Shown in pieces: positions 1 to 64,000 of a DNA stretch of 64,000 bases; position 1 is the stretch's first letter; each line of letters opens with the position of its first letter. The position numbers and the translations under genes are program-made. Below the pieces are notes generated by a model. That model did not search any database, had not been told where the DNA came from, and was given only the letters and a program-made list of their open reading frames with translations. Origin of the DNA: Gammaproteobacteria bacterium (lineage in GTDB: Bacteria > Pseudomonadota > Gammaproteobacteria > Enterobacterales > Kangiellaceae); assembly GCA_013373375.1 (NCBI GenBank), contig JABXHY010000005.1, forward strand, positions 1 through 64,000, read 5' to 3'.

Positions 1-3000
1 ATTAACGTATCGTTCTGGCTTCCACCATTCAGAGAGTCGTTGCCTTCTCCTCCCGATAAATAATCATCTCCGTTATTTCCACTTATGGAATCATTACCGG
101 CGGTTCCTTCTAAATAATTATCAGAGCTAGTCCCAGAGATAGACTCTCCAGCGATTCCGTTCGATTTTTCCGCGAAGGTATATTCTTGCTGTATTGTTTC
201 AACCGAAGTATTTGAAGTTGCATCGGAACTCGCGTAACTAACGGTTCGGGTTAAACGAGACGCACCATCGTATTCGTATGCCGTAACAAAACCTTCTCCA
301 TCTTCAGTCGCGACAAGGCGACCTGAGGCGTCGTAAGTGTTTGAAGTTTTACGATCGTTAGCCGTCGCCTCAACTTCAAATTGAGAAACTTCGGCAGTAT
401 TAATTTGCGTTTGATTATTCGACTCAACGAAGAAATTTCCGCTGACTTGTTGGTTAAATCGCTCTGCAACTTCCTGTTGACTCAAAACTTTACTGTCGAC
501 AATGACGCCACCAAGCTCACCAATAAAGTTCATGTCCTGACCGTCAGGATAACCAGAACCCACGACCAAGTCTTTGTCTTGATGGTTAATGTTGTAGGTA
601 TAAGTCATGACCAATCGGTCATCTAAATAAAGAGCTGAGCCGTTATAAACTCCGTTTTGAAAGGTAAAGGTTGCTTTATGCCAATGGCCATCGTTTACGA
701 AACCAGCCTGATCAGCACGAAATCCGGTTTTCCAATCGTGGGTCACCAATCGGTTGTTGTAGAGGAAAATACCGTAAGCAAATTGCTTTATCACCAGTCC
801 ACGATAGCCCGAACCGGCATTATCGGTTTTGAACCAGACTTCTACTGTTCCAGAATTAAGTTGAACATTTGCGTCATTACCTAAACCAACATAATTACCG
901 ACAGCGCCATCAAAGTTTTTTGCCTGACCATCAGGAAATGGAATGACATCCGAATCAGAAATTGTTCCATTGATCGATCCAGCTACTTGCTGCCCCTCAA
1001 TTAAAGAGAAAGGAGAACTTGTGGTTACAAAATTAAATGAATTGTTCGATTCATCTGTAATCCAACCTGAAGTATCGACTTTAGTTGCTCGTTGAATCTG
1101 CTCTATTAGCTGACTATTTTTGTCATAAGCAAATTCGGTTACTTGACCTGTTTCGCTAAAGGATCGTATGACTCGATTAAGATCATCGTATTGCGTGTAA
1201 CGACGAGCTCCAGACGCATCTTGCACTGCAGTCTGACGACCTTTATCATCATAAAAATAAAGTGTTTTACCAAGGTTGGTAACATTATCACTTGCTGTGG
1301 TTTGACTACTAAGTAATTGTCCGAGTGTATTGAATACTCGCTCAACCGTAACACCATTAATCGATTCGACTAACACGGATCGGTTAGCGTCATCGTAAGT
1401 GGTGGAGGTAATTTTATTGTCAGGCCTTGTCGTCGTAATTAATCGGCCAAGACCATCGTAGGCGTAACTGGATTCAATGGTTTTTTCGGATGAAATTTCA
1501 ATTCCTGAAGCATCAACTTCGGCCGCTCGTTCGACACTGACCGATTTTAGTAACTCTCCGCTTGCGTTATAAACGTATCGGCTTTCGGTTTGCGAACTGA
1601 CAATACCAATACCTTCGGTGTCGACTGATCGGAATACTTTTGTGGATTCTAACTGACCTCGAAAATCGTATTTGTTTTCCGTAAGAATTTGTTGAGTTTG
1701 ATCAAGAGTTGCCACCCAGGTCATCAAGTCAGATTCTAATGGCAAAGTGTCTGGACTCAATGCAGAAGTATCATATTTATCGGCTTTGTAGACGCGAGTT
1801 TGTTCAAGTAGTCCATCATCAGAATAGACAAATTGACTCACTCGACCTTCGGCACTGATAGTGAAAGTTAAGTGACCTTCATTATCGTAAACCATATACG
1901 ATGTTCGACCTTCGGAGGCCGTTTGCTCACCGTCACCATCTGGATCAGCAACAAGATATATCGTTTCAGCTACCAAACGATTTTCTGTGTTGTATTTGTA
2001 TTCTTTTGTATTACCTAACGCGTCACGTTCAAGAATTAAATTGCCTTGAGAGTCATAGTCAAAAAATGTTTGATTACCCTCTGCATCGGTAACATATTTA
2101 ACGCGTTCAGAACCGGCCCAATATTCGTACTCAGTTTCATAACGCACGCCTTTTACTGCGGGTGAAAGAACGCGAGTAATATTATTGTTATTATCGAAAA
2201 AGATACTGGTGGTTCGTCCAGCCTGATCGATAATATTGGTTGATCCTGAGCTATAAACGAAAAGTTGTGAATAACCTTCGGCGTTTGTGATCGACTCAAC
2301 CTTTCCATCGTCGTAGTAAGTAAAACTTAATTGTGTACCATTTGTCTCGCTGATCGATTCGATTAAATTGGTGTCGCCTTTATAGGTGTAACTGGTAGTA
2401 TAAACATTATCGGTATCCGCTGGATCCTCAGGTGTTAAATCTATAGACACTTGGCTTAATCGATCCGCATCATCATAAGAGTAACTGATGGTTTGCTGAG
2501 TAATCTGATTCGCCGTGTTTTCAGGATCGCGAGTGACCGTGCTTATGGATTCAAGCAGTTGGCCGGAGTAATTAAATAAAATCGACTCGTCACCTTTGAT
2601 GATACTGCTGAGTAGATTGGTATTTGCATCGAAGTTGAATTGCGTAATGTTGCCATCGATATCAACCGCCTGATTTAACCGACCTTGTGCATCATAAACT
2701 TCAGTAATTTGAGTATTGCCATCAGTCCATTTAAAAGAACCATCCGCTTCGACATTTATAATGTCAGTTGCACCTGAGCCGCTGTTGTATTCGTATTGAC
2801 CAGAAGCTTCATTGAAATCAAAGGTTTGTTGACTGCCATCTCGCGCAGTGCGAACCACTTGGCTGCCTGCTTCGCCTAAATTTCCAACTACTTCAAGTTT
2901 GCGATAGCCACCAAACATCCAGTTGTCATTGTTATCGCCATCGTATTGGCCGAAACTGTTATAGGTACGCAAGGCTTGCGCATTAAGTCCCATACCAATA

Positions 3001-3167
3001 AGGATTTCATCTCGATTTTGTACCACAAGATTCCCGGTTGCGGCATTAACCCAGCTCGACTCACCGGTTTTACCAAACCCAGCCTGACCGATCTGGCCAG
3101 CGCCTCCAAGTGTGTTCAAAGATGAATCAATCAAACCTAAAGTTTGTGAAGTGATGATGGCGGTCAT
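1..3167 (-). CDS. Giant YD-repeat (Rhs-like) protein with LamG-like and RTX repeats, N-terminal part, runs off the left edge
   Basis: The minus strand is open from an ATG at 3167 to base 3 (about 1055 codons) without a stop. AGGGA lies about 7 bases upstream of the ATG, and an in-frame TAA precedes it, so the start is well supported. From about residue 100 to 690 the translation is a chain of YD/Rhs repeats of the type YDxxGRLxxxxD, Y.Y...G.L and FDxxNNITRV. Residues about 720-905 look like a LamG/concanavalin-like sandwich (VEVWFKT, GYRGLVIK, HWHKATFTF). YD repeats then resume, and the last ~45 visible residues are RTX-type calcium-binding nonapeptides (GGEGNDSLN, GNNGDDYLSG). No signal peptide is visible at the N-terminus. 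RTX repeats usually mark type I secreted proteins, so this is probably a large exported adhesin or polymorphic toxin. The C-terminus, where a toxin would sit, is outside the window. Confidence 0.85.
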   Translation of the reverse strand, partial: MTAIITSQTLGLIDSSLNTLGGAGQIGQAGFGKTGESSWVNAATGNLVVQNRDEILIGMGLNAQALRTYNSFGQYDGDNNDNWMFGGYRKLEVVGNLGEAGSQVVRTARDGSQQTFDFNEASGQYEYNSGSGATDIINVEADGSFKWTDGNTQITEVYDAQGRLNQAVDIDGNITQFNFDANTNLLSSIIKGDESILFNYSGQLLESISTVTRDPENTANQITQQTISYSYDDADRLSQVSIDLTPEDPADTDNVYTTSYTYKGDTNLIESISETNGTQLSFTYYDDGKVESITNAEGYSQLFVYSSGSTNIIDQAGRTTSIFFDNNNNITRVLSPAVKGVRYETEYEYWAGSERVKYVTDAEGNQTFFDYDSQGNLILERDALGNTKEYKYNTENRLVAETIYLVADPDGDGEQTASEGRTSYMVYDNEGHLTFTISAEGRVSQFVYSDDGLLEQTRVYKADKYDTSALSPDTLPLESDLMTWVATLDQTQQILTENKYDFRGQLESTKVFRSVDTEGIGIVSSQTESRYVYNASGELLKSVSVERAAEVDASGIEISSEKTIESSYAYDGLGRLITTTRPDNKITSTTYDDANRSVLVESINGVTVERVFNTLGQLLSSQTTASDNVTNLGKTLYFYDDKGRQTAVQDASGARRYTQYDDLNRVIRSFSETGQVTEFAYDKNSQLIEQIQRATKVDTSGWITDESNNSFNFVTTSSPFSLIEGQQVAGSINGTISDSDVIPFPDGQAKNFDGAVGNYVGLGNDANVQLNSGTVEVWFKTDNAGSGYRGLVIKQFAYGIFLYNNRLVTHDWKTGFRADQAGFVNDGHWHKATFTFQNGVYNGSALYLDDRLVMTYTYNINHQDKDLVVGSGYPDGQDMNFIGELGGVIVDSKVLSQQEVAERFNQQVSGNFFVESNNQTQINTAEVSQFEVEATANDRKTSNTYDASGRLVATEDGEGFVTAYEYDGASRLTRTVSYASSDATSNTSVETIQQEYTFAEKSNGIAGESISGTSSDNYLEGTAGNDSISGNNGDDYLSGGEGNDSLNGGSQNDTL

Positions 3168-3269
3168 TACAAATTCCCTAAAAAATTATTACTACTCAAG
3201 TTCCACTATTAATAGTCCAGCGATTTCGCGATTTGTTTAGTGCTATTTCTCATTATTTATTGGTAATAT

Positions 3270-3282
3270 TTCACATAATGAG
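3270..3282 (+). repeat. 13-base direct repeat, copy 1 (TTCACATAATGAG)
   Basis: Identical to 3566-3578, 296 bases apart. The inverse of its right half (CTCATTAT) lies at 3249-3256, so this copy also forms an imperfect inverted repeat. Function unknown; it may be part of a regulatory site. Confidence 0.4.
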
Positions 3283-3474
3283 ATTTTCACGAATTCAGCC
3301 TAGAAGTTAGCCACTCTCAGTGTCAGGTTATCCTTACTGGGGTATCACAAAGGTGCTCAACTGGACTGGATTTCATTCCTTGTTAAAGACTCAATTCCAT
3401 TGTGGAATAGCTATATTGCTGAGAAATATCTCAATATGTTAACTAGAACCCTCTAATTTAAGAACAAATAACGA

Positions 3475-3488
3475 TGTGAATTTTCACG
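3475..3488. promoter_or_regulatory. Palindromic site TGTGA-N4-TCACG
   Basis: A nearly perfect dyad (TGTGA ATTT TCACG) with the same arms and the same 4-base spacer as the site at 3558-3571. The spacer is 4 bases, not the 6 expected for a CRP site. Likely a dimeric regulator site between the divergent YD-repeat and TPR genes; the regulator is unknown. Confidence 0.35.
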
Positions 3489-3557
3489 GTGAGCAATCAA
3501 CCGATCATGTAAATAATTAAACTGTTTTCAACTCGCTAAAATTATGGCGTTTTCGAT

Positions 3558-3571
3558 TGTGATTATTCACA
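3558..3571. promoter_or_regulatory. Palindromic site TGTGA-N4-TCACA
   Basis: A perfect dyad, TGTGA TTAT TCACA, 83 bases from the related site at 3475-3488 and about 105 bases upstream of the TPR gene. It overlaps the second copy of the 13-base direct repeat. A half-conserved third version sits at 3262-3275. Confidence 0.4.
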
Positions 3572-3578
3572 TAATGAG
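3566..3578 (+). repeat. 13-base direct repeat, copy 2 (TTCACATAATGAG)
   Basis: Exact copy of 3270-3282. It includes the right arm of the palindrome at 3558-3571. Confidence 0.4.
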
Positions 3579-3613
3579 GTGAGTAGGCTTTTATAGAGAT
3601 GGTTCAGAGTTGT

Positions 3614-3642
3614 TTGCCGGTATGCTTAACTTTAAATATAGG
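3614..3642 (+). promoter_or_regulatory. Weak promoter candidate for the TPR gene
   Basis: TTGCCG (3614-3619) and TATAGG (3637-3642) are 17 bases apart, upstream of the TPR gene start at 3676. Both hexamers deviate from consensus, so this is only a candidate. Confidence 0.25.
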
Positions 3643-3675
3643 TTAAAATATAGCCTTTTGTAATTCGGGATAATA

Positions 3676-4224
3676 ATGAGTATGAAACTGGACTCAGACG
3701 AACTTTTACACCTAGCGATTCACGCTTCAAATCAAGATCGACACGACGATGCCATTCGTATGTTGAAAGAAGCTGTGGAGCAAGATCCAAACAACGCTTT
3801 CAATCATTACATGTTGGCAGCTGAGTATGCGACTGTTGGCTTATACGATCGCGCTCTTGGGGAGTTTAAAACTACTGTTGAGCAAATGCCGGATTTAAAA
3901 CCAGCTCGTATCCAATACGCCCTTCTCCTAATTGCAACAAACCAGAATGATGAGGCTCTGCCGACTTTAAAGCCATTACAAGATACTGAAACTCCAGACT
4001 GCTACACTCATTTTAGTAATGGTCTTGTCGCATTAATCGATGAAGATCTAGAAAAAGCAAAACAAGACATTCAAAATGGCATTAACGAAAATAACGATAA
4101 TTTGCCGCTCAATAACGATTTCGAAAAAATCATTGTTGAGATAGACAGTCGATTAGATGAAAAGCCTGAAGACGAAAATGTTAATCAAAATAGCTTCTTT
4201 TTGTCTTCTTACCAAAACCAGTAA
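3676..4224 (+). CDS. Tetratricopeptide-repeat protein
   Basis: A 182-residue soluble protein with no signal peptide or membrane segment. Residues about 8-110 form three TPR units (for example LAIHASNQDRHDDAIRMLKE and YMLAAEYATVGLYDRALGEF), followed by a more degenerate helical part and an acidic tail rich in E, D and N. TPR proteins of this size are often chaperones or scaffolds, but no partner can be named from sequence. The next gene starts 3 bases after the stop, so the two are almost surely co-transcribed. Its position across a shared regulatory region from the YD-repeat gene makes a role as chaperone or accessory of that protein possible, which is inference only. Confidence 0.8.
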   Translation: MSMKLDSDELLHLAIHASNQDRHDDAIRMLKEAVEQDPNNAFNHYMLAAEYATVGLYDRALGEFKTTVEQMPDLKPARIQYALLLIATNQNDEALPTLKPLQDTETPDCYTHFSNGLVALIDEDLEKAKQDIQNGINENNDNLPLNNDFEKIIVEIDSRLDEKPEDENVNQNSFFLSSYQNQ

Positions 4225-4227
4225 ATT

Positions 4228-4581
4228 ATGACTCGGATAACCCAGACATCCTCCATTTCAAAAGTTTTGGAAGCGATCACCGCGGATAAAAAGGGCAAAG
4301 GTTCTGAAAGAAAATCGACTGAATCAAGTAAAGGAAAAGATCCAGTCGAAAATCTTAAGCGGGATATTGTCAATTCCATTAGCAAGATCAGTGACCAACC
4401 AGATGCCTATCAATTAAAGAAGAAATTATTGATTCATAAAATCATTGCTCATGAGTTTGGTGACTTAATAAATAACTCCGCACAGTTTTCTTATATAACC
4501 GCTACTGTCGAGCGCTCTATTGAGCAAGATGAGAAACTGTCTGCACTGATAGAAAAGTATTTGAATAAACTGGAAGGCTAA
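4228..4581 (+). CDS. Hypothetical small helical protein, paired with the TPR protein
   Basis: A 117-residue protein that I do not recognise. The first ~45 residues are polar and rich in K, S and T (likely disordered). The remainder is predicted helical (LKRDIVNSISKI, YQLKKKLLIHKIIAHEFG, TATVERSIEQDEKLSALIEKYL) with no membrane segment, cysteine or catalytic motif. It follows the TPR gene by 3 bases, which argues for translational coupling and a shared function, for example TPR chaperone plus client or a two-part scaffold. Confidence 0.65.
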   Translation: MTRITQTSSISKVLEAITADKKGKGSERKSTESSKGKDPVENLKRDIVNSISKISDQPDAYQLKKKLLIHKIIAHEFGDLINNSAQFSYITATVERSIEQDEKLSALIEKYLNKLEG

Positions 4582-4632
4582 GGCTTTTTAAAAAATTAAT
4601 GTCTTCGAACATTTTATTTTTTCAAACTCAAT

Positions 4633-4674
4633 AAAGCTCAGCAAGAATCAAAATCGTAATCCATACTGAGCTTT
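4633..4674. terminator. Long-loop inverted repeat between convergent genes
   Basis: AAAGCTCAG (4633-4641) and CTGAGCTTT (4666-4674) form a 9-base-pair stem with a 24-base loop. It lies between the plus-strand pair ending at 4581 and the minus-strand gene ending at 4700. The long loop and weak T-tracts make it a doubtful but possible bidirectional terminator. Confidence 0.3.
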
Positions 4675-4699
4675 GGTTTGAAATAAGCGTCATATCATT

Positions 4700-5236
4700 T
4701 TACGACCATATTTCACGAATCGAAGTCACCTTTCCATTTCCTCTTTTTTGTTTCACAAGAAATTTTCGTTCATTATAGCGTCCTTGATTAACAATCAATG
4801 TGTACTTCAATTTATTTTTCTTCAGCTTGACATCAGTGGCTGCAACAATTCGAGCATTGTAAAGATTATAGGTTCGTTTAACCTCATCTATTGCGCTATA
4901 AACTTTTTGAATTGGAAAGCCAGTTCGCCTAATTTCTGATAAGTTACCGTACTTATAATAATGTGAATTACCTTTACCAACTTTACGACAATCTCCACCA
5001 CCAAGTTCTATTAGTCGCTTTTCGCTTCTGTCAAATTTCCCATGAAGCTTTTTGCCCCAAGCATTAAAACACTTGAACTTATTTTTGTTCCGACCATGAT
5101 GAGCCGCAGTATAAAAATCACCATTATAGTCAGAAGCGCTCCAACTAGATTGCTGCGTTACAGAGTGACGCTTTTCATCTGCAGCTGCAATTCCTAAAGA
5201 AAGTGATAAACAAGCTAATGCAATTAAAGTTCTCAT
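4700..5236 (-). CDS. Hypothetical secreted, strongly basic protein
   Basis: About 178 residues. The ATG at 5236 is preferred over the in-frame TTG two codons earlier because AAGGTG lies 7 bases upstream of the ATG. The N-terminus is a clear Sec signal peptide (MRTLIALACLSLSLGIAAADE, cleavage probably after AAA). The mature part is rich in K, R, N, G and Y and has two cysteines (KCFNAW, GGDCRK) that could form one disulfide. I do not recognise the family. The start of the mature chain (SVTQQSSWSASDYNGDFYTA) and the basic, aromatic composition suggest an extracellular or periplasmic binding protein. It is a single gene flanked by spacers on both sides. Confidence 0.65.
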   Translation of the reverse strand: MRTLIALACLSLSLGIAAADEKRHSVTQQSSWSASDYNGDFYTAAHHGRNKNKFKCFNAWGKKLHGKFDRSEKRLIELGGGDCRKVGKGNSHYYKYGNLSEIRRTGFPIQKVYSAIDEVKRTYNLYNARIVAATDVKLKKNKLKYTLIVNQGRYNERKFLVKQKRGNGKVTSIREIWS

Positions 5237-5395
5237 AATCAAACACCTTTTTGTGTGGGTTCGACTTCATTATGGCAACTTCGACTGAACTGAAAATGAA
5301 TAATATAAATACGAAAAGGTTAATAATAACGCTTGAAACTTATGCATATTAAGTTTGAGTTAAGATTTATGAAGATAACAAACTTTTCAAAATAA

Positions 5396-6208
5396 CTATG
5401 TAGCTTTAATACTGGTTCGTTTCTGCGTTTTCAAATTTAAAGCGGTTAAACGGTTCCCCCAAACAGCACCAGTATCAAGTGCTTGAAATCGCGAGTTTGC
5501 TAATCCACCATTCAAGGCAGCCCAATGGCCAAAAATAATTTGTGTTGAAGATTTAAGTTTTAGAGGTAACTTGTACCAAGGTTGCAGTGGTTTATACGCT
5601 CTATGAGGGGCACACTTTTGCTTCATTTCCAGTCGACCATCCGGATAGCAAAATCTCATTCGAGTAAACGCATTCGTGATGTATCTGAGTCTTTCGTGTC
5701 CCGTTAAATTATTGTTCCATTGGTCTGGCATATTACCGTACATCGATTGAAAAAAAGCTTTTCGTCGACTCTTGGATTTTAAGACTTGTTCAACTTCTTG
5801 TGATAGTTGCAGTGTTTGTTTTAATGACCATTTGGGCGAAACGCCCGCATGAACCATCAAAATATTTCGGCGAGAGCTGTAATGAGCAAGAGGTTGATGA
5901 AACAGCCACTCTAACAATTCTTCTGAATCTGGAGCTTCCAGCACATCGTGAAAGTTATCTTTTGCGCCAATCGTTTTTGCACCTGAAGCGACTGCCAATA
6001 AATGAAGATCGTGATTCCCTAGAACAATTTTCACTCTTTGTCGGTGTTCATAAAGATAACGCAAAGTGTTTAAAGACTGTGGCCCTCTATTCACCAGATC
6101 ACCGCAGACCCAAAGTTTGTCATTCGCCCAATCAAACTTGAGCTTGGTGAGTAGTTCAACCAAGGATCCAAAACAACCTTGTATATCACCTACTGCGTAG
6201 GTCGCCAT
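5396..6208 (-). CDS. apaH: Symmetrical bis(5'-nucleosyl)-tetraphosphatase ApaH
   Basis: Hydrolyses diadenosine tetraphosphate to two ADP and also removes Np4-type caps from RNA 5' ends; cytoplasmic. The 270 residues match the family length. The metallophosphatase signature is intact: GDIQG (residues 7-11), GDLVNRGP (~36-43) and GNHDLH (~64-69), plus the later histidine motifs VHAG and FGHWAA. The start codon overlaps the apaG stop by one base (TAATG), so the pair is translationally coupled, as in most Gammaproteobacteria. ksgA, the usual upstream neighbour, is not here. Confidence 0.96.
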   Translation of the reverse strand: MATYAVGDIQGCFGSLVELLTKLKFDWANDKLWVCGDLVNRGPQSLNTLRYLYEHRQRVKIVLGNHDLHLLAVASGAKTIGAKDNFHDVLEAPDSEELLEWLFHQPLAHYSSRRNILMVHAGVSPKWSLKQTLQLSQEVEQVLKSKSRRKAFFQSMYGNMPDQWNNNLTGHERLRYITNAFTRMRFCYPDGRLEMKQKCAPHRAYKPLQPWYKLPLKLKSSTQIIFGHWAALNGGLANSRFQALDTGAVWGNRLTALNLKTQKRTSIKAT

Positions 6209-6594
6209 TAATTAAGTATTCCTGGCTTTGCTAGACTGAATAGAGGAATGCGAGCGTTTATTGTGTCTCCAGTGTCGGTTACCATTTCGTAGCTTCCGTG
6301 CATACTACCAAGAGGTGTTTTCAAAATTGCACCTGAGGTGTACTGATAGCTTTCACCTGAATCGATATAAGGTTGCTCACCAATGACACCATCACCTTTC
6401 ACTTCTTGCTCTTTACCATTCGCATCGGTAATGATCCAATGGCGTCTCATTAATTGAGCACCAACAATACTATTGTTTTTAATAAACACCGTATAAGCAA
6501 ACACAAATTGCTCTTCTTCCGGTTTTGACTGGTCTTCCAGATAGCGGCAGTCAACATCAATCTCGAAATTTAATTCATTACCTGAAGTGCTCAA
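6208..6594 (-). CDS. apaG: ApaG, Co2+/Mg2+ efflux-associated protein
   Basis: A 128-residue beta-sandwich protein of the ApaG/DUF525 family. Typical family segments are present: YTVFIKNNS, AQLMRRHWIITDANG, VKGDGVIGEQP, YTSGAILKTPLGSMHGSY. ApaG is linked genetically to Co2+ resistance and Mg2+ efflux, but its molecular role is unclear. It is the first gene of the apaG-apaH pair and is divergent from the SDR gene. Confidence 0.95.
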   Translation of the reverse strand: MSTSGNELNFEIDVDCRYLEDQSKPEEEQFVFAYTVFIKNNSIVGAQLMRRHWIITDANGKEQEVKGDGVIGEQPYIDSGESYQYTSGAILKTPLGSMHGSYEMVTDTGDTINARIPLFSLAKPGILN

Positions 6595-6686
6595 GGTTAC
6601 AACTCCGTTAAAAACACGTACAATTTTATCATTATTATTGTGAATAATTATTGCCCTTCAGGCAACCGCATAAGAGCAACAAAACT

Positions 6687-7457
6687 ATGACAAGCACGAT
6701 ATTAATCACTGGAGCAAGCTCAGGATTCGGAGAAGCCTGTGCTCACCACTTTGCCGCGACTGGTGCGAAACTTATTCTTTGCGCTCGTCGAGCATTAAGA
6801 CTGACCGAACTAGCAAACAAGCTTTCTGCGCAAACCGATGTGCTCTGTGAAACAGTTGATGTTCGTGATCGAGACGCGGTATTTAAATTTGTCTCAGAAT
6901 TACCGACAGAATGGCAGTCGATCGACGTTTTAGTCAATAATGCGGGGCTCGCACTTGGCCTGGAGCCAGCACAAGCTGCATCACTTGATGATTGGGATAC
7001 TATGATCGACACCAATATCAAGGGATTAAACTACATGACCCGTGCCGTATTGCCGCTTATGATAGAGAAGAATAAGGGCCACATTATCAATATTGGTTCA
7101 ATTGCAGGTAGTTACGCCTATCCCGGAGGTAATGCCTACGGTGGAACCAAAGCATACGTAAAACAATTTAGTCGAAATTTACGAGCTGACTTATTAGGCA
7201 AACCAATTAGGGTGACGAATATTGAGCCAGGACTTGCAGAAACAGAATTTTCTGTGGTGAGATTTCATGGTGATCTGGAAAAGGCTAAATCGGTTTATTC
7301 TGGCACGCACCCGTTGTTTGCCGATGATATTGCTAGAACAGTGGTTTGGGCTTCTCAGCAGCCAGCGCATGTCAACATTAATAGCATCGAAGTGATGCCA
7401 ACCTGCCAGGCGTGGGGACCACTTGGTGTTGCCAAAGAGACCCAAGAAAATAAATAA
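6687..7457 (+). CDS. Short-chain dehydrogenase, YdfG-like
   Basis: 256 residues from the ATG at 6687; an in-frame TTG at 6651 adds 12 residues that do not align with the family. The Rossmann motif TGASSGFG is at residues 8-15, NNAG follows in beta-4, and the catalytic Ser (GSIAGS) and Y-x3-K (Tyr ~151, Lys ~155, YGGTK) are intact. The overall pattern, including the end EVMPTCQAWGPL, resembles YdfG, the NADP+-dependent 3-hydroxy acid / L-allo-threonine dehydrogenase. The exact substrate is not certain. It is divergent from apaG and is followed 51 bases later by a MAPEG gene. Confidence 0.88.
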   Translation: MTSTILITGASSGFGEACAHHFAATGAKLILCARRALRLTELANKLSAQTDVLCETVDVRDRDAVFKFVSELPTEWQSIDVLVNNAGLALGLEPAQAASLDDWDTMIDTNIKGLNYMTRAVLPLMIEKNKGHIINIGSIAGSYAYPGGNAYGGTKAYVKQFSRNLRADLLGKPIRVTNIEPGLAETEFSVVRFHGDLEKAKSVYSGTHPLFADDIARTVVWASQQPAHVNINSIEVMPTCQAWGPLGVAKETQENK

Positions 7458-7508
7458 GGTTTTATTGTTTATTTATGCAATAACCGATTTCAACATTAAG
7501 GAAATCTA

Positions 7509-7940
7509 ATGCAAGACTTACTATTAATCCCCATATTAGCGAATATATTACTGACATTTGTTGTGCAGCAGGTAATGTACCAAAAACGAAAAAAATCGGT
7601 CATCGCGAATAAAGTAAAAGTAAGAGATATAGCAAATAATGACGATCTGGAAAGACTACTACCCGACGCGCGTCCTGCTTCTAATAATTTTAAAAATCAA
7701 TTTGAATTACCCGTCATTTTTTATGCACTAGTAGCATTCAGTATGATCCTCAACTTAGCAACCTGGACTGACCTTGTATTGGCCAGTTTGTTTGTCGTAA
7801 CTCGAATGGCTCATGCGTATATTCATTGCACTTCAAATCGAGTGAAGTTTCGCTTTTTGTTTTATGTGTGTGGAACCTTTATCCTGTACGCAATGTTGGC
7901 CCACCTAGCCTATCGTTGGGCACTCAATTTAATCTACTAA
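7509..7940 (+). CDS. MAPEG family membrane protein
   Basis: 143 residues with about four membrane helices (residues ~3-22, 67-90, 92-108, 116-138). The signature NQFELPVIFYAL lies at ~60-71, and RMAHAYIHCTSN follows, as in bacterial MAPEG proteins (membrane-associated eicosanoid/glutathione metabolism superfamily). Bacterial members are often of unknown substrate, and no glutathione-transferase activity can be claimed. It lies between an SDR gene and slyD on the same strand. Confidence 0.8.
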   Translation: MQDLLLIPILANILLTFVVQQVMYQKRKKSVIANKVKVRDIANNDDLERLLPDARPASNNFKNQFELPVIFYALVAFSMILNLATWTDLVLASLFVVTRMAHAYIHCTSNRVKFRFLFYVCGTFILYAMLAHLAYRWALNLIY

Positions 7941-7965
7941 TTCAAATTAGGACTACCAAATACTA

Positions 7966-8448
7966 ATGAAAATTTCGAAAAACACAGTGGTAACACTCGA
8001 ATACACTTTGAAAGATCAGAACGGTGAAGTATGGGAAACTTCTCAAGGTGATGAGCCATGGGTTTATTTACATGGCCATGGAGGAATAATTCCAGGCCTT
8101 GAGCCAGAACTCATTGGCAAACAGGCGGGTGATAAATTTTCTAAAACCCTTGAGCCAGAGCAAGCTTACGGTCCTTACGAGCCTGATCTCGCTAATTCAG
8201 TACCACGAAGTGCATTCGTTGATATTGATAATCTTGCGGAAGGACTCAGACTTTCTGCTCAAGCTGAAGATGGATCGACGCACACAGTTACCGTTACCAA
8301 GGTGACAGAAGATACCGTTACTGTTGACGCAAACCACCCAATGGCAGGTCAGTCTGTTGTGGTTGATGTAGAAGTGAAAGATGTTCGACCGGCAACACCA
8401 GAAGAGCTATCTCACGGCCACGCTCATGCGAGTGGAAGCTGCCATTAA
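7966..8448 (+). CDS. slyD: FKBP-type peptidyl-prolyl isomerase, SlyD-like
   Basis: 160 residues. It has the split FKBP fold with an inserted IF chaperone domain: YTLKDQNGEVW, YLHGHGGIIPGLEPELIGKQAGD, AYGPYEPDLANSVPR, then HPMAGQSVVVDVEVKDV. It catalyses prolyl cis-trans isomerisation and acts as a folding chaperone. The C-terminus is short and His/Cys containing (HGHAHASGSCH), a reduced version of the metal-binding tail of E. coli SlyD, so nickel binding may be weaker here. A strong hairpin lies downstream. Confidence 0.93.
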   Translation: MKISKNTVVTLEYTLKDQNGEVWETSQGDEPWVYLHGHGGIIPGLEPELIGKQAGDKFSKTLEPEQAYGPYEPDLANSVPRSAFVDIDNLAEGLRLSAQAEDGSTHTVTVTKVTEDTVTVDANHPMAGQSVVVDVEVKDVRPATPEELSHGHAHASGSCH

Positions 8449-8544
8449 AAATAGATTAGTTTAATCACAGAGTGCATTTAAAAAGTAGAAAACACTTTTT
8501 TGCGCAGACAAAATTTGGTAGCTGTCTTTAAATTTTTCGAATCG

Positions 8545-8566
8545 TTCGGCTTGGGTTCAAGCCGAA
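8545..8566. terminator. Bidirectional terminator hairpin between slyD and rraB
   Basis: TTCGGCTTG (8545-8553), loop GGTT, CAAGCCGAA (8558-8566): a perfect 9-base-pair stem with a 4-base loop, followed by TTT on the plus strand and placed between convergent genes. Confidence 0.55.
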
Positions 8567-8726
8567 TTTCTCACTACAAAACATATTTTTAAAATTGATG
8601 AGGTGCAAATAACCTTAATCATCATTGCTTGAATTAACATGACTTGCTCGGCTGTAAAAAGTGCTGCATCAAATCACAAAAGAAATAAGCATTTCGTTAA
8701 TAAAATATTATTATGAAAAGTAACCG

Positions 8727-9074
8727 TTACTCATTCGCAACACTGGTGCCCCATCCGTCGTACTCAACTTCAAACTGCTCAGCTAACATCGTCATAAGCA
8801 CACTCGTTTTATTTACAGCATGAAACTCCGTGCAATCAATGCTAAAACACTCGAGTAAAAAATAGTCGCCTTCCTGTGGCAATATCTTTAAGCCGCCGAA
8901 ATTCATTTTCTCAAGCGATTGTAGTAGTTTTTCAAGCGAGTGCTCTGAACCAGAGGTAAAAGAATGATCGATATACCGGACAATTTGTTCGTCATCCCCC
9001 GCTTCTTTTAATGCCAAAAGAGTTTTTTTATCCATACTGACTCTTTGCTCAATTAAACTTTCGATAGCGGTCAT
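8727..9074 (-). CDS. rraB: RraB-family regulator of RNase E
   Basis: 115 residues. The C-terminal segment LMTMLAEQFEVEYDGWGTS closely matches the conserved end of RraB (YjgD), and the middle part (GLKILPQEGDYFLLECFSIDCTE) fits the domain. RraB binds RNase E and lowers degradosome activity, changing mRNA turnover. This copy is shorter than E. coli RraB and lacks its acidic tail. It lies 10 bases after a small lipoprotein gene and appears to be the last gene of the tauE-lgt-thyA-folA run. The family call rests on the C-terminal motif. Confidence 0.8.
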   Translation of the reverse strand: MTAIESLIEQRVSMDKKTLLALKEAGDDEQIVRYIDHSFTSGSEHSLEKLLQSLEKMNFGGLKILPQEGDYFLLECFSIDCTEFHAVNKTSVLMTMLAEQFEVEYDGWGTSVANE

Positions 9075-9084
9075 CTATTAGCCT

Positions 9085-9429
9085 TTACTCGGATGTATTG
9101 TCTTTAGATTTAGCACGCTCGATGCATGCCATAGTTTGGTCGGTTAGTTGAATGCTTAATTCCGTTGCATCCTCTTGCTCAGCAGAGAGAAGCTGCAGCG
9201 CTAATTTGTCGTTAAGACAGCGAGAAAAATGTTTATTAATCAAAGCTTCACAGGCTCTATCATCCCGACAAAGATCAATTAATCCAGATTGATAAGTCTG
9301 TTTGAAAAGTAACAGATTTTTTTCTGATTCTTCCAGCTCACGATCAGAACCAAACTCATCACTGCTATTTATGTCGCAGCCGGAAAGTACCAAGCAACAA
9401 AAAACTGCAATTGTTTTAAACGACGTCAT
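9085..9429 (-). CDS. Small hypothetical lipoprotein
   Basis: 114 residues with a type II signal peptide and lipobox LSGC (Cys18). The residue after Cys is Asp, which in enterobacterial rules favours inner-membrane retention. The mature part is acidic and helical, with three further cysteines (LCRDDRACEALI, FSRCLND, MACIERA) that resemble spaced disulfides. The start overlaps the end of folA by 14 bases, so it is probably coupled to folA. Family not recognised. Confidence 0.7.
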   Translation of the reverse strand: MTSFKTIAVFCCLVLSGCDINSSDEFGSDRELEESEKNLLLFKQTYQSGLIDLCRDDRACEALINKHFSRCLNDKLALQLLSAEQEDATELSIQLTDQTMACIERAKSKDNTSE

Positions 9430-9910
9430 AAGTCACAAACCGATACTCGTAAGGATTTTTGTCATCGGCTTTATGGGTTTCTTCAGCGACAGTTTTTAAT
9501 TCAAGGTGATCATATTTGGGGAAAAAGGCGTCACCGTCAGTTGTCAGATCAATAAAAGTTAAATACAGTCGGTCTGCTTGATCTATGGTTTGCTGATAAA
9601 TATTGCCACCACCAGTGATCATGATTTCGTCGTGCTGCTGTAAATGTTCTAATGCTTGTTCAATACTTTCGACGACTGTAACGCCTTCGCTGTGCCAATC
9701 TTTATTTCGGGTAATGACAACATTCTCTCGACCCGGCAACGGTCGACCAATCGACTCAAATGTTTTGCGTCCCATAACAATAGGTTTACCCATTGTTGTT
9801 TGCTTGAAATGCTTTAAGTCGGCTGGCATATGCCACGGCATCGCATTATCTTTTCCGATAACGCGATTATTTGCCATTGCACAAATGAGTGAAATCTTTG
9901 GTAGAGTCAT
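9416..9910 (-). CDS. folA: Dihydrofolate reductase
   Basis: 164 residues. It reduces dihydrofolate to tetrahydrofolate with NADPH. Family motifs are all present: ANNRVIGKDNAMPWHMPADLK with the catalytic Asp ~27, MGRKTFESIGRPLPGR, and MITGGGNIYQQ. It follows thyA by 62 bases on the same strand, the common thyA-folA arrangement that pairs dTMP synthesis with recycling of the dihydrofolate it makes. Confidence 0.97.
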   Translation of the reverse strand: MTLPKISLICAMANNRVIGKDNAMPWHMPADLKHFKQTTMGKPIVMGRKTFESIGRPLPGRENVVITRNKDWHSEGVTVVESIEQALEHLQQHDEIMITGGGNIYQQTIDQADRLYLTFIDLTTDGDAFFPKYDHLELKTVAEETHKADDKNPYEYRFVTYDVV

Positions 9911-9972
9911 AATGAGTTCAATTCTTAATTTAGCTTGTTTACTTTTGCAAACTGTTGATTAAATTCTGTGTA

Positions 9973-10767
9973 TTATACAGCAACCGGCGCTTTTATGTGC
10001 GGATGACTCTCATAGTTAAGAATTTCAAAATCTTCAAACTCATAACTGTACAGATCCCCTGGTTTACGACGGATGTTAAGCTGCGGCAGTGGCAGTGGTT
10101 CTCTGGACAATTGTGTTTTGGCTTGCTCAAAATGATTGGCGTATAAGTGAACGTCGCCACCGCTCCAAATAAACTCGCCAACATCTAAGTTGCATTGCTG
10201 CGCCATCATGTGGGTGAGCAACGCATAAGACGCAATATTAAAAGGTACTCCGAGAAATATATCCGCGCTGCGCTGGTACAATTGGCACGAGAGCTTTCCA
10301 TCTGCAACGTAAAACTGAAACAGCGAATGACACGGTGGTAACGCCATTTCATCGGCCACACCAGGATTGTAGGCGACAACCATTAAGCGTCGAGAATTCG
10401 GATTATTTTTTATTTGTTCAACAACATTACTGATTTGGTCAACGGTCGTTCCATCGGGCTTTTTCCAGCTGCGCCATTGCTCGCCGTATACCGGGCCTAA
10501 GTCTCCACTTTCGTCGGCCCACTCATCCCAGATTGAAACGCCATTGTCTTTTAAATATTGAATATTGGTATCACCATTAAGGAACCATAAAAGTTCGTAA
10601 ATTATCGAACGCAAATGCAACTTTTTAGTGGTCACCAATGGAAAACCTTGTTGAAGATCGAATCGCATTTGATAACCAAAGACACTGCGCGTTCCAGTAC
10701 CTGTTCGATCACCCTTGTCAGCGCCGTTGTCAAGCACGTGTTTCATCATGGTTAAATATTGCTGCAT
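9973..10767 (-). CDS. thyA: Thymidylate synthase
   Basis: 264 residues, the exact length of the E. coli enzyme. It converts dUMP and methylene-THF to dTMP and DHF. The catalytic cysteine is in [12 protein letters not shown], the phosphate-binding arginines are in [21 protein letters not shown], and [12 protein letters not shown] is at the N-terminus. It sits 48 bases downstream of lgt, as in many Gammaproteobacteria (lgt-thyA), and upstream of folA. Confidence 0.97.
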
Positions 10768-10815
10768 ACTAACTACTCATTTTTCTTTAATTCACGAAAC
10801 TAAATAAACCATCGA

Positions 10816-11658
10816 TCAATTTGATTTGGCTTTTTTCTTATTTTTCGACTCAGTCTTGGCAACATCGAAAACAGGTTTGCGGTAAGCCAAAACCACCAAC
10901 ACCAGGCCTAATACAATCATCGGCGCACTCAGGACCTGTCCCATTGTTAACCATTCTGCCATGTGTTTAAGGTGCTCATCGGGCTCCCTAAAATACTCGA
11001 CCATAAATCGGAAACCACCATACCCCATTAAAAATAATCCAGAAGTGGCCATTCGCGGTCGAGGCTTTGCGCTGTACCAATACAATAAAATAAATAGAAC
11101 GACACCTTCTAAAACAAACTCATACAGTTGTGATGGATGCCGATAAAGTTTTTCAGGATCTGTTGGGAATATCATCGCCCAAGGCGTGCTCTCTAGATCG
11201 GTCGGTCTGCCATAAAGTTCAGCATTTATAAAATTGCCAACTCGGCCGACGCCCAACCCAATAGGTGCTAGTGGTGCAATAAAGTCTGCCAGCGACCAAA
11301 AAGGTTTCTTTGTTTTTTTAGCAAACAGAACAAAAGCAGCGATTACCCCGAGCATGCCACCATGAAAGGACATACCGCCTTCATAAACTTTGAATAAATA
11401 AAGCGGATTCGCAATAAAAAGATCGAAGTGATAAAACAGCACATAACCAACTCTGCCCCCTATCACGACGCCCAGAAAACCATAAAAGATAAAATCGCTA
11501 ATTTCATCTGGAGTCCAGATGCTACCGGGCTTTTTGGCCCGATTTACACCAAGCCACCAAGCTGCGGCAATACCTATAAGGTAAGCAAGTGCATACCAAC
11601 GAAGCGCGATAGGTCCATAAATTTGAAAAATAACTGGATCAATCTGTGGAAATTCCAT
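10816..11658 (-). CDS. lgt: Prolipoprotein diacylglyceryl transferase
   Basis: 280 residues, polytopic inner-membrane enzyme that attaches diacylglyceryl from phosphatidylglycerol to the lipobox cysteine of prolipoproteins. The Lgt signature GRVGNFINAELYGRPT and the essential YEGGMSFHGGMLG motif are intact, and about seven membrane helices are visible. The C-terminus is Lys-rich (SKNKKKAKSN). It follows the TauE/SafE gene by 7 bases. Confidence 0.97.
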   Translation of the reverse strand: MEFPQIDPVIFQIYGPIALRWYALAYLIGIAAAWWLGVNRAKKPGSIWTPDEISDFIFYGFLGVVIGGRVGYVLFYHFDLFIANPLYLFKVYEGGMSFHGGMLGVIAAFVLFAKKTKKPFWSLADFIAPLAPIGLGVGRVGNFINAELYGRPTDLESTPWAMIFPTDPEKLYRHPSQLYEFVLEGVVLFILLYWYSAKPRPRMATSGLFLMGYGGFRFMVEYFREPDEHLKHMAEWLTMGQVLSAPMIVLGLVLVVLAYRKPVFDVAKTESKNKKKAKSN

Positions 11659-11665
11659 GCGTCCA

Positions 11666-12460
11666 CTACCCTAAAAATTTAATGCAGATGCGAATACCGA
11701 TAATCAAAAGAAAGGCCGCAAATACTTTTTTTAATTGTTCTGCTGGCAGCCAATGCGCCAGCCGAGCACCCAAAGGCGCGGTCAAAATCGAAGTCAGTAT
11801 GATACCTAAAAATGCCGGCAAATAGATATAGCCAATCGCCAGCTGAGAGAACTCTCTGTCCCACCCAACTATGGCATAGCTCACAGCTCCAGCAACGGCC
11901 AGCGGTAAGCCACAGGCTGCAGCCGTTCCCACTGCTCGAGTAATGGATTGGCCAAAGCGCAACATTAATGGCACTACCAAACTGCCGCCCCCGATGCCCA
12001 CAAGTCCCGAAGCACAACCTATGGCAGCAGAGCTGCTGAACAATAATGTTTTATTTTGATGTTCTTGCGCACTAGACGGCTGTCGAGCAAGCAAAATTTG
12101 AACCGCCATCAAGATTGCGCCAATACCAAAAATCGCTCCCAGCCATTGCGAAGACAAATAATCGGCAATCAGACCTGAACCTATTGCACCCAACACGATA
12201 CCAGGAGTTAACAAACGGAAGTATTGCCAGTTCACACTGCCCCGCTTGTGATGAGCGCTAAAACTAGAAATTGATGTCACGCAAATCGTCGCCAAACTTG
12301 TACCTATCGCAACATGCATGACAATTGCTTCGGGCACACCCGACATTGGCAGCACAAGTATCAACGCAGGTACTATAACAAAACCTCCACCAATACCCAG
12401 TAAGCCAGCAAGTAGGCCTGCAAGTCCGCCTACAATTAGATAGATTGTCCATTCATACAT
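11666..12460 (-). CDS. TauE/SafE family anion exporter
   Basis: 264 residues with about eight membrane helices in two homologous halves, each starting with a Gly-rich motif (GLLGIGGGFVIVPALIL and GLVGIGGGSLVVPLML). This is the TauE/SafE (DUF81) fold, associated with export of sulfite, sulfoacetate or related organosulfur anions; substrate not predictable. First gene of the run leading into lgt-thyA-folA, and divergent from the NRDE gene. Confidence 0.9.
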   Translation of the reverse strand: MYEWTIYLIVGGLAGLLAGLLGIGGGFVIVPALILVLPMSGVPEAIVMHVAIGTSLATICVTSISSFSAHHKRGSVNWQYFRLLTPGIVLGAIGSGLIADYLSSQWLGAIFGIGAILMAVQILLARQPSSAQEHQNKTLLFSSSAAIGCASGLVGIGGGSLVVPLMLRFGQSITRAVGTAAACGLPLAVAGAVSYAIVGWDREFSQLAIGYIYLPAFLGIILTSILTAPLGARLAHWLPAEQLKKVFAAFLLIIGIRICIKFLG

Positions 12461-12571
12461 TAAATATTTCTTACCTTTTGTCGCACACCATAAATTGCAA
12501 TGTTGTATCCTATAGCTTTGCCGTAAAACATAAGCGGTAAAAGTTTTAGAGCAAACAAAACAAGGTTAGGT

Positions 12572-13408
12572 ATGTGTTTAATTGCTTTTGCTATTAATCA
12601 ACACAAACATTATCCATTAATCATTCTCGCGAATCGAGATGAGTTTTTTGCGCGTCCGACAAAAGCGTTAGCGCAGTGGATCGATAATTCAAACATTATT
12701 GGTGGACAAGACCTTGAGGCAGGCGGTACTTGGCTGGCGGTTAGCCCTTCTGGCAAATGGGCGGCCCTTACTAATTTTCGTAATCCTGCTGAAAAGCCAA
12801 AACATCGCTCTCGAGGGGAAATTATTAAACGTTATTTGAGTGACTCTTCGTCTTCAAAACTCAGCACAAAACAGTTTATTGAAGAGTTACAATTGCAGCA
12901 TGAAGAATTCAATGGCTTTAATCTGGTGCTCGGTGATCTAGCAATGAATACCTGTTTTTTTATCAGCAATCACCCTTGGTCTTGTTCGCAGCTAAATGAT
13001 GGTGTTTATACTATCAGTAATGGACCAATTAATAACCGTTGGCCAAAAATGGAAAATTTCCATCAGGGCATCCTACAATTGCTAACGCAAAATCCAGCTG
13101 ATTTTGAAAAAGCTCTTGCTTTAATGACAGGCTCAATTGAAATTGAAGAAGATAGCTTACCAAATACCGGAATTAGTAGAGAGTTAGAGAAATCACTTGC
13201 ACAACCGTTTATTCAGCCATTTGAAACTCAAAAAGGAACTTATGGTACTCGTTCATCAGCACTAGTGCTGTATGAACAGAAAACCACTTCGGCTCCGAAT
13301 AAACAATCGCAGAATACAGAGTCACAATGGCTATTCACTGAGTATCAACATCAAACAAAAGAAACCTGTAGCTTAACGTGTCCAATAAGTTTTAAAAGTG
13401 AGCGATGA
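12572..13408 (+). CDS. NRDE (TANGO2-like) protein
   Basis: 278 residues with the N-terminal MCLIAFA and NRDEFFARPT motifs that define the NRDE/TANGO2 family; the initial MC resembles an Ntn-hydrolase-like N-terminal cysteine. Later segments GGTWLAVSPSGKWAALTN and GTYGTRSSALVL are also typical. The human homologue is tied to metabolic crises and possibly haem handling; the bacterial role is unresolved. The next gene begins 3 bases after its stop. Confidence 0.88.
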   Translation: MCLIAFAINQHKHYPLIILANRDEFFARPTKALAQWIDNSNIIGGQDLEAGGTWLAVSPSGKWAALTNFRNPAEKPKHRSRGEIIKRYLSDSSSSKLSTKQFIEELQLQHEEFNGFNLVLGDLAMNTCFFISNHPWSCSQLNDGVYTISNGPINNRWPKMENFHQGILQLLTQNPADFEKALALMTGSIEIEEDSLPNTGISRELEKSLAQPFIQPFETQKGTYGTRSSALVLYEQKTTSAPNKQSQNTESQWLFTEYQHQTKETCSLTCPISFKSER

Positions 13409-13411
13409 TCA

Positions 13412-14023
13412 ATGACCAAACCTTTCTCCCAAGCCTGTGAAAACAACAAACAACCGATTTTGTCGGCCATTGACCATTACTTTTCCAACTCTCAAGAAGT
13501 GTTAGAAGTGGGCAGCGGTACCGGCCAACATGCAGTGTACTTTGCAGAACAAATGCCCGACCTGATATGGCAAACCAGTGATCAACTACAATATCACGAA
13601 GGAATCACCCAATGGCTCCAGGAAGCGAATCTACCTAACGCATTACTTCCCATTGAGCTTGACGTAACTCGGCAATGGCCTAACAAAATCTACCAGGGAA
13701 TCTTTAGTGCGAATACCACTCACATTATGAGTTGGCCAATGGTTGAAGCTTTTTTTAATGGTGTTGGTGAACATTTGGAAGTCAATGGACACTTTTGTCT
13801 TTACGGACCATTCAACTTTTGCGGTGAATTTACCAGTGATAGTAATCGACAGTTTGATGCTTCGTTAAAGTCGCAGGACGAAGCAATGGGTATTCGAGAC
13901 TATGTTGATTTGGAAGAATTAGCCAGACAATCGCAGCTAGTATTCGTGGAAAAACGTGAAATGCCCGCCAATAATCATCTTTTAGTTTGGCAAAAGTCGA
14001 TAAACAGTAAGATTTCACTCTAA
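13412..14023 (+). CDS. DUF938 family SAM-dependent methyltransferase-like protein
   Basis: 203 residues. A class I methyltransferase motif I is present (VLEVGSGTGQHAVYFA, residues ~30-45), followed by the family features HIMSWPMVEAFF, LYGPFNFCGEFTS and MPANNHLLVWQK. DUF938 members are widespread and have no established substrate. It starts 3 bases after the NRDE gene, so the pair is likely coupled. Confidence 0.85.
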   Translation: MTKPFSQACENNKQPILSAIDHYFSNSQEVLEVGSGTGQHAVYFAEQMPDLIWQTSDQLQYHEGITQWLQEANLPNALLPIELDVTRQWPNKIYQGIFSANTTHIMSWPMVEAFFNGVGEHLEVNGHFCLYGPFNFCGEFTSDSNRQFDASLKSQDEAMGIRDYVDLEELARQSQLVFVEKREMPANNHLLVWQKSINSKISL

Positions 14024-14086
14024 TAATCGACTATTCGCAATGTTCCGATTAACATTTATCTATAACAGGAAGTATCAGGAAAGTTA

Positions 14087-16432
14087 ATGACAGCTCCAAC
14101 TGAGTCTAGCTCCTTCTTTAAAGAACTAATTAAGCGTCGAGTACTGCCGATAATCGGGATCTATCTCGGTGCGACAGTTGCCTTAATGGAATTTTCGGGA
14201 ATGGTTATCGAGCGATATGGTTTTAATGACCAGATTGTTGATTATGTGCTCGCTATCATGTTGACCTTTATTCCTGCCATGCTAATTCTCGCATGGCGTC
14301 ACGGAGCGCCAGGAAAAGACGAATGGGGTAAAGTCGAGAAAATTGGCGTACCCGCGAATTTAATTGCTGTCGTAATTGTTATCTTTTTTCTAAATTCACA
14401 GACTTCGCCAAGCAACGCTCCCCAAATTATTGAACATTCAGAAACTCCCATGTTGCAATCAAAAAGTCCAGAGCGAGCAACGATTCCCAGGTTAGGCGTA
14501 TTATTTTTCGACGAAATGGATGTGCCGACCGATCGCGAATGGGAAAGTTACGCTGCAACATTTTTGTTAACCAACCAACTTCGCCAAAATCCGAATATGT
14601 ATACAACGTCGCTGTTTGATGATGACTTTTTCTGGGAAGTTCGTAGGGCGGGATATCAAGATGGAAAGAATCTTCCTTTTTCTCTCGCAAGAAGAGTCGC
14701 AAGAAATAATGACCTCCACTATTTCTTGCGTGGCAAATTATCAAAATCAGATAAATACAAACTCGACCTCACTGTTTACGATTCAAAAACCGCAAATGAA
14801 ATAAAACAAATTTCCGTTTCAGGAGACACGCTCTTTGCAATCACTGACTCGGCTACAACTTTAATTCAGAACATTCCAGAACTTGAACTTAAACAAACAT
14901 CATCCATCAACCAAATTCCGTCACAAGAATTTGCAACCAATAATAAAGCTGCACTTAAAGCTTTTATTGAAAGTTTAATGGCGACCACATTCCAAAATGA
15001 TTATGAGCTAGCAAGCGAGCGCGTAGAGAAAGCTATTGAGCTTGACCCAAATTTTGCCTACGCCTATTTTAGAGCAGGAATTTTAGCAGCCGACCAAGGA
15101 TTACTGGAGAAAAGTAATCAGTACTTCAAAAAGTCTTTGTCCTACAATTATAAATTGACTCCACGCCTTCGACTCACTATCAGAGCGGCTATCTATGCCA
15201 CTGAGCAAAACCCTCAGGAACAGATAAATTTATATCGAAATTGGATCGAACTCTATCCAAATGATTATGAGCCAAAAAATCAACTTGCCTTTGTGCTTAA
15301 GTTTCGAACCGAAGATCGAAATGAAATTATTCAACTTCTTAATGATTCACTGGCAATCAATCCCGCGCAAGCAGAAGTTTATGGCAACTTAGCCGAAGCC
15401 TACTTGGCGCAAAATAAAATTAATGAAGCTAAACAAGCTTACCAACAACAGAGAAAGTTACGACCAGAATCTTTTCGTCCGCTACTTGAGTTAGGGTTCA
15501 TTGCATTGAGTGAGGGTAAATTAGATGAAGCCGAAAAGTTATTCAGTCAAGCTTCTTTAATGGAAAGTGATAAAGTAAGTCCTGTTCTCGAGTTGGCTAA
15601 ATTGGCATTTCGTCAAGGTGATTTAAAAACTACTCAAAACAAATTTAATGAAGCGGCAATGATCTCGCAAGCACCAAGACAGCTGGCCATGTTAAAGCAA
15701 GCAGAAATGTTGGTTGCAACCTTATCTGGAAAGCCACAAAAAGCTTACCAGCTATTAGAAGAATTTCAGCAGACCATAAGTGAGTTTGAGAATCCAATAG
15801 AGACCTTATTTGGTGCTTATGTATCTCAGACTGAAACTTATCTGCAAGCAAATAAACAAGAAGTTATTGAAGAACAGCTGAATAATCTAAAGTCGGGATT
15901 TGATCCGAGTTTAAGACCTTTGGTTGACTTTGCGAGCCTATTCATTCAAATAAAAAATCAAGAATTAACGCAAGCAAAACAGACTCATAAAAAGTTAACA
16001 GAATTGACAGATACATTTCAATTACTCCAACTGCGTTACTTACTTCATTTTACGGCAGGTCGTATTAGTGAAGTGGAGAATAATTGGCAAGAAGCAATAA
16101 AAAATTTATCTAACGCGGAAGATAATATTCGACTTTACCCTTCATTCACCCGACATATGGACCCAATTATTGAGGAAGCAACTATTCGAGTATTGAGAAA
16201 ATCTGGAGACGTTTCTAAGTCCATCGAGAGAGCTGAAATTTATCTTCAAAAATGGCCGTTTCATCCACTAATTAATATCGAATATGCCAAAAGTTTGATT
16301 GAAAGTGAACAGTTAGAAAAAGCGAGAAACGCAATAGATAAAGTTAAAATAATACTCAATAATGCTGAATCACAATGTTTCGCTTGTGGCGAGCTTCAAA
16401 AACTGGATGAGCGATTAATTAAGGGCGAATAA
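14087..16432 (+). CDS. Membrane-anchored TPR protein with TolB/FlgO-like domain
   Basis: 781 residues. The N-terminus (FFKELIKRRVLPIIGIYLGA) and two or three membrane helices (residues ~17-37, 46-68, 82-101) are followed by a periplasmic-looking alpha/beta domain at ~125-275 (PRLGVLFFDEMD, LRGKLSKSDKYKLDLTVYD) of the type found in TolB/FlgO-like proteins. Residues ~290-620 hold many TPR units (IELDPNFAYAYFRAGILAADQG, EVYGNLAEAYLAQNKINEA). This N-terminal type is common in sensor-like proteins of Gammaproteobacteria that sometimes carry a DNA-binding or cyclase domain; neither is present here. The exact function is unknown. Its stop is 7 bases from the convergent ptsP stop. Confidence 0.8.
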   Translation: MTAPTESSSFFKELIKRRVLPIIGIYLGATVALMEFSGMVIERYGFNDQIVDYVLAIMLTFIPAMLILAWRHGAPGKDEWGKVEKIGVPANLIAVVIVIFFLNSQTSPSNAPQIIEHSETPMLQSKSPERATIPRLGVLFFDEMDVPTDREWESYAATFLLTNQLRQNPNMYTTSLFDDDFFWEVRRAGYQDGKNLPFSLARRVARNNDLHYFLRGKLSKSDKYKLDLTVYDSKTANEIKQISVSGDTLFAITDSATTLIQNIPELELKQTSSINQIPSQEFATNNKAALKAFIESLMATTFQNDYELASERVEKAIELDPNFAYAYFRAGILAADQGLLEKSNQYFKKSLSYNYKLTPRLRLTIRAAIYATEQNPQEQINLYRNWIELYPNDYEPKNQLAFVLKFRTEDRNEIIQLLNDSLAINPAQAEVYGNLAEAYLAQNKINEAKQAYQQQRKLRPESFRPLLELGFIALSEGKLDEAEKLFSQASLMESDKVSPVLELAKLAFRQGDLKTTQNKFNEAAMISQAPRQLAMLKQAEMLVATLSGKPQKAYQLLEEFQQTISEFENPIETLFGAYVSQTETYLQANKQEVIEEQLNNLKSGFDPSLRPLVDFASLFIQIKNQELTQAKQTHKKLTELTDTFQLLQLRYLLHFTAGRISEVENNWQEAIKNLSNAEDNIRLYPSFTRHMDPIIEEATIRVLRKSGDVSKSIERAEIYLQKWPFHPLINIEYAKSLIESEQLEKARNAIDKVKIILNNAESQCFACGELQKLDERLIKGE

Positions 16433-16439
16433 TTTCAAA

Positions 16440-18707
16440 CTAGCGTCCAGCTCGAATTAAGCTGCCCAGTTGACGTTTCTCAAATTCTTGAAAAAGTAAG
16501 TTATAAACTTGATTGGGTCTTGGATAGGTCAAGGCTTCTTTTGTGATTGCTTCAGCATCCGCTTTTGAAAAAGTGCGAATAACTTTTTTAACTTTTAAAA
16601 GACTTCTTGCATTCATACTTAATGAATCAAAACCAAGTCCCACTAACAATAAAGCAGCCATAGGATCTCCAGCCATCTCGCCACAAAGATTCAAAGGAAT
16701 TTCTTGCTCATAACAAATTGCACGAATTTGATATAGAGCGCCCAGAACAGCAGGATGGTAGTTACTGTATAACGACGATACTCGAGTGTTATTGCGATCG
16801 ACTGCAAGTAAGTACTGTGCTAAATCATTACTGCCAACACAAATAAAGTCGACCTGCTCAGCGATGAAAGGTAGCTGATAAATCGCAGATGGAACTTCTA
16901 GAATAATCCCAATTTCTGGCATCGAAACAGTTTCGTCAGGGTGAGCAAGCTGTACTTCATGAAATGCCTGTTCAATCAAACGACGGCTTTGTTCCACTTC
17001 ATCAACTGACGAAATCATAGGTAATGAAATTCGAATGTCGTTTCTACCAATTGCTGCGGTTAAAATCGCTTTTACTTGTACCAAAAATATTTCCGGATGA
17101 TCCAGTGTCACTCTTATTCCGCGCCAACCAAGAAATGGATTATCTTCAATAATTGGAAAATAAGGGAGCTGTTTATCTCCACCAATATCCAAAGTCCGAA
17201 AAGTGACACTTTTATCTTTAAATGCTTCTAATACCGACCGGTAAATACGAATCTGTTCCTGCTCTCCCGGAAATTGTTCTCGTAATAAAAATGGTATTTC
17301 AGTTCGATAAAGCCCAACACCATCAGACCCCACATGAAGACTTTTTTCAAAGTCAGCTATTAAACCGGTATTCACTAATAGCGGAATGTTATGCCCATCG
17401 GTCGTCTCCGAGGGTAACTCCATATCTTGTTCAAGGTTTTTAACCAGTTTAGCTTCTTCTTTTGCTAACTCCTGATAAAACGACACCAGCGATTCGTCAG
17501 GTGCAATGAATAATGCCCCCTGATAACCATCAATAATAAGTTTCTGTCCTTCAAAACGATTGATAGGCACATTGTCAAAACCGCACACCGCTGGTATTCC
17601 TAATGCTTTCGCCAAAATTGCTGCATGAGACGTTGGCGATCCACGCATGGACACTATTCCCAATATTTTATCGATCGGGAGTTCCGCTAACATTCCTGCT
17701 GAAATTTCATCCGCCACTAGAATGGCATTTTTGTGCAGCTTGGGTCTGGCAGTTCGATCGTTTTCAAGATATATCAAAACGCGTCGAGCAAGATCTCTTA
17801 AGTCAGTTGCCCTTTCTCGAAAGTATGGATCTTCGATAGCTTCAAAGACTCGAGTGTGTTGATCGACGGCACGCCGCAATGCACCCGGAGCCCATTGTCC
17901 CTGCTCAATTTCGACTAGCACGTCTTTAATCAGTCCGTTTTTATCCAGTATGTTGGCATACGCATCAAATAAACTGAGTTCTTCAGGACCCAGCACATTT
18001 TCCATTCGGTCTTTCATTGTGGCAATTTCGTTTTGCGCCAGACGAAATGCTTTTTTAATCCGCTTTACTTCTGCTGCAATCGATTTCGCGGGCTTGTCTG
18101 GAATACCATCTAAATCAGCTGGAGGATAGAACACCATCGCGGAACCAACAGCTATACCGCTCGCGGCAGGAAAGCCGTCAAGCTTTCGAACAAGATGAGA
18201 TTCCGATTGCGGAGCCGACAAGGTATCGCGTTTTTTAGACTCCGCAATTAAGCCCGCCAATTGGGCTGCAAGTGTTACAAGAAAATTTTCTTCACTCTCA
18301 GAGAACTGTCGCGGCGCTTTTTGTTGCGCAACCAAAACGCCTATCACTTTTCGCTGGTGAATAATCGGAGCGCCCAGAAAAGCATAGAAGGGTTCTTCAC
18401 CAGCTTCAGGGAAATAATGGAAGTTTGGGTGTGCCGGCGCATCATCAAGGTTCAACGGCTCTTCTCGCTGAGCAACCAATCCGACAATCCCTTGATTGAA
18501 ATTAAGCTGCAACACACCCGCTGCTTTCGGATTCAAACCTCGAGTAGCCATGAGAACCAGTTGTTGATTCTGATAATCGGCCAAGTAGATTGAGGACACT
18601 TCACATCCAAGTGTGTCGCAAACTCGATTAACAACTATGGTTAACGCCTGCTGGGTGTCTGTGGCCAGATTTACTTCCTGGGTAATTTGCCGAAGACACT
18701 CAAGCAT
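16440..18707 (-). CDS. ptsP: PTS-Ntr enzyme I (phosphoenolpyruvate-protein phosphotransferase PtsP)
   Basis: 755 residues. It takes phosphate from PEP and passes it to NPr in the nitrogen-related PTS, which reports nitrogen and energy status. Domain order: GAF (1-160), EI N-terminal domain, PEP-utiliser swivelling domain with the phospho-accepting His ~361 in GSPTSHAAILAKALG, and the TIM barrel with PEP-binding motifs (RTLDIGGDKQ, LCGEMAGDP). Lies 33 bases after rppH on the same strand, the conserved rppH-ptsP pair. Confidence 0.96.
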   Translation of the reverse strand: MLECLRQITQEVNLATDTQQALTIVVNRVCDTLGCEVSSIYLADYQNQQLVLMATRGLNPKAAGVLQLNFNQGIVGLVAQREEPLNLDDAPAHPNFHYFPEAGEEPFYAFLGAPIIHQRKVIGVLVAQQKAPRQFSESEENFLVTLAAQLAGLIAESKKRDTLSAPQSESHLVRKLDGFPAASGIAVGSAMVFYPPADLDGIPDKPAKSIAAEVKRIKKAFRLAQNEIATMKDRMENVLGPEELSLFDAYANILDKNGLIKDVLVEIEQGQWAPGALRRAVDQHTRVFEAIEDPYFRERATDLRDLARRVLIYLENDRTARPKLHKNAILVADEISAGMLAELPIDKILGIVSMRGSPTSHAAILAKALGIPAVCGFDNVPINRFEGQKLIIDGYQGALFIAPDESLVSFYQELAKEEAKLVKNLEQDMELPSETTDGHNIPLLVNTGLIADFEKSLHVGSDGVGLYRTEIPFLLREQFPGEQEQIRIYRSVLEAFKDKSVTFRTLDIGGDKQLPYFPIIEDNPFLGWRGIRVTLDHPEIFLVQVKAILTAAIGRNDIRISLPMISSVDEVEQSRRLIEQAFHEVQLAHPDETVSMPEIGIILEVPSAIYQLPFIAEQVDFICVGSNDLAQYLLAVDRNNTRVSSLYSNYHPAVLGALYQIRAICYEQEIPLNLCGEMAGDPMAALLLVGLGFDSLSMNARSLLKVKKVIRTFSKADAEAITKEALTYPRPNQVYNLLFQEFEKRQLGSLIRAGR

Positions 18708-18740
18708 AGACAGTTATTAATCTCCCTTTAATGACAAGGC

Positions 18741-19289
18741 TTACTCCTTGTTTGAGGAATGTTTGCGGTTATGGTGATGCCTTCGTCTTCCGCGTTTTTG
18801 ACGCTGTTGACGTTGCAGCTCATGCATCAAAGGTAGTAGCTCCAATAACGCTTGTCGATAAACATCACGCTTAAAAGCCACCACCTGCCTGAGCGGATAC
18901 CAATATCCGACCCACATAAAGTCGTCAAACTCTGGGTGGTTAGTGGTTTCGAAATTGAGACGACTATCGTCCGTCACCAATTTCAGCAAATACCATTTCT
19001 GCTTCTGACCAATACACAGTGGAACACTATCATGACGAATGTAGCGAGTTGGCAAACGATACTTCAACCACTCGGTGGTCGACCCCAGTATCTTTACATC
19101 TTTGCGCGACAAACCAATTTCTTCGTGTAGCTCCCGAAACATTGTCTCATCGGCTGTTTCGCCATCATGTACGCCGCCCTGAGGAAACTGCCAAGAATTC
19201 TGACCGGCGCGTCGTGTCCAAAGTAACTGACCAGATTCATTACAGACGATTATGCCAACGTTGGCACGAAATCCTTCTGAATCAATCAC
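18741..19289 (-). CDS. rppH: RNA pyrophosphohydrolase RppH
   Basis: 182 residues. It removes pyrophosphate from mRNA 5' ends and so triggers RNase E decay. The Nudix box is complete (GVHDGET ... RELHEEIGL, residues ~38-59), and the N-terminal [21 protein letters not shown] is typical. The tail is extended and strongly basic ([19 protein letters not shown]), probably RNA-binding. Directly upstream of ptsP. Confidence 0.95.
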
Positions 19290-19422
19290 TTATAAATACC
19301 AATTAAATTTTTCTTAAGGTAATTCAACCACAAGATCCTGATTTCAGCAAACAAAATCAGTCAACATTAATTGTTTCAATGGGTTTACAATAGCGAGTAA
19401 TTTAAGTGACAGATGAGAAAAT

Positions 19423-20154
19423 ATGGTGCGGCTGGCATTATTTGACCTTGATCATACCGTTCTGGAAGGCGACAGTGACCAGCTCTGGGGTGACTTTTTA
19501 CGTCAAAAACAATTAGTCGACGATTCGTATCAGCAACAAAAAGATCTATTTTACCAAGATTACTGCAAGGGTCGATTGAACATAAAAGACTTTATCGAGT
19601 TTTGCGGTCAAACTCTCATGAGATTCTCCAAGCAGCAACGCCTAGAATTAGGCGTCGAATTTCAACATCAATGTCTTGAAAAACATTTAAGGCCGAAAGC
19701 TAAAGCAAAAATCGCTTACCACCAAAAACAGGGCGATTGTGTTGTGTTAATCTCAGCCACTAATCGATACCTGGTTAATTTATCAGCGAGTTTATTAAAT
19801 ATTCCTTTCGTTATAGCAAGCGAATTTGCAATTGACTCCAAAGGCGAAAGCTCGAAACACAATGACCAACCGTGTATGACTAAGCTTATAAGTACACCGG
19901 CTTTTCAAGAGGGAAAAGTCATTCGAATTAGAGAGTGGCTTGAGCATAATGATTTAAATTTTAAGTCAACAATTGCTTATTCCGATTCACACAATGATAT
20001 GCCGTTACTAAAATGGGTTGATAAAGCTGTCGCGGTAAATCCAGACGAAAAGCTCAAACAATATGCAGTAGCAAACAATTGGGAAATTTTGGATTGGCGG
20101 CCGACAGACTTTTTAACAAGAGAACAATCGATAATCGAGGCGAATGCTCTATGA
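19423..20154 (+). CDS. HAD-IB family phosphatase (SerB-like)
   Basis: 243 residues. HAD motif I is LFDLDHTV with the nucleophile Asp and the acid/base Asp; motif II is VLISATN; motif IV is AYSDSHNDMPLL. The helical cap WGDFLRQKQL matches the subfamily IB phosphatases annotated as SerB-like or CicA-like; the physiological substrate is uncertain. The stop overlaps the mutH start (ATGA), so they are coupled. Confidence 0.9.
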   Translation: MVRLALFDLDHTVLEGDSDQLWGDFLRQKQLVDDSYQQQKDLFYQDYCKGRLNIKDFIEFCGQTLMRFSKQQRLELGVEFQHQCLEKHLRPKAKAKIAYHQKQGDCVVLISATNRYLVNLSASLLNIPFVIASEFAIDSKGESSKHNDQPCMTKLISTPAFQEGKVIRIREWLEHNDLNFKSTIAYSDSHNDMPLLKWVDKAVAVNPDEKLKQYAVANNWEILDWRPTDFLTREQSIIEANAL

Positions 20155-20813
20155 TTACACCGCCAAGCTCAGAGCAAGAGCTGCTGTGTCGTGCAGAAAG
20201 AATTGCCGGTAAAACATTAGGTGAATTAGCCAATACTTATGCTAGCCAAATCCCCAGCAATTTACTTTTCGAAAAAGGCTGGGTTGGCCAGTTTTGCGAA
20301 AAATTACTTGGTGCAAGTGCCGGCTCTTTACCCGAACCGGATTTTCCTCAACTTGGAATAGAATTAAAAACCATTCCTATCGATAGTTCCGGTCGCCCTC
20401 TCGAATCAACTTATGTCAGTGTCGTTCCTATGTCAGCAACTGGAGAAACATGGGAAACGTCTGTGGTGTTTCATAAGCTTTCCAAAGTGCTCTGGCTACC
20501 AATAATGAGTGAGAAACCTTTGTCCATCGAGCAACGCGTGGTTGGCATGCCAATTATGTGGCAACCGAATCCAGAACAACTCGAGCTGATACGTATGGAC
20601 TGGGAAGAAGCGCTCGAAAAAATAATGCTTGGCGATCATGGTGCTTTAAACGCTAAATTTGGTGAGGTATTACAAGTTCGCCCAAAAGCAGCTCACTCAA
20701 GGGTTCTAACGGAAGCCGTTGGACCTGAAGGTCACACAGTAAAAACATTGCCCAGGGGCTTTTATCTTCGCCCCAGTTTTACTCAAAATATATTACGACA
20801 ATTGACCTATTGA
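20151..20813 (+). CDS. mutH: DNA mismatch repair endonuclease MutH
   Basis: 220 residues from the ATG at 20151, which overlaps the upstream stop by 4 bases. It nicks the unmethylated strand at hemimethylated GATC sites when activated by MutL. The catalytic D-x6-E-x-K is intact as Asp64, Glu71, Lys73 (DFPQLGIELK). MutH normally occurs only with Dam methylation, so the genome probably carries dam and mutS/mutL. Confidence 0.95.
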   Translation: MITPPSSEQELLCRAERIAGKTLGELANTYASQIPSNLLFEKGWVGQFCEKLLGASAGSLPEPDFPQLGIELKTIPIDSSGRPLESTYVSVVPMSATGETWETSVVFHKLSKVLWLPIMSEKPLSIEQRVVGMPIMWQPNPEQLELIRMDWEEALEKIMLGDHGALNAKFGEVLQVRPKAAHSRVLTEAVGPEGHTVKTLPRGFYLRPSFTQNILRQLTY

Positions 20814-20825
20814 GATTCTCAATAG
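20807..20825. terminator. Short hairpin at the mutH stop
   Basis: CTATTGAG (20807-20814), ATT loop, CTCAATAG (20818-20825): a perfect 8-base-pair palindrome spanning the mutH stop codon. There is no strong T-tract after it, so it may be a weak terminator or an mRNA-stabilising hairpin. Confidence 0.35.
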
Positions 20826-20890
20826 AGCTTGCTATTTCATTAAATTGCTTTCAACATAGCGTCTAATCATAAAAAGTGATCATTGTCTCT

Positions 20891-23011
20891 ATGAAATTAA
20901 AACATTCTTCCTTTTTAGCTCTTTTATTTTTCGTTATTTCCTTTGTACCGGCCGCTTTTTCACAAGTCGACTCTATCGGTAAAGACCTTTCCGAATTAGA
21001 TAAAACGATAAATAATGAAGCGGGTATCAAGCAATTACAACAAAGTTTATTACAGCTCAATGAACTCTCTGCTCAGGTCAGTGATTGCATACAAGACTTA
21101 AACAAAGAAACTGCGTCGGAATTGTCAGAAGAAGATAAGAATAAACTTGACCAGTGTTCCTCTTACGAGCAAACCATTAATGAACAAAAGAAGAGTTTAA
21201 ATACCTATTTAAATAAACTGTCATTTTCTCGTTACAAAGAGCAAGGCCTATCAATTATTAGTTTAGTTATGAGTCCTAAAGATACTGGCTCAACAGACTC
21301 AGTTAGAGTGATAGCATTTGAGATAGACTCTAAAAACTTATGGTTTCTCGCTCTATCAAGTGTGTTTTTTGTTATCAGTTTTTTCATCCTCGCTGGGTTA
21401 AGACGATTTCAATCACGCCACTCTTCTAGCAAAATAAAATTTTGGTATTACCCAACAATACTATTGCTCTGCATAATCAATTACGTACTCATTTGGTTTT
21501 ATAACTTTAGTAAAGTTGAGTCGCTATTGTATTGGTACAGCATGGTACTTGGAGCGACCTTAACTCTGATTTCACGCAAAGAATTTTCACTTAAAACGCT
21601 ATTGGTAGGTATAGTAATCATTTCGGTGAATAGTATAACAGGGCATATTTTTGTCGTACCGACGACAGAAATTACCATGTTAAAACCAGTATGGTTCGAC
21701 TGGATCTATTTAAATGTTTGGTTATTATTGGTTTATGTAACGTCTTGGTCCTGGCTTAAAAACCATATTCGATACGCACTCGGATTTTTTGCCCTCGTTA
21801 ATCTCATTGAAATCTTTGGGTTTCATGTTACTTCGCACCAACTTGTTCTTACCGCCGCTATCATTCGTTTTAGTTGGCTTACTTTTGAACTCATTAAGCT
21901 TGCAGTTCCTGAGGTAATTAGTAATCTTTATACAGCCTTTGAACGACTACCATTTAACAAACTTAGTCCTCAAGCGATTCAAACTTTACCAGGCAAACGC
22001 TGGGTCGAAACTGGATTAAGTGCGCTCATTCTTATGTTAATCCTCACTACGCAGTTACAGTTTTTTGGGATACCTATTTACTACACGGAACAATTAATTT
22101 TTGCATTGGAACATGAAATCAGTATTGGAACGATTTCTCTTTCAATATCCTCAATATTAGAAGCATCAATAACTTTTGGAGTCCTACTAAGTGTTGCCAA
22201 AATACTGCAGCATTATGTGGAACGAAAAAATGTGATTGCGGATGGTGCTGCAGATGCTAATACCAACGAAGCATTAGGTTCAATATTTTGGTATGGCGCA
22301 GTTGTTACGGCAGGATTAACCGGTTTATCCATCGCTGGGTTTAGCGTTCAAAATCTTGCTCTGGTAGCCGGCGCTTTCTCGATTGGAATAGGGTTTGGTT
22401 TACAAAATATCGTCAGTAACTTTGTGTCAGGTCTAATTCTTCTTATCGAAAGACCAATCAAAAAGGGCGATTGGGTAGTAATTGGGAGTACCGAGGGCTT
22501 TGTAAAAAAGGTCAGTATCAGAGCAACTGAAATCCAGACCTTTGATAGAGCCGATATTATCGTTCCTAATTCCGATTTAATTACTAACCAAGTTACTAAT
22601 TGGATGTTAAATGATCGCATCGCAAGGGTTAAAGTGGCTGTTGGAGTTGCTTACGGTAGTCCAACTGATAAAGTTAAAGAAATATTATTAAGCATTGCCA
22701 ATGAGCAACCAGAATTAATAAAAGACAATGAGCAATATCCCGTTCAAGTTCATTTTATTAGCTTTGGAGACAGCAGCCTAAATTTTGAAGTACGAGCTTT
22801 CTTAAACGACGTTGGGGATATTTACAAAGTCAGAAGTACGATGAACTTTAAAATCGATCAAGCGTTTAGAGATAACGATATTGAGATTCCATTCCCTCAG
22901 CGAGATCTTCATATTCGAAGTGATGCAACTAAGGACTCTAAGGACTCTAAGGACTCTAAGGACTCTAAGGACTCTAAGGACTCTAAGGACTCTAAGGACT
23001 CTAAGGAATAG
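20891..23011 (+). CDS. Large mechanosensitive ion channel, MscS/MscK type
   Basis: About 706 residues from the ATG at 20891 (a GTG five codons earlier is less likely). An N-terminal signal peptide ends near FVPAAFS. A periplasmic helical coiled region (residues ~25-130) follows, then about ten membrane helices. The C-terminal MscS core is at ~480-690 with the pore helix AGAFSIGIGFGLQNIVSNFVSG and the beta domain GDWVVIGSTEGFVKKVSIRATEI. It opens under membrane tension to release solutes in hypo-osmotic shock. The last residues are eight tandem Lys-Asp-Ser triplets encoded by a perfect 9-base repeat. The zntB gene starts 6 bases after the stop. Confidence 0.9.
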   Translation: MKLKHSSFLALLFFVISFVPAAFSQVDSIGKDLSELDKTINNEAGIKQLQQSLLQLNELSAQVSDCIQDLNKETASELSEEDKNKLDQCSSYEQTINEQKKSLNTYLNKLSFSRYKEQGLSIISLVMSPKDTGSTDSVRVIAFEIDSKNLWFLALSSVFFVISFFILAGLRRFQSRHSSSKIKFWYYPTILLLCIINYVLIWFYNFSKVESLLYWYSMVLGATLTLISRKEFSLKTLLVGIVIISVNSITGHIFVVPTTEITMLKPVWFDWIYLNVWLLLVYVTSWSWLKNHIRYALGFFALVNLIEIFGFHVTSHQLVLTAAIIRFSWLTFELIKLAVPEVISNLYTAFERLPFNKLSPQAIQTLPGKRWVETGLSALILMLILTTQLQFFGIPIYYTEQLIFALEHEISIGTISLSISSILEASITFGVLLSVAKILQHYVERKNVIADGAADANTNEALGSIFWYGAVVTAGLTGLSIAGFSVQNLALVAGAFSIGIGFGLQNIVSNFVSGLILLIERPIKKGDWVVIGSTEGFVKKVSIRATEIQTFDRADIIVPNSDLITNQVTNWMLNDRIARVKVAVGVAYGSPTDKVKEILLSIANEQPELIKDNEQYPVQVHFISFGDSSLNFEVRAFLNDVGDIYKVRSTMNFKIDQAFRDNDIEIPFPQRDLHIRSDATKDSKDSKDSKDSKDSKDSKDSKDSKE
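22931..23002 (+). repeat. Perfect 9-base tandem repeat (AAGGACTCT) x8 at the 3' end of the MscS gene
   Basis: Eight uninterrupted identical copies from 22931 to 23002, followed by a partial unit before the stop at 23009-23011. The unit is a multiple of three, so gain or loss of copies changes only the number of KDS triplets in the C-terminal tail and never the frame. The perfect identity suggests recent expansion by replication slippage. Confidence 0.97.
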
Positions 23012-23017
23012 ATTAAG

Positions 23018-23980
23018 ATGAAAAATGTAACAGATCCTCAAATGTTTGAGCGCTCGAGTGAAGGCTGGAAGGTAGCATCTGATCTAGAGCAGCTCAATAA
23101 CGAGAACGAAAGCTGGTTTACAATAGATTATCGAGACGAAGCGACTGTCGAAAAAACGTTTGAGTTACTGCAGTTATCGCCAAGTCAGGAAGCAGCATTA
23201 AGAGACCCCGATATTCGTCCAAGATTATGGATCGGTAAAAACCAACAAATTTTATTATTCATGCGAGGTATTAATTTAAATCCAAATTCCGAACCGGAAG
23301 ATATGGTGGGTCTGAGAATTTACTTTGATAAGAATCGATTAGTTTGTTTAAGAAATCGTAAGTTACAGGCAATTGCCAATGTGAGAGAGAAGATAGTTGA
23401 AAACTCAACAGCCTATTCAAGTTTACAAAAAGTTTTCATCGATATTTTAAAAGCATTGTTACTCCGAATCGAAACGCACATTGCAAAATTAGCCAATAAC
23501 CTTGATGACATTGAAGATAAAATTGATGACGGCAAGCTTGTACAACTAGAGGAGCTAGAAAGCTTAAGACGCCCATCAGCAAAGTTGTGGCGTTATTTGC
23601 AACCACAACAAGATGTACTTAAGCGCTTAACAGAAGTATCTATTGATTGGCTTGATGATGAAACTCTAAACGAACTAAAAGAAATAGAAGACTCGATGAC
23701 CTTTAACTTAGAAGAGCTGTCATTGGTAAAAGAAAGGTGCCAGTTAGTTGAAGCACACATCAATAATAGATTAAGTCAGCGCGTCAACACTAACCTTTAT
23801 CTAATTTCAATTATCACAGCGATCTTCATTCCGATTTCGTTTTTAACAGGTTTATTAGGAATAAACGTTGGCGGCATGCCCGGTGTCGAAAGCAATGCCG
23901 CATTCTGGACAGTTTGTGGAATATTATTTGTTCTTGTTATTTTGGAAATTATTTACTTAAAAAAGAACAAATGGTTTTAG
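23018..23980 (+). CDS. zntB: Zinc transporter ZntB (CorA family)
   Basis: 320 residues. A soluble alpha/beta N-terminal domain and long helices are followed by two C-terminal membrane helices. The pore motif is GINVGGMPG (from residue ~281), the ZntB form of the CorA GMN motif, which favours Zn2+ over Mg2+. ZntB is a pentameric zinc/proton transporter of the inner membrane. It begins 6 bases after the MscS gene, so the two are likely co-transcribed. Confidence 0.92.
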   Translation: MKNVTDPQMFERSSEGWKVASDLEQLNNENESWFTIDYRDEATVEKTFELLQLSPSQEAALRDPDIRPRLWIGKNQQILLFMRGINLNPNSEPEDMVGLRIYFDKNRLVCLRNRKLQAIANVREKIVENSTAYSSLQKVFIDILKALLLRIETHIAKLANNLDDIEDKIDDGKLVQLEELESLRRPSAKLWRYLQPQQDVLKRLTEVSIDWLDDETLNELKEIEDSMTFNLEELSLVKERCQLVEAHINNRLSQRVNTNLYLISIITAIFIPISFLTGLLGINVGGMPGVESNAAFWTVCGILFVLVILEIIYLKKNKWF

Positions 23981-24001
23981 CCAATCATGTTAAACTAAAA
24001 T

Positions 24002-24040
24002 TAAAGTAGATGAATGTTTCTAAATTATTCATCTACTTTA
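24002..24040. terminator. Strong bidirectional terminator between zntB and the sodium channel gene
   Basis: TAAAGTAGATGAAT (24002-24015) and ATTCATCTACTTTA (24027-24040) form a perfect 14-base-pair stem with an 11-base loop between convergent genes. The right arm includes the last codons and stop of the channel gene. Confidence 0.65.
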
Positions 24041-24846
24041 TCCGCTTTATTTAGAGTTTTACTTAGAGTTCTCATTTCTTTTCTTAATCTTATTATTTCG
24101 TGATATAAAATTTCACGCTCACCATGTGCTTCAGCAATAACCTCTCGATCAGTTTTTCCTTGTTCCATTTCGTGCTTGGTTTGCATTGCATTTACGACCA
24201 CAGCGATAAATAAATTTAACATGGTAAACGTCGCGATCAAAATAAAGGGAACAAAAAATGCCCACGCCATCGGTTGTTGTTCCATGACTGGCCTTACGAT
24301 TCCCATCGACCAACTTTCTAACGTCATAATTTGAAATAATGTATAAAAACTCTTTCCTAAAGTACCAAACCACTCAGGGAAATTCGCTGAAAATAATGTC
24401 GTCGCCATTACCGCTGATACATAGAAAATTAAAGACAACAAGGCAACGATAGCACCCATTCCCGGAAGAGATTGAATAAGAGCAGATACTACAGCTCGCA
24501 TGCTTGGTGCAACTGATACTAGGCGCAATACACGCAGCACCCTCAGCGCTCTTAAAATTGCAAATGGACCGCTAGAAGGAATGAGCGATATGGTCACAAC
24601 AATAAAATCAAAAATACTCCATGGATCAGTAAAAAATTTTAATCGATACACCATTAACCGCATAATGATTTCAATTAAAAAGATACCTAAAATAATCCTA
24701 TCAATTGTGACTAGCCAAGTGCCGTAACTCACCATAATATCTGGCGAAGTTTCCAATCCAAGAATAATGGCATTGACGACAATTATGGCAATGATAAAGT
24801 TTTGAAATCGACTGTTTTCAATTAGTCGTTTTAAAGACGCCATCAT
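24025..24846 (-). CDS. Bacterial voltage-gated sodium channel (NaChBac/NavBac family)
   Basis: 273 residues, six membrane helices as in one domain of a eukaryotic Nav channel; functions as a homotetramer. The S4 voltage sensor has arginines at every third position (RALRVLRVLRLV). The pore has the TLESW selectivity filter at residues 175-179 (Glu177 is the filter glutamate), and the S6 helix ends FIAVVVNAMQ. A C-terminal coiled coil follows (EIIRLRKEMRTLSKTLN). In marine and alkaliphilic bacteria such channels are tied to sodium-driven motility, pH homeostasis and chemotaxis. It is convergent with zntB and lies downstream of the MATE gene. Confidence 0.93.
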   Translation of the reverse strand: MMASLKRLIENSRFQNFIIAIIVVNAIILGLETSPDIMVSYGTWLVTIDRIILGIFLIEIIMRLMVYRLKFFTDPWSIFDFIVVTISLIPSSGPFAILRALRVLRVLRLVSVAPSMRAVVSALIQSLPGMGAIVALLSLIFYVSAVMATTLFSANFPEWFGTLGKSFYTLFQIMTLESWSMGIVRPVMEQQPMAWAFFVPFILIATFTMLNLFIAVVVNAMQTKHEMEQGKTDREVIAEAHGEREILYHEIIRLRKEMRTLSKTLNKADKVDE

Positions 24847-24880
24847 CAGAGACTACTCCTTTTACAACATTTTCGACTGT

Positions 24881-26203
24881 CTAAATCCAGGTCCGCTTTA
24901 AATAGCGCTGCAAATAATAAGCTAAGCCTGCAGCACGCATAATCATGAAGCCCGAAAAGGCTATCCAGATTCCATGGTTACCCCATAATTTTACCGTAAA
25001 CAAAAGTGGTAGGAATACTAAAATTACCGCAACTAGCATACTATCTCGCATAGAAGACAATTGAGTAATTCCAATAAAAATACCATCTAGCCAATAGCTC
25101 CATACACCTATCAGTGGCAACATTACAAGATAAGGTAAATACATAAGAGCAATAGCTTGTACGTCTTTCAATCCAGTCATAATGTGTATAATTTGCGAAC
25201 CTAAGAGTCCAAAAATAATCATAAACATTACACTGCTTATTAATGACCAAAAGCCTGTAACACAAATCGCTTTTTTAAACGCAGTTTGTGATCGTTTTCC
25301 AAAAGCATTGCCCGCCATAGCTTCCACAGCGTTTGCAAATCCATCTAAGCCGTACGACATAATTAAAACAAAATTCATTAATACAGCATTCGCAGCAAGA
25401 ACTATATCGCCCATGCTTGCGCCAACAGCCGTTTGCGAATAAAACACCGTTTCGAGTGCTAGAGTCCGAATAAAAATATCACGATTCATCCGAATCAGTT
25501 TTGCAATCGCGCTTCTTTCAAACAGCGGCTTTTTTTTTGTCGAAGGAATTGATTTTAAACAAATCCATACAGCAATAATGCCTACCAATAACCCCGCGTA
25601 ATCGGCAATGACACTCGCCCAAGCAGCACCTTCAACTTTCCAATCCATCCAGACCACAAACTGAATATCCAAATAAATATTAACCAGATTGCTGATCAAT
25701 AAAATTATTAGTGGCCAACGTGCTTTCTGTAACCCTAGCAACCATCCAATAAAGACATAACGCAACAGTAGAGCCGGAAGTGACCAAATCCGTATATCGA
25801 AATACTGGCGAGCATAATCCAGTACTTCTTGACTGGCCTGCATAAATACTGTGGCGAGATACCACACGAGATCCTGAAGCAGCAATATCACCAATGACAA
25901 GCTGAGTGCCGTAATTACACCGTTAAATAAAACTTGGCGCTGTTGAAAATCATCATCTCTGCCTGTCGCTTGAGCCGCAAGGCCGGTAGTGCTCATTCTC
26001 AAAAAGCCCATGATCCACATCAGCATTGTGATAATCAGAGAGCCAACTGCAGTTGCTCCTAGATAATAGGGTTGCTGCAGGTGTCCGACGACCGCAGTAT
26101 CAACCAACCCGGTAATGGGAACGGTTAAATTCGATAATATCATCGGGATGGCTAACGCAAAGGTTTGCCGATGAACGTTCTTGTCGGAAAGGTATTGCAG
26201 CAT
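24881..26203 (-). CDS. MATE family efflux transporter, DinF-like
   Basis: 440 residues, 12 membrane helices in two homologous halves. The N-terminal pattern FALAIPMILSNLTVPITGLVDTAVVGHL is typical of the DinF branch of MATE exporters, which use Na+ or H+ gradients to expel cationic drugs or toxic metabolites. Given the sodium channel 34 bases downstream, Na+ coupling would be sensible, but the ion is not decidable from sequence. No LexA box was seen upstream. Confidence 0.88.
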   Translation of the reverse strand: MLQYLSDKNVHRQTFALAIPMILSNLTVPITGLVDTAVVGHLQQPYYLGATAVGSLIITMLMWIMGFLRMSTTGLAAQATGRDDDFQQRQVLFNGVITALSLSLVILLLQDLVWYLATVFMQASQEVLDYARQYFDIRIWSLPALLLRYVFIGWLLGLQKARWPLIILLISNLVNIYLDIQFVVWMDWKVEGAAWASVIADYAGLLVGIIAVWICLKSIPSTKKKPLFERSAIAKLIRMNRDIFIRTLALETVFYSQTAVGASMGDIVLAANAVLMNFVLIMSYGLDGFANAVEAMAGNAFGKRSQTAFKKAICVTGFWSLISSVMFMIIFGLLGSQIIHIMTGLKDVQAIALMYLPYLVMLPLIGVWSYWLDGIFIGITQLSSMRDSMLVAVILVFLPLLFTVKLWGNHGIWIAFSGFMIMRAAGLAYYLQRYLKRTWI

Positions 26204-26360
26204 AAAATAGAAGTTAGATTGGGAATGCCTTGCAGTTTACCTTGAATATAATGTGAAGCTAAATAAAACCACTTTTCAGGCTGTACTTATCCTTAACAAT
26301 AAGGAACTCCATCCAATCCTGATTAGAACAGGAATCCGTTGAAATTGAGCCGTTGATTAA

Positions 26361-27053
26361 TTAAGAAGTTTTACGATTAAACTGACGTAAAATTCGGTTG
26401 CGAGCTTTCGAGTATTCTTCGCCACTAATCCACTTTTGATCTTTCAACTCTCGATGCCAACGAGTTTCTTCTGCAAAAAACTGTGATGATGCCGGTAAAG
26501 TGTTCGCTCTGATGCGGTCTTCAAGTTTCGCAATAAATGCTTTTAAACTTTTTTTACAATCGCAACGATGACTGAGCTGAACCAGAGGAGCCTTGCCCGA
26601 TCGAGTGTGAAACAGAGAAAATTTACGATAAGAAAAATAATGGACGGTGAATAACAATAAACTTAAAGCGCCTGTTGCTGCTGCAATTAAGTAATCTTTC
26701 AAAACAAAGCCTAATGTACCTGCTGCTGCTGCGGTTAAAAGCGCGCCCAGGAAGGTCCAAATCGCAGAGCTTTGGTGCTTTTTTGATTGTGACTCTAATA
26801 ATCCAACGTGAAAAGCAGTTGCTATCGATTGACCACTTTTCTTATGAGTTTTGGTCATTGCGAGAAAACACTTGTTGAATAGTTGGAAATGGTAAATAAA
26901 AGGCGAGAACTTCGGCTGAAGCGAATACTCGTATTCAACTTTTCTTAAGTCTTCTGGCGGCGGTGTTGTTTTAGAGGTTGCCTGTACGGGGCTCTCAAGT
27001 ACTATATCTTCTACCATGGCGGATGCACTCGTTGACCAATTCGATAAATCCAC
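26361..27053 (-). CDS. Hypothetical membrane protein with two membrane helices
   Basis: 230 residues. Two adjacent membrane helices (~residues 104-122 and 126-144; TFLGALLTAAAAGTLGFVLKDYLIAAATGALSL is cut here at the loop) interrupt a domain that starts with VEYEYSLQPKFSPFIYHF and resumes with KFSLFHTRSG. A C-terminal SHOCT-like stretch follows (FAEETRWHRELKDQKWISGEEY). The arrangement may be a membrane-inserted PH-like domain, but the family is not recognised. It is a single gene with spacers on both sides. Confidence 0.65.
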   Translation of the reverse strand: MDLSNWSTSASAMVEDIVLESPVQATSKTTPPPEDLRKVEYEYSLQPKFSPFIYHFQLFNKCFLAMTKTHKKSGQSIATAFHVGLLESQSKKHQSSAIWTFLGALLTAAAAGTLGFVLKDYLIAAATGALSLLLFTVHYFSYRKFSLFHTRSGKAPLVQLSHRCDCKKSLKAFIAKLEDRIRANTLPASSQFFAEETRWHRELKDQKWISGEEYSKARNRILRQFNRKTS

Positions 27054-27272
27054 AGGCTGCTCCTAACAAAATACACACATTAAGAGCAAGGTTAGCCTAA
27101 AGGATAGTTAACTGCTGTGATGCTGGTCAATAAATAAACGTTATCGGTTCAGAATTTAACTTTAGTCAGCGAGATAATCAATTTTCATCTCGCTCTCGCA
27201 ATATTATCGTCGATGCAAAATCTAATGTGATGTCTTTTCAATAAAAAACATCTAAGCAAGCAGTATATTTCA

Positions 27273-27902
27273 TTAACCGTTTGGCTCAACGACCGCTCGA
27301 CTGCTGAAAAGTTTATCACTGCCGGCTCCGCAAGCAATAATGGTCCGCATCATCGACTCAACAGTCGCGCCAGGTATGGTTTCAACTAATTCACCTGGCA
27401 TGTGATAGATGTTGCCAGAAGTTGGATTTGGCCCAGTTGGCATAAAGATTGTAACAGTTCCGTCGTCGTGTCTGGCCGTTGTGATAGCGGTAACCGTGGT
27501 TGGACAGTCCAAGCCAAATAGCTTCACTCGAACCACTTCACCTTTGGCGAATGGTGATGATTCGGGGTCGCCAGTAAATTGACCGATAATTTCTTTAATT
27601 AACCGATAACCCGGTGCGAGTCGACTCAGCGAGCGGTCAAATCTGCTGTGCAACCATTGGCCAATCTTTGTCGATACGACTGTTCCGATCACAAAACACC
27701 CTACAATAATCAAGCCGACGACTACCAAATCTGCTAATAACTCAGGCATTTGGTATCGGTTAATCAATTGGTCTGTAAACGGTTGAATTAAGTCGGTTAT
27801 AAAAAAGAATACCCAGCGAAAGACTAATGTCAGAACGACCAGTGGCAAGACAACTAACAATCCACCCACCAGCGAACGCTTGAATATTTGTTTTATTTGC
27901 AT
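27273..27902 (-). CDS. DUF502 family membrane protein
   Basis: 209 residues. Two N-terminal membrane helices (~9-33 and ~58-80) are followed by the conserved motif FMPTGPNPTSGNIYHMPGE. DUF502 proteins are inner-membrane proteins of unknown role found across Proteobacteria and plants (LIKE COV). Lies 14 bases after the GcvR-like gene and may form a pair with it. Confidence 0.88.
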   Translation of the reverse strand: MQIKQIFKRSLVGGLLVVLPLVVLTLVFRWVFFFITDLIQPFTDQLINRYQMPELLADLVVVGLIIVGCFVIGTVVSTKIGQWLHSRFDRSLSRLAPGYRLIKEIIGQFTGDPESSPFAKGEVVRVKLFGLDCPTTVTAITTARHDDGTVTIFMPTGPNPTSGNIYHMPGELVETIPGATVESMMRTIIACGAGSDKLFSSRAVVEPNG

Positions 27903-27916
27903 CTTTTATTCTCTTG

Positions 27917-28438
27917 TTAATTATCTTTAACGATGGTGCAGTCGATCATTAAGTCAGCGGTTATTCTTTCTAATTCCCGCTGCAGTTGTTCCAGTTTATC
28001 CAGACTCTCGATAGAACCTTCGATGTTGGACTTAAATAAAGTTGAGCCTGCCATAGCTGCCACATCGCACTCACTATCTAAAGATTCAACATTAACCGAG
28101 TGATTTCCTAAAACAGAAGTAATGTCATGAACGATGCCAGCTCGATCATTTGCAACTATCTCCATCGAAAAAGACACTCGCTCCACTTGAGGTTTGGTAT
28201 CGACCAGCTCAGCTCGAATATCGAGAGTCATCTCACTCAACAAGTTAAGATTCTGACATATGCTCTCATAGTTAACATCATCAACCGACACTAATATCAA
28301 GCCAGCAAACTTTCCCCCCAAATGGGATAAACGACTTTCTAGCCAGTTACCTTGCTGCTGTCGAATAACTTCCGCTAAACTTTTTACAATTCCTGGTCGG
28401 TCATCGCCATAGACCGAGATTAAAATAGTCACCGCCAT
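27917..28438 (-). CDS. GcvR-like tandem ACT-domain regulator
   Basis: 173 residues from the ATG at 28438; an in-frame GTG at 28456 would add six residues, but GGAAAAG lies just before the ATG. Two ACT domains are visible (VYGDDRPGIVKSLAEVI and VANDRAGIVHDITSVL). The family includes GcvR, the repressor partner of GcvA that senses glycine for the glycine cleavage system, but many members are not near gcv genes. It is divergent from rlmI with a 66-base gap. Confidence 0.82.
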   Translation of the reverse strand: MAVTILISVYGDDRPGIVKSLAEVIRQQQGNWLESRLSHLGGKFAGLILVSVDDVNYESICQNLNLLSEMTLDIRAELVDTKPQVERVSFSMEIVANDRAGIVHDITSVLGNHSVNVESLDSECDVAAMAGSTLFKSNIEGSIESLDKLEQLQRELERITADLMIDCTIVKDN

Positions 28439-28504
28439 AGTCTTTTCCACTATCACCTTGGTACAATAACTCGATACTAACCAATTTTTTTGTTCGAGAC
28501 ACCT

Positions 28505-29701
28505 ATGAACTTACCGAAACTGCGACTGAAAAAGAATGAAGATAAACGCCTTAAAGGCGGGCATCTTTGGGTGTTCAGCAACGAAATAGATACTCAGGTT
28601 ACACCTTTAACTGATTTCGCACCAGGCGATCAGGTCATCATAGAGTCTGCACAACAAAAACCCTTAGGAATTGGATACCTCAATCCAAACAATCTACTGT
28701 GCGCGCGGCTGATAAATCGCAGTACCAAACACTCAATCGATAAATCTTTTTTCGTGCATCGTTTTAATATCGCATTAGCTTTAAGAGAAAGAATTTTTCA
28801 ACAGCCATTTTATCGGTTGGTTTATGGCGAAAGCGATGGTTTACCCGGTCTTATTATAGATCGATTCGGCGATCACTTTGTGATTCAAATAACAACCGCC
28901 GGGATGGAAGCGTTAACCGATGATATCGTTCAAGCTCTTCAAAAAGTGACAAAAGCACATTCTATTTTATTAAGAAACGATTCCGGGGCGCGCAAAATTG
29001 AGGGACTGCCCTCTATCGTTGTCCAAGCTCATGGAACAACTCCAGAGCAAGTCGAAATAGTGGAGAATGACACTCGCTTTATTATTCATCCTCACACCGG
29101 ACAAAAAACGGGTTGGTTTTATGATCACCGCCAAACTCGAAAACAAATTTCAAATTATGTTCAGGGGCAAAGAGTACTGGACGTTTTCAGCTACATTGGT
29201 GCTTTTGGAATTCAAACCTTAAAAGCCGGAGCTAAAGAGTGTTGGTCAGTCGATATTTCTGCTAAAGCACTAGATGAACTTGAAGCTAACGCAGAATTGA
29301 ATCAATGTGCCGAAAAGTTAACGTGTATTGAAGGCGATGCATTGAACGCATTACAAGAGCTAGCTCAACAAGGTGAAAAATTTGATGTCGTGATTGTCGA
29401 TCCGCCTGCATTTATTAAACGCAAGAAAGACTATAAACCAGGACTCAATGCTTACCGCAAAATCAATGAAGCTGCGATGAGACTTTTAAATAAAGACTCT
29501 ATTTTATTATCAGCATCTTGCTCGATGCACTTACAAGCCAAAGACTTACTGGATTGCATTCGAAGTGCTGCTCGTCATATCGATCGTAATGCCCAAGTTC
29601 TCGAGCAATGCCATCAAGGACCCGATCACCCTATTCATCCTGCGATAAGTGAAACGGAATACATTAAAGGTTTTATAACTCGCGTGACACCAACCAACTA
29701 A
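28505..29701 (+). CDS. rlmI: 23S rRNA m5C1962 methyltransferase RlmI
   Basis: 398 residues from the ATG at 28505 (a TTG five codons upstream is the alternative). The N-terminal PUA domain (residues ~1-75, GGHLWVFSNEID) is followed by an EEHEH linker and a Rossmann domain with motif I VLDVFSYIGAFGI and motif IV VIVDPPAF, then the catalytic loop LLSASCSMHL with the cysteine. Length and organisation match RlmI, which methylates cytosine 1962 of 23S rRNA using SAM. Confidence 0.94.
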   Translation: MNLPKLRLKKNEDKRLKGGHLWVFSNEIDTQVTPLTDFAPGDQVIIESAQQKPLGIGYLNPNNLLCARLINRSTKHSIDKSFFVHRFNIALALRERIFQQPFYRLVYGESDGLPGLIIDRFGDHFVIQITTAGMEALTDDIVQALQKVTKAHSILLRNDSGARKIEGLPSIVVQAHGTTPEQVEIVENDTRFIIHPHTGQKTGWFYDHRQTRKQISNYVQGQRVLDVFSYIGAFGIQTLKAGAKECWSVDISAKALDELEANAELNQCAEKLTCIEGDALNALQELAQQGEKFDVVIVDPPAFIKRKKDYKPGLNAYRKINEAAMRLLNKDSILLSASCSMHLQAKDLLDCIRSAARHIDRNAQVLEQCHQGPDHPIHPAISETEYIKGFITRVTPTN

Positions 29702-29726
29702 TTGTTGCAAAGAAATAATTAGTTGG
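29694..29726. terminator. Inverted repeat at the end of rlmI
   Basis: CCAACTAATT (29694-29703) and AATTAGTTGG (29717-29726), a perfect 10-base-pair stem with a 13-base loop that includes the rlmI stop, lying between convergent genes. Probably a bidirectional terminator. Confidence 0.5.
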
Positions 29727-29745
29727 CAGAGTTAAATCTAAGATT

Positions 29746-30072
29746 TTATTGTTCTTTGATCAGAACCTGTTGCGCCATGTTGACGGCATCTTTGAGAATT
29801 TTATTTTCGGCAAGTTCCGGACGGGCTAAATCCATTTCCAGGCGCGTTTTTTCTGAAAGGATTCGACTGCGAATTAACACATTTAACTCGTCTGTTTTTT
29901 CCAGGTTGAGCAAAGTTACGTATTGTAATTGTTCGGATAACGACTGTGCTCGCTGGATTGCTTGCTGCTGAACTTCTGCTTGTTGTGCTTTTGCCTGCCC
30001 AGACTGAACACCCCAAAAATAACACGATACTGCAACCGCTAACGCAAAGATCACGTATACAATTTTATCCAT
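29746..30072 (-). CDS. Small single-pass membrane protein with coiled coil
   Basis: 108 residues: an N-terminal membrane helix (residues ~4-22, YVIFALAVAVSCYFWGVQ) and then a Gln/Ala-rich coiled coil (KAQQAEVQQQAIQRAQ). Topology suggests the coil lies in the periplasm or cytoplasm as a tether. Family unknown. It begins 5 bases after gpsA, so it belongs to the secB-gpsA run. Confidence 0.65.
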   Translation of the reverse strand: MDKIVYVIFALAVAVSCYFWGVQSGQAKAQQAEVQQQAIQRAQSLSEQLQYVTLLNLEKTDELNVLIRSRILSEKTRLEMDLARPELAENKILKDAVNMAQQVLIKEQ

Positions 30073-30077
30073 TTTCC

Positions 30078-31097
30078 CTATTCCCCCTCTTGTTTTAATT
30101 CACGACCCAGTAATTCATATGCTTGCTGTTCAGGATCCGCACCTTCATGAACAATACGATAAATTGCCCAGGAAATCGGCATATCAACTTGGTGCTTGGT
30201 GGACAATAAAGTCGCCTGATGAGCATTTTTAGCCCCTTCGACAACTTGACCAATTCCTCTAATCGCCTCTTCAACCGCGGTGCCTTTACCAATCGCCAAG
30301 CCAAAACGACGATTACGAGACTGGTTATCAGTGCAAGTTAGAATTAGATCGCCCAAACCAGCGAGTCCTTGAAAAGTTTCGGTTTTGCCTCCCAGCTTTA
30401 ATCCAAGCCGCTGTATTTCAGCTAAACCGCGAGTGATTAACGCTGTTCGTGCGTTAGCGCCGAACCCCATACCATCGGCAATTCCAGCTCCGACCGCAAT
30501 AACATTCTTCAGCGCTCCACCGAGTTGTACACCGATCAGATCGGAACTGGTATAAACTCTAAATGCTCCATTAACTAATCGCTCGGCCAAATCAGTAGCG
30601 AAGTCTTCATTATTAGACGCCAGAGTAATTGCGGTGGGCATAGCTGTCGCTAGCTCTTTGGCAAAAGTAGGGCCAGATAGAGCAGCGAGAGGTGTGTCAT
30701 CACCTAATATATCTTGTGCCAACTCGTGCAAAAACCGACCGGATCCCGGCTCTAATCCTTTACATGCCCAAACAATACGAGCATCCTCCGCCAGAAGATG
30801 TTTAATCGAACGAAGTGTTTCAGAGAATGCGCCACTGGGTGTTGCGATCAAAACGTCGCGAACATCAGCCAAAGCTTCTGTTAAATCATTAGTAACCACT
30901 AATGTCGAAGGGAAGGACGCTCCGGGAAGATACTTTTTATTCTCGCGGTCTGCATGGAGCAGTTTAGTTTGCTCCGGGTCTCGACACCAAAGCCGAGTCG
31001 GATTACCGTTACCAGCCAGCAATATGGCAAGAGCCGTTCCAAATGAACCTGCACCTAAAACGGCAATGGGAGAGAGCTGGTTTGGCGAATCCGACAC
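30078..31097 (-). CDS. gpsA: NAD(P)-dependent glycerol-3-phosphate dehydrogenase
   Basis: 339 residues. It makes sn-glycerol-3-phosphate from DHAP for phospholipid synthesis. Intact features are the dinucleotide motif GAGSFGTALA, the GLEPGSG segment, LSGPTFAKE, the catalytic Lys in QLGGALKNVIAVGAG, and GLAGLGDLILTCT. It lies 25 bases after secB, the classic secB-gpsA pair. Confidence 0.96.
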   Translation of the reverse strand: MSDSPNQLSPIAVLGAGSFGTALAILLAGNGNPTRLWCRDPEQTKLLHADRENKKYLPGASFPSTLVVTNDLTEALADVRDVLIATPSGAFSETLRSIKHLLAEDARIVWACKGLEPGSGRFLHELAQDILGDDTPLAALSGPTFAKELATAMPTAITLASNNEDFATDLAERLVNGAFRVYTSSDLIGVQLGGALKNVIAVGAGIADGMGFGANARTALITRGLAEIQRLGLKLGGKTETFQGLAGLGDLILTCTDNQSRNRRFGLAIGKGTAVEEAIRGIGQVVEGAKNAHQATLLSTKHQVDMPISWAIYRIVHEGADPEQQAYELLGRELKQEGE

Positions 31098-31122
31098 AAA
31101 GCGTCCTCAGTTTTGATTACGA

Positions 31123-31632
31123 CTAGTTAGGTGCGCCTTCGGTGCTTGCTTGGTCTGCTTGTTGAGCAAGTTGTGCTCGATACAAAGCGTCAAAGTTTAC
31201 TGGAGCAAGGTATACCGGTGGAAAGCCACCTTTATTGGTCAAGCTTGAAATAACTTCTCGAGCATATGGGTACAAGGTTTCTGGGCAGAAAGTACTTAGC
31301 AAATGACGAAGCTGTTCATCATTAACACCTTTAACGCCAAATATTCCCGCCTGCTGAACTTCAACTAAAAATCCAGTTTTATCACCCTGCGATGCAGTGA
31401 CTGTCATACTTAGCACTACCTCGAAAACTTCATCAGACAGTTTACGAGATTTACTGTTCATTTCCATTTTAATTTCTGGCTTGAATTCAGCGTCTTGGAA
31501 AATATCAGGTACGTTTGGCGCTTCGTAAGAAATATCCTTGGTATAAACTTTTTGCACGCCTATTTGAATGCCTTCAGGTGTTTGTGCATTTGCCTGAGCG
31601 CCTTCTGGGTTTGTATTCGCTTGATCCGTCAT
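31123..31632 (-). CDS. secB: Preprotein export chaperone SecB
   Basis: 169 residues. It keeps preproteins unfolded and hands them to SecA. Conserved segments: QKVYTKDISYEAPN, FEVVLSMTVTA, QAGIFGVKG, CPETLYPYAREVISSLTNKGGFPPVYLAPVNFD. Extended acidic/low-complexity ends flank the core. Between rhodanese and gpsA; the glutaredoxin grxC often found between YibN and SecB is absent. Confidence 0.96.
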   Translation of the reverse strand: MTDQANTNPEGAQANAQTPEGIQIGVQKVYTKDISYEAPNVPDIFQDAEFKPEIKMEMNSKSRKLSDEVFEVVLSMTVTASQGDKTGFLVEVQQAGIFGVKGVNDEQLRHLLSTFCPETLYPYAREVISSLTNKGGFPPVYLAPVNFDALYRAQLAQQADQASTEGAPN

Positions 31633-31704
31633 TGTTATTCTCTCTTAAAATAATATGTCAAAAATTAATCTAGTAGGGTGCTCGGCCAGGTTTAGAATTA
31701 ACTG

Positions 31705-32130
31705 CTAGCCACGCACTACTGGTAAATTGTCCCCTATCCACGATTGATATCCGCCGGCCAGTTTATAAACCTGCTCAAAGCCAGCTTTTTTCAACTTGCT
31801 TGCTGCAGGTCCTGCCTGGATACCATTCGCGCAAACCACAATAATGGGTTTGGTCTTGTGTTTTTCAAGCATTTTATGGCTGCCTTCGAGTTTGGATTGA
31901 GGAATATTAGTACTTCCAGCAATGTGACCTTTATTAAAATCGGCAATCGCTCGCATGTCGACAACCAAAGCATCTTCTTTATTGATGAGGTGAGTCACTT
32001 GTTGTGAAACTATAGATTTCACACCAACCTTTAAATGCTTAATTTGCGCAATAGTTAAAACAATTGCAACGACGACCCAAGCGCCGCTGAGTACTATGTG
32101 ATTGGTTAAAAATTCAACGAACTGTTCCAT
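31705..32130 (-). CDS. Rhodanese-like protein, YibN-type
   Basis: 141 residues. One N-terminal membrane helix (~14-30, IVLSGAWVVVAIVLTIAQI) anchors a single rhodanese domain with the active-site cysteine in VVCANGIQAG. Usually a sulfur-transfer or redox protein of the inner membrane; position upstream of secB-gpsA matches yibN of E. coli. Confidence 0.88.
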   Translation of the reverse strand: MEQFVEFLTNHIVLSGAWVVVAIVLTIAQIKHLKVGVKSIVSQQVTHLINKEDALVVDMRAIADFNKGHIAGSTNIPQSKLEGSHKMLEKHKTKPIIVVCANGIQAGPAASKLKKAGFEQVYKLAGGYQSWIGDNLPVVRG

Positions 32131-32291
32131 GCTGTGCCTTTAGCTAAATGATTGCATAATGTGCTGGAGGAGGGGCATTATCGTAAAAAAGACTACGCCT
32201 TGCAAAACACTTTACAAGGCGTTGGTTTACAAGGATTTATTTTTATCCGATTGACCGAGTTCCATACGATTTGTGCTCAATCAAATAATGA

Positions 32292-32322
32292 ACTGGCACT
32301 TATGATTAAATTAAGTGCCAGT
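32292..32322. terminator. Terminator hairpin after the metallopeptidase gene
   Basis: ACTGGCACTTA (32292-32302) and TAAGTGCCAGT (32312-32322): a perfect 11-base-pair stem with a 9-base loop, about 10 bases beyond the minus-strand stop at 32332, followed on that strand by a moderately T-rich run. Confidence 0.6.
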
Positions 32323-32331
32323 CATCTGTTT

Positions 32332-35025
32332 CTATCGTCGATAATTACGGCGTCTTAACCAAGCCATGCATACGAGCAAGCAGAACATCCAGTTCACGCT
32401 GCCAGCATTAACGCCAATGATCACCACTGCTGCCAATCCAAAAATAATATTTTGCGCGGTGTCGTCGGCTGGAATTTCGTCGCAGTTCGGCACTCCAGAA
32501 GCACTTAATGACCAAGAGATTAATTGACCAATGTCTTCTCCAGCATTGTCACTAATAAACAGTGTCCAGTCTCCATTTAAGTTTTCACCATTAAAAGCAT
32601 CGAATGACTCTTGTGGGATAAAATCTTGAGGAAAACGGCCAGTAATATTGTTTTCACCTTCATTTTCATCAGGACTTTTCACAGTTATCCTGGTGCCCGT
32701 GGGAGAAGTTAGAGTAATTAATAAATCGCCTCTAAAGGTATGCGCCAAATCCAGATAAAGAGAAAAGTTATCATCAACTTGTAAACCTAAATTTTCCATG
32801 GTTACTGTTGAAGAAAAGCCTTCGGGATCATTGTCGGGAATCACCGCTTCAAGCTGATTACTTTGGGTAATGACTTCACGTGCACCAGTATAAAAGTTAA
32901 ACAGCAAAGTTTGCTCTGTTGGCGTGTCATTTCCTTGCACTGTGTAAGCAGTATCAAGTGACATAGATACTCTATTACCACAAGCCATTTCGTCCGATAA
33001 ACGCATTTCAAAATCAACTGTATTCGACCGGGTCGAATAAGCAGGAACTTCTGCATATTCGCTACTGTTAGCAGTGATCGTAATGTCAGTAGAAGTTGAG
33101 CTTAAGTCAGCGTTCAGTCCAGTAATCGTTACTGGATTATCGCTACTCAAAGGCACCTTAAAGGTAACCAATTCACCTGGGTCTGGCGCTCCATTGGAAC
33201 CCACTCCGCCTTCAACTACTACCGGCATAGTTTTTAGCGGTTGATCGTCGAGAATATTAACTTCTTTAAACCATTTAAAAAACACGGCAGCGTGGTCATC
33301 ACCGGGAAATAAATCGACCGCAGTAGAAACAATTGACGTTGCCATTTCAGGCATGGTGAGCCCGTAATCAAGCCCAAACTGTGACTCAATAACTAATTGA
33401 TCAACACTTTCTCTTGAATACCCAGCATCAGTTAATTCAATGAATGATTGAAACAACGGAGTTGACCAAAGCATATCTGAACCGTCAATAACACCATCAA
33501 CAATTTCATGATCACCATAAAATTGAGCGGAATCATAGCGAAGTTGAACCTGGTCTAATGTTCGACCTGGATAGAACTCGTTATGGCCATCCCATTGAAA
33601 AACTCGATTAGGGAAAAAGGTCTGTCCATTTGCAGTACTGTAACTGTATGACCCTGCAAGGTAATCCCCAAAACCTTCTCCCATAGCGCCGTTATCAGCC
33701 GCATCAGCAGTCCACTGATCGTTAATGTCACTGTGAATGGCATGACCGTATTCATGAATAATGACGTCTGCATCTTCCGGATCCGGAATGCCTCCATGAC
33801 CAAAACCAAGTCGACGATTTATCGGATCGAAGTACGAGTTGTCAGCATCATTCGAAGCATCGGAATCAACCACAATTGACTCTTCAAAAATCCCTGTTTC
33901 ACCAGTAAAACCCAACGACTGCAAATAACGCTGATAACTATCGAGGTGAAAATAAACCATTGAGTCATAAAATTGGGGCTCACCTCTTTTGCCAGTCCAC
34001 ACTCCATCATTTGTTGTGGTAGGTCGCGTACTGGGGAGATCAAAGTCAACTACTTGTACATAAGGACCCACTAACGAATATAATCCGGTGGCATCATCAA
34101 AGGTTACGTCTCGTAGTGTCTCAGTGAAGTAAGCGGGATCAAACACTTCGGGTAAACTTCTATCATCGATAGTGTCATCGTTTAAAGTGGTCTTTGGATC
34201 GGGATCGAAGACAAATCCAGTAGCATCGATCATTGACGTCGAGCGGTCGTTAAGCTGAACCCTTTGCTGTTCTTTTTGTGCCAATAATTCTAACGCCGTC
34301 GTTAAAGCAACCTTATTAGGATTTTGCTTAAATGCTTTAATTTTTCCGGTAACTTGAACATCGTCATTCGAGCTTTTTCTGGGAGAATCCACTCGTGAGG
34401 CTTTTAGGACCTCACCCGTTTCTACGGAGATCAAGTGACGCCAGCTTCCGCGCGGTTCCGATAGGCTAAGCTCTGTTTTATAAGCCAGCACAAGTTCTTT
34501 GCCACGAGGCACATAAACCAAATTGATTTTCGGCTTGGCAAGTAAATCGCCTGATGGTTGTAAAAAGTCCCATGCGACATTAAGGGCAGAGTCTTTATTG
34601 TTAATTCTATTGGTTAAATTTTTATTGATAGTCAACTTAGAGACAGGAACCAAACTGTCGTAGGTTCTTTTTATTTTTCCGGTTGTTCGATCAACAGAAA
34701 TAACAAAGCCACTGCCCCATACTGGAATACCTTCAACAGTTTGATGGAAATGATAGTGATCGGCTAATAAGCTGCTTTTCTTTTTTCGAAAGGTAAGTGA
34801 GGCTAATTCTTCAGGACGTTGCTCTTTAGGAAGCTTTGTTAAAACTTTTTTCAATTGTTCCGCTGTGTATTCAGCTGACTTGCTCAAGTCAATGCGATAC
34901 TCAAACTGCTCAATCTCAAAGTTTAACTTAGCGTTATTTTCTACTAATTTTGCCTGCACAGTTCCAATAGAAAGTGCTGACAAAGTCGCCACACTAAGGG
35001 CGGTCTGTAGTTTTTTTAATTTCAT
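32332..35025 (-). CDS. Secreted thermolysin-like zinc metallopeptidase (M36/M4-like) with P domain and GlyGly-CTERM-like tail
   Basis: 897 residues. A Sec signal peptide (LSVATLSALSIGTVQA) is followed by an FTP/PepSY-like propeptide (residues ~50-200, HFHQTVEGIPVWGSGF). The catalytic part has the zinc motif HEYGH at ~425 and downstream GEGFGDYLAGS with the third ligand. A PPC/Homo B (P) domain sits at ~735-845 (AHTFRGDLLITLTSPTGT, FNGENLNGDWTLFISDNAGED). The C-terminus has two hydrophobic stretches, the second being GSVNWMFCLLVCMAWLRRR, which resembles the GlyGly-CTERM signal processed by rhombosortase in type II secretion hosts. Substrates are probably environmental proteins. Confidence 0.85.
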   Translation of the reverse strand: MKLKKLQTALSVATLSALSIGTVQAKLVENNAKLNFEIEQFEYRIDLSKSAEYTAEQLKKVLTKLPKEQRPEELASLTFRKKKSSLLADHYHFHQTVEGIPVWGSGFVISVDRTTGKIKRTYDSLVPVSKLTINKNLTNRINNKDSALNVAWDFLQPSGDLLAKPKINLVYVPRGKELVLAYKTELSLSEPRGSWRHLISVETGEVLKASRVDSPRKSSNDDVQVTGKIKAFKQNPNKVALTTALELLAQKEQQRVQLNDRSTSMIDATGFVFDPDPKTTLNDDTIDDRSLPEVFDPAYFTETLRDVTFDDATGLYSLVGPYVQVVDFDLPSTRPTTTNDGVWTGKRGEPQFYDSMVYFHLDSYQRYLQSLGFTGETGIFEESIVVDSDASNDADNSYFDPINRRLGFGHGGIPDPEDADVIIHEYGHAIHSDINDQWTADAADNGAMGEGFGDYLAGSYSYSTANGQTFFPNRVFQWDGHNEFYPGRTLDQVQLRYDSAQFYGDHEIVDGVIDGSDMLWSTPLFQSFIELTDAGYSRESVDQLVIESQFGLDYGLTMPEMATSIVSTAVDLFPGDDHAAVFFKWFKEVNILDDQPLKTMPVVVEGGVGSNGAPDPGELVTFKVPLSSDNPVTITGLNADLSSTSTDITITANSSEYAEVPAYSTRSNTVDFEMRLSDEMACGNRVSMSLDTAYTVQGNDTPTEQTLLFNFYTGAREVITQSNQLEAVIPDNDPEGFSSTVTMENLGLQVDDNFSLYLDLAHTFRGDLLITLTSPTGTRITVKSPDENEGENNITGRFPQDFIPQESFDAFNGENLNGDWTLFISDNAGEDIGQLISWSLSASGVPNCDEIPADDTAQNIIFGLAAVVIIGVNAGSVNWMFCLLVCMAWLRRRNYRR

Positions 35026-35152
35026 AATTCGCCGAATAATTGGTTTTACAATAACTTCTCATCTTTAACAGCTATTGTATGGGAAATCAAAAGTAGATGC
35101 TCAATTTGCGCAATATTCACGAAATGTCGAAAAACACCTCTGAAATAGTTCC

Positions 35153-36103
35153 TTATTTCGCAGATAACCTTGGCGGCTTTTGCTCCGCAACATCAGGCGC
35201 TAACGAACGACCATAGAGCGTAGCCAACTGTTGAAAACGCAAAAATTCCGTTGTGGTGAGCCAATTGTAGTCTGTTGCAATTTTAGGTATTTCTTCCTCA
35301 AGTACTTTCAAAGACTTCGCATAAGGATGGCCAATCAAAACTACCGAACCTCTCTTGCGCGCGACTTTCAACGCCTTTTGAAACTGCTGTTTGATAACCT
35401 TTTCATCTTTGGTTGGGTCCAGAAATACATCTCGCCCAAGAGAGGGGATAGCCCAATGTTGCGCAGTCTCAAATGCTACAGAACTCGAAGTTGTTCGACT
35501 GTCGACAAAGTAGAGTCCGCGCTCAGCCGCGTACTCCATTACCCAAGTCATATGTTGCTGAGAGGCTGTTAGTCGACTGCCCATATGATTGTTGAATCCA
35601 GTGACATGGGGAATTTGAGCAAGGTTTTCTGAAAAGACTGTCGTGAGCTGCTCTTTTGAGTGCTGGTCGAGCAATGCACCTTTACCCAGTAAGTCAGGAC
35701 GAGTTGTTGCTTCCATGGGTAAGTGCAACATTATATCGTGACCTTTATTAAAACCTTCATCAGCCAGCTTTTTCGCAAAAGGAGTATTGGGAAGCATTGC
35801 AAGATTCAAAGAAACAGGCAACTCAACCACGCGTTTACCGCGGTGATAGTTATCGCCAATGTCATCAATAATCAAAACAACGCTGGGGCGCTTCAGTAAT
35901 CGAGACAGCCAAAGCTTATCTTCCTCTTGATGCTGCTGATTGATAACCGGCGAAGTACGGTTCTCTTCAAATAAAAGAATGTAGTCAGGTAAATTAAAAT
36001 GCGATTTCGCAGATTGATACGCAATCAAGGAGTTGCAGTGAAATACACAAAGGATAATGAGAAGTAAAGCTCTGACCATTCGAAATGAAACAACTATTTT
36101 CAA
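35153..36103 (-). CDS. Divergent polysaccharide deacetylase, YibQ-like
   Basis: 316 residues with an N-terminal signal or anchor (MVRALLLIILCVFHCNSLIA). The divergent NodB/polysaccharide deacetylase fold (DUF610) is seen in VVLIIDDIGDNYHRG, SLNLAMLPNTPFAKKLADEG, HDIMLHLPME and NNHMGSRLTA. It is the last gene of the conserved gpmI-envC-ctp-yibQ order, which ties it to the cell envelope; enzyme activity is unproven in the family. Confidence 0.88.
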   Translation of the reverse strand: MKIVVSFRMVRALLLIILCVFHCNSLIAYQSAKSHFNLPDYILLFEENRTSPVINQQHQEEDKLWLSRLLKRPSVVLIIDDIGDNYHRGKRVVELPVSLNLAMLPNTPFAKKLADEGFNKGHDIMLHLPMEATTRPDLLGKGALLDQHSKEQLTTVFSENLAQIPHVTGFNNHMGSRLTASQQHMTWVMEYAAERGLYFVDSRTTSSSVAFETAQHWAIPSLGRDVFLDPTKDEKVIKQQFQKALKVARKRGSVVLIGHPYAKSLKVLEEEIPKIATDYNWLTTTEFLRFQQLATLYGRSLAPDVAEQKPPRLSAK

Positions 36104-36221
36104 ACATGTTAAAATAGACTAGCGGGATAAACTCCAGGTTGCAATACACTAACACCGTAGATTATTACAACTTAGAACCGATACTCAGTTTAAAACTTGA
36201 ATTTCCTTAATGAATCAATAC

Positions 36222-37385
36222 TTAATCAACCTTCGCAATAGCCAATAGCTGTCTTTTCGCTTCTTGTACCACTCGGTCAACATGTTCGACGCCCGCTGCT
36301 AATTGTTCGGTTTCAACCTCGACATCAGGAGCGATACCCGTTCCGTTAATTGAACGTCCTTTCGGTGTGTAATAACGCGAAGTTGTTAACTTGATAGCTG
36401 CATTTTGTCGAATCGGAACGATCGACTGCACGACGCCTTTACCGAAAGATTTTTGGCCAATTATTTTACCTCGGCCATGATCCTGTAAAGCTCCGGCGAC
36501 GATTTCTGAAGCTGAAGCACTTCGTTCATTAATTAATACCACCAGAGGAACTGTTTCGAGTGGATCACCGGGATTTGCATAGTAACGCTGTTTTGAGTCT
36601 TCCGTGCGGCCATCGGTTGAAACAATCGTGCCGGAAGAAAGTAACAAATCAGAGACATCGACTGCGGCGCGCAAAACGCCACCAGGATTGTCTCTCATAT
36701 CAAGAATTAATCCATTGATTTGCTTTCCTCGCGCTGCTCTTAAAAGCACTCTCTCAAGTTCGTAACCGGAGTCTCGCTGAAATACTCTAAGCTTTACATG
36801 CCACATTCCGTCGTCGAGCTCATCGACTAGCACACTTGCCAGTTCAATGGTTTCACGAACAAGTGTCAGTTTTGTAATCTCTTCTTGGCCTTGTTTTACG
36901 ACTCCTAGCTCAACAGCTTGTCCTGCAGACCCTCTCATTGCATCAATTACCGCTTCTGCGCCTTGAACTGCTACTTCGTAGGTGTCAACGGACACGATGA
37001 TATCGTCAGCTTTCAAGCCAGCTCGCTCGGCCGGCGAATCATCAACCACACCGACGATTTTGACGGTCTCTTCCTGGTTGCTGACTTCCACTCCCAGCCC
37101 ATCATAAATACCGTCCGATGTAGCGCTCAGGTCTTTTAAATCATCTTCACCTAAAAAGCCGGAGTAAGGATCCAGCGATCGCAACATTCCATTAATGGCA
37201 CCTTCCAAAAGCTTTTTGTCATCGACTTCATCGACATAGCTGTTTTTGATCTGCCAATAAGTTTCTGCAAACGCCTTCAACTGGTCCATTGGCACTTTCG
37301 ATGAGCTTTTACCTGCCAGCGCAGTAACAGAGAAAGATAATGCGGAGCATAACAATATGACAGAAATTCGATTCATAATTGACAA
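36222..37385 (-). CDS. S41 family C-terminal processing peptidase (CtpA-like)
   Basis: 387 residues. Signal peptide at the N-terminus, then the cap helix region (DPYSGFLGEDDL), a PDZ domain (residues ~80-170, GVEVSNQEETVKIVGVVDDSPAERAG cut here), and the S41 core with the conserved MRDNPGGVLRAAVDVSDLLL, the catalytic Ser in ERSASASEIVAGAL (~290) and Lys in KSFGKGVVQS. It acts as a periplasmic tail-specific protease, often controlling peptidoglycan hydrolases. Lies between envC and yibQ. Confidence 0.92.
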   Translation of the reverse strand: MSIMNRISVILLCSALSFSVTALAGKSSSKVPMDQLKAFAETYWQIKNSYVDEVDDKKLLEGAINGMLRSLDPYSGFLGEDDLKDLSATSDGIYDGLGVEVSNQEETVKIVGVVDDSPAERAGLKADDIIVSVDTYEVAVQGAEAVIDAMRGSAGQAVELGVVKQGQEEITKLTLVRETIELASVLVDELDDGMWHVKLRVFQRDSGYELERVLLRAARGKQINGLILDMRDNPGGVLRAAVDVSDLLLSSGTIVSTDGRTEDSKQRYYANPGDPLETVPLVVLINERSASASEIVAGALQDHGRGKIIGQKSFGKGVVQSIVPIRQNAAIKLTTSRYYTPKGRSINGTGIAPDVEVETEQLAAGVEHVDRVVQEAKRQLLAIAKVD

Positions 37386-37498
37386 TCCTATGACACCTTT
37401 ACCATTAACTATAGAGTATCTGATGGATAAGTGCTTAATAACGTTTATACAAACAACAAACGTTTAGGCATTAGAATAAGGTAAGTGGCGCGTATTAA

Positions 37499-38653
37499 CT
37501 AACTGCGAATCCACTGCTTGGGATTTCTAGCTTTACCTTGATGGCGTATTTCGAAATAGAGCCCTGGCGACGCCTGGCCGCCACTCTGCCCGACTGTCGA
37601 AATCATTTCTCCTGCTTCGACCCAATCACCAACATCTTTGAACAGTGACTGGTTGTTACCATAAAGAGACATGTAACCATCACCATGATCGATAATGACT
37701 AATAATCCAAACCCTCTCAACCAGTCACTAAAAACAACTCGACCATGGAACACTGCAGCAACTTCTTTACCCTCGGGAGCGGATATTCGAATGCCATTAC
37801 TTCGGATATCGCGATTGATCCTTTCTCCATAATTTAAAGATACTCGGCCTTTGATTGGCCAGGTTAATTTACCTTTAACTTTTTTAAGGCCTTCAAGATT
37901 TTGCTCTTTGATAATTTCTCGTAGGGCCTTTTGCATCTGTCGTAATAACGACTCTAGCTCTTCTTCGTTCTCTCGCAAATTTGACAGCTTTTTATCATTT
38001 GATGCTATGTTCCGTGCAAGATTTTTAACTTCTCTTTCCCGCTGCTCTTTTAAACTTAACAGTCGCTTTTGCTCTTGCAGTTGTGATTTTTCTAAGACAG
38101 ATAATTTTTTAATACTGTCTTCAATTGATTGCTTAACCTCTGCCAATTGCACCAAAGTATCACCAAGCTGCCGCATGCTATTTGTTCGTGCACGATTCAA
38201 ATAATCGTAATACGCTAACATTCGACCGAGTTTTTCTGGATCTTCCTGGTTTAACAAAAGTTTTAAATATTGCTGTCTACCACTGCTGTAAGCACTTTGC
38301 ATTTGCTGAGCAAGCAATTGTTTGTGTTGCTTCAAATCTTTTTGTAATTGTTTTTGCTTGGTTTGATTAGTCATTAATGAACGAGTTTGTTCACTAATTT
38401 GTCTTTGGGTTGCACGTAATATTTTTGCTGCGGAGTTAATTTTTTGTTCTGTGTTTTTTAATTGACGTGTCGCACTTCCATACTCTTTCCGCTGTCCAGA
38501 AAGACGGTCCTGGACAGTTTTAATTTGCCCTTTAATTTGTTCAAGTTGCTGTTTAGTTTCTTGGCTTTTATTACTTGCACTAAACACTGAAAATGCCACC
38601 AGCATTGCGCCGATGGCAAAACAGAATTTTTTAATGAATATAGAACCAAACAC
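37499..38653 (-). CDS. envC: Murein hydrolase activator EnvC
   Basis: 384 residues: a signal peptide, a long N-terminal coiled coil (residues ~30-240, Q/K/E rich), and a C-terminal LytM/M23 domain (~265-380). The LytM zinc-binding residues are degenerate (NYGERINRD where an active enzyme has H-x3-D, and LYFEIRH where LHFE is expected). This marks it as a non-catalytic activator of amidases such as AmiA/B at the septum, recruited by FtsEX. Confidence 0.93.
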   Translation of the reverse strand: MFGSIFIKKFCFAIGAMLVAFSVFSASNKSQETKQQLEQIKGQIKTVQDRLSGQRKEYGSATRQLKNTEQKINSAAKILRATQRQISEQTRSLMTNQTKQKQLQKDLKQHKQLLAQQMQSAYSSGRQQYLKLLLNQEDPEKLGRMLAYYDYLNRARTNSMRQLGDTLVQLAEVKQSIEDSIKKLSVLEKSQLQEQKRLLSLKEQREREVKNLARNIASNDKKLSNLRENEEELESLLRQMQKALREIIKEQNLEGLKKVKGKLTWPIKGRVSLNYGERINRDIRSNGIRISAPEGKEVAAVFHGRVVFSDWLRGFGLLVIIDHGDGYMSLYGNNQSLFKDVGDWVEAGEMISTVGQSGGQASPGLYFEIRHQGKARNPKQWIRS

Positions 38654-38666
38654 TTAACTATATCAC

Positions 38667-40208
38667 CTAGTCAGCAATCTGCATTATCGGCCGACCGGTC
38701 ATTTCTTTGGGAATATCTAACCCCATCAAGCTCAGCATTGTTGGTGCAACATCAGCCAAGACACCATCGTCAACCACAACTTTTGCAGGACGGCCAAAGT
38801 AAACAAATGGAACGGGTCCACTCGTATGTGCAGTGTGAGCTTGTCCGGTTGTGTCATCAGCCATTTTTTCCGCATTCCCGTGATCAGCAGTAACGAGAAG
38901 TTCACCACCAACTAATTTTAGTGCCTCAATCACTCGCCCAAGGCAGGTATCGATGGCTTCAATGGCTTTAACTGTTGCGTCAAAGTTACCAGTATGACCA
39001 ACCATATCAGGATTGGCGAAGTTACCAATAATGACATTAAACTTACTTTCTTGAATAGCTTGCACTAGCTCATCAGTCATTAAAGGAGCATTCATTTCTG
39101 GTTGAAGATCATAAGTAGCAACTTTTGGAGAAGGAATTAATTTTCGCTCTTCACCGTTGAATGGCTGTTCAACGCCACCGTTAAAAAAGAAGGTCACATG
39201 TGCGTATTTTTCTGTTTCGGCAATACGAAGTTGAGTCAATGCTTTCGATTCCAAATACTCTCCAAGGACATTCTCGTGCTTCAGAGGAGGGAAAGCTGCG
39301 GGCACATTAATGTTCGCTGCGTACTGGGTCAAAGACACAAATGCAGATAAATCTGGATGATAGTCTCGTTCAAACCCAGAAAAGTCTTTTTCAACAAATG
39401 CCCGTGTTAATTGTCGAGCTCTATCGGCTCGGTAGTTGAAGAAAATAACCGCATCATTGTTATTGATTTTCGTCACATCACCAATGACTGATGGTTTCAC
39501 AAATTCATCATTTTCTTCTCTATCATAGGCTGCCTTTAATGCTGTCGATGCATCACTGAATTGATAATCGGCTTTGCCCAAAGTAATCAGATCATAAGCG
39601 AGCTGAACTCGATCCCATCGCTGATCACGATCCATTGCAAAGTAACGACCAGAAATTGTTGCAAGACGTCCGACGCCTATCTCTTTAAATTTGTCTTCAA
39701 GAGCATTAATTGAATCTGCGGCACTTCTTGGTGGCATATCTCGACCATCGAGGAAGCCATGAACCAAAACTTCTTTCGCACCTTTATCTTTTGCTAGCTG
39801 CAGAAGCGCGAATAAATGATCTTGATGACTATGAACACCACCCGGAGACAGCAAACCCATCAGGTGCACTGCACCGCCATGGCGGACGGCTTGTTCAATG
39901 GCATTTGTTAGCGCCGGATTATTGAAAAACTCACCATCATCGATTGCTTGGGTGATGCGAGTGTAATCCTGGTAAACCACTCGACCAGCACCCAAATTTA
40001 AGTGCCCAACCTCGGAGTTACCCATTTGACCGGATGGCAAACCCACATCTAAACCTGAGCCGCTGATCAATGTATGAGGATAGTTCTGCCATAGTTGATC
40101 AAAATTTGGGGTCTTGGCCGCTAAAATCGCATTGTTTTCTGGATCTTCGCTATAGCCCCAACCATCAAGAATTAACAGCACCATGGTTTTGGGTAATTGG
40201 GTCATCAA
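38667..40208 (-). CDS. gpmI: 2,3-bisphosphoglycerate-independent phosphoglycerate mutase
   Basis: 513 residues. It interconverts 3- and 2-phosphoglycerate using Mn2+. It starts with the metal motif [11 protein letters not shown], carries the phospho-serine in [15 protein letters not shown] (~63), and ends with the second metal set HGNAEKM and [11 protein letters not shown]. First gene of the gpmI-envC-ctp-yibQ operon; it follows a good -10 element. Confidence 0.97.
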
Positions 40209-40248
40209 TTTGCCTTGCTTATTTGTTGCCTAAAAATTGTTTGTCGCG

Positions 40249-40254
40249 ATTATA
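40249..40254 (-). promoter_or_regulatory. Consensus -10 element upstream of gpmI
   Basis: TATAAT reads on the minus strand at 40254-40249, about 40 bases before the gpmI start. The region 17 bases upstream has only a weak -35 match, so the element is a partial promoter call. Confidence 0.4.
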
Positions 40255-40342
40255 CATCAACTCTTACGATCTTCATTCTCTGGATGAAATTTATGCATTT
40301 CGCCAAAATCTTCACAATTATTTTCGATTTCAATGGTTTACT

Positions 40343-40371
40343 TTGAGCAATCAGTTTGATTGCGGTATTCT
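40343..40371 (+). promoter_or_regulatory. Promoter candidate for the kinase-phosphatase-FHA operon
   Basis: TTGAGC (40343-40348) and TATTCT (40366-40371) are separated by exactly 17 bases. The predicted transcript would start near 40378, giving a leader of about 36 bases before the kinase ATG. No strong Shine-Dalgarno is seen before that ATG. Confidence 0.45.
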
Positions 40372-40413
40372 GCGGGCTTATTCCCAACAAATGGATGATT
40401 AAAATTCCTTAAT

Positions 40414-42018
40414 ATGAGTGCTCAGTCGCCTTACACTCATTACTCCTGGCTATCCAGTGGATGGCTTATGCTGTTGCTCGCCTCGTGTTCGGTACTGGTT
40501 TTTACTGCGTGGAACTCGCCTTACTTCAACGAAGCCTATCATTTAGTATTCACACGAATTGCGCCACAGGCCACAACTTTACCGCAACACCATCCACTCT
40601 ATGAGTTGCTGATATTAGGAGGAGCTGGACTGGCAATACCTCTGTTCTGGTATTTCACAACTCTATCCTGGCGAGTCCATGTTTTGGTTTTTATGGGAAT
40701 TGTTGCTGCTATTGCTGCAAGCTTTGTTGCTGGACTTCAGGAATATGATTTTCAATTGCCAGCCATCGAATGGGCATCATTAGTGTGCCTTAGCGGTTTA
40801 CTCAGTTGTTTTGAAAAGCTCCATCAAAGACCTCTTCAAAAATTACAACTGCAACAACAACGTCTCGGATTACTTGCAGCAGAACATCAACTGCAGCAAC
40901 AATTACTGAGTGCTGCACTTTCAACTTTAGGTGAGCTGAAAGTAAGCGATAACTCATTAGAGCTTGGTTATCGCATTGGGCAGCAAGCAGAGCGAAAACG
41001 GGATTACTCTACAGCAACACGAACTTACCAGTGGTTGTTGCAACACAAAAAGGGTTACCGAGACTGTGCAGAACGATTGCAGCATTTGGGTAAAATAACC
41101 AAACCCTCGCAAGGCATGAGTCAAACAATTGCTATCGATGGAACATTGCTGTTACCAACCGAAGGACTCCAACCACCTACACTTGGTCGATATCGAATCG
41201 AAAGTGTTTTGGGCAAGGGAGCCATGGGAGTTGTTTACCGAGGAGTTGACCCAGCCATTAATCGCGAGGTTGCGATAAAGACACTGGCTCTTGGACAGGA
41301 GTTCGAAGGCGCAGAACAGCAAGTCGCCCGCTCACGTTTTTTCCGTGAAGCAGAAACAGCAGGAAAACTAAATCACCCAAACATTGTCACTATTTACGAT
41401 GTTGGTGAAGAACATGACCTGGCATTTATTGCGATGGATCTACTACCCGGCGTAGCGCTCGACAGACATGCCAAAAAGCCTGATTTAGTTAAGCCTGTTA
41501 TGGTTTACCAGCTAATGATTCAAATTGCATCAGCACTCGCGTATGCTCATGATAAAGGTGTTGTTCATCGCGATATAAAGCCGGGCAATTTAATTTATGA
41601 CAACGAAAAGCATAAAGTTATCATTACTGATTTTGGTATCGCACATTTAACCGATCAAAGTAAAACGCGAACTGGTGCAATTCTGGGAAGCCCGTTTTAT
41701 ATGTCACCAGAACAAGTGCAAGGGCAAAAAGTAGACGGGCGCTCTGACATTTTTAGTTTAGGGGTAACCTTTTATCAATTATTAACCGGCAAGCTCCCGT
41801 TTAAAGGCGACTCGCTTGCTGCAGTCGCACTCAACATAACCACTCAAAAACACGAACCAATTCGCAAATTGAGAACTGATTTACCGCAAAGCGCTAGCCG
41901 AATTGTTAATAAGGCACTAAACAAAGAGAAAGACAGACGCTATCAAAATGTTGCAGAGATGAGAGAAGCCCTGATTACTGCCCTAAAACGTGATTTTAAT
42001 ACCGAGCCGTTTCAATGA
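40414..42018 (+). CDS. Membrane Ser/Thr protein kinase with CHASE2-tail-like N-terminus
   Basis: 534 residues. The N-terminal ~135 residues hold about four membrane helices that resemble the transmembrane tail of CHASE2 receptors, but without the extracellular sensor domain. A Gln/Leu-rich helical linker (~140-230, TPR-like around RKRDYSTATRTYQWLL) leads to a full Hanks-type kinase (~262-530): P-loop GKGAMGVVYRG, VAIK, HRDIKPGN (~385), DFG (~406) and SPFYMSPEQ. All catalytic residues are present, so it should be active. The PP2C gene follows after 16 bases and the FHA gene 11 bases after that, giving a kinase-phosphatase-phosphopeptide reader unit. Confidence 0.9.
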   Translation: MSAQSPYTHYSWLSSGWLMLLLASCSVLVFTAWNSPYFNEAYHLVFTRIAPQATTLPQHHPLYELLILGGAGLAIPLFWYFTTLSWRVHVLVFMGIVAAIAASFVAGLQEYDFQLPAIEWASLVCLSGLLSCFEKLHQRPLQKLQLQQQRLGLLAAEHQLQQQLLSAALSTLGELKVSDNSLELGYRIGQQAERKRDYSTATRTYQWLLQHKKGYRDCAERLQHLGKITKPSQGMSQTIAIDGTLLLPTEGLQPPTLGRYRIESVLGKGAMGVVYRGVDPAINREVAIKTLALGQEFEGAEQQVARSRFFREAETAGKLNHPNIVTIYDVGEEHDLAFIAMDLLPGVALDRHAKKPDLVKPVMVYQLMIQIASALAYAHDKGVVHRDIKPGNLIYDNEKHKVIITDFGIAHLTDQSKTRTGAILGSPFYMSPEQVQGQKVDGRSDIFSLGVTFYQLLTGKLPFKGDSLAAVALNITTQKHEPIRKLRTDLPQSASRIVNKALNKEKDRRYQNVAEMREALITALKRDFNTEPFQ

Positions 42019-42034
42019 GACTAATATAAACCCT

Positions 42035-42796
42035 ATGCCATCTTTTGACTGGAAAATCAGCGGCGTGTCAGATCAAGGCAAAAAGCGCCAAAGTAATGAA
42101 GATGCTATCGGTTGGCAAACCGACCGCAAGCGCGGCTGGTTGTGTGCTGTTATTGCCGATGGCATGGGTGGGCATGCTGCAGGTGAAGTCGCTAGCGATA
42201 TGGCGCGTACTCAATTCTTGGACTTAGTTGAAGAGCTGTTTACTTCTCCGGCCAGTTCTTACCCGAGTGAAATCACGATGCGTAAAGCACTTAGCGAATA
42301 TGTTTTGCATGTTGATCAACAAATCAAAGCACACGCTAAATCTCATCCTGAAGACGAAGGATTAGGAACGACCTTAGTTGCCATCGTTTTATTTGATAGT
42401 CAATGCTGGCTCGTGAATATAGGGGACTCTCGGTGCTATCGTTTGAGAGGTGATAACTTCAAACAGCTTACTCGCGACGACACATTAGTTCAGAGCTGGA
42501 TAGATAACGGCCAAATTACTTATGAAAAAGCAGAGCAATCTCCTTATCGAAATGTCTTAACCCAGGCGCTTGGCGCAAAAGAGTCTCTCAGCCCTCAAAT
42601 TTTATCCATTGATGTTAACTCTCAAGATAAATTTATTTTATGCAGCGATGGACTAAGTAACTGCATGTCAGATGCTTTTATGAGCGATGTTCTGGCTCGC
42701 AATCCGATTGATAACGCGACACAGCAATTACTTGACGAAGCTCTCAGCGTTGGTGCGCCAGATAATGTATCTTTGATAGTTGTTGCAAAAGAATAA
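42035..42796 (+). CDS. PP2C-family Ser/Thr protein phosphatase
   Basis: 253 residues from the ATG at 42035; an upstream in-frame start at 41990 would lie inside the kinase gene. The PP2C metal ligands are intact: SNEDA, ADGMGGHAAGE, NIGDSRCYR, ILCSDGLSN and the final PDNVSLIVV. It should remove phosphate placed by the kinase encoded just upstream. A cytoplasmic soluble enzyme without a regulatory domain. Confidence 0.93.
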   Translation: MPSFDWKISGVSDQGKKRQSNEDAIGWQTDRKRGWLCAVIADGMGGHAAGEVASDMARTQFLDLVEELFTSPASSYPSEITMRKALSEYVLHVDQQIKAHAKSHPEDEGLGTTLVAIVLFDSQCWLVNIGDSRCYRLRGDNFKQLTRDDTLVQSWIDNGQITYEKAEQSPYRNVLTQALGAKESLSPQILSIDVNSQDKFILCSDGLSNCMSDAFMSDVLARNPIDNATQQLLDEALSVGAPDNVSLIVVAKE

Positions 42797-42807
42797 ACGG
42801 AGCAAAT

Positions 42808-43161
42808 ATGGCTTATATCGGTTTAATCGTCGATGATGTTGTGGTCAATAAGTTCGAACTTAATAATAATGTCCTTACCATCGGGCGTTCGCCAGAAAAT
42901 GATGTCCCTATTGAAGATAATTCGGTCTCAAGTTTTCACGCGCAAGTACTCAAAGAAGACGACCCTTATCTTGAGGGCCAAACTCAATATATCTTAGAAG
43001 ATCTCGATAGCACTAACGCTACTAAAGTGAATGGTCTAAAAATCAATCACCATAAACTTATTAATGGCGATTTGATTCAAATTGGCTACAATAAATTCCG
43101 TTTTGTCGACAAAAGCCAAGTTAACCTCGATCGAACGGCCGTTATTGTTCCTGAGTCGTAA
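42808..43161 (+). CDS. FHA-domain protein
   Basis: 117 residues, essentially one forkhead-associated domain: IGRSPENDVPIEDNSVSSFHA and LEDLDSTNATKVNG carry the phosphothreonine-binding Arg, Ser, His and Asn. It reads phosphothreonine marks made by the upstream kinase. GGAG lies before its ATG. The small size suggests an adaptor that links phosphorylation to another protein, possibly the AAA+ ATPase or the flotillin downstream; this is inference. Confidence 0.9.
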   Translation: MAYIGLIVDDVVVNKFELNNNVLTIGRSPENDVPIEDNSVSSFHAQVLKEDDPYLEGQTQYILEDLDSTNATKVNGLKINHHKLINGDLIQIGYNKFRFVDKSQVNLDRTAVIVPES

Positions 43162-43238
43162 AAAATTGTAATATCCTCGCGATCTCAAAGACTATATCAC
43201 CAAACACTTCACGAAAGTTATCTCGGTTAAGGAAGACA

Positions 43239-43262
43239 TTCAAGTCAGGCTTTTGGCTTGAA
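43239..43262 (+). other. Hairpin between the FHA and yqiJ genes
   Basis: TTCAAGTC (43239-43246), 8-base loop, GGCTTGAA (43255-43262): an 8-base stem with one G-U wobble, in the 166-base gap between the FHA gene and yqiJ. No T-tract follows, so it is not a clear terminator. Confidence 0.3.
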
Positions 43263-43327
43263 AGATAGTAAAACGGTAGTTTGATGCTTTAAGGAATATC
43301 AACGCTTTAAAATTTGGGTGATATTAA

Positions 43328-43972
43328 ATGAACGATATTTGGGCAATCGCCAGTGAGTATCCCACTGGAATTTTCACCATTATCAACCTGGTGCTTATTG
43401 GCTACTGGTTGTTAGTTGCCATAGGCCTTATGGATTTTGACTTTTTTGACCTGGACGTCGATACAGACACCAGTGTTGATGATATTGGTGGCTTTGCAAC
43501 CTTTCTTGCCACTCTTGGATTTACAGGGGTTCCCGTAACCATAGTGTTAACCATTTTATTTTTTTGCGCATGGGGCATTTGCTACATCGGCGCTAAGCTT
43601 CTTTTATCATGGCTAGATATCAGCATGATTAGTGTGTTACTGGGTACGGTGATTTTAATTGCTAGCTTCATTGTTGCAATTCCAGTAACCAATATGATCG
43701 TTAGGCCGTTAAGGAAGCTCTTTAGGAAATTGTATGCCGAGAGTAACAACCAAGATCTAGTTGGCCGACCAGTCAAAGTAAGAAGTAGCAGAGTAGACGC
43801 TACATTTGGAGAAGCTGTATGTGCTCACAAAGGAGCCAGCTTATTACTAAAAGTTCGAACAGCAACGCCTGAAAAAATCTTTACCCGAGGTGATGTAGCA
43901 GTATTGGTAGAGTACAACTCAGACAAGCATATCTATTACATAGTCGATCAAAAAGAATTTGAAACAAATTAA
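43328..43972 (+). CDS. yqiJ: YqiJ-like membrane protein with C-terminal OB fold
   Basis: 214 residues. Three or four membrane helices (~15-38, 58-85, 95-122) precede a C-terminal OB-fold/NfeD-like domain (~135-210, LVGRPVKVRSSRVDATFGEA). In E. coli and others YqiJ is the partner of the flotillin-like YqiK, and the same order is seen here with yqiK 24 bases downstream. The pair forms membrane scaffold assemblies. Confidence 0.87.
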   Translation: MNDIWAIASEYPTGIFTIINLVLIGYWLLVAIGLMDFDFFDLDVDTDTSVDDIGGFATFLATLGFTGVPVTIVLTILFFCAWGICYIGAKLLLSWLDISMISVLLGTVILIASFIVAIPVTNMIVRPLRKLFRKLYAESNNQDLVGRPVKVRSSRVDATFGEAVCAHKGASLLLKVRTATPEKIFTRGDVAVLVEYNSDKHIYYIVDQKEFETN

Positions 43973-43996
43973 TATCTCACATTTTAAGGAAAAGTT

Positions 43997-45958
43997 ATGA
44001 GCGAATATATTTTGCCTATTGCCGGAATAGTACTGGGAGTCATAGTAGTACTCGGTATTTTCATATCGTCGGTCTATAAAAAGGTTCCGCAAGGATACGC
44101 CTTAATTGTAAACAATATGTCAGCTAAACCAAAAGTTAGCTTTACCGGTTCTATGGTAATACCGGTCATTAATAAAATGGAAGTCATGAAAATTTCCTTA
44201 ATCACTTTGGAGATTGATCGACGTGGTAAGGAAGGGCTTATTTGTAAAGATAACTTAAGAGCTGATATAACGGTTGCATTTTATTTACGCGTTAACGAAA
44301 CGGCGGATGACGTATTAAAAGTCGCGAAATCTATCGGCGTTGACAGAGCCTCCGACAAAGATGCCGTAAACCTGTTGTTTAATGCAAAATTTTCTGAAGC
44401 TCTAAAAACTGTCGGAAAGCAAATGGATTTCCTTGACCTATTTGAAAACCGAATTTCCTTCCGAGAAAAAATAGTCGAAGTTATTGGCGAAGATATGAAC
44501 GGTTATGTTCTTGAAGATGTCGCAATTGACTATTTAGAGCAAACTCCTAAATCTCATTTGGATCGCTCAAATATCTTAGACTCAGAAGGTATTCGCCGAA
44601 TAACAGAAATTACTGCAACCAGAAATATAGAAACCAATCGTTTAGAACGTGATGAAGAACTAGCGATTACTAAAAAGAATGTTGAAACCAAAGAAGCTCT
44701 TTTAGCACTTGAAAGACAAGAAGCAGACGCAACCGCAAAACAAAGGAGAGAAATTGAAACGATTCAAGCTCGAGAAAGTGCAGAAACAGAGAAAGTACGC
44801 TTTGAAGAACAGCTGAAGTCCGAAGAAGCTCGTCTGGCAACCGAAGAACAAGTCGCGATTCGTGAAGAAAATAAAAAACGTCAGATAGAAGTTGCTGAAC
44901 AAAATAGGTTACGTGCAGTTGTTATTGAACAAGAAAAAGTAATAAAGGCAAAAGAGTTAGAAGAAGTAAATCGACAACGTGAAGTTGAGCTAGAAACGAT
45001 CAACAAAGAAAAAGCTCTGGAAGTAGAAAGAAAAATAATCGCTCAAACAATTAGTGAACGAATCGCTGTCGAAAAGAAAGTTGCCGAAGAAGAAGAAAGA
45101 ATCAAAGAAGTACAAGTAGTCTCTGAGGCTGATCGTTTAAAACAAGTAAAAGTACTTGAAGCGCAAGCAGAAGCAGAAGAGGCAATGATAAAAGCGGTTA
45201 AGCAAGCCGAAGCAGATGAGCGATCTGCAGAGCATAAAGCTAAAGAAATTAATATGATCGCCCAAGCTGATCTCGAAGCTGCTTCGAAAAAGGCTGAAGC
45301 TCAAAAGAAAGAAGCTGAGGGCAAGCAGGCACAACTTGCAGCTTCAGGTTTGGCTGAGGCGCAAGTCACCCATGCAAAAGCAGATGCTACTGAAAAACAA
45401 GGTCTTGCAGAGGTAAGGGTAAAAGAAGCAAATGCAGTTGCGCTCGAGAAAGAAGGTTTAGCTGAAGCAAAAGTAATGGAAGAGAAATACTCTGCAGAAG
45501 CCAAAGGTGTCGAAGAACTAGGGCTGGCAGAAGCTCACGCTAATAAAGAAAAAGGTTTGGCCGCAGCTTCTATTACTCTTGAGCAAGCAAAAGCTGAAGC
45601 TCAAGGCTTGATTGAGAAGTTCAATGCAATGAGTGGTATGACTCCAGAAGCTAGAGACTTTGAAGAATTCAAGATGAAACTAGAAGCACATCTTAAAGAG
45701 GAACTTGCAAAAGTTGAAGCTAGTAAAGATGTCGCTGCTGATCAAGCTGCAGTAATCGCGAAAGCACTTGAGCATGCAAATATCGACATTGTTGGAGGAA
45801 GTAATGACTACTTTGAGAAAATGGCGAAAGGAATGGGCATGGGAAAAGCACTCGATGGTTTTCTCGATCAATCTCCAGTAGTCACTTCTCTGATAGAAAA
45901 GTTTCTTGGGGGTAACAGCACAAAAGATATCAACTCTAAGCCGAATGATAACATTTAA
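43997..45958 (+). CDS. yqiK: Flotillin-like SPFH/Band 7 protein YqiK
   Basis: 653 residues. An N-terminal membrane helix (~5-25) leads to an SPFH/Band 7 domain (residues ~30-200, KVPQGYALIVNNM, LRADITVAFYLRV) and a very long Glu/Lys/Ala coiled coil (~205-560) containing AEAKV/EKEGLAEA-like repeats, as in flotillins. It ends with a non-coiled tail. SPFH proteins oligomerise and organise membrane microdomains. A 9-base-pair hairpin separates it from the AAA+ gene. Confidence 0.92.
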   Translation: MSEYILPIAGIVLGVIVVLGIFISSVYKKVPQGYALIVNNMSAKPKVSFTGSMVIPVINKMEVMKISLITLEIDRRGKEGLICKDNLRADITVAFYLRVNETADDVLKVAKSIGVDRASDKDAVNLLFNAKFSEALKTVGKQMDFLDLFENRISFREKIVEVIGEDMNGYVLEDVAIDYLEQTPKSHLDRSNILDSEGIRRITEITATRNIETNRLERDEELAITKKNVETKEALLALERQEADATAKQRREIETIQARESAETEKVRFEEQLKSEEARLATEEQVAIREENKKRQIEVAEQNRLRAVVIEQEKVIKAKELEEVNRQREVELETINKEKALEVERKIIAQTISERIAVEKKVAEEEERIKEVQVVSEADRLKQVKVLEAQAEAEEAMIKAVKQAEADERSAEHKAKEINMIAQADLEAASKKAEAQKKEAEGKQAQLAASGLAEAQVTHAKADATEKQGLAEVRVKEANAVALEKEGLAEAKVMEEKYSAEAKGVEELGLAEAHANKEKGLAAASITLEQAKAEAQGLIEKFNAMSGMTPEARDFEEFKMKLEAHLKEELAKVEASKDVAADQAAVIAKALEHANIDIVGGSNDYFEKMAKGMGMGKALDGFLDQSPVVTSLIEKFLGGNSTKDINSKPNDNI

Positions 45959-45967
45959 AGTACTCCT

Positions 45968-45990
45968 GACGGCGCTTTCATAGCGCTGTC
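45968..45990 (+). terminator. Hairpin between yqiK and the AAA+ gene
   Basis: GACGGCGCT (45968-45976), loop TTCAT, AGCGCTGTC (45982-45990): a 9-base-pair stem with one G-U pair, followed by a T-rich but interrupted run. It may attenuate transcription into the 5.3-kb downstream gene and so set its level below that of yqiK. Confidence 0.4.
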
Positions 45991-46032
45991 CTATTTACTT
46001 ATTTATCGTATATCAACCAAAGGATATAAACT

Positions 46033-49000
46033 GTGGCCGAAAATAAATCGTCACTTGTTGATAACCAAATAGAGCAAGCTGTTTCCGAAGGCGGCGCTTA
46101 TGAAGTCATACATAAGCGCTTAATTGATCAAGGAACAACACTTTCTGCATTAACTGATGATTTAAATACGCAGCGCCAGAAGGAATTTGGAAGCACCGAA
46201 ATGCAGGTACTTAGTCGATTAAGGCTACGTACCGATAATAATTGTGAAGCACGCGACTTGGTGTTGGTCGGCAACTTAGTTTTGTTTGGATACAACGTAT
46301 TCCTGGGTCTCAGAAAAGAAACCCAGATCGAAGATGTGTTTTCAGTTTATAAGCTCATCGAGAAAGATGATACATATGAACTAGAATCCATTAATCTTAA
46401 ATCTACTTTTCTTGCCGATCAACAGTTTGTTGGCGATTTTCGTGAGCTCTACACTTATTACAAAGACACTGCTCTATCTCAACTTGTTGTTAAAGAAGGA
46501 AAGTTACTTGCCTCTTTTCAAATTGGCGATCGTATAACAGATGTTCGCGTCTTCCGTTGGCGTATATCAGATGATACAACCACGATAGAATATATTGATA
46601 ATCGCGGTGAACGCGATATTGAACTCCCTTCAAGTCATGACTTTGAATGGAGCGAATGTCAAAGAGAGGATGTTATAAATGGACGGCATCCTCACATTAA
46701 TGTACTGGATACGATATTTGTTGACACCTTAGATAGTAATCTAACCATTAAACTGGAAAACAATACAGACACTGGAAAAGGTATTTATGCTGAACCAGTC
46801 GATGATACCACACAATCATTGGATGACGCTGAATTTTACCATAGCTCTGTGGGCTCGCTTATTTTATTAAAAATCAGACCCTATCAAGAAAAACAATGGC
46901 GGTATCTGGTCTTTAATAAAAATACAGAACAGGTTACCCGCATAGATGCAATAGGAGACTCTTGTGTACAGTTACCAGAAGATCATGGTCTTATGTTCCC
47001 AGGTGGTTATTATTTAACAACAGGTGAGCACAAAACATTTGATCACGGCTACAAAAATTTAAAGTTCAAACGTTCCGTTCGGTCGCCGAATGGCGAAGAC
47101 GTGTTGTTCATCTTCTATCAACCTGATTCGAATATTATTGGTCTATACGCATATAATTTAATTAGCAAATCATTACAAAATCCGTTGTTTGGCCACGGAT
47201 ACGGATTCTATCCTGATGGTCGTTTGCTAATTTTTTATGCGCAAGAGGAAGCAACTAGGATCCACCCTCTGCAGGTTTGGCAAACACCCTTTTATTCCGA
47301 TGAGTATGCAAGCAAGCAACCAGAAAGCTCAAGTTTTTTTGGCAAGATTGGTAATGCCGAATTAGTAAGAGGCATTTCGGAACTTTTTTCGATAGCTAGG
47401 TTAATTAAGTCGAACGATGCTTCCGCAGCGCATTTTAATGACCTAGCAAAACGGTCGCTTAAAATATTTGATGCTTATCATTGGCTCTCAGCTCACGAAC
47501 TCGGAGAGATTGAATCTTGCTTAAAGAAAATAAGTAAAACTTCTGAGTTGGTGATTGATGAATATGAAAAAGTTAAAAGTATTCAAAAACAATCAACAAA
47601 AGCTCTTACTGATGCTGAGTTAACTCAAAAAGAATTAATTCGTGAGCTTGAAGCAAAAAACTGGCAGAACACCGAAAATTTTGTTCAAGCAATCGACAAG
47701 CTTAATCGGCAGCGAGGCCATCTTTTAACAATTCGTGACTTGCGATACATTAATCGCAAAAAGATTGATGAGCTTGAGCAGCAAATAATTGAGCATGAGG
47801 AACGTTTGAATCATCGAACTGTCGATTTTCTCGCGAATCCAAACTCTCTCGACAGCTACCACCATAAAATACGTCAACTTCAGCATGATAGAGAGCATTG
47901 TAAAACCTCTGCAGATTTGGCGCCTCTAGTTGATGATTTAGAACAAATGGCAAGCTCGTTAGATTTACTTTCTGAATTAATGGCAACATTAAAAGTAGAT
48001 GATGCCACAGTTCAAACAAAAATAATCGAAGATGTTTCCAGTGTTTACTCAAAGCTCAACCAGGTAAAAGCTCAGCTAGAACATCAAAAGCAAAGTTTTG
48101 GCTCAGAAGAAGTAACAGCGCAGTTTGCAGCTCAATTCAAATTACTATCCCAAAGTATACAAAACGCTCTAGGGCTAGCTAAAACTCCAGATAAATGTGA
48201 CGAGCAGTTATCACGTTTGATAGTTCAATTAGAAGAATTAGAAGGTCAGTTCAGTGAACATGATGACTTTCTTGCGGATATTTTAAGCAAACGTGAAGAG
48301 ATTTTTGAAACTTTTGAGTCTCATAAGCAAAATTTAATTAATACTCTTCAGCGTAAAGCGCAAACACTTTATGATGCAGCACAAAGAATAATTCAAAGCA
48401 TTAGGAAGCGGGCACAAAGAATATCAGATGCAGACGAGCTAAATACCTTTTTCGCTTCTGATGGTTTGATTAGGAAAGTACAACAATTAAGTGGAGAATT
48501 AAGCGAACTTGGTGATAGTGTTAAGGCAGATGATTTAAATGCTCAATTAAAATCTGCAAAGGAAAGTGCAATCCGATCTCTTCGAGATAAAAGCGATATC
48601 TACGAAGATGATGGTAAAATAATAAAGTTAGGTCCAAAACATAAATTTAGTGTTAATACTCAAAGTTTAGACCTTACTTTGTTGCCAAGACAAAATAAAC
48701 TATACATTCACCTTTCAGGTACAGAATATTACGAAGAACTCGCTGACTCTCCTCTAAATGAGTATTCAAGTTACTGGCTAATGTCACTGCCATCAGAATC
48801 AGATCTGGTCTATCGAGCTGAATATTTAGCCTATATAATCATCGAATCGGCTAACAATAACTCAGATGGATTTAATTGGGAAAGTTTAAAAAAAGCCTGC
48901 GCAAATGAAGGAGATTTAAACGAGTTAGTTAAGTCATTTATCGCTCCGAGATACAAAGAGGGATTTGAGAAAGGTATCCATGATCACGATGCGGCGCAAA

Positions 49001-51297
49001 TATTGAAAAGGATAGTGCCAAATTATGAAGCGGCAGGTAGCTTAAGGTTCACTCCTCTTCCGCGCTCTTTAGCCATTATTTACTGGTCTGAAGTACAACT
49101 TAATGATGAATTTAAAAGCTGGCACCAAAGAGCTCAAAATGCTTTAAGAATACGAAAACTTTTTTCTGAAACAGCTGCATTCGATATGTTAACAAAAGAA
49201 ATCTCTTTATTTTTAAAAGAGTTTCTTATTAAAGAACAAATAGAAATCGAAGACATAATAATTTCTCGTTCTGCAGAATACCTAATAGAAGAACTTGGTC
49301 AAGATCAAGTTAGCTTTTCAGTTTCTAAATATGCAGATCAACTCAAGAAAGATTTCCAGTTATATTTAGAATCAGAGGGTGCTTGGCAAGATTTTCAGAC
49401 TGCATTGAATGAACTAGATGGTAATGTAGGACAACGATGGCACTTAGCATTGCACTGGCTTTCGGGTTTCGTGAATTTTAAAGGAAGTAATCTTAACACT
49501 TACATTCCTGAAGCTGCCAATCTTCTAACAGTGACTCGATCAATCGAAAGGCAAGTTCATCAAGTCGATTTAGCCTTTAATTTCGAAAACTTACTTGGAC
49601 AACATAAAAAAATCAACAATCAAAAACTGAAAATAACGCTTGATCAATTTCTAGAAGAGATGGCTCTTCACCATCAAGAAGTCCAACCCAAATATTATGC
49701 TTACCATAAAGTTCGCCATTTTGAAATTGAGAGACTTAAAAATGAGCTTCGAATAAAGGATTTTGTTGCCAGGCCGCTTACATCTTTTGTCAGAAATAAA
49801 TTAATTAATAATGTTTATTTGCCTGTAATAGGCGACAACCTAGCAAAGCAAATGGGAACAGTTGGCGACAATAAGCGAACAGACCTGATGGGACTTCTAT
49901 TAATGATTTCTCCTCCGGGATACGGAAAGACAACTTTAATGGAATATGTTGCTGACAGACTGGGTTTAATATTCATGAAGATCAATTGTCCTTCTATTGG
50001 ACACGATATAACGTCGATCGATCCGTCACAAGCTAAAAATAGCGCTTCGCGACAAGAGTTGGAAAAACTCAATTTGGCTTTGGAGATGGGTAATAATGTA
50101 ATGCTGTATTTGGATGATATTCAGCATACAAGCCCTGAATTTTTACAGAAATTTATTTCTTTATGTGATGGTACTCGTCGTATTGAAGGCGTCTGGAAAA
50201 GGCAGTCAAAAACTTATGATATGCGAGGCAAGAAATTTTGTGTAGTAATGGCAGGAAATCCTTACACGGAATCAGGAGAGCTATTCAAAATTCCTGATAT
50301 GCTGGCAAATCGCGCTGACATTTATAATTTGGGAGATATGCTTACCGGGCAAGAAGAAGTATTTGAACTAAGTTACATTGAAAACTCGCTTACTTCTAAT
50401 AAAGTGTTGGCACCTTTAGCGACTCGAGAGATGAGCGATGTTTACAAGTTTATTGATATGGCAAAAACTGGTTCAACTTCTGCAACCGATCTTAGTTACC
50501 AATACAGTGGCGCAGAAGTAAATGAAATTGTTGATGTAATTAGAAAGCTTTTCATAATTCAGAGCTTAGTTTCGAGAATAAATCAAAATTACATCTCCTC
50601 AAGTGCTCAGGATGATCGTTACCGGACAGAGCCCCCGTTCAAATTACAAGGCTCCTATAGAAATATGAATAAAATGGCCGAGAAGGTTACATCAGTTATG
50701 ACTGAGGAAGAAATATTGCAATTGATCACTGATCATTATCAAGGTGAAGCGCAATTGTTGACAACTGGTGCAGAAGAAAACTTACTAAAACTCTCAGAGC
50801 TTCGAGGTAACATGACAAGTGAGCAATCTTCCCGCTGGAGTAAGATAAAGGAAAATTTTGAACGAAACCAGTCTGTAGGTGGAGGTGAAGCAGACACAGG
50901 TAAAAAAATAGTTATGCAACTTCATGATTTAGTAAATCATGTAAAAAGCCTAAGCAACTTTTCAAAAGCCGATAATAACGATAAAGACAACCTTAATTTA
51001 TCTAAGATTGAACAACAGTTAAGTATGATCTTAGATAAGTGGGATAAAAGCATTCCAAGTATTGAAGTAATCAATCAGCCAACGCCAGGTATTGAGCAAA
51101 CTCTAAAATCCTTTAATGAAATTTTCGAAAAAAGCATCCTGCCACTAATTAAGGTTATGGATGGTAAGTTAGATCTAGACTTGAAAACTCATGAAAAGAT
51201 GACATCTATCGAAAATCAAATTAAAAAACTAAACGAAAAATCTACGATAGTTAATAAAAAAGTAAAATCTTCTGATCGGGATAATTTAGACAGATGA
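46033..51297 (+). CDS. Giant AAA+ ATPase with DUF3686-like N-terminal region (annotated in relatives as DNA repair ATPase)
   Basis: 1754 residues, starting at a GTG preceded by AAGGA. The N-terminal ~460 residues form a beta-rich domain (for example TEMQVLSRLRLRTDNNCEARDLVLVG cut here, NGRHPHINVLDTIF). Residues ~480-870 are coiled coil. A middle region follows. The AAA+ module lies at ~1240-1560, with Walker A PPGYGKTTL (~1293-1301), Walker B MLYLDDIQ (~1357-1364) and sensor-1 VVMAGNPYT (~1403). The C-terminus (~1620-1754) is again coiled. Relatives are called DNA repair ATPase, but direct evidence for that role is weak, and the gene often lies with flotillin and PspA genes. An inference is that it remodels membrane-associated proteins. 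Confidence 0.8.
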   Translation: MAENKSSLVDNQIEQAVSEGGAYEVIHKRLIDQGTTLSALTDDLNTQRQKEFGSTEMQVLSRLRLRTDNNCEARDLVLVGNLVLFGYNVFLGLRKETQIEDVFSVYKLIEKDDTYELESINLKSTFLADQQFVGDFRELYTYYKDTALSQLVVKEGKLLASFQIGDRITDVRVFRWRISDDTTTIEYIDNRGERDIELPSSHDFEWSECQREDVINGRHPHINVLDTIFVDTLDSNLTIKLENNTDTGKGIYAEPVDDTTQSLDDAEFYHSSVGSLILLKIRPYQEKQWRYLVFNKNTEQVTRIDAIGDSCVQLPEDHGLMFPGGYYLTTGEHKTFDHGYKNLKFKRSVRSPNGEDVLFIFYQPDSNIIGLYAYNLISKSLQNPLFGHGYGFYPDGRLLIFYAQEEATRIHPLQVWQTPFYSDEYASKQPESSSFFGKIGNAELVRGISELFSIARLIKSNDASAAHFNDLAKRSLKIFDAYHWLSAHELGEIESCLKKISKTSELVIDEYEKVKSIQKQSTKALTDAELTQKELIRELEAKNWQNTENFVQAIDKLNRQRGHLLTIRDLRYINRKKIDELEQQIIEHEERLNHRTVDFLANPNSLDSYHHKIRQLQHDREHCKTSADLAPLVDDLEQMASSLDLLSELMATLKVDDATVQTKIIEDVSSVYSKLNQVKAQLEHQKQSFGSEEVTAQFAAQFKLLSQSIQNALGLAKTPDKCDEQLSRLIVQLEELEGQFSEHDDFLADILSKREEIFETFESHKQNLINTLQRKAQTLYDAAQRIIQSIRKRAQRISDADELNTFFASDGLIRKVQQLSGELSELGDSVKADDLNAQLKSAKESAIRSLRDKSDIYEDDGKIIKLGPKHKFSVNTQSLDLTLLPRQNKLYIHLSGTEYYEELADSPLNEYSSYWLMSLPSESDLVYRAEYLAYIIIESANNNSDGFNWESLKKACANEGDLNELVKSFIAPRYKEGFEKGIHDHDAAQILKRIVPNYEAAGSLRFTPLPRSLAIIYWSEVQLNDEFKSWHQRAQNALRIRKLFSETAAFDMLTKEISLFLKEFLIKEQIEIEDIIISRSAEYLIEELGQDQVSFSVSKYADQLKKDFQLYLESEGAWQDFQTALNELDGNVGQRWHLALHWLSGFVNFKGSNLNTYIPEAANLLTVTRSIERQVHQVDLAFNFENLLGQHKKINNQKLKITLDQFLEEMALHHQEVQPKYYAYHKVRHFEIERLKNELRIKDFVARPLTSFVRNKLINNVYLPVIGDNLAKQMGTVGDNKRTDLMGLLLMISPPGYGKTTLMEYVADRLGLIFMKINCPSIGHDITSIDPSQAKNSASRQELEKLNLALEMGNNVMLYLDDIQHTSPEFLQKFISLCDGTRRIEGVWKRQSKTYDMRGKKFCVVMAGNPYTESGELFKIPDMLANRADIYNLGDMLTGQEEVFELSYIENSLTSNKVLAPLATREMSDVYKFIDMAKTGSTSATDLSYQYSGAEVNEIVDVIRKLFIIQSLVSRINQNYISSSAQDDRYRTEPPFKLQGSYRNMNKMAEKVTSVMTEEEILQLITDHYQGEAQLLTTGAEENLLKLSELRGNMTSEQSSRWSKIKENFERNQSVGGGEADTGKKIVMQLHDLVNHVKSLSNFSKADNNDKDNLNLSKIEQQLSMILDKWDKSIPSIEVINQPTPGIEQTLKSFNEIFEKSILPLIKVMDGKLDLDLKTHEKMTSIENQIKKLNEKSTIVNKKVKSSDRDNLDR

Positions 51298-51452
51298 CTA
51301 TTTGTTAGATTATATATTTAATATCTTCTGCGAAACCTAAAAGCTTTAAACTAAGCGATTGAATTATTTGCAGCAATATAGATCATTAGAGTTTGTATAT
51401 TAATGCAATTGAAAATCTGATTGAATATTACTTATACAAATTCAAAAAATTG

Positions 51453-51800
51453 TTATTTGTTACCGTCAATTGACGTAATTAGTAACTTTGTAACTTCATG
51501 CTTTATCGAGATTCTATCTTTAGGATCAATGCTAAATTTCTCAGCTAGTTTGTCATAATCTTCATCAGATAATGAAAGTGTTAAGCGAGGTCTTATCTTC
51601 TTAGCCTTAAACTCTAGCCCTAGAATTTTTCGTATAAAGTCAGAAGGCTTTAAACCCTCTTTCACCGACTGTAACTGTACATATTGGTGTACCGACTCGC
51701 TTACATCAATGGCAACTTGAGTTGCTTTAACAGCAGTTGCTTGTGAGTCCCACTTTTGCTTAGTATTTTGTTTCATATTTGTAAGTAAAAAGCCGTCCAT
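51453..51800 (-). CDS. Small DNA-binding-like protein with two tandem ribbon-helix-helix-type units
   Basis: 115 residues from the ATG at 51800, or 107 from an ATG at 51776; neither has an ideally spaced ribosome-binding site (AAGGAG lies 13 bases before the first). Two short beta-strand plus two-helix segments can be seen: QVAIDVSESVHQYVQLQSV with GLKPSDFIRKILGL (~28-65), and RLTLSLSDEDYDKLAEKF followed by KHEVTKLLIT (~72-112). This pattern resembles a fused pair of ribbon-helix-helix halves. It is the last gene of the yjfI-pspA operon and is the best candidate for the regulator that binds the palindromes at its promoter. The fold call is pattern-based. Confidence 0.55.
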   Translation of the reverse strand: MDGFLLTNMKQNTKQKWDSQATAVKATQVAIDVSESVHQYVQLQSVKEGLKPSDFIRKILGLEFKAKKIRPRLTLSLSDEDYDKLAEKFSIDPKDRISIKHEVTKLLITSIDGNK

Positions 51801-51810
51801 GGCTTATTAA

Positions 51811-52503
51811 CTACTCCTTTGATTTAGCTTTGATTCGAGCCAACACATCATTAGCTCGATTCGATTTAGAGTCGATACCAGCGTCAGATAATTTTTTTTC
51901 TAAAGCTTTATCTCCTGTTTCTGCATTTAACTGCTCAGTTGCTTTAATCTTATCTTCTGTATGCTGCTGCCGTTCTTTTATTCGCTTTAATGTATCTCTT
52001 GCAGCCGAGGCCTGAGATAAGTTTGAAGATAAATTATTATTAACTGAAGCTCTAGCTTTCTGCACATTCTCAGTTGTTTTAGCTAAAGATAATTCTCGCT
52101 TGTATTCTTGAATTGACTTTTCAGCATCTTTAATTTGAGTTTTTAATGACTCAATACCACTGTCATAATTACTTAAAATATTTTCAAGTTCAGCTTTCTC
52201 TTCTTCAAACTCTGCAATTTTCTGAGCGATTTCTAGAGCTAAGTGCTCGTCATCTTTTTCAAGAGCCTGTTTAGCAAAATTTTCATGCTCAGCAATTTTT
52301 TGTACTAAGCTGTTTATTGTTCGAGCCGTTTTAGCTCTGTCAGCCATTACATCTGTTAATGAATCCTTTGCTTTTTCAATTGCATTTTCTTGGTCGGCAA
52401 TTTCTTGTTCCAAAATTCTCATTGAGTTTGAATCAACAACTGCCTCTCCTAACTCCCTGGCCCCGCCGCGAATCGCGGTAACAATTTTTCGAATGATACT
52501 CAT
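51811..52503 (-). CDS. pspA: PspA/IM30 family membrane-repair protein
   Basis: 230 residues, all-helical coiled coil as in PspA, Vipp1 and YjfJ. The N-terminal RKIVTAIRGGARELGEA is the amphipathic membrane-binding helix, and long heptad helices follow to ~190. It forms ESCRT-III-like rods or rings that patch damaged membranes. A good Shine-Dalgarno (AAGGAG, 6 bases before the ATG) is present. Gene order yjfI-pspA matches yjfI-yjfJ of E. coli rather than the pspABC operon, so it is probably the YjfJ branch. Confidence 0.93.
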   Translation of the reverse strand: MSIIRKIVTAIRGGARELGEAVVDSNSMRILEQEIADQENAIEKAKDSLTDVMADRAKTARTINSLVQKIAEHENFAKQALEKDDEHLALEIAQKIAEFEEEKAELENILSNYDSGIESLKTQIKDAEKSIQEYKRELSLAKTTENVQKARASVNNNLSSNLSQASAARDTLKRIKERQQHTEDKIKATEQLNAETGDKALEKKLSDAGIDSKSNRANDVLARIKAKSKE

Positions 52504-52516
52504 AGTTATCTCCTTT

Positions 52517-52933
52517 TCAATTTAAAAATTCTTCAAGCGCTCGCAAAGCTTCGAGTGCATTTTCTGATTGCGTTACCAATTCATGTGCGATGGCGTCATT
52601 AGAACTTTGGACGCTGATTGCACCAAACATTACATACTCGTTATCAATCAACCCAATTGAGCTAAGCGGAATGTTGACGGATAACTTTAATAATATTTCG
52701 TTTAGTTCGGTCAGCAATTCAGAGCTTATCTCTGACTTACTAAATAAATTGGTTACACATAATATTTGTTCTTCCGTAGCTGTCACGTAAATCGGAAGTT
52801 CGTCAAATCCTTCGACAACCACCTGTAATACAGAAATATCACCTTGCCTGCCTTCGAGAATTGGCAAAACATCTATTATGTAACCGTCCTGTACTTTACC
52901 GTTCAGCGCAATTGCTAAATCCTTTAATATCAC
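52517..52933 (-). CDS. yjfI: DUF2170 family protein YjfI
   Basis: 138 residues beginning with GTG, chosen because AGGAGG (52940-52945) lies 6 bases before it. The protein has an alpha/beta fold with the DUF2170 pattern seen next to PspA homologues (ILEGRQGDISVLQVVVEG, IPLSSIGLIDNEYVMFGAIS). Function unknown; it is consistently paired with PspA/YjfJ, and it may control or cap PspA assemblies. First gene of a three-gene operon, 13 bases from pspA. Confidence 0.82.
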   Translation of the reverse strand: MILKDLAIALNGKVQDGYIIDVLPILEGRQGDISVLQVVVEGFDELPIYVTATEEQILCVTNLFSKSEISSELLTELNEILLKLSVNIPLSSIGLIDNEYVMFGAISVQSSNDAIAHELVTQSENALEALRALEEFLN

Positions 52934-52939
52934 GATAAT

Positions 52940-52945
52940 CCTCCT
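52940..52945 (-). promoter_or_regulatory. Strong ribosome-binding site of yjfI
   Basis: AGGAGG on the minus strand, 6 bases before the GTG at 52933. It decides the start codon. Confidence 0.75.
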
Positions 52946-52950
52946 CTCAG

Positions 52951-52963
52951 GACATATTATGTC
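52951..52963. promoter_or_regulatory. Operator palindrome 1 (GACATA-T-TATGTC)
   Basis: A perfect 13-base palindrome around one central base, identical to the copy 36 bases away. It lies at the predicted transcription start of the yjfI-pspA operon, between the -10 element and the ribosome-binding site. Binding here would block transcription initiation or clearance. Confidence 0.75.
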
Positions 52964-52972
52964 AATGAACTT

Positions 52973-53001
52973 AGAATATGATACCCGACATATTATGTCA
53001 A
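52973..53001 (-). promoter_or_regulatory. Promoter of the yjfI-pspA-RHH operon
   Basis: On the minus strand, TTGACA (53001-52996) is a perfect sigma-70 -35 element, and TATTCT (52978-52973) is the -10, with 17 bases between. Transcription would start near 52966. The -35 overlaps operator 2 and the start lies at operator 1. No sigma-54 type GG-N10-GC element was recognised, unlike the E. coli psp operon. Confidence 0.65.
52987..52999. promoter_or_regulatory. Operator palindrome 2 (GACATA-T-TATGTC)
   Basis: The second identical copy, overlapping the -35 hexamer of the promoter. The distance between the two centres is 36 bases, about 3.4 helical turns. The identical 14-base context (including a trailing A) indicates selection rather than chance. 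Confidence 0.75.
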
Positions 53002-53134
53002 GATAGTTTGGATCAATATTTTTGTTGATGATCTTGATAGAAAGAAAACTTGGCTTGGTAGGCTATCAAAAAGCAAGAGCCTGAAGAGGGCGCAATCCTT
53101 TGTAATAACTCCTCAGGGATAAGTTAAATTAAGG

Positions 53135-53950
53135 TTATGAGTTACGCAAAAGAGACTTCCAGTCTTCAGAATTATCGCCGAGAACATAAAAATGAGGGTT
53201 TAATAGCTCGTCTTTTGTATTGTAACGCATAGGTTCAAAATCAGTTCTGACCAGTTGACCACCTGCTTCTTCAACGATAATTTGTGCCGCTGCAGTGTCC
53301 CATTCAGAAGTCGGTGCAAGGCGAGGGTAAAGGTCTGCTTTACCTTCAGCAACCAAACACATTTTTAAAGAACTGCCTCGACTGGCCAAGTCGAACGAAG
53401 GCATTTGTCTACACAGTTTTTCAACTTTATCTAAACCGTGTCTCCGACTTGCCACAACTGTGTACCGTTTGGTTCCTTTATCGGAAGGAACTTTACGTAC
53501 AGAAATTTTTTCTAAAGCTTCCGAGCGCTCCTGTTTAAAAGCACCATGCTCTTTAGCTGCGCTGTAAGTCACTTCGAACACAGGAACGTAAATAACGCCA
53601 AGTACTGATTGGTTATTGTCGATCAAAGCAATATTAACCGTGAACTCATCATTTCGAGCGATAAACTCTTTGGTTCCATCAAGAGGATCGACTAACCAAT
53701 AGGTTGGCCATGACTGACGTTCAGCTGCTGAAATACCTTTACTCTCTTCTGAAAGCACGGGAATGTCAGGTGTTAAAGCCCTAAGCCCATCGACAATAAC
53801 TCTGTGTGATGCTAAATCTGCTCGAGTTAAAGGCGAGTCGTCAGACTTTTGTTCCTGCTCAATGTCTTCTGAGTGATAAACCTCTAAAATGGCTTCTCCA
53901 GCTCTTTTGGCTAATAGAATGACGTCTTGCAAATAGTCTTTTGGATTCAT
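53135..53950 (-). CDS. cysQ: 3'(2'),5'-bisphosphate nucleotidase CysQ
   Basis: 271 residues. It hydrolyses PAP (3'-phosphoadenosine 5'-phosphate) to AMP, clearing a by-product of sulfate assimilation. Inositol-phosphatase fold signatures are intact: LSEESKG, WLVDPLDGTKEFI (metal site) and WDTAAAQIIVEEAGG. Lies 34 bases after nudE and completes the gsp-yrfG-nudE-cysQ run, as in the yrfG-nudE pair of enterobacteria with cysQ added. Confidence 0.94.
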   Translation of the reverse strand: MNPKDYLQDVILLAKRAGEAILEVYHSEDIEQEQKSDDSPLTRADLASHRVIVDGLRALTPDIPVLSEESKGISAAERQSWPTYWLVDPLDGTKEFIARNDEFTVNIALIDNNQSVLGVIYVPVFEVTYSAAKEHGAFKQERSEALEKISVRKVPSDKGTKRYTVVASRRHGLDKVEKLCRQMPSFDLASRGSSLKMCLVAEGKADLYPRLAPTSEWDTAAAQIIVEEAGGQLVRTDFEPMRYNTKDELLNPHFYVLGDNSEDWKSLLRNS

Positions 53951-53984
53951 AATTGCTCAATAAAATCTGTTTGGTGAATTAAAT

Positions 53985-54533
53985 TTATTTTTGTTGTGTA
54001 AGATAAGATCTTGCCAAATAAAGTGCTGCGATACTTCTCGCTTCGGTAAATTCAGTGTCTGCTATGAGCTCATCAATTTTATCGAAAGGGTAGGGCACGA
54101 CTTCGATAGGTTCGGGTTCGTCCCCTTCTAGTTTCTCAGGGTACAAATCTTGCGCGAGTACGATACTCATTTTATGGCTTAAATAGCTGGGAGCTAGTGT
54201 GACCTGTTTTAATTCAGTTAGGTTTTTAGCTCCAAATCCAACTTCTTCTTTTAACTCACGATTTGCAGCTTCTAAAGGTTTTTCACCTTTATCAACCAGA
54301 CCTTTAGGTAATGCCAGTTCATACCTTTCTGTTCCAGCCGCATATTCTCGAATCAACATTAATTCATTTTTTTCATTTATCGCAACGATCAATACGGCAC
54401 CATTACCGCCAGCTTTGAGTCGTTCATAAATTCTTTTCTCTCCGTTTGAAAACTCTAGATGAATTGCCTCAACACAAAAAATACGCGATCGGGCAGCTTC
54501 TTCTGTTTTAAGAATTTTCGGCAAAGACTTCAT
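53985..54533 (-). CDS. nudE: ADP-compound Nudix hydrolase NudE
   Basis: 182 residues. It hydrolyses ADP-ribose, Ap3A and NADH-type dinucleotides. The Nudix box is complete (GLVDKGEKPLEAANRELKEE cut here, then VGF), and the N-terminal beta domain (LEFSNGEKRIYERLK) fits NudE. Its start overlaps the yrfG stop by 4 bases. Confidence 0.93.
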   Translation of the reverse strand: MKSLPKILKTEEAARSRIFCVEAIHLEFSNGEKRIYERLKAGGNGAVLIVAINEKNELMLIREYAAGTERYELALPKGLVDKGEKPLEAANRELKEEVGFGAKNLTELKQVTLAPSYLSHKMSIVLAQDLYPEKLEGDEPEPIEVVPYPFDKIDELIADTEFTEARSIAALYLARSYLTQQK

Positions 54534-55195
54534 GTCTCCCCCATTATTTGTGAAAAAGAATCGAGAACGTCAAAGGGTAGCATAGTTTGCGATGGTTTTT
54601 GGCTATCAGGTTTAGCTATACCCAACAAATGACCAATTCCAAATTGTTTGGCGGAGTTGAGCACCGAAATACTATCATCGATAAATAAGGTATTGGTTTT
54701 ATTGAAGCCTATTTTATCCTGAAATTTCTGCCAAAATTTTTGCTGTTCTTTGGGCGCACCGAATTCATGCGATGTATACAGCCCATCAAAGTGATGATGA
54801 AATTGTGTGTTGAGTACTTTAATTTCTAATGTTGTTGGATGTGCGTTCGTCGCTAGGAAAACCTGTTTGTTTAACTTTTTAAGATACTCCAAAAACTCAA
54901 GTGCTAAAGGGCGAAATGAAATTTTATGCTGAATATCTCTTTTTAACTGTGCAATAGGCAAATCAAGTTGCTCACTCCAATAATCGAGACAGTACCAATC
55001 TAAACTGCCTCGTTTCTTATCGAATTTTTCTCCCAGGTATTGTTGAGTGTATTCAATCTCTAGTTGGTTTTTCTCTGCAAACACTTGAGGAATGTAAGTA
55101 AGCCAAAAATAATTATCAAAATGTAAATCAAGTAAAGTGCCGTCCATATCAAGGAGGACGGTCTCAACATTATTCCACTGAATCATCAGACTCAA
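54530..55195 (-). CDS. yrfG: GMP/IMP nucleotidase YrfG (HAD family)
   Basis: 221 residues. HAD motif I is LLDMDGTLLDLHFDNYFW, which closely matches YrfG; motif II is VFLATNAH; motif IV is LFIDDSISVL. It dephosphorylates purine 5'-nucleotides, preferring GMP and IMP in E. coli. The gene begins 1 base after gspN and overlaps nudE. Confidence 0.93.
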   Translation of the reverse strand: MSLMIQWNNVETVLLDMDGTLLDLHFDNYFWLTYIPQVFAEKNQLEIEYTQQYLGEKFDKKRGSLDWYCLDYWSEQLDLPIAQLKRDIQHKISFRPLALEFLEYLKKLNKQVFLATNAHPTTLEIKVLNTQFHHHFDGLYTSHEFGAPKEQQKFWQKFQDKIGFNKTNTLFIDDSISVLNSAKQFGIGHLLGIAKPDSQKPSQTMLPFDVLDSFSQIMGET

Positions 55196-55196
55196 C

Positions 55197-55943
55197 CTAT
55201 CGACGAAGTGGTAAACTGGTTTTAAATTCTCGTCGATTATTAGGTGCTTTTTTCAAGAAGGCAATGGTTGACTGGAGTGATTCTGGAACTTCTTCAGTTA
55301 CGGATAAATCTAGGTCGATAGTTTCTGGCCAACGAATGGTCGCATTACCCTGCGCATCTAACAGGTTTTTGGACGGCTTTAGCTCAACTAAAATCGACTT
55401 GTCTTCTTGAGAATTAGCCGCAAGAGTAAAATTGCCAAGCTTAACTTCTGGACCAGCGATAGAAGCTGTACTTTTTAACCAATACAGAGTCGCGTTAACG
55501 TCTTGAGGTCCATGTTCATTAGAGAAAGAGGCAGAGGCAATATCGGCTCTTATGTCGCCTCCTAACTCCATGCCACGAATAGGCATAAAATGAGCCAGCT
55601 TTGCCGCATCCAGTTTAATATTCAAATCACTGGCGTAAAACGTTTCATCAAAACCCAAGCGCCAGCCACCTTCGACAGTTAAGTCAGACGATTCTGCTTT
55701 CACAGAGCCACCTAATTTACCTGTTAACAACCATAACGGATTGAATGTCCACTCAACATCCGAAATAGTTTGTCGTTCAACTGTAATTGCCGCAGCTCTA
55801 CCCGACCATAAACTACCCGCTATGCCGGATACAGATAAAGGTAAGTTGTCAGGCAATAAATTGAAAAATGTCCGCGCCGGCAACGTCATTAATAGAAATA
55901 CAACAAACGCAATGAAATATAAAACTATGGATTTTTTACTCAT
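55197..55943 (-). CDS. gspN: Type II secretion protein GspN
   Basis: 248 residues with an N-terminal membrane anchor (~6-24, IVLYFIAFVVFLLMTLPA) and a beta-rich periplasmic domain with the family segments LSVSGIAGSLWSGRAA and WTFNPLWLLTGKLGG. GspN is an accessory T2SS subunit present in only some systems. It follows gspM by 3 bases. Confidence 0.9.
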   Translation of the reverse strand: MSKKSIVLYFIAFVVFLLMTLPARTFFNLLPDNLPLSVSGIAGSLWSGRAAAITVERQTISDVEWTFNPLWLLTGKLGGSVKAESSDLTVEGGWRLGFDETFYASDLNIKLDAAKLAHFMPIRGMELGGDIRADIASASFSNEHGPQDVNATLYWLKSTASIAGPEVKLGNFTLAANSQEDKSILVELKPSKNLLDAQGNATIRWPETIDLDLSVTEEVPESLQSTIAFLKKAPNNRREFKTSLPLRR

Positions 55944-55946
55944 GAG

Positions 55947-56411
55947 TTATCCTGTAATTAATCGCACGTTGGCTCGAACGATTCCGACTTCATTAGTTTG
56001 ACTGACAGTAACAAGAGAAGACGTAACACCGTAATCATTTTCTAGTTGCGCTAACCATTGCATCATTTTGTCAAAAGGAATGCTATCAAACCAAACGTTA
56101 ATCTCACCAGTCTTCTTTTCTTCGTATCGATCGAGTTGAAATCCAAATTGACGACTGGTGCTGGTAATTAAATTTGGCAAAGAAGAGAATGATTTTGAAC
56201 TCGAACTGGCATTTTGAGGCACCTGTTGTTGAAGCAAGACAACCGCAGAACGATTATCTTTTACTTCTTGTTCCATCCCATTAACTAAAGAATTAATCGG
56301 CAATATAATTGCAAATATAACCAATAAAACAGCAACGATCGGTAGCGCGATGTGTACGATTAGTTGATCACGATCGGATAGCTGTTCGTACCATTCTAAA
56401 ATTGCGTTCAT
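55947..56411 (-). CDS. gspM: Type II secretion protein GspM
   Basis: 154 residues: a short cytoplasmic N-terminus, one membrane helix (~20-42, IVHIALPIVAVLLVIFAI), and a periplasmic ferredoxin-like domain. It is part of the inner-membrane platform, partnered with GspL. The start overlaps the gspL stop (ATGA). Confidence 0.92.
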   Translation of the reverse strand: MNAILEWYEQLSDRDQLIVHIALPIVAVLLVIFAIILPINSLVNGMEQEVKDNRSAVVLLQQQVPQNASSSSKSFSSLPNLITSTSRQFGFQLDRYEEKKTGEINVWFDSIPFDKMMQWLAQLENDYGVTSSLVTVSQTNEVGIVRANVRLITG

Positions 56412-57664
56412 GAACCGCTCCTTATTATAAGACGGGTTGAATAGGCATTACCTTGAGAACTTGCAGAAGACATATCGACATTAAGACCCGTCTTGACTAA
56501 AGCGTCTTTAAAATTATTAAGTGCTTGATAATCAGGTGCCAATACATCCACTCTCATTTCTCGTTTTCGCCCGTCAAAAGATATTGAGGTTGGTTTAATT
56601 TGCTCAAGGGATGTAATTTGAGCCACAGTTTTGTTTAGCAGCGTTATAAACTCGCCTTGCTCAGCTTGTTGATCCGAACGACTCAGTAACCGTTGAGCTT
56701 GGCCTAGAATACTTCCGGTTCGCGGACGTCGCGAAAAAACTTTATTAAATAACTGCTCAGCTTGTTCACGTACGACAGTATTTTCCTGTGACAGAACATA
56801 GTAGTTTGAACCTTGAAAACAGAGAAAAATAACCAAGCTAACTGCGGCTGCATATCCTAAAGGTTTGAATTTTTGCCAGGGCAATTGACTTTGCTTCTTC
56901 GGTTGATATTCAAACTGCAATAAGTTAATTTTTTCTTTAGTGTAAGCCTCTCCCAAGTGCTTAATTAAATCTACAGATGAGAGCTGATTTGAAACAACCG
57001 ACTCTTGTTGTGCCCAGTAATCTTCCAGATCATCAGTATAAAAAACTCTTATGACTGATGAGTTATTGATAGCTTCAGGATCAGATACATCAGTATCTAG
57101 GTTATCCTCTCTATCTTCATTCATATCCCAAAGTTCCGGTAATAAATCTCTTTGACACGTCCATTGTGCATTTGATGTTTCATTCACAATTGCAAAGTCA
57201 TCAATTAAGTAAATCTCTGTGGTATCTTCCGACAGGTTTAACAAATCTGATGCCGAAATCATAATATCGATGGATAACTCAGCCTGCTCAAACCAACGAG
57301 TCCATTGCTTCATTAAATCGTGAGATGTCCAATAAACGGGTAACTCACCATTTCGCTCTCGCTTACCATAGGCAAAATGCAATTGCTCAATGGAATTGGC
57401 CAGCTGATCCTCTAGCATGTAAGGCACAGCTCGCTGAATTTGTTTTAGCTGCTTTGCTGGAGTGATGACTTTTTTACTCGAAACCTGGGATGATGGAACA
57501 ATAACTACTGTCTCATTCTTTTGAGAGAGTTCCGCAAGAGCAACTAAGTCGACGCTCAACAATTCTCCTTCTTCTTGCCAGGATTTTTCGTCGCTATTCC
57601 AGAGAGCCCAGCTAATTGCTTGCTCAACCCTATCAGGTATTCGAATAAACAAACGGTTTTTCAT
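56408..57664 (-). CDS. gspL: Type II secretion protein GspL
   Basis: 418 residues. A cytoplasmic actin-like domain (1-260) contains VPYMLEDQLANSIEQLHFA, the GspL hallmark, followed by a membrane helix (~270-290) and a periplasmic domain. It links the GspE ATPase to the inner-membrane platform. The cytoplasmic domain has an Asp/Glu-rich insertion (~190-215). Confidence 0.93.
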   Translation of the reverse strand: MKNRLFIRIPDRVEQAISWALWNSDEKSWQEEGELLSVDLVALAELSQKNETVVIVPSSQVSSKKVITPAKQLKQIQRAVPYMLEDQLANSIEQLHFAYGKRERNGELPVYWTSHDLMKQWTRWFEQAELSIDIMISASDLLNLSEDTTEIYLIDDFAIVNETSNAQWTCQRDLLPELWDMNEDREDNLDTDVSDPEAINNSSVIRVFYTDDLEDYWAQQESVVSNQLSSVDLIKHLGEAYTKEKINLLQFEYQPKKQSQLPWQKFKPLGYAAAVSLVIFLCFQGSNYYVLSQENTVVREQAEQLFNKVFSRRPRTGSILGQAQRLLSRSDQQAEQGEFITLLNKTVAQITSLEQIKPTSISFDGRKREMRVDVLAPDYQALNNFKDALVKTGLNVDMSSASSQGNAYSTRLIIRSGS

Positions 57665-58734
57665 TAAAACTCTCCAAAATATCGAGCAATGACACGAAAT
57701 TGCGGTTTTGCTGGATCTCCGCCGGTGCTCTCAACGAGTGAGCCCATTCGAAACATTGCGCCTTTAAAATCAACTTTAAACTTTAACAAAAAGTATTTAC
57801 TGGTAAAGTCGATTCGATCCAAACTGATTTGATTGTTTGCGGGTAATTGAGCCGCAAAACTTTGTGAATCGTAGCCATCTTCAGGACGGTTACTGATTAT
57901 CGTTTGTGCAAGTGATAAGTCTATATCATTAGACATTGCAGCTATTAAGATTGCTTGCTCGGGTAGTAAAGTGTTGACATTAATTTTATTCACATCACTT
58001 CTTGGAAGCACACATAGATAATCTTTGATTGCTTCATATACCTCGGCATTAAAACCCTTAATCATTCGCAATTCTGACTTGCTCGCCATTAAACTATTCG
58101 CGGTACGATAGGGCACTTCATAGCCAGTGTATAAAAGATCTTCTGCACCATCGATACCTTTCGGCTCAATATCATTGTCAATCCAATCAACTACTGGTGC
58201 CACCAGTGATTGGGCTGTAACACCACCTGCGTCAACTTCTTTTAACACTTCGTTGATTAAATTTTCAAAAATCTTTTCGTCTTTATCTTGGCGCTGATTG
58301 TCCAAGGGATTTTCATTATTGGTAGAGCCTCCAGTACCCGGAGGTGGAGGTTCATTGCCGGGTGGATTTTGTCCATCACCTTCTGACGCAGCGGGATCAA
58401 GCGAATTTAAATTAAAACACGACTGTGCATCCATGACTTCCCCGTTAATCATCCCTCCTTCAATCGGGTATTCAAAAGGAGTTGTAGCCCATGGCTGATT
58501 TAAATGTACTAACTCACTGCCCGCAAAACCTTTTGCAAGCCATTGGCGAGCTAATGATTCTCCACCTAAAGCGAGTTGATAAGCTTGGTCGCGACTTAAC
58601 ATTAAAGTTGTTCGTCTTTCAGCAAAGGTACCGTGTTCAATTAGCTGAGTAGCAATTACCGTTGATAAAGCAACGATAACCAATACAATTAAAAGAGTTA
58701 CTCCTTTTTGTTTTTTAATCGGCGCGCCCTTCAT
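57664..58734 (-). CDS. gspK: Type II secretion minor pseudopilin GspK
   Basis: 356 residues. The class III prepilin leader ends KKQKG, followed by VTLLIVLVIVALSTVIATQL; in place of the usual Glu5 there is no charged residue, as normal for GspK. The conserved QSCFNLNSL follows. A Pro/Gly/Asn-rich linker (~110-145, NPPGNEPPPPGTGG) interrupts the region, and the two SAM-like helix domains and VNINT-like NVNTLLPEQ follow. It caps the pseudopilus tip with GspI and GspJ. Confidence 0.94.
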   Translation of the reverse strand: MKGAPIKKQKGVTLLIVLVIVALSTVIATQLIEHGTFAERRTTLMLSRDQAYQLALGGESLARQWLAKGFAGSELVHLNQPWATTPFEYPIEGGMINGEVMDAQSCFNLNSLDPAASEGDGQNPPGNEPPPPGTGGSTNNENPLDNQRQDKDEKIFENLINEVLKEVDAGGVTAQSLVAPVVDWIDNDIEPKGIDGAEDLLYTGYEVPYRTANSLMASKSELRMIKGFNAEVYEAIKDYLCVLPRSDVNKINVNTLLPEQAILIAAMSNDIDLSLAQTIISNRPEDGYDSQSFAAQLPANNQISLDRIDFTSKYFLLKFKVDFKGAMFRMGSLVESTGGDPAKPQFRVIARYFGEF

Positions 58735-59360
58735 CAGCCTGCGCCCTCAAGTGGGTAAATTTGAATTAATTCACCTAACTCTTTTAATTCGATGATCAAC
58801 TTGATTGCTTTCGGTTTTAGCGACGACAACTGATCTCGTTCAATGTTGCTGGCATCGGTTGTTGGCCAAGAGTCAAGCCATTGTTCTTCATGAAAAAATT
58901 CAACTTCAAAACGAGTAACGTCTTTAAGTAACTCGCGCTCCACAATTTGATCCGTTGACGCAATATCTAATACTAGCCATTGCTCTCGAACTAAACTGCC
59001 TTCACTCAAACGGTAAGTTACTCTTTCCATTTCTGTTCGAGGTAAATTAGCGGGATTCCGTTTACCCTGTCGAGTAAAACTAATAAACGATTCATCTGAG
59101 CTTTTATCGCCCATTAGTTGAGGTAACAGATCACCATACTCATTTCGAACCGCTCTATCGGCTAGCATTTGTAAATCCATGCTGATTCGATTCATAGCTC
59201 TTTGTAACTCAGCCAAACGGCGATCATTTTGCTCAGCATTGGTTTGAGTGCCTAACGCTTGGTTAAGAATCGCAAAAGCAGAAGTTGCAATAACCGCAGT
59301 GATTGTCACCGCAATTAATATTTCTAATAAAGTAAAGCCCGCAGCTTTTCTATGCATCAT
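58734..59360 (-). CDS. gspJ: Type II secretion minor pseudopilin GspJ
   Basis: 208 residues. The prepilin peptidase site is AAG|FTLLEILIAVTITAVIA with the conserved Glu5. Later segments AELQRAMNRISMDLQML and WLDSWP are typical. Part of the pseudopilus tip complex. Overlaps gspK by one base. Confidence 0.94.
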   Translation of the reverse strand: MMHRKAAGFTLLEILIAVTITAVIATSAFAILNQALGTQTNAEQNDRRLAELQRAMNRISMDLQMLADRAVRNEYGDLLPQLMGDKSSDESFISFTRQGKRNPANLPRTEMERVTYRLSEGSLVREQWLVLDIASTDQIVERELLKDVTRFEVEFFHEEQWLDSWPTTDASNIERDQLSSLKPKAIKLIIELKELGELIQIYPLEGAG

Positions 59361-59363
59361 AAG

Positions 59364-59786
59364 CTACTGCCTCGGATCCAATTCAGGAGGCCTTCCCAAG
59401 AACGCCGTTATTTTTCCAAGTACATAATCTTCATCGTCTGCTAACGAGACTTTGATATCGACTCGACGCAAACCATCTTCCGTCGTTTTTTGCACTTCTT
59501 GTTTCCACCGCCACTCTCGATTGAGCATGTTAATACTGCCGCGAGTGGTGCCAGTATTTGGCCAAGGCTCTTCTGTTTTAAGTTCACCCAATCGGTACAT
59601 TGCAATGTAGTGACTGTAAGTTCGCTCTTTTTGATATATCTGCGTTTTAGTCGTCATAGTCATGGTGCCACTGAGCGCAACAAGCGCAGTCGCTAATACC
59701 ATCAACGCAATAAGAACTTCCAATAATGTAAAGCCAGATGAAGTTTTGCTGGGTGCTAATTTACAAGTTGAGGAATTCACCTTCAT
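59364..59786 (-). CDS. gspI: Type II secretion minor pseudopilin GspI
   Basis: 140 residues from the ATG at 59786, which is preceded by GAGG and gives a leader of normal length; a start further upstream would add 17 unsupported residues. The prepilin motif is SSG|FTLLEVLIALMVLATAL. The start lies inside the end of gspH (26-base overlap). Confidence 0.9.
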   Translation of the reverse strand: MKVNSSTCKLAPSKTSSGFTLLEVLIALMVLATALVALSGTMTMTTKTQIYQKERTYSHYIAMYRLGELKTEEPWPNTGTTRGSINMLNREWRWKQEVQKTTEDGLRRVDIKVSLADDEDYVLGKITAFLGRPPELDPRQ

Positions 59787-60399
59787 CCACCTCGTCTCGT
59801 AAGTTTCCTGACAATGGTCCATCGAAGGTGATGTCACCCAACATTGTACCGGTGATTAAATAATATCTTGGGTCTTCATCGGTCCAGCCAAGTGCGACTT
59901 TGAAATCGTTCATTTCGCCTGATGACAAAATGTATATCTGTGGAGGTTCGACCGGCTCTTCTTCCTCTTCATCCTCAAAGATATTGACGTCTTTTTCAAA
60001 AATATCGACGTCGTCTTCATCCTCTGCAAATAATGTATTTCCATCCACCACAAGTTTTACTTCTAATGTTTCTGGAATTTCCTTTTCAGTAAAAAATTGA
60101 TCATCTTCAATAGGTAACCATTTGTCGTTATCTATGTCGTACAAATAAAAACGATACTTCTCTTCTTCAATACGAATACCAATATCGATACCACGAAGTA
60201 AAGTTTCATCTTGTGCTTGCTTCAGTAATGCGTAAAGCCGTAATGCTTGTTTGTCCAGCTCTTCCTGTCGTTTATCACCAAACGCCAGTGTTGATAGAGC
60301 AATTATTGTCGCACCAACCACCAATCCAATAAGAATTTCTAATAATGAAAAACCCTTACTCGATGTATTGAAATCATTAAATTGGCGCGACAGAAACAT
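59761..60399 (-). CDS. gspH: Type II secretion minor pseudopilin GspH with an acidic insertion
   Basis: 212 residues. Prepilin leader SSKG|FSLLEILIGLVVGATII. The body shows the GspH pattern (LYALLKQAQDETLLRGIDIGI, YFYLYD-like FYLYDIDNDKW). Between about residues 118 and 148 there is a low-complexity acidic stretch with a repeated (D)IFEKDVNIFED-like element and EEEEE, not seen in standard GspH. It caps the pseudopilus. Confidence 0.92.
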   Translation of the reverse strand: MFLSRQFNDFNTSSKGFSLLEILIGLVVGATIIALSTLAFGDKRQEELDKQALRLYALLKQAQDETLLRGIDIGIRIEEEKYRFYLYDIDNDKWLPIEDDQFFTEKEIPETLEVKLVVDGNTLFAEDEDDVDIFEKDVNIFEDEEEEEPVEPPQIYILSSGEMNDFKVALGWTDEDPRYYLITGTMLGDITFDGPLSGNLRDEVDEGEFLNL

Positions 60400-60405
60400 A
60401 TATGA

Positions 60406-60873
60406 CTACTGATTCGCTTTTTCTTGCTGAGCTGCAAGTACTTCTTCAATATTCCAATTGGCAACGTCAGCACTTTGGCCTTCACCACCTTCCTGACCGC
60501 CAGCCCCAAGAGAAATAATTTCGTAATCGCCATCACCATACTCTGCTGGCGAAAGATACAAATAGTCATTGCCCCATGGATCTTTTTTCAACTGAGCAAC
60601 ATAACCACCACGAGGATATGATGTCGGCTCAGGATTAGTTTCAGGCTTTTGCGCTAAAGCCTGCAAACCTTGCTCTGACGTTGGGTAAAAACCATTATCG
60701 TTGTAATAACGCATGAGAGCGCTTTCGAAAGTTTGGAAATCCGCTTTTACTTTTGTGTATTTCGCTCTTTCCACTTCGGGACCAAAGTTCGATAATACAA
60801 ATGCACCTAATATTCCAATAATGGTAAGCGCAATTAGGATTTCCATTAATGAGAAACCGCTTTGTTGTTTCAT
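60406..60873 (-). CDS. gspG: Type II secretion major pseudopilin GspG
   Basis: 155 residues from the ATG at 60873, with GGAG 8 bases upstream (GTG three codons earlier is the alternative). Leader MKQQSG|FSLMEILIALTIIGIL; then the hallmark KVKADFQTFESALMRYYNDNGFYPTSEQGLQAL and KDPWGNDYLYLSP with the calcium-site region. The C-terminus carries an extra Gln/Glu/Ala tail. It forms the shaft of the pseudopilus. Confidence 0.95.
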   Translation of the reverse strand: MKQQSGFSLMEILIALTIIGILGAFVLSNFGPEVERAKYTKVKADFQTFESALMRYYNDNGFYPTSEQGLQALAQKPETNPEPTSYPRGGYVAQLKKDPWGNDYLYLSPAEYGDGDYEIISLGAGGQEGGEGQSADVANWNIEEVLAAQQEKANQ

Positions 60874-60914
60874 GTAGTTCACTCCAATAACTAATTATTC
60901 GATGATTTAAAAAA

Positions 60915-62138
60915 TTAACCGCTCATCAATTGATTCATCTGGAAAATAGGCAGAAGAATCGCTAAAACGATTGTTAATACAAAGCCACCCATCAATAGAA
61001 TCATAAGAGGTCCTATCATGGTGGTAATGACGCCAACAAAATGTTCAAACTGCCTATCTTGATTATCAGCTGCCTTTTCTAACATGCGATCCAATTCACC
61101 TGATGCTTCTCCACTTCCAATCATGTGCAACATCATCGGTGGAAAATGACCGGTAGATTGTAAAGATGCTTTTAAAGAGGAACCTTCACGCACTTTAAAG
61201 CGAGCTTCATGAACGGCTTCTTTCAATTCAAGATTGGTCATAACATCACCCGAGATTTTTAACGACTCGAGTAGTGGAACGGAACTGGAATTCAAAATAG
61301 ATAATGTTCGTGAAAAACGTGCGGCATTGATATTTCGACTAACACCACCCAGCATTGGTAATTTCAAAACTGTTTGATGCCAACGCTTTCGGCGTATTGG
61401 ATTTTTCAATAGCGTTTTAATTAAAACGACAACTCCGACAATCCCTATGCCGACGTATATTCCGTAATTTAAAACAAAGTCACTAATCCCAATTAAAGCT
61501 TTGGTAAGTCCGGGTAAGTCGCCGCCCATAGACCGATACTGCTCAACAATTTTAGGTACAACATAAGACAGCAGGAATATAATGATCGTGATACTGACAA
61601 AAGCTAAAATAATTGGGTAGGTTAGAGCAGACGAAACTTTCGAGCGCATTTCTTCTCGACTTTCAGTGTAGTCTGCAAGTCGATCCAAAACGGAGTCTAA
61701 GTGACCAGACTTTTCTCCTGCAGCCACCATCGCGCAAAATAATTCATCAAAAACTCGTGGGTATTCTCTTAATGCATCGGCTAAAGTGTGTCCTTCAACC
61801 ACACGTGAACGAACGCCCATCATAATCGCTTTATGCTTCGGCTTCTCACATTGATCGGCCACGGCTTTTAAAGTTTCTTCCACAGGAATTGCTGCGTTAA
61901 TCAAAGTCGAGAGCTGTCGAGTGATCATCGACAGATCTGAAGCGCTCATTCCAGGAGATGTAAAATAAATTTTCCGTGTTTGTTGTTTCCGATGACGCTC
62001 CGTAACAGCTTCAACTTCAAGCGGAACCAATCCTTTTTCACGCAAGCTATTTCGAATTTGGCGAGGTGTGTCGCCTTCTAAAATACCTTTTTTCTGACGA
62101 CCTTTATCGTCCAGTGCAAGAAATTCAAATGCAGCCAT
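60915..62138 (-). CDS. gspF: Type II secretion inner-membrane protein GspF
   Basis: 407 residues. Two homologous cytoplasmic GspF domains (residues ~70-195 and ~275-395) are separated by membrane helices, with a final helix at the C-terminus. The segments LSTLINAAIPVEETL, MVAAGEKSGHLDSVLDRLADY and MIGSGEASGELDRML are typical. It interacts with GspE and the pseudopilus base. Overlaps gspE by one base. Confidence 0.95.
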   Translation of the reverse strand: MAAFEFLALDDKGRQKKGILEGDTPRQIRNSLREKGLVPLEVEAVTERHRKQQTRKIYFTSPGMSASDLSMITRQLSTLINAAIPVEETLKAVADQCEKPKHKAIMMGVRSRVVEGHTLADALREYPRVFDELFCAMVAAGEKSGHLDSVLDRLADYTESREEMRSKVSSALTYPIILAFVSITIIIFLLSYVVPKIVEQYRSMGGDLPGLTKALIGISDFVLNYGIYVGIGIVGVVVLIKTLLKNPIRRKRWHQTVLKLPMLGGVSRNINAARFSRTLSILNSSSVPLLESLKISGDVMTNLELKEAVHEARFKVREGSSLKASLQSTGHFPPMMLHMIGSGEASGELDRMLEKAADNQDRQFEHFVGVITTMIGPLMILLMGGFVLTIVLAILLPIFQMNQLMSG

Positions 62139-63700
62139 TAATCTTCTCGCGTAACTCTGAGAACTTCTTCTACTGTGGTAATGCCTCTCAACACTAAGGC
62201 ACGACCATCCGCTCGAATTGAAGGACTGAACTGGCGTGCATGTCGCTCGATGACTTGCTCACTTTCACCATTGTGAATCATGGTGCGCATTTCATCGTCA
62301 ATAAGTAGAAGTTCAAAAATACCTTGCCGTCCTTTGTATCCCAAATGACGACACTCTTCACAACCCGTTGCACGATACAACGTCGGTGGGTCGTTAACAT
62401 CAAAGCCCATTAAATCGCATTCGCCTTCATCAGCGGTGTAGCCTTCCTTGCATGCGTCACATAATGTCCGAACTAAACGCTGTGCAAGTACTCCCAACAT
62501 TGAGGAAGAAAGCAGAAATGGTTCAACACCCATATCGACTAAACGAGTGACTGCACCAATCGCTGTGTTTGTATGTAAGGTAGATAACACTAAGTGACCA
62601 GTTAAACTCGCTTGAACCGCAATTTGAGCCGTTTCGAGATCTCGTATTTCGCCCACCATCACAACATCAGGATCTTGACGTAGAATTGCGCGAAGTCCTC
62701 TCGCAAACGTCATATCAACTTTAGAGTTAACCTGAGTCTGGCCGATACCATCGAGTAAGTACTCAACAGGATCTTCAACCGTTAATATATTTCGCTGTTT
62801 ACTATTCAACATCGTCAAACCGGCATAAAGAGTTGTGGTTTTACCAGAACCTGTTGGCCCTGTTACCAAAATAATTCCATGAGGTTTGTGTAAGATGCTG
62901 CTCATTTGCTGCATTAATTTTTCTGGCATACCCAAATGAGTAAAGTCGAGTCGGCCCGCCTGTTTGTCGAGTAAACGAAGTACCACTCGCTCACCATGAC
63001 TCGATGGCATTGTCGACACCCGCACGTCAACTGCGCGATTCGCAATTTTCAATGCGATACGACCATCTTGAGGAACTCGCTTTTCAGCGATATCCAATTT
63101 TGCCATTACTTTGATACGCGACACTAATAAGGGCGCTAATTTACGGCTCGGCGATAAAACTTCCCGAAGCACGCCATCAACACGAAAACGAACGGTGAGT
63201 TCTTTTTCAAATGTTTCAATGTGAATATCTGATGCGTTTTCTTTAATTGCTTCGGTTAACAAGGCGTTGATCAATTTTATGATTGGCGCATCGTCTTCAT
63301 TTTCAAGTAAGTCTTCTGTTTCAGGTAGTTCTTCGGCGAGTCGAAATAAGTCCATTTCCTCACCGATATCTTCCATTGCTTGCATAGCTTCCGAAGAATC
63401 GTTTTGGTAAACCTGACCTAAGTGTTGTTCAAATTCGTTTTCATCAACTTTTCGTAAGGCGATGGATTTATCTAGAAAACGGCGAACTTCAATAATGGCA
63501 TCTCGTGACACAGGTTCTCGAGCAACTACTTGAGCGGGTTCACCGCTGTCATCAATAACCACAATGCCATGACGACGGGCAAAACCGAAAGGCAAACGAG
63601 CCCTTAATACTGGATCGTCTGGCAAAGTGTCGAACTCATCTGCTGGTTGCAGATCAGGTTCGACTATTGTCGTTTCAATGTCGGTTAACTCAGTTGCCAT
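62138..63700 (-). CDS. gspE: Type II secretion ATPase GspE
   Basis: 520 residues. N1E/N2E domains precede the ATPase core with Walker [13 protein letters not shown] (~284-292), Asp box, Walker [13 protein letters not shown], and the tetracysteine zinc motif CDACKEG ... CEECRHLGY (~430-470). Hydrolyses ATP in the cytoplasm to drive pseudopilus assembly. The start overlaps gspD by 11 bases. Confidence 0.96.
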
Positions 63701-64000
63701 TACCGTTCTCTTGATCTGCTGTTGACTCTTTTTCCATTACCTCATGAAAACTTGGCGGTAGCGCTAATGAATCATCCCATGCTGGCAACAGAGGTGTATC
63801 TTCATCAGACATAAGATTAACGCCCTGAGCTCGCATATCAAGTTGTCTTCCACGAATATAATTGTATTTCCGCGAACTTAGTTCATGGATAGACTTTTCA
63901 TCTCGTAAAATTTTTGGACGAATAAAAACCATCAAATTTCGTTTGGTTTTGGTTGTTCTGTTTGAACTGAACAGTGAGCCCAATAATGGAATATCTCCGA
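63690..64000 (-). CDS. gspD: Type II secretion outer-membrane secretin GspD, C-terminal end (partial)
   Basis: The last ~103 codons are in the window; the frame stays open to the right edge. The secretin end [28 protein letters not shown] and [12 protein letters not shown] mark GspD. The C-terminal part after ~40 residues includes the S-domain type tail ([18 protein letters not shown]). It forms the outer-membrane channel. gspC is not visible and would lie beyond the right edge. Confidence 0.93.

What the first reader, a model, noticed from the sequence alone, without database searches (positions are those of the whole stretch)
40343..53001. Possible phospho-signalled membrane-stress module: kinase-PP2C-FHA + YqiJ-YqiK + giant AAA+ ATPase facing YjfI-PspA-RHH
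Seen: a membrane Ser/Thr kinase, PP2C and FHA genes in one tight run (gaps 16 and 11 bases), then YqiJ, YqiK and a 1754-residue AAA+ ATPase, facing DUF2170-PspA-small protein. Known: PspA/IM30 and flotillins both act at damaged membranes, and DUF2170 and large AAA+ proteins are reported near PspA/flotillin genes. Inference: kinase/phosphatase signalling through the FHA adaptor controls the flotillin/AAA/PspA machinery. The complete grouping, especially the phosphosignalling arm, is the best candidate in this window for an undescribed system.
Basis: partly seen in the sequence, partly recalled or inferred. Interest (0 to 1): 0.8.

Follow-up and report, generated by a model that had tools for sequence, protein, structure and literature searches.

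The report
Membrane-stress gene cluster with own repressor
The kinase genes look like unrelated neighbours, but the PspA membrane-repair genes beside them appear to be controlled by a small unnamed DNA-binding protein and a matching DNA switch that recur together in many related bacteria.

Summary
The gene list is real. Phospho-signalling control is not supported. Of 125 distinct DUF3686-ATPase loci, 3 (window, G001, G009) have the kinase-PP2C-FHA trio beside the flotillin/AAA/PspA genes, and their ATPases form one clade, so the adjacency probably arose once. Two same-genus genomes carry gpmI-kinase-PP2C-FHA next to cysQ with only an ~80-aa ORF between; elsewhere in the family the trio stays with gpmI while the ATPase is absent or far away. 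The YjfI-PspA-YqiJ-YqiK-AAA+ grouping was described by Ravi et al. 2024 (PMC11237479, passages read). Not found in print in my searches: the 115-aa "small protein" (RHHL, two predicted ribbon-helix-helix units, below Pfam/NCBIfam cut-offs) tracks a palindrome, GACATANTATGTC, at the yjfI-pspA promoter. It is present (<=1 mismatch) in 50 of 55 yjfI promoters with RHHL in the locus and 0 of 48 without, including 17 of 20 loci picked by RHHL alone. In some genomes the same sites precede yqiJ, nhaA, an M48 protease or NfeD/SPFH genes. RHHL is probably the repressor of a PspA-centred membrane-stress regulon.

The parts
40414..42018 (+). membrane Ser/Thr protein kinase (bystander)
   Evidence: Pkinase E 2.6e-52 at residues 260-511; VAIK/HRD/DFG motifs and hydrophobic N-terminal stretches read in the sequence by eye; next to gpmI in relatives lacking the cluster
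42035..42796 (+). PP2C phosphatase (bystander)
   Evidence: PP2C_2 E 6.9e-20; same gpmI neighbourhood in G002-G004
42808..43161 (+). FHA-domain protein (bystander)
   Evidence: FHA E 6.8e-18
43328..43972 (+). YqiJ-type membrane protein
   Evidence: no Pfam hit; found in 47 of 49 near loci (window included) and 67 of 80 far loci
43997..45958 (+). YqiK flotillin/SPFH-type protein
   Evidence: no Pfam hit above cut-off; tblastn to plasmid genes, three of ten listed annotated SPFH or flotillin; found in 48 of 49 near and 77 of 80 far loci
46033..51297 (+). 1754-aa AAA+ ATPase with DUF3686 and DUF7902
   Evidence: DUF3686 E 4.3e-195, AAA_5 E 3.1e-07; GYGKTT and DD (my reading: Walker A and B) invariant in 16 aligned relatives
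51453..51800 (-). RHHL: small protein with two predicted beta-alpha-alpha (ribbon-helix-helix-like) units, candidate repressor
   Evidence: AlphaFold2 pLDDT 84, pTM 0.53; Foldseek probability 0.97 to CopG over 35 residues but E 0.71; co-occurrence with operator
51811..52503 (-). PspA/IM30
   Evidence: PspA_IM30 E 1.5e-34
52517..52933 (-). YjfI (DUF2170)
   Evidence: DUF2170 E 5.1e-28
52951..52963 (.). operator 2, GACATATTATGTC, between the predicted -10 and the yjfI start
   Evidence: exact palindrome
52987..52999 (.). operator 1, GACATATTATGTC, overlapping the predicted -35 box
   Evidence: exact palindrome 36 bp from operator 2
52973..53001 (-). predicted yjfI-pspA-RHHL promoter TTGACA-17-TATTCT
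   Evidence: 10 of 12 consensus positions; 3 promoter-like sites in the region against 1.0 in shuffles; TTGACA at the first operator in 41 of 50 loci with an operator

Best explanation
Two separate units meet here. The kinase-PP2C-FHA trio is a cassette usually next to gpmI in this family, and a flotillin/AAA+/PspA cluster came to lie between it and cysQ, most simply once, in a common ancestor of the window's genus and G009's. The cluster is the known kind in which YqiJ/YqiK membrane scaffolds, a giant AAA+ ATPase and a PspA (ESCRT-III-like) polymer with its YjfI partner maintain or remodel damaged inner membrane (function inferred from published families). Its PspA operon is controlled by its own third gene: RHHL, a small ribbon-helix-helix-like protein, binds two GACATANTATGTC palindromes, one over the -35 box and one just downstream of the -10, and represses yjfI-pspA-RHHL until membrane stress releases it. 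In relatives with more sites RHHL probably also controls yqiJ-yqiK-AAA, nhaA, an M48 (HtpX-like) protease and NfeD/SPFH genes. Shown by computation: gene content, conservation, sites without the cluster, operator-RHHL co-occurrence, site placement. Inferred: DNA binding, repression, the releasing signal, membrane function.
For: gpmI-trio-cysQ in L066 and L067; trio next to gpmI apart from or without the cluster in other genomes; trio in 3 of 125 distinct DUF3686 loci, one ATPase clade at 100% SH-aLRT (39 chosen rows). Operator: 50 of 55 yjfI promoters with RHHL in the locus, 0 of 48 without, Fisher p 6e-24; the other 119 permuted half-sites score at most 1 of 55. 17 of 20 loci picked by RHHL alone have it at <=1 mismatch and all 20 at <=2. 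All 8 genomes with an operator at the ATPase locus but no RHHL there have RHHL elsewhere, a prediction noted beforehand; 19 of the 33 comparable genomes have RHHL elsewhere, so by my arithmetic chance is about 0.005. First site begins TTGACA in 41 of 50. NhaA, M48, NfeD and SPFH genes next to further exact sites. RHHL model.
Against: No binding or expression data. RHHL family hits are weak (RHH_1 in 2 of 20 members, best E 0.0084, not in the window's own), Foldseek E-values are not significant (best 0.47), pTM is 0.53, and its two halves show no sequence similarity. In the window yqiJ has no operator (best 4 mismatches), so control of the flotillin/AAA arm is not shown in this genome. Of the 19 genomes with RHHL away from the ATPase, 11 show no operator at <=1 mismatch at the ATPase locus (at least one locus, L056, is cut short). 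Two RHHL-positive genomes (G292, G1003) showed no site at all. The backwards control pattern also turns up, in 9 of 51 genomes. The further target list has no random-gene control. The loci are related, so the Fisher p overstates independence; 'without RHHL' means in the fetched locus, checked genome-wide only for the G-handle genomes.
Confidence: 0.78

Rival explanations
1. One reading: kinase, phosphatase and FHA adaptor regulate the flotillin/AAA/PspA machinery as one dedicated module.
For: Tight trio and close adjacency in three genomes, apparently kept since a common ancestor; no promoter- or terminator-like pattern between FHA and yqiJ in the window, so read-through is possible.
Against: 3 of 125 distinct loci, one clade; trio retained without the cluster in G002-G004 and G019 and apart from it in G006, G013, G016, G022. 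Some contigs end close to the ATPase, so a few neighbours could be missed.
Confidence: 0.07
2. The palindrome is real but is bound by another regulator that merely travels with RHHL, which has another role (for example a PspA or YjfI partner).
For: RHHL's assignment as DNA-binding rests on a model and weak fold matches. I did not test whether another neighbour tracks the palindrome as well.
Against: Co-occurrence with RHHL in cis and in trans (8 of 8); RHH-like topology fits a short palindromic site.
Confidence: 0.13
3. The cluster is an accessory or defence island at a variable site between FHA and cysQ.
For: In same-genus genomes the site is without the cluster (G003, G004) or followed by other genes (G002); DUF3686 is patchy, 10 of 369 class and 8 of 398 phylum genomes; a similar operon lies on megaplasmid pQBR103.
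Against: No PADLOC hit for FHA, YqiJ, YqiK, AAA, RHHL or YjfI; hits of the kinase, PP2C and PspA look generic.
Confidence: 0.06

Closest known systems
CesT/Tir(YjfI)-PspA + band-7/flotillin + YqiJ + beta-propeller AAA+ operon (Ravi et al. 2024, PMC11237479; passages read)
   Same: Same gene kinds: PspA/YjfI dyad with YqiJ, flotillin-type protein and giant AAA+
   Different: The passages I read mention no kinase, PP2C, FHA or RHH gene in this operon type and no operator; here the PspA arm is convergent with the AAA+ arm
Spermine-synthase type YjfI-PspA operon with DUF350, DUF4178 and, in some cases, a terminal RHH factor (same paper)
   Same: In G001, G009, G013 and others RHHL lies downstream of PspA and a ~213-aa protein (weak DUF4178 in G001) with genes upstream that in G013 are Spermine_synth and DUF350
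   Different: The window keeps only YjfI-PspA-RHHL; the operator and control of several operons are not in the passages read; whether their RHH protein is RHHL was not checked by accession
pspF-pspABC (classical PSP)
   Same: PspA-centred envelope stress
   Different: The own genome has another PspA next to a 339-aa protein that I take for PspF by eye (L002); here an RHH-like protein with an overlapping sigma70-like promoter
CopG/Arc-type ribbon-helix-helix repressors
   Same: beta-alpha-alpha topology, palindromic site over a promoter
   Different: Two units in one chain; no Pfam or NCBIfam model above cut-off

Membership tests
Ravi et al. YjfI-PspA-flotillin-YqiJ-AAA+ cluster | PspA and YjfI (DUF2170) as neighbours | tested here: met
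Ravi et al. YjfI-PspA-flotillin-YqiJ-AAA+ cluster | large AAA+ beside YqiJ and a flotillin-type protein | tested here: met
   beta-propeller and coiled coil not tested
Ravi et al. YjfI-PspA-flotillin-YqiJ-AAA+ cluster | all genes in one operon | tested here: not met
   PspA arm convergent with the AAA+ arm in window and G001; upstream and co-directional in most loci that have it
Dedicated kinase-PP2C-FHA-flotillin module | conserved adjacency in distant genomes | tested here: not met
   3 of 125 distinct loci, one clade
Ribbon-helix-helix DNA-binding proteins | beta-alpha-alpha fold matching known RHH structures | tested here: inconclusive
   CopG probability 0.97, rmsd 0.8 over 35 residues, but E 0.71; pLDDT 84; sequence hits below cut-off
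Ribbon-helix-helix DNA-binding proteins | binds operator DNA | not testable with these tools
   only co-occurrence shown
Classical pspFABC system | PspF, PspB and PspC genes beside pspA | tested here: not met
   not among the ten window proteins scanned
Classical pspFABC system | sigma54 promoter at the pspA operon | tested here: inconclusive
   sigma70-like pattern at yjfI; sigma54 consensus scan of 55 RHHL-bearing promoters found none at <=2 mismatches with GG/GC fixed

The most novel reading that the evidence does not exclude
RHHL defines an unnamed family of tandem ribbon-helix-helix repressors that runs a PspF-independent membrane-stress regulon through GACATANTATGTC, joining PspA, YjfI, polyamine-synthase-like, flotillin/AAA+, NhaA, M48 protease and NfeD/SPFH genes across Gamma- and (by recall of taxonomy) Betaproteobacteria.
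Probability: 0.68. Interest if true: 0.72.

Novelty: new variant of a known kind. Interest (0 to 1): 0.56.

Why it matters
How PspA systems outside pspF-pspABC are controlled is, to my knowledge, largely open. A short, near-invariant operator plus its likely regulator turns that into a direct test (gel shift, reporter, deletion). It also links unlinked PspA, flotillin/AAA+ and antiporter genes into one predicted response, which adjacency alone could not show.

Tried and rejected
Phospho-control of the cluster: rejected on neighbourhood counts and sites without the cluster. Defence island: PADLOC hits only for kinase, PP2C and PspA, generic in look. Sigma54 promoter for RHHL-lacking yjfI operons: inconclusive, 2 of 48 with <=2 mismatches (GG/GC fixed) against 1.8% in shuffles. 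A PspA C-terminal motif as an AAA+ docking tag: by eye on 36 listed tails the motif also occurs in PspA of loci fetched only for RHHL, where no AAA gene was found, and is absent from two other own-genome PspA proteins, so it may go with YjfI rather than AAA+; L014, L018 and L024 carry it without a YjfI in the locus, though YjfI lies elsewhere in those genomes. Internal repeat in RHHL by profile comparison: none. Search of the operator stretch in E. coli genomes: no match. Literature (partial library): 0 papers hold 4 of 6 of RHH, PspA, HtpX, NhaA, flotillin, NfeD; 0 hold 5 of 6 of the Shewanella set; the palindrome letters occur in 1 paper, on Ephedra, seen as a listing; DUF3686 in 0. Searches were read as listings; of these, three papers were opened, passages only: PMC11237479, PMC10948618, PMC9239133.
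Full report
What is there. The window encodes, left to right, gpmI (-), a membrane Ser/Thr kinase, PP2C and FHA (+), YqiJ, YqiK and a 1754-aa AAA+ protein (+), then on the minus strand a 115-aa protein (here RHHL), PspA, YjfI, cysQ and NudE. The labels gpmI, cysQ, NudE and envC are my reading of the sequences (recall), not family hits. I did not establish the species.

Is the phospho arm part of it? Pfam DUF3686 was sought in 61 relatives (18 hits), 369 class (10), 398 phylum (8) and 295 order genomes (30), overlapping sets. With the window these are 129, of which 4 are repeats, so 125 distinct. In the locus, YqiK is found in 48 of 49 near and 77 of 80 far loci, YqiJ in 47 of 49 and 67 of 80, PspA in 31 of 49 and 41 of 80 (several contigs are short, so these are lower bounds). 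The full kinase-PP2C-FHA trio is in 3: window, L014 (G009), L015 (G001). In the far set 3 loci have a lone kinase, 1 a lone PP2C, none an FHA.

Where the trio lives without the cluster. PP2C and gpmI searches in 61 relatives and fetched regions show gpmI-kinase-PP2C-FHA in G002, G003 and G004 (same genus, no DUF3686) and in G006, G013, G016, G019 and G022; of these G006, G013, G016 and G022 carry DUF3686 elsewhere and G019 has none. In G003 and G004 FHA is followed, after one ORF of 78 or 80 aa, by cysQ and NudE: the site without the cluster. In G002 other genes lie beyond FHA (an AcrB-type transporter, an AraC-type regulator and others). In G011 the trio exists away from gpmI (L076). The ATPases of the three linked loci form one clade (100 SH-aLRT, 39 chosen rows, quick method), so the juxtaposition most simply arose once, with loss or absence in three same-genus genomes.

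The known core. Ravi et al. 2024 (PMC11237479; [quoted passage not shown] In G001 both types seem to lie tail to tail at the window's site: AAA>, 396 aa>, 152 aa<, 374 aa<, RHHL<, 213 aa (DUF4178 E 0.0017, below cut-off)<, PspA<, YjfI<, 576 aa<, 299 aa<, 323 aa<, cysQ<. By position and length the 576-, 299- and 374-aa genes match G013 genes that are Spermine_synth, DUF350 and an ion channel; I did not align them. The window looks like a reduced form keeping YjfI-PspA-RHHL. Several family members also have a ~186-aa ORF before YqiJ, a rhomboid protease in the one scanned, lacking in the window.

The new part. Upstream of yjfI are two exact GACATATTATGTC palindromes 36 bp apart, the only exact ones in the genome as held. 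On the minus strand the first starts TTGACA, the -35 box of a predicted promoter TTGACA-17-TATTCT, and the second lies between -10 and the start codon. Scoring the fetched yjfI promoters (103 after dropping three cut promoters and one duplicate): with RHHL in the locus, 36 have an exact site, 14 one mismatch, 5 two; without RHHL, all 48 have three or more mismatches. Fisher p 6e-24 on <=1 mismatch. Of 120 permutations of the half-site the true one scores 50 of 55, the next best 1. Because the motif was first seen in part of this set, I then took 20 regions from the 91 of 295 order genomes with RHHL, chosen by me across families, not by the motif; none of the 20 is among the genomes listed with DUF3686. 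17 of 20 have the site at <=1 mismatch, and the other three, from one genus, at two. In 37 of 50 loci with a site there are two or more, and in 41 of 50 the first begins TTGACA.

Control in trans. Eight genomes have the operator at the ATPase locus but no RHHL there (L014, L018, L024, L025, L026, L029, L058, L154). I noted the prediction that RHHL lies elsewhere and found it in 8 of 8. The converse is weaker: of 19 genomes with RHHL away from the ATPase, 11 show no operator at <=1 mismatch at the ATPase locus. Exact GACATRNTATGTC occurs in 25 of 31 RHHL-positive and 4 of 20 RHHL-negative genomes of the 51 searched; the backwards control pattern occurs in 9 of 51. Of the six RHHL-positive genomes without exact sites, G001 and G025 have one-mismatch pairs, G918 and G974 two-mismatch sites, G292 and G1003 none seen. 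I read 20 further site regions in six genomes (not all sites were fetched, and its list was itself cut). Genes I picked as nearest, with Pfam hits: NhaA in G058, G886, G1000; M48 protease in G047, G058, G886; NfeD in G047, G1000 and, 340 bases off, G042; a band-7 protein in G042; PspA in G058 and YjfI-PspA in G846; singletons sulfate permease with M16 peptidase, esterase- or hydrolase-type enzymes, patatin with Tim44-like. L215 had no family hit, L231 ends at the site, and at L221 the LysR gene ends there, so no target is assigned. HtpX is my name for the M48 gene by recall. There is no random-gene control for this list.

What RHHL is. Twenty aligned members model as two beta-alpha-alpha-like units (helices 27-40, 44-51 and 71-81, 88-106; DSSP calls no strand in the single chain; pLDDT 84, pTM 0.53). 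Foldseek's high-probability short matches are mostly RHH repressors (CopG probability 0.97 at 0.8 A over 35 residues; also Arc, AmrZ, NikA, MatP), but no E-value is significant (best 0.47). Pfam RHH models hit one or two of 20 members below cut-off, NCBIfam and PDB sequences nothing convincing.

Most likely working. RHHL holds yjfI-pspA-RHHL down by covering its promoter; stress lifts this, PspA with YjfI assembles on the membrane, and the flotillin-type scaffold plus AAA+ act there. The release signal is unknown. In the window yqiJ lacks an operator, so for this genome only the PspA arm is placed under RHHL. The kinase trio is best read as an independent, usually gpmI-linked cassette.

Noticed in passing
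L255 (NC_009444.1, plasmid pQBR103) 4-13208: A co-directional run joins YjfI, PspA, rhomboid, DUF2491, DUF350, DUF1190, glutathionylspermidine synthase, a YqiJ-like gene, SPFH and the AAA+ gene on a Pseudomonas megaplasmid, without kinase genes.
   Followed up: partly
G000:C91 and G000:C11 (L002, L001): The own genome has two more PspA proteins, one beside a gene that looks like PspF by eye, without the C-terminal motif seen in the cluster's PspA.
   Followed up: partly
PspA C-termini of 36 loci listed: Most share a tail resembling LxxKLxxAGIxxxxxxAxxVLxRLK, a candidate binding site for YjfI.
   Followed up: partly
L242, L243, L244: One genus has degenerate operators (two mismatches) in the same promoter positions, suggesting regulator and site changed together there.
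   Followed up: no
plasmid hits: 229 Escherichia and 26 Shigella plasmid records of 318 have tblastn matches to the YqiK query; only 12 of the 318 cover 80% or more of it.
   Followed up: no
L065 (G002) 1-10924: In one same-genus genome other genes (AcrB-type transporter, AraC-type regulator and others) lie beyond the FHA gene.
   Followed up: partly
L123, L132 (Marinobacter): yjfI-pspA-RHHL and yqiJ-yqiK-AAA are divergent with one-mismatch operators between or at their starts.
   Followed up: no
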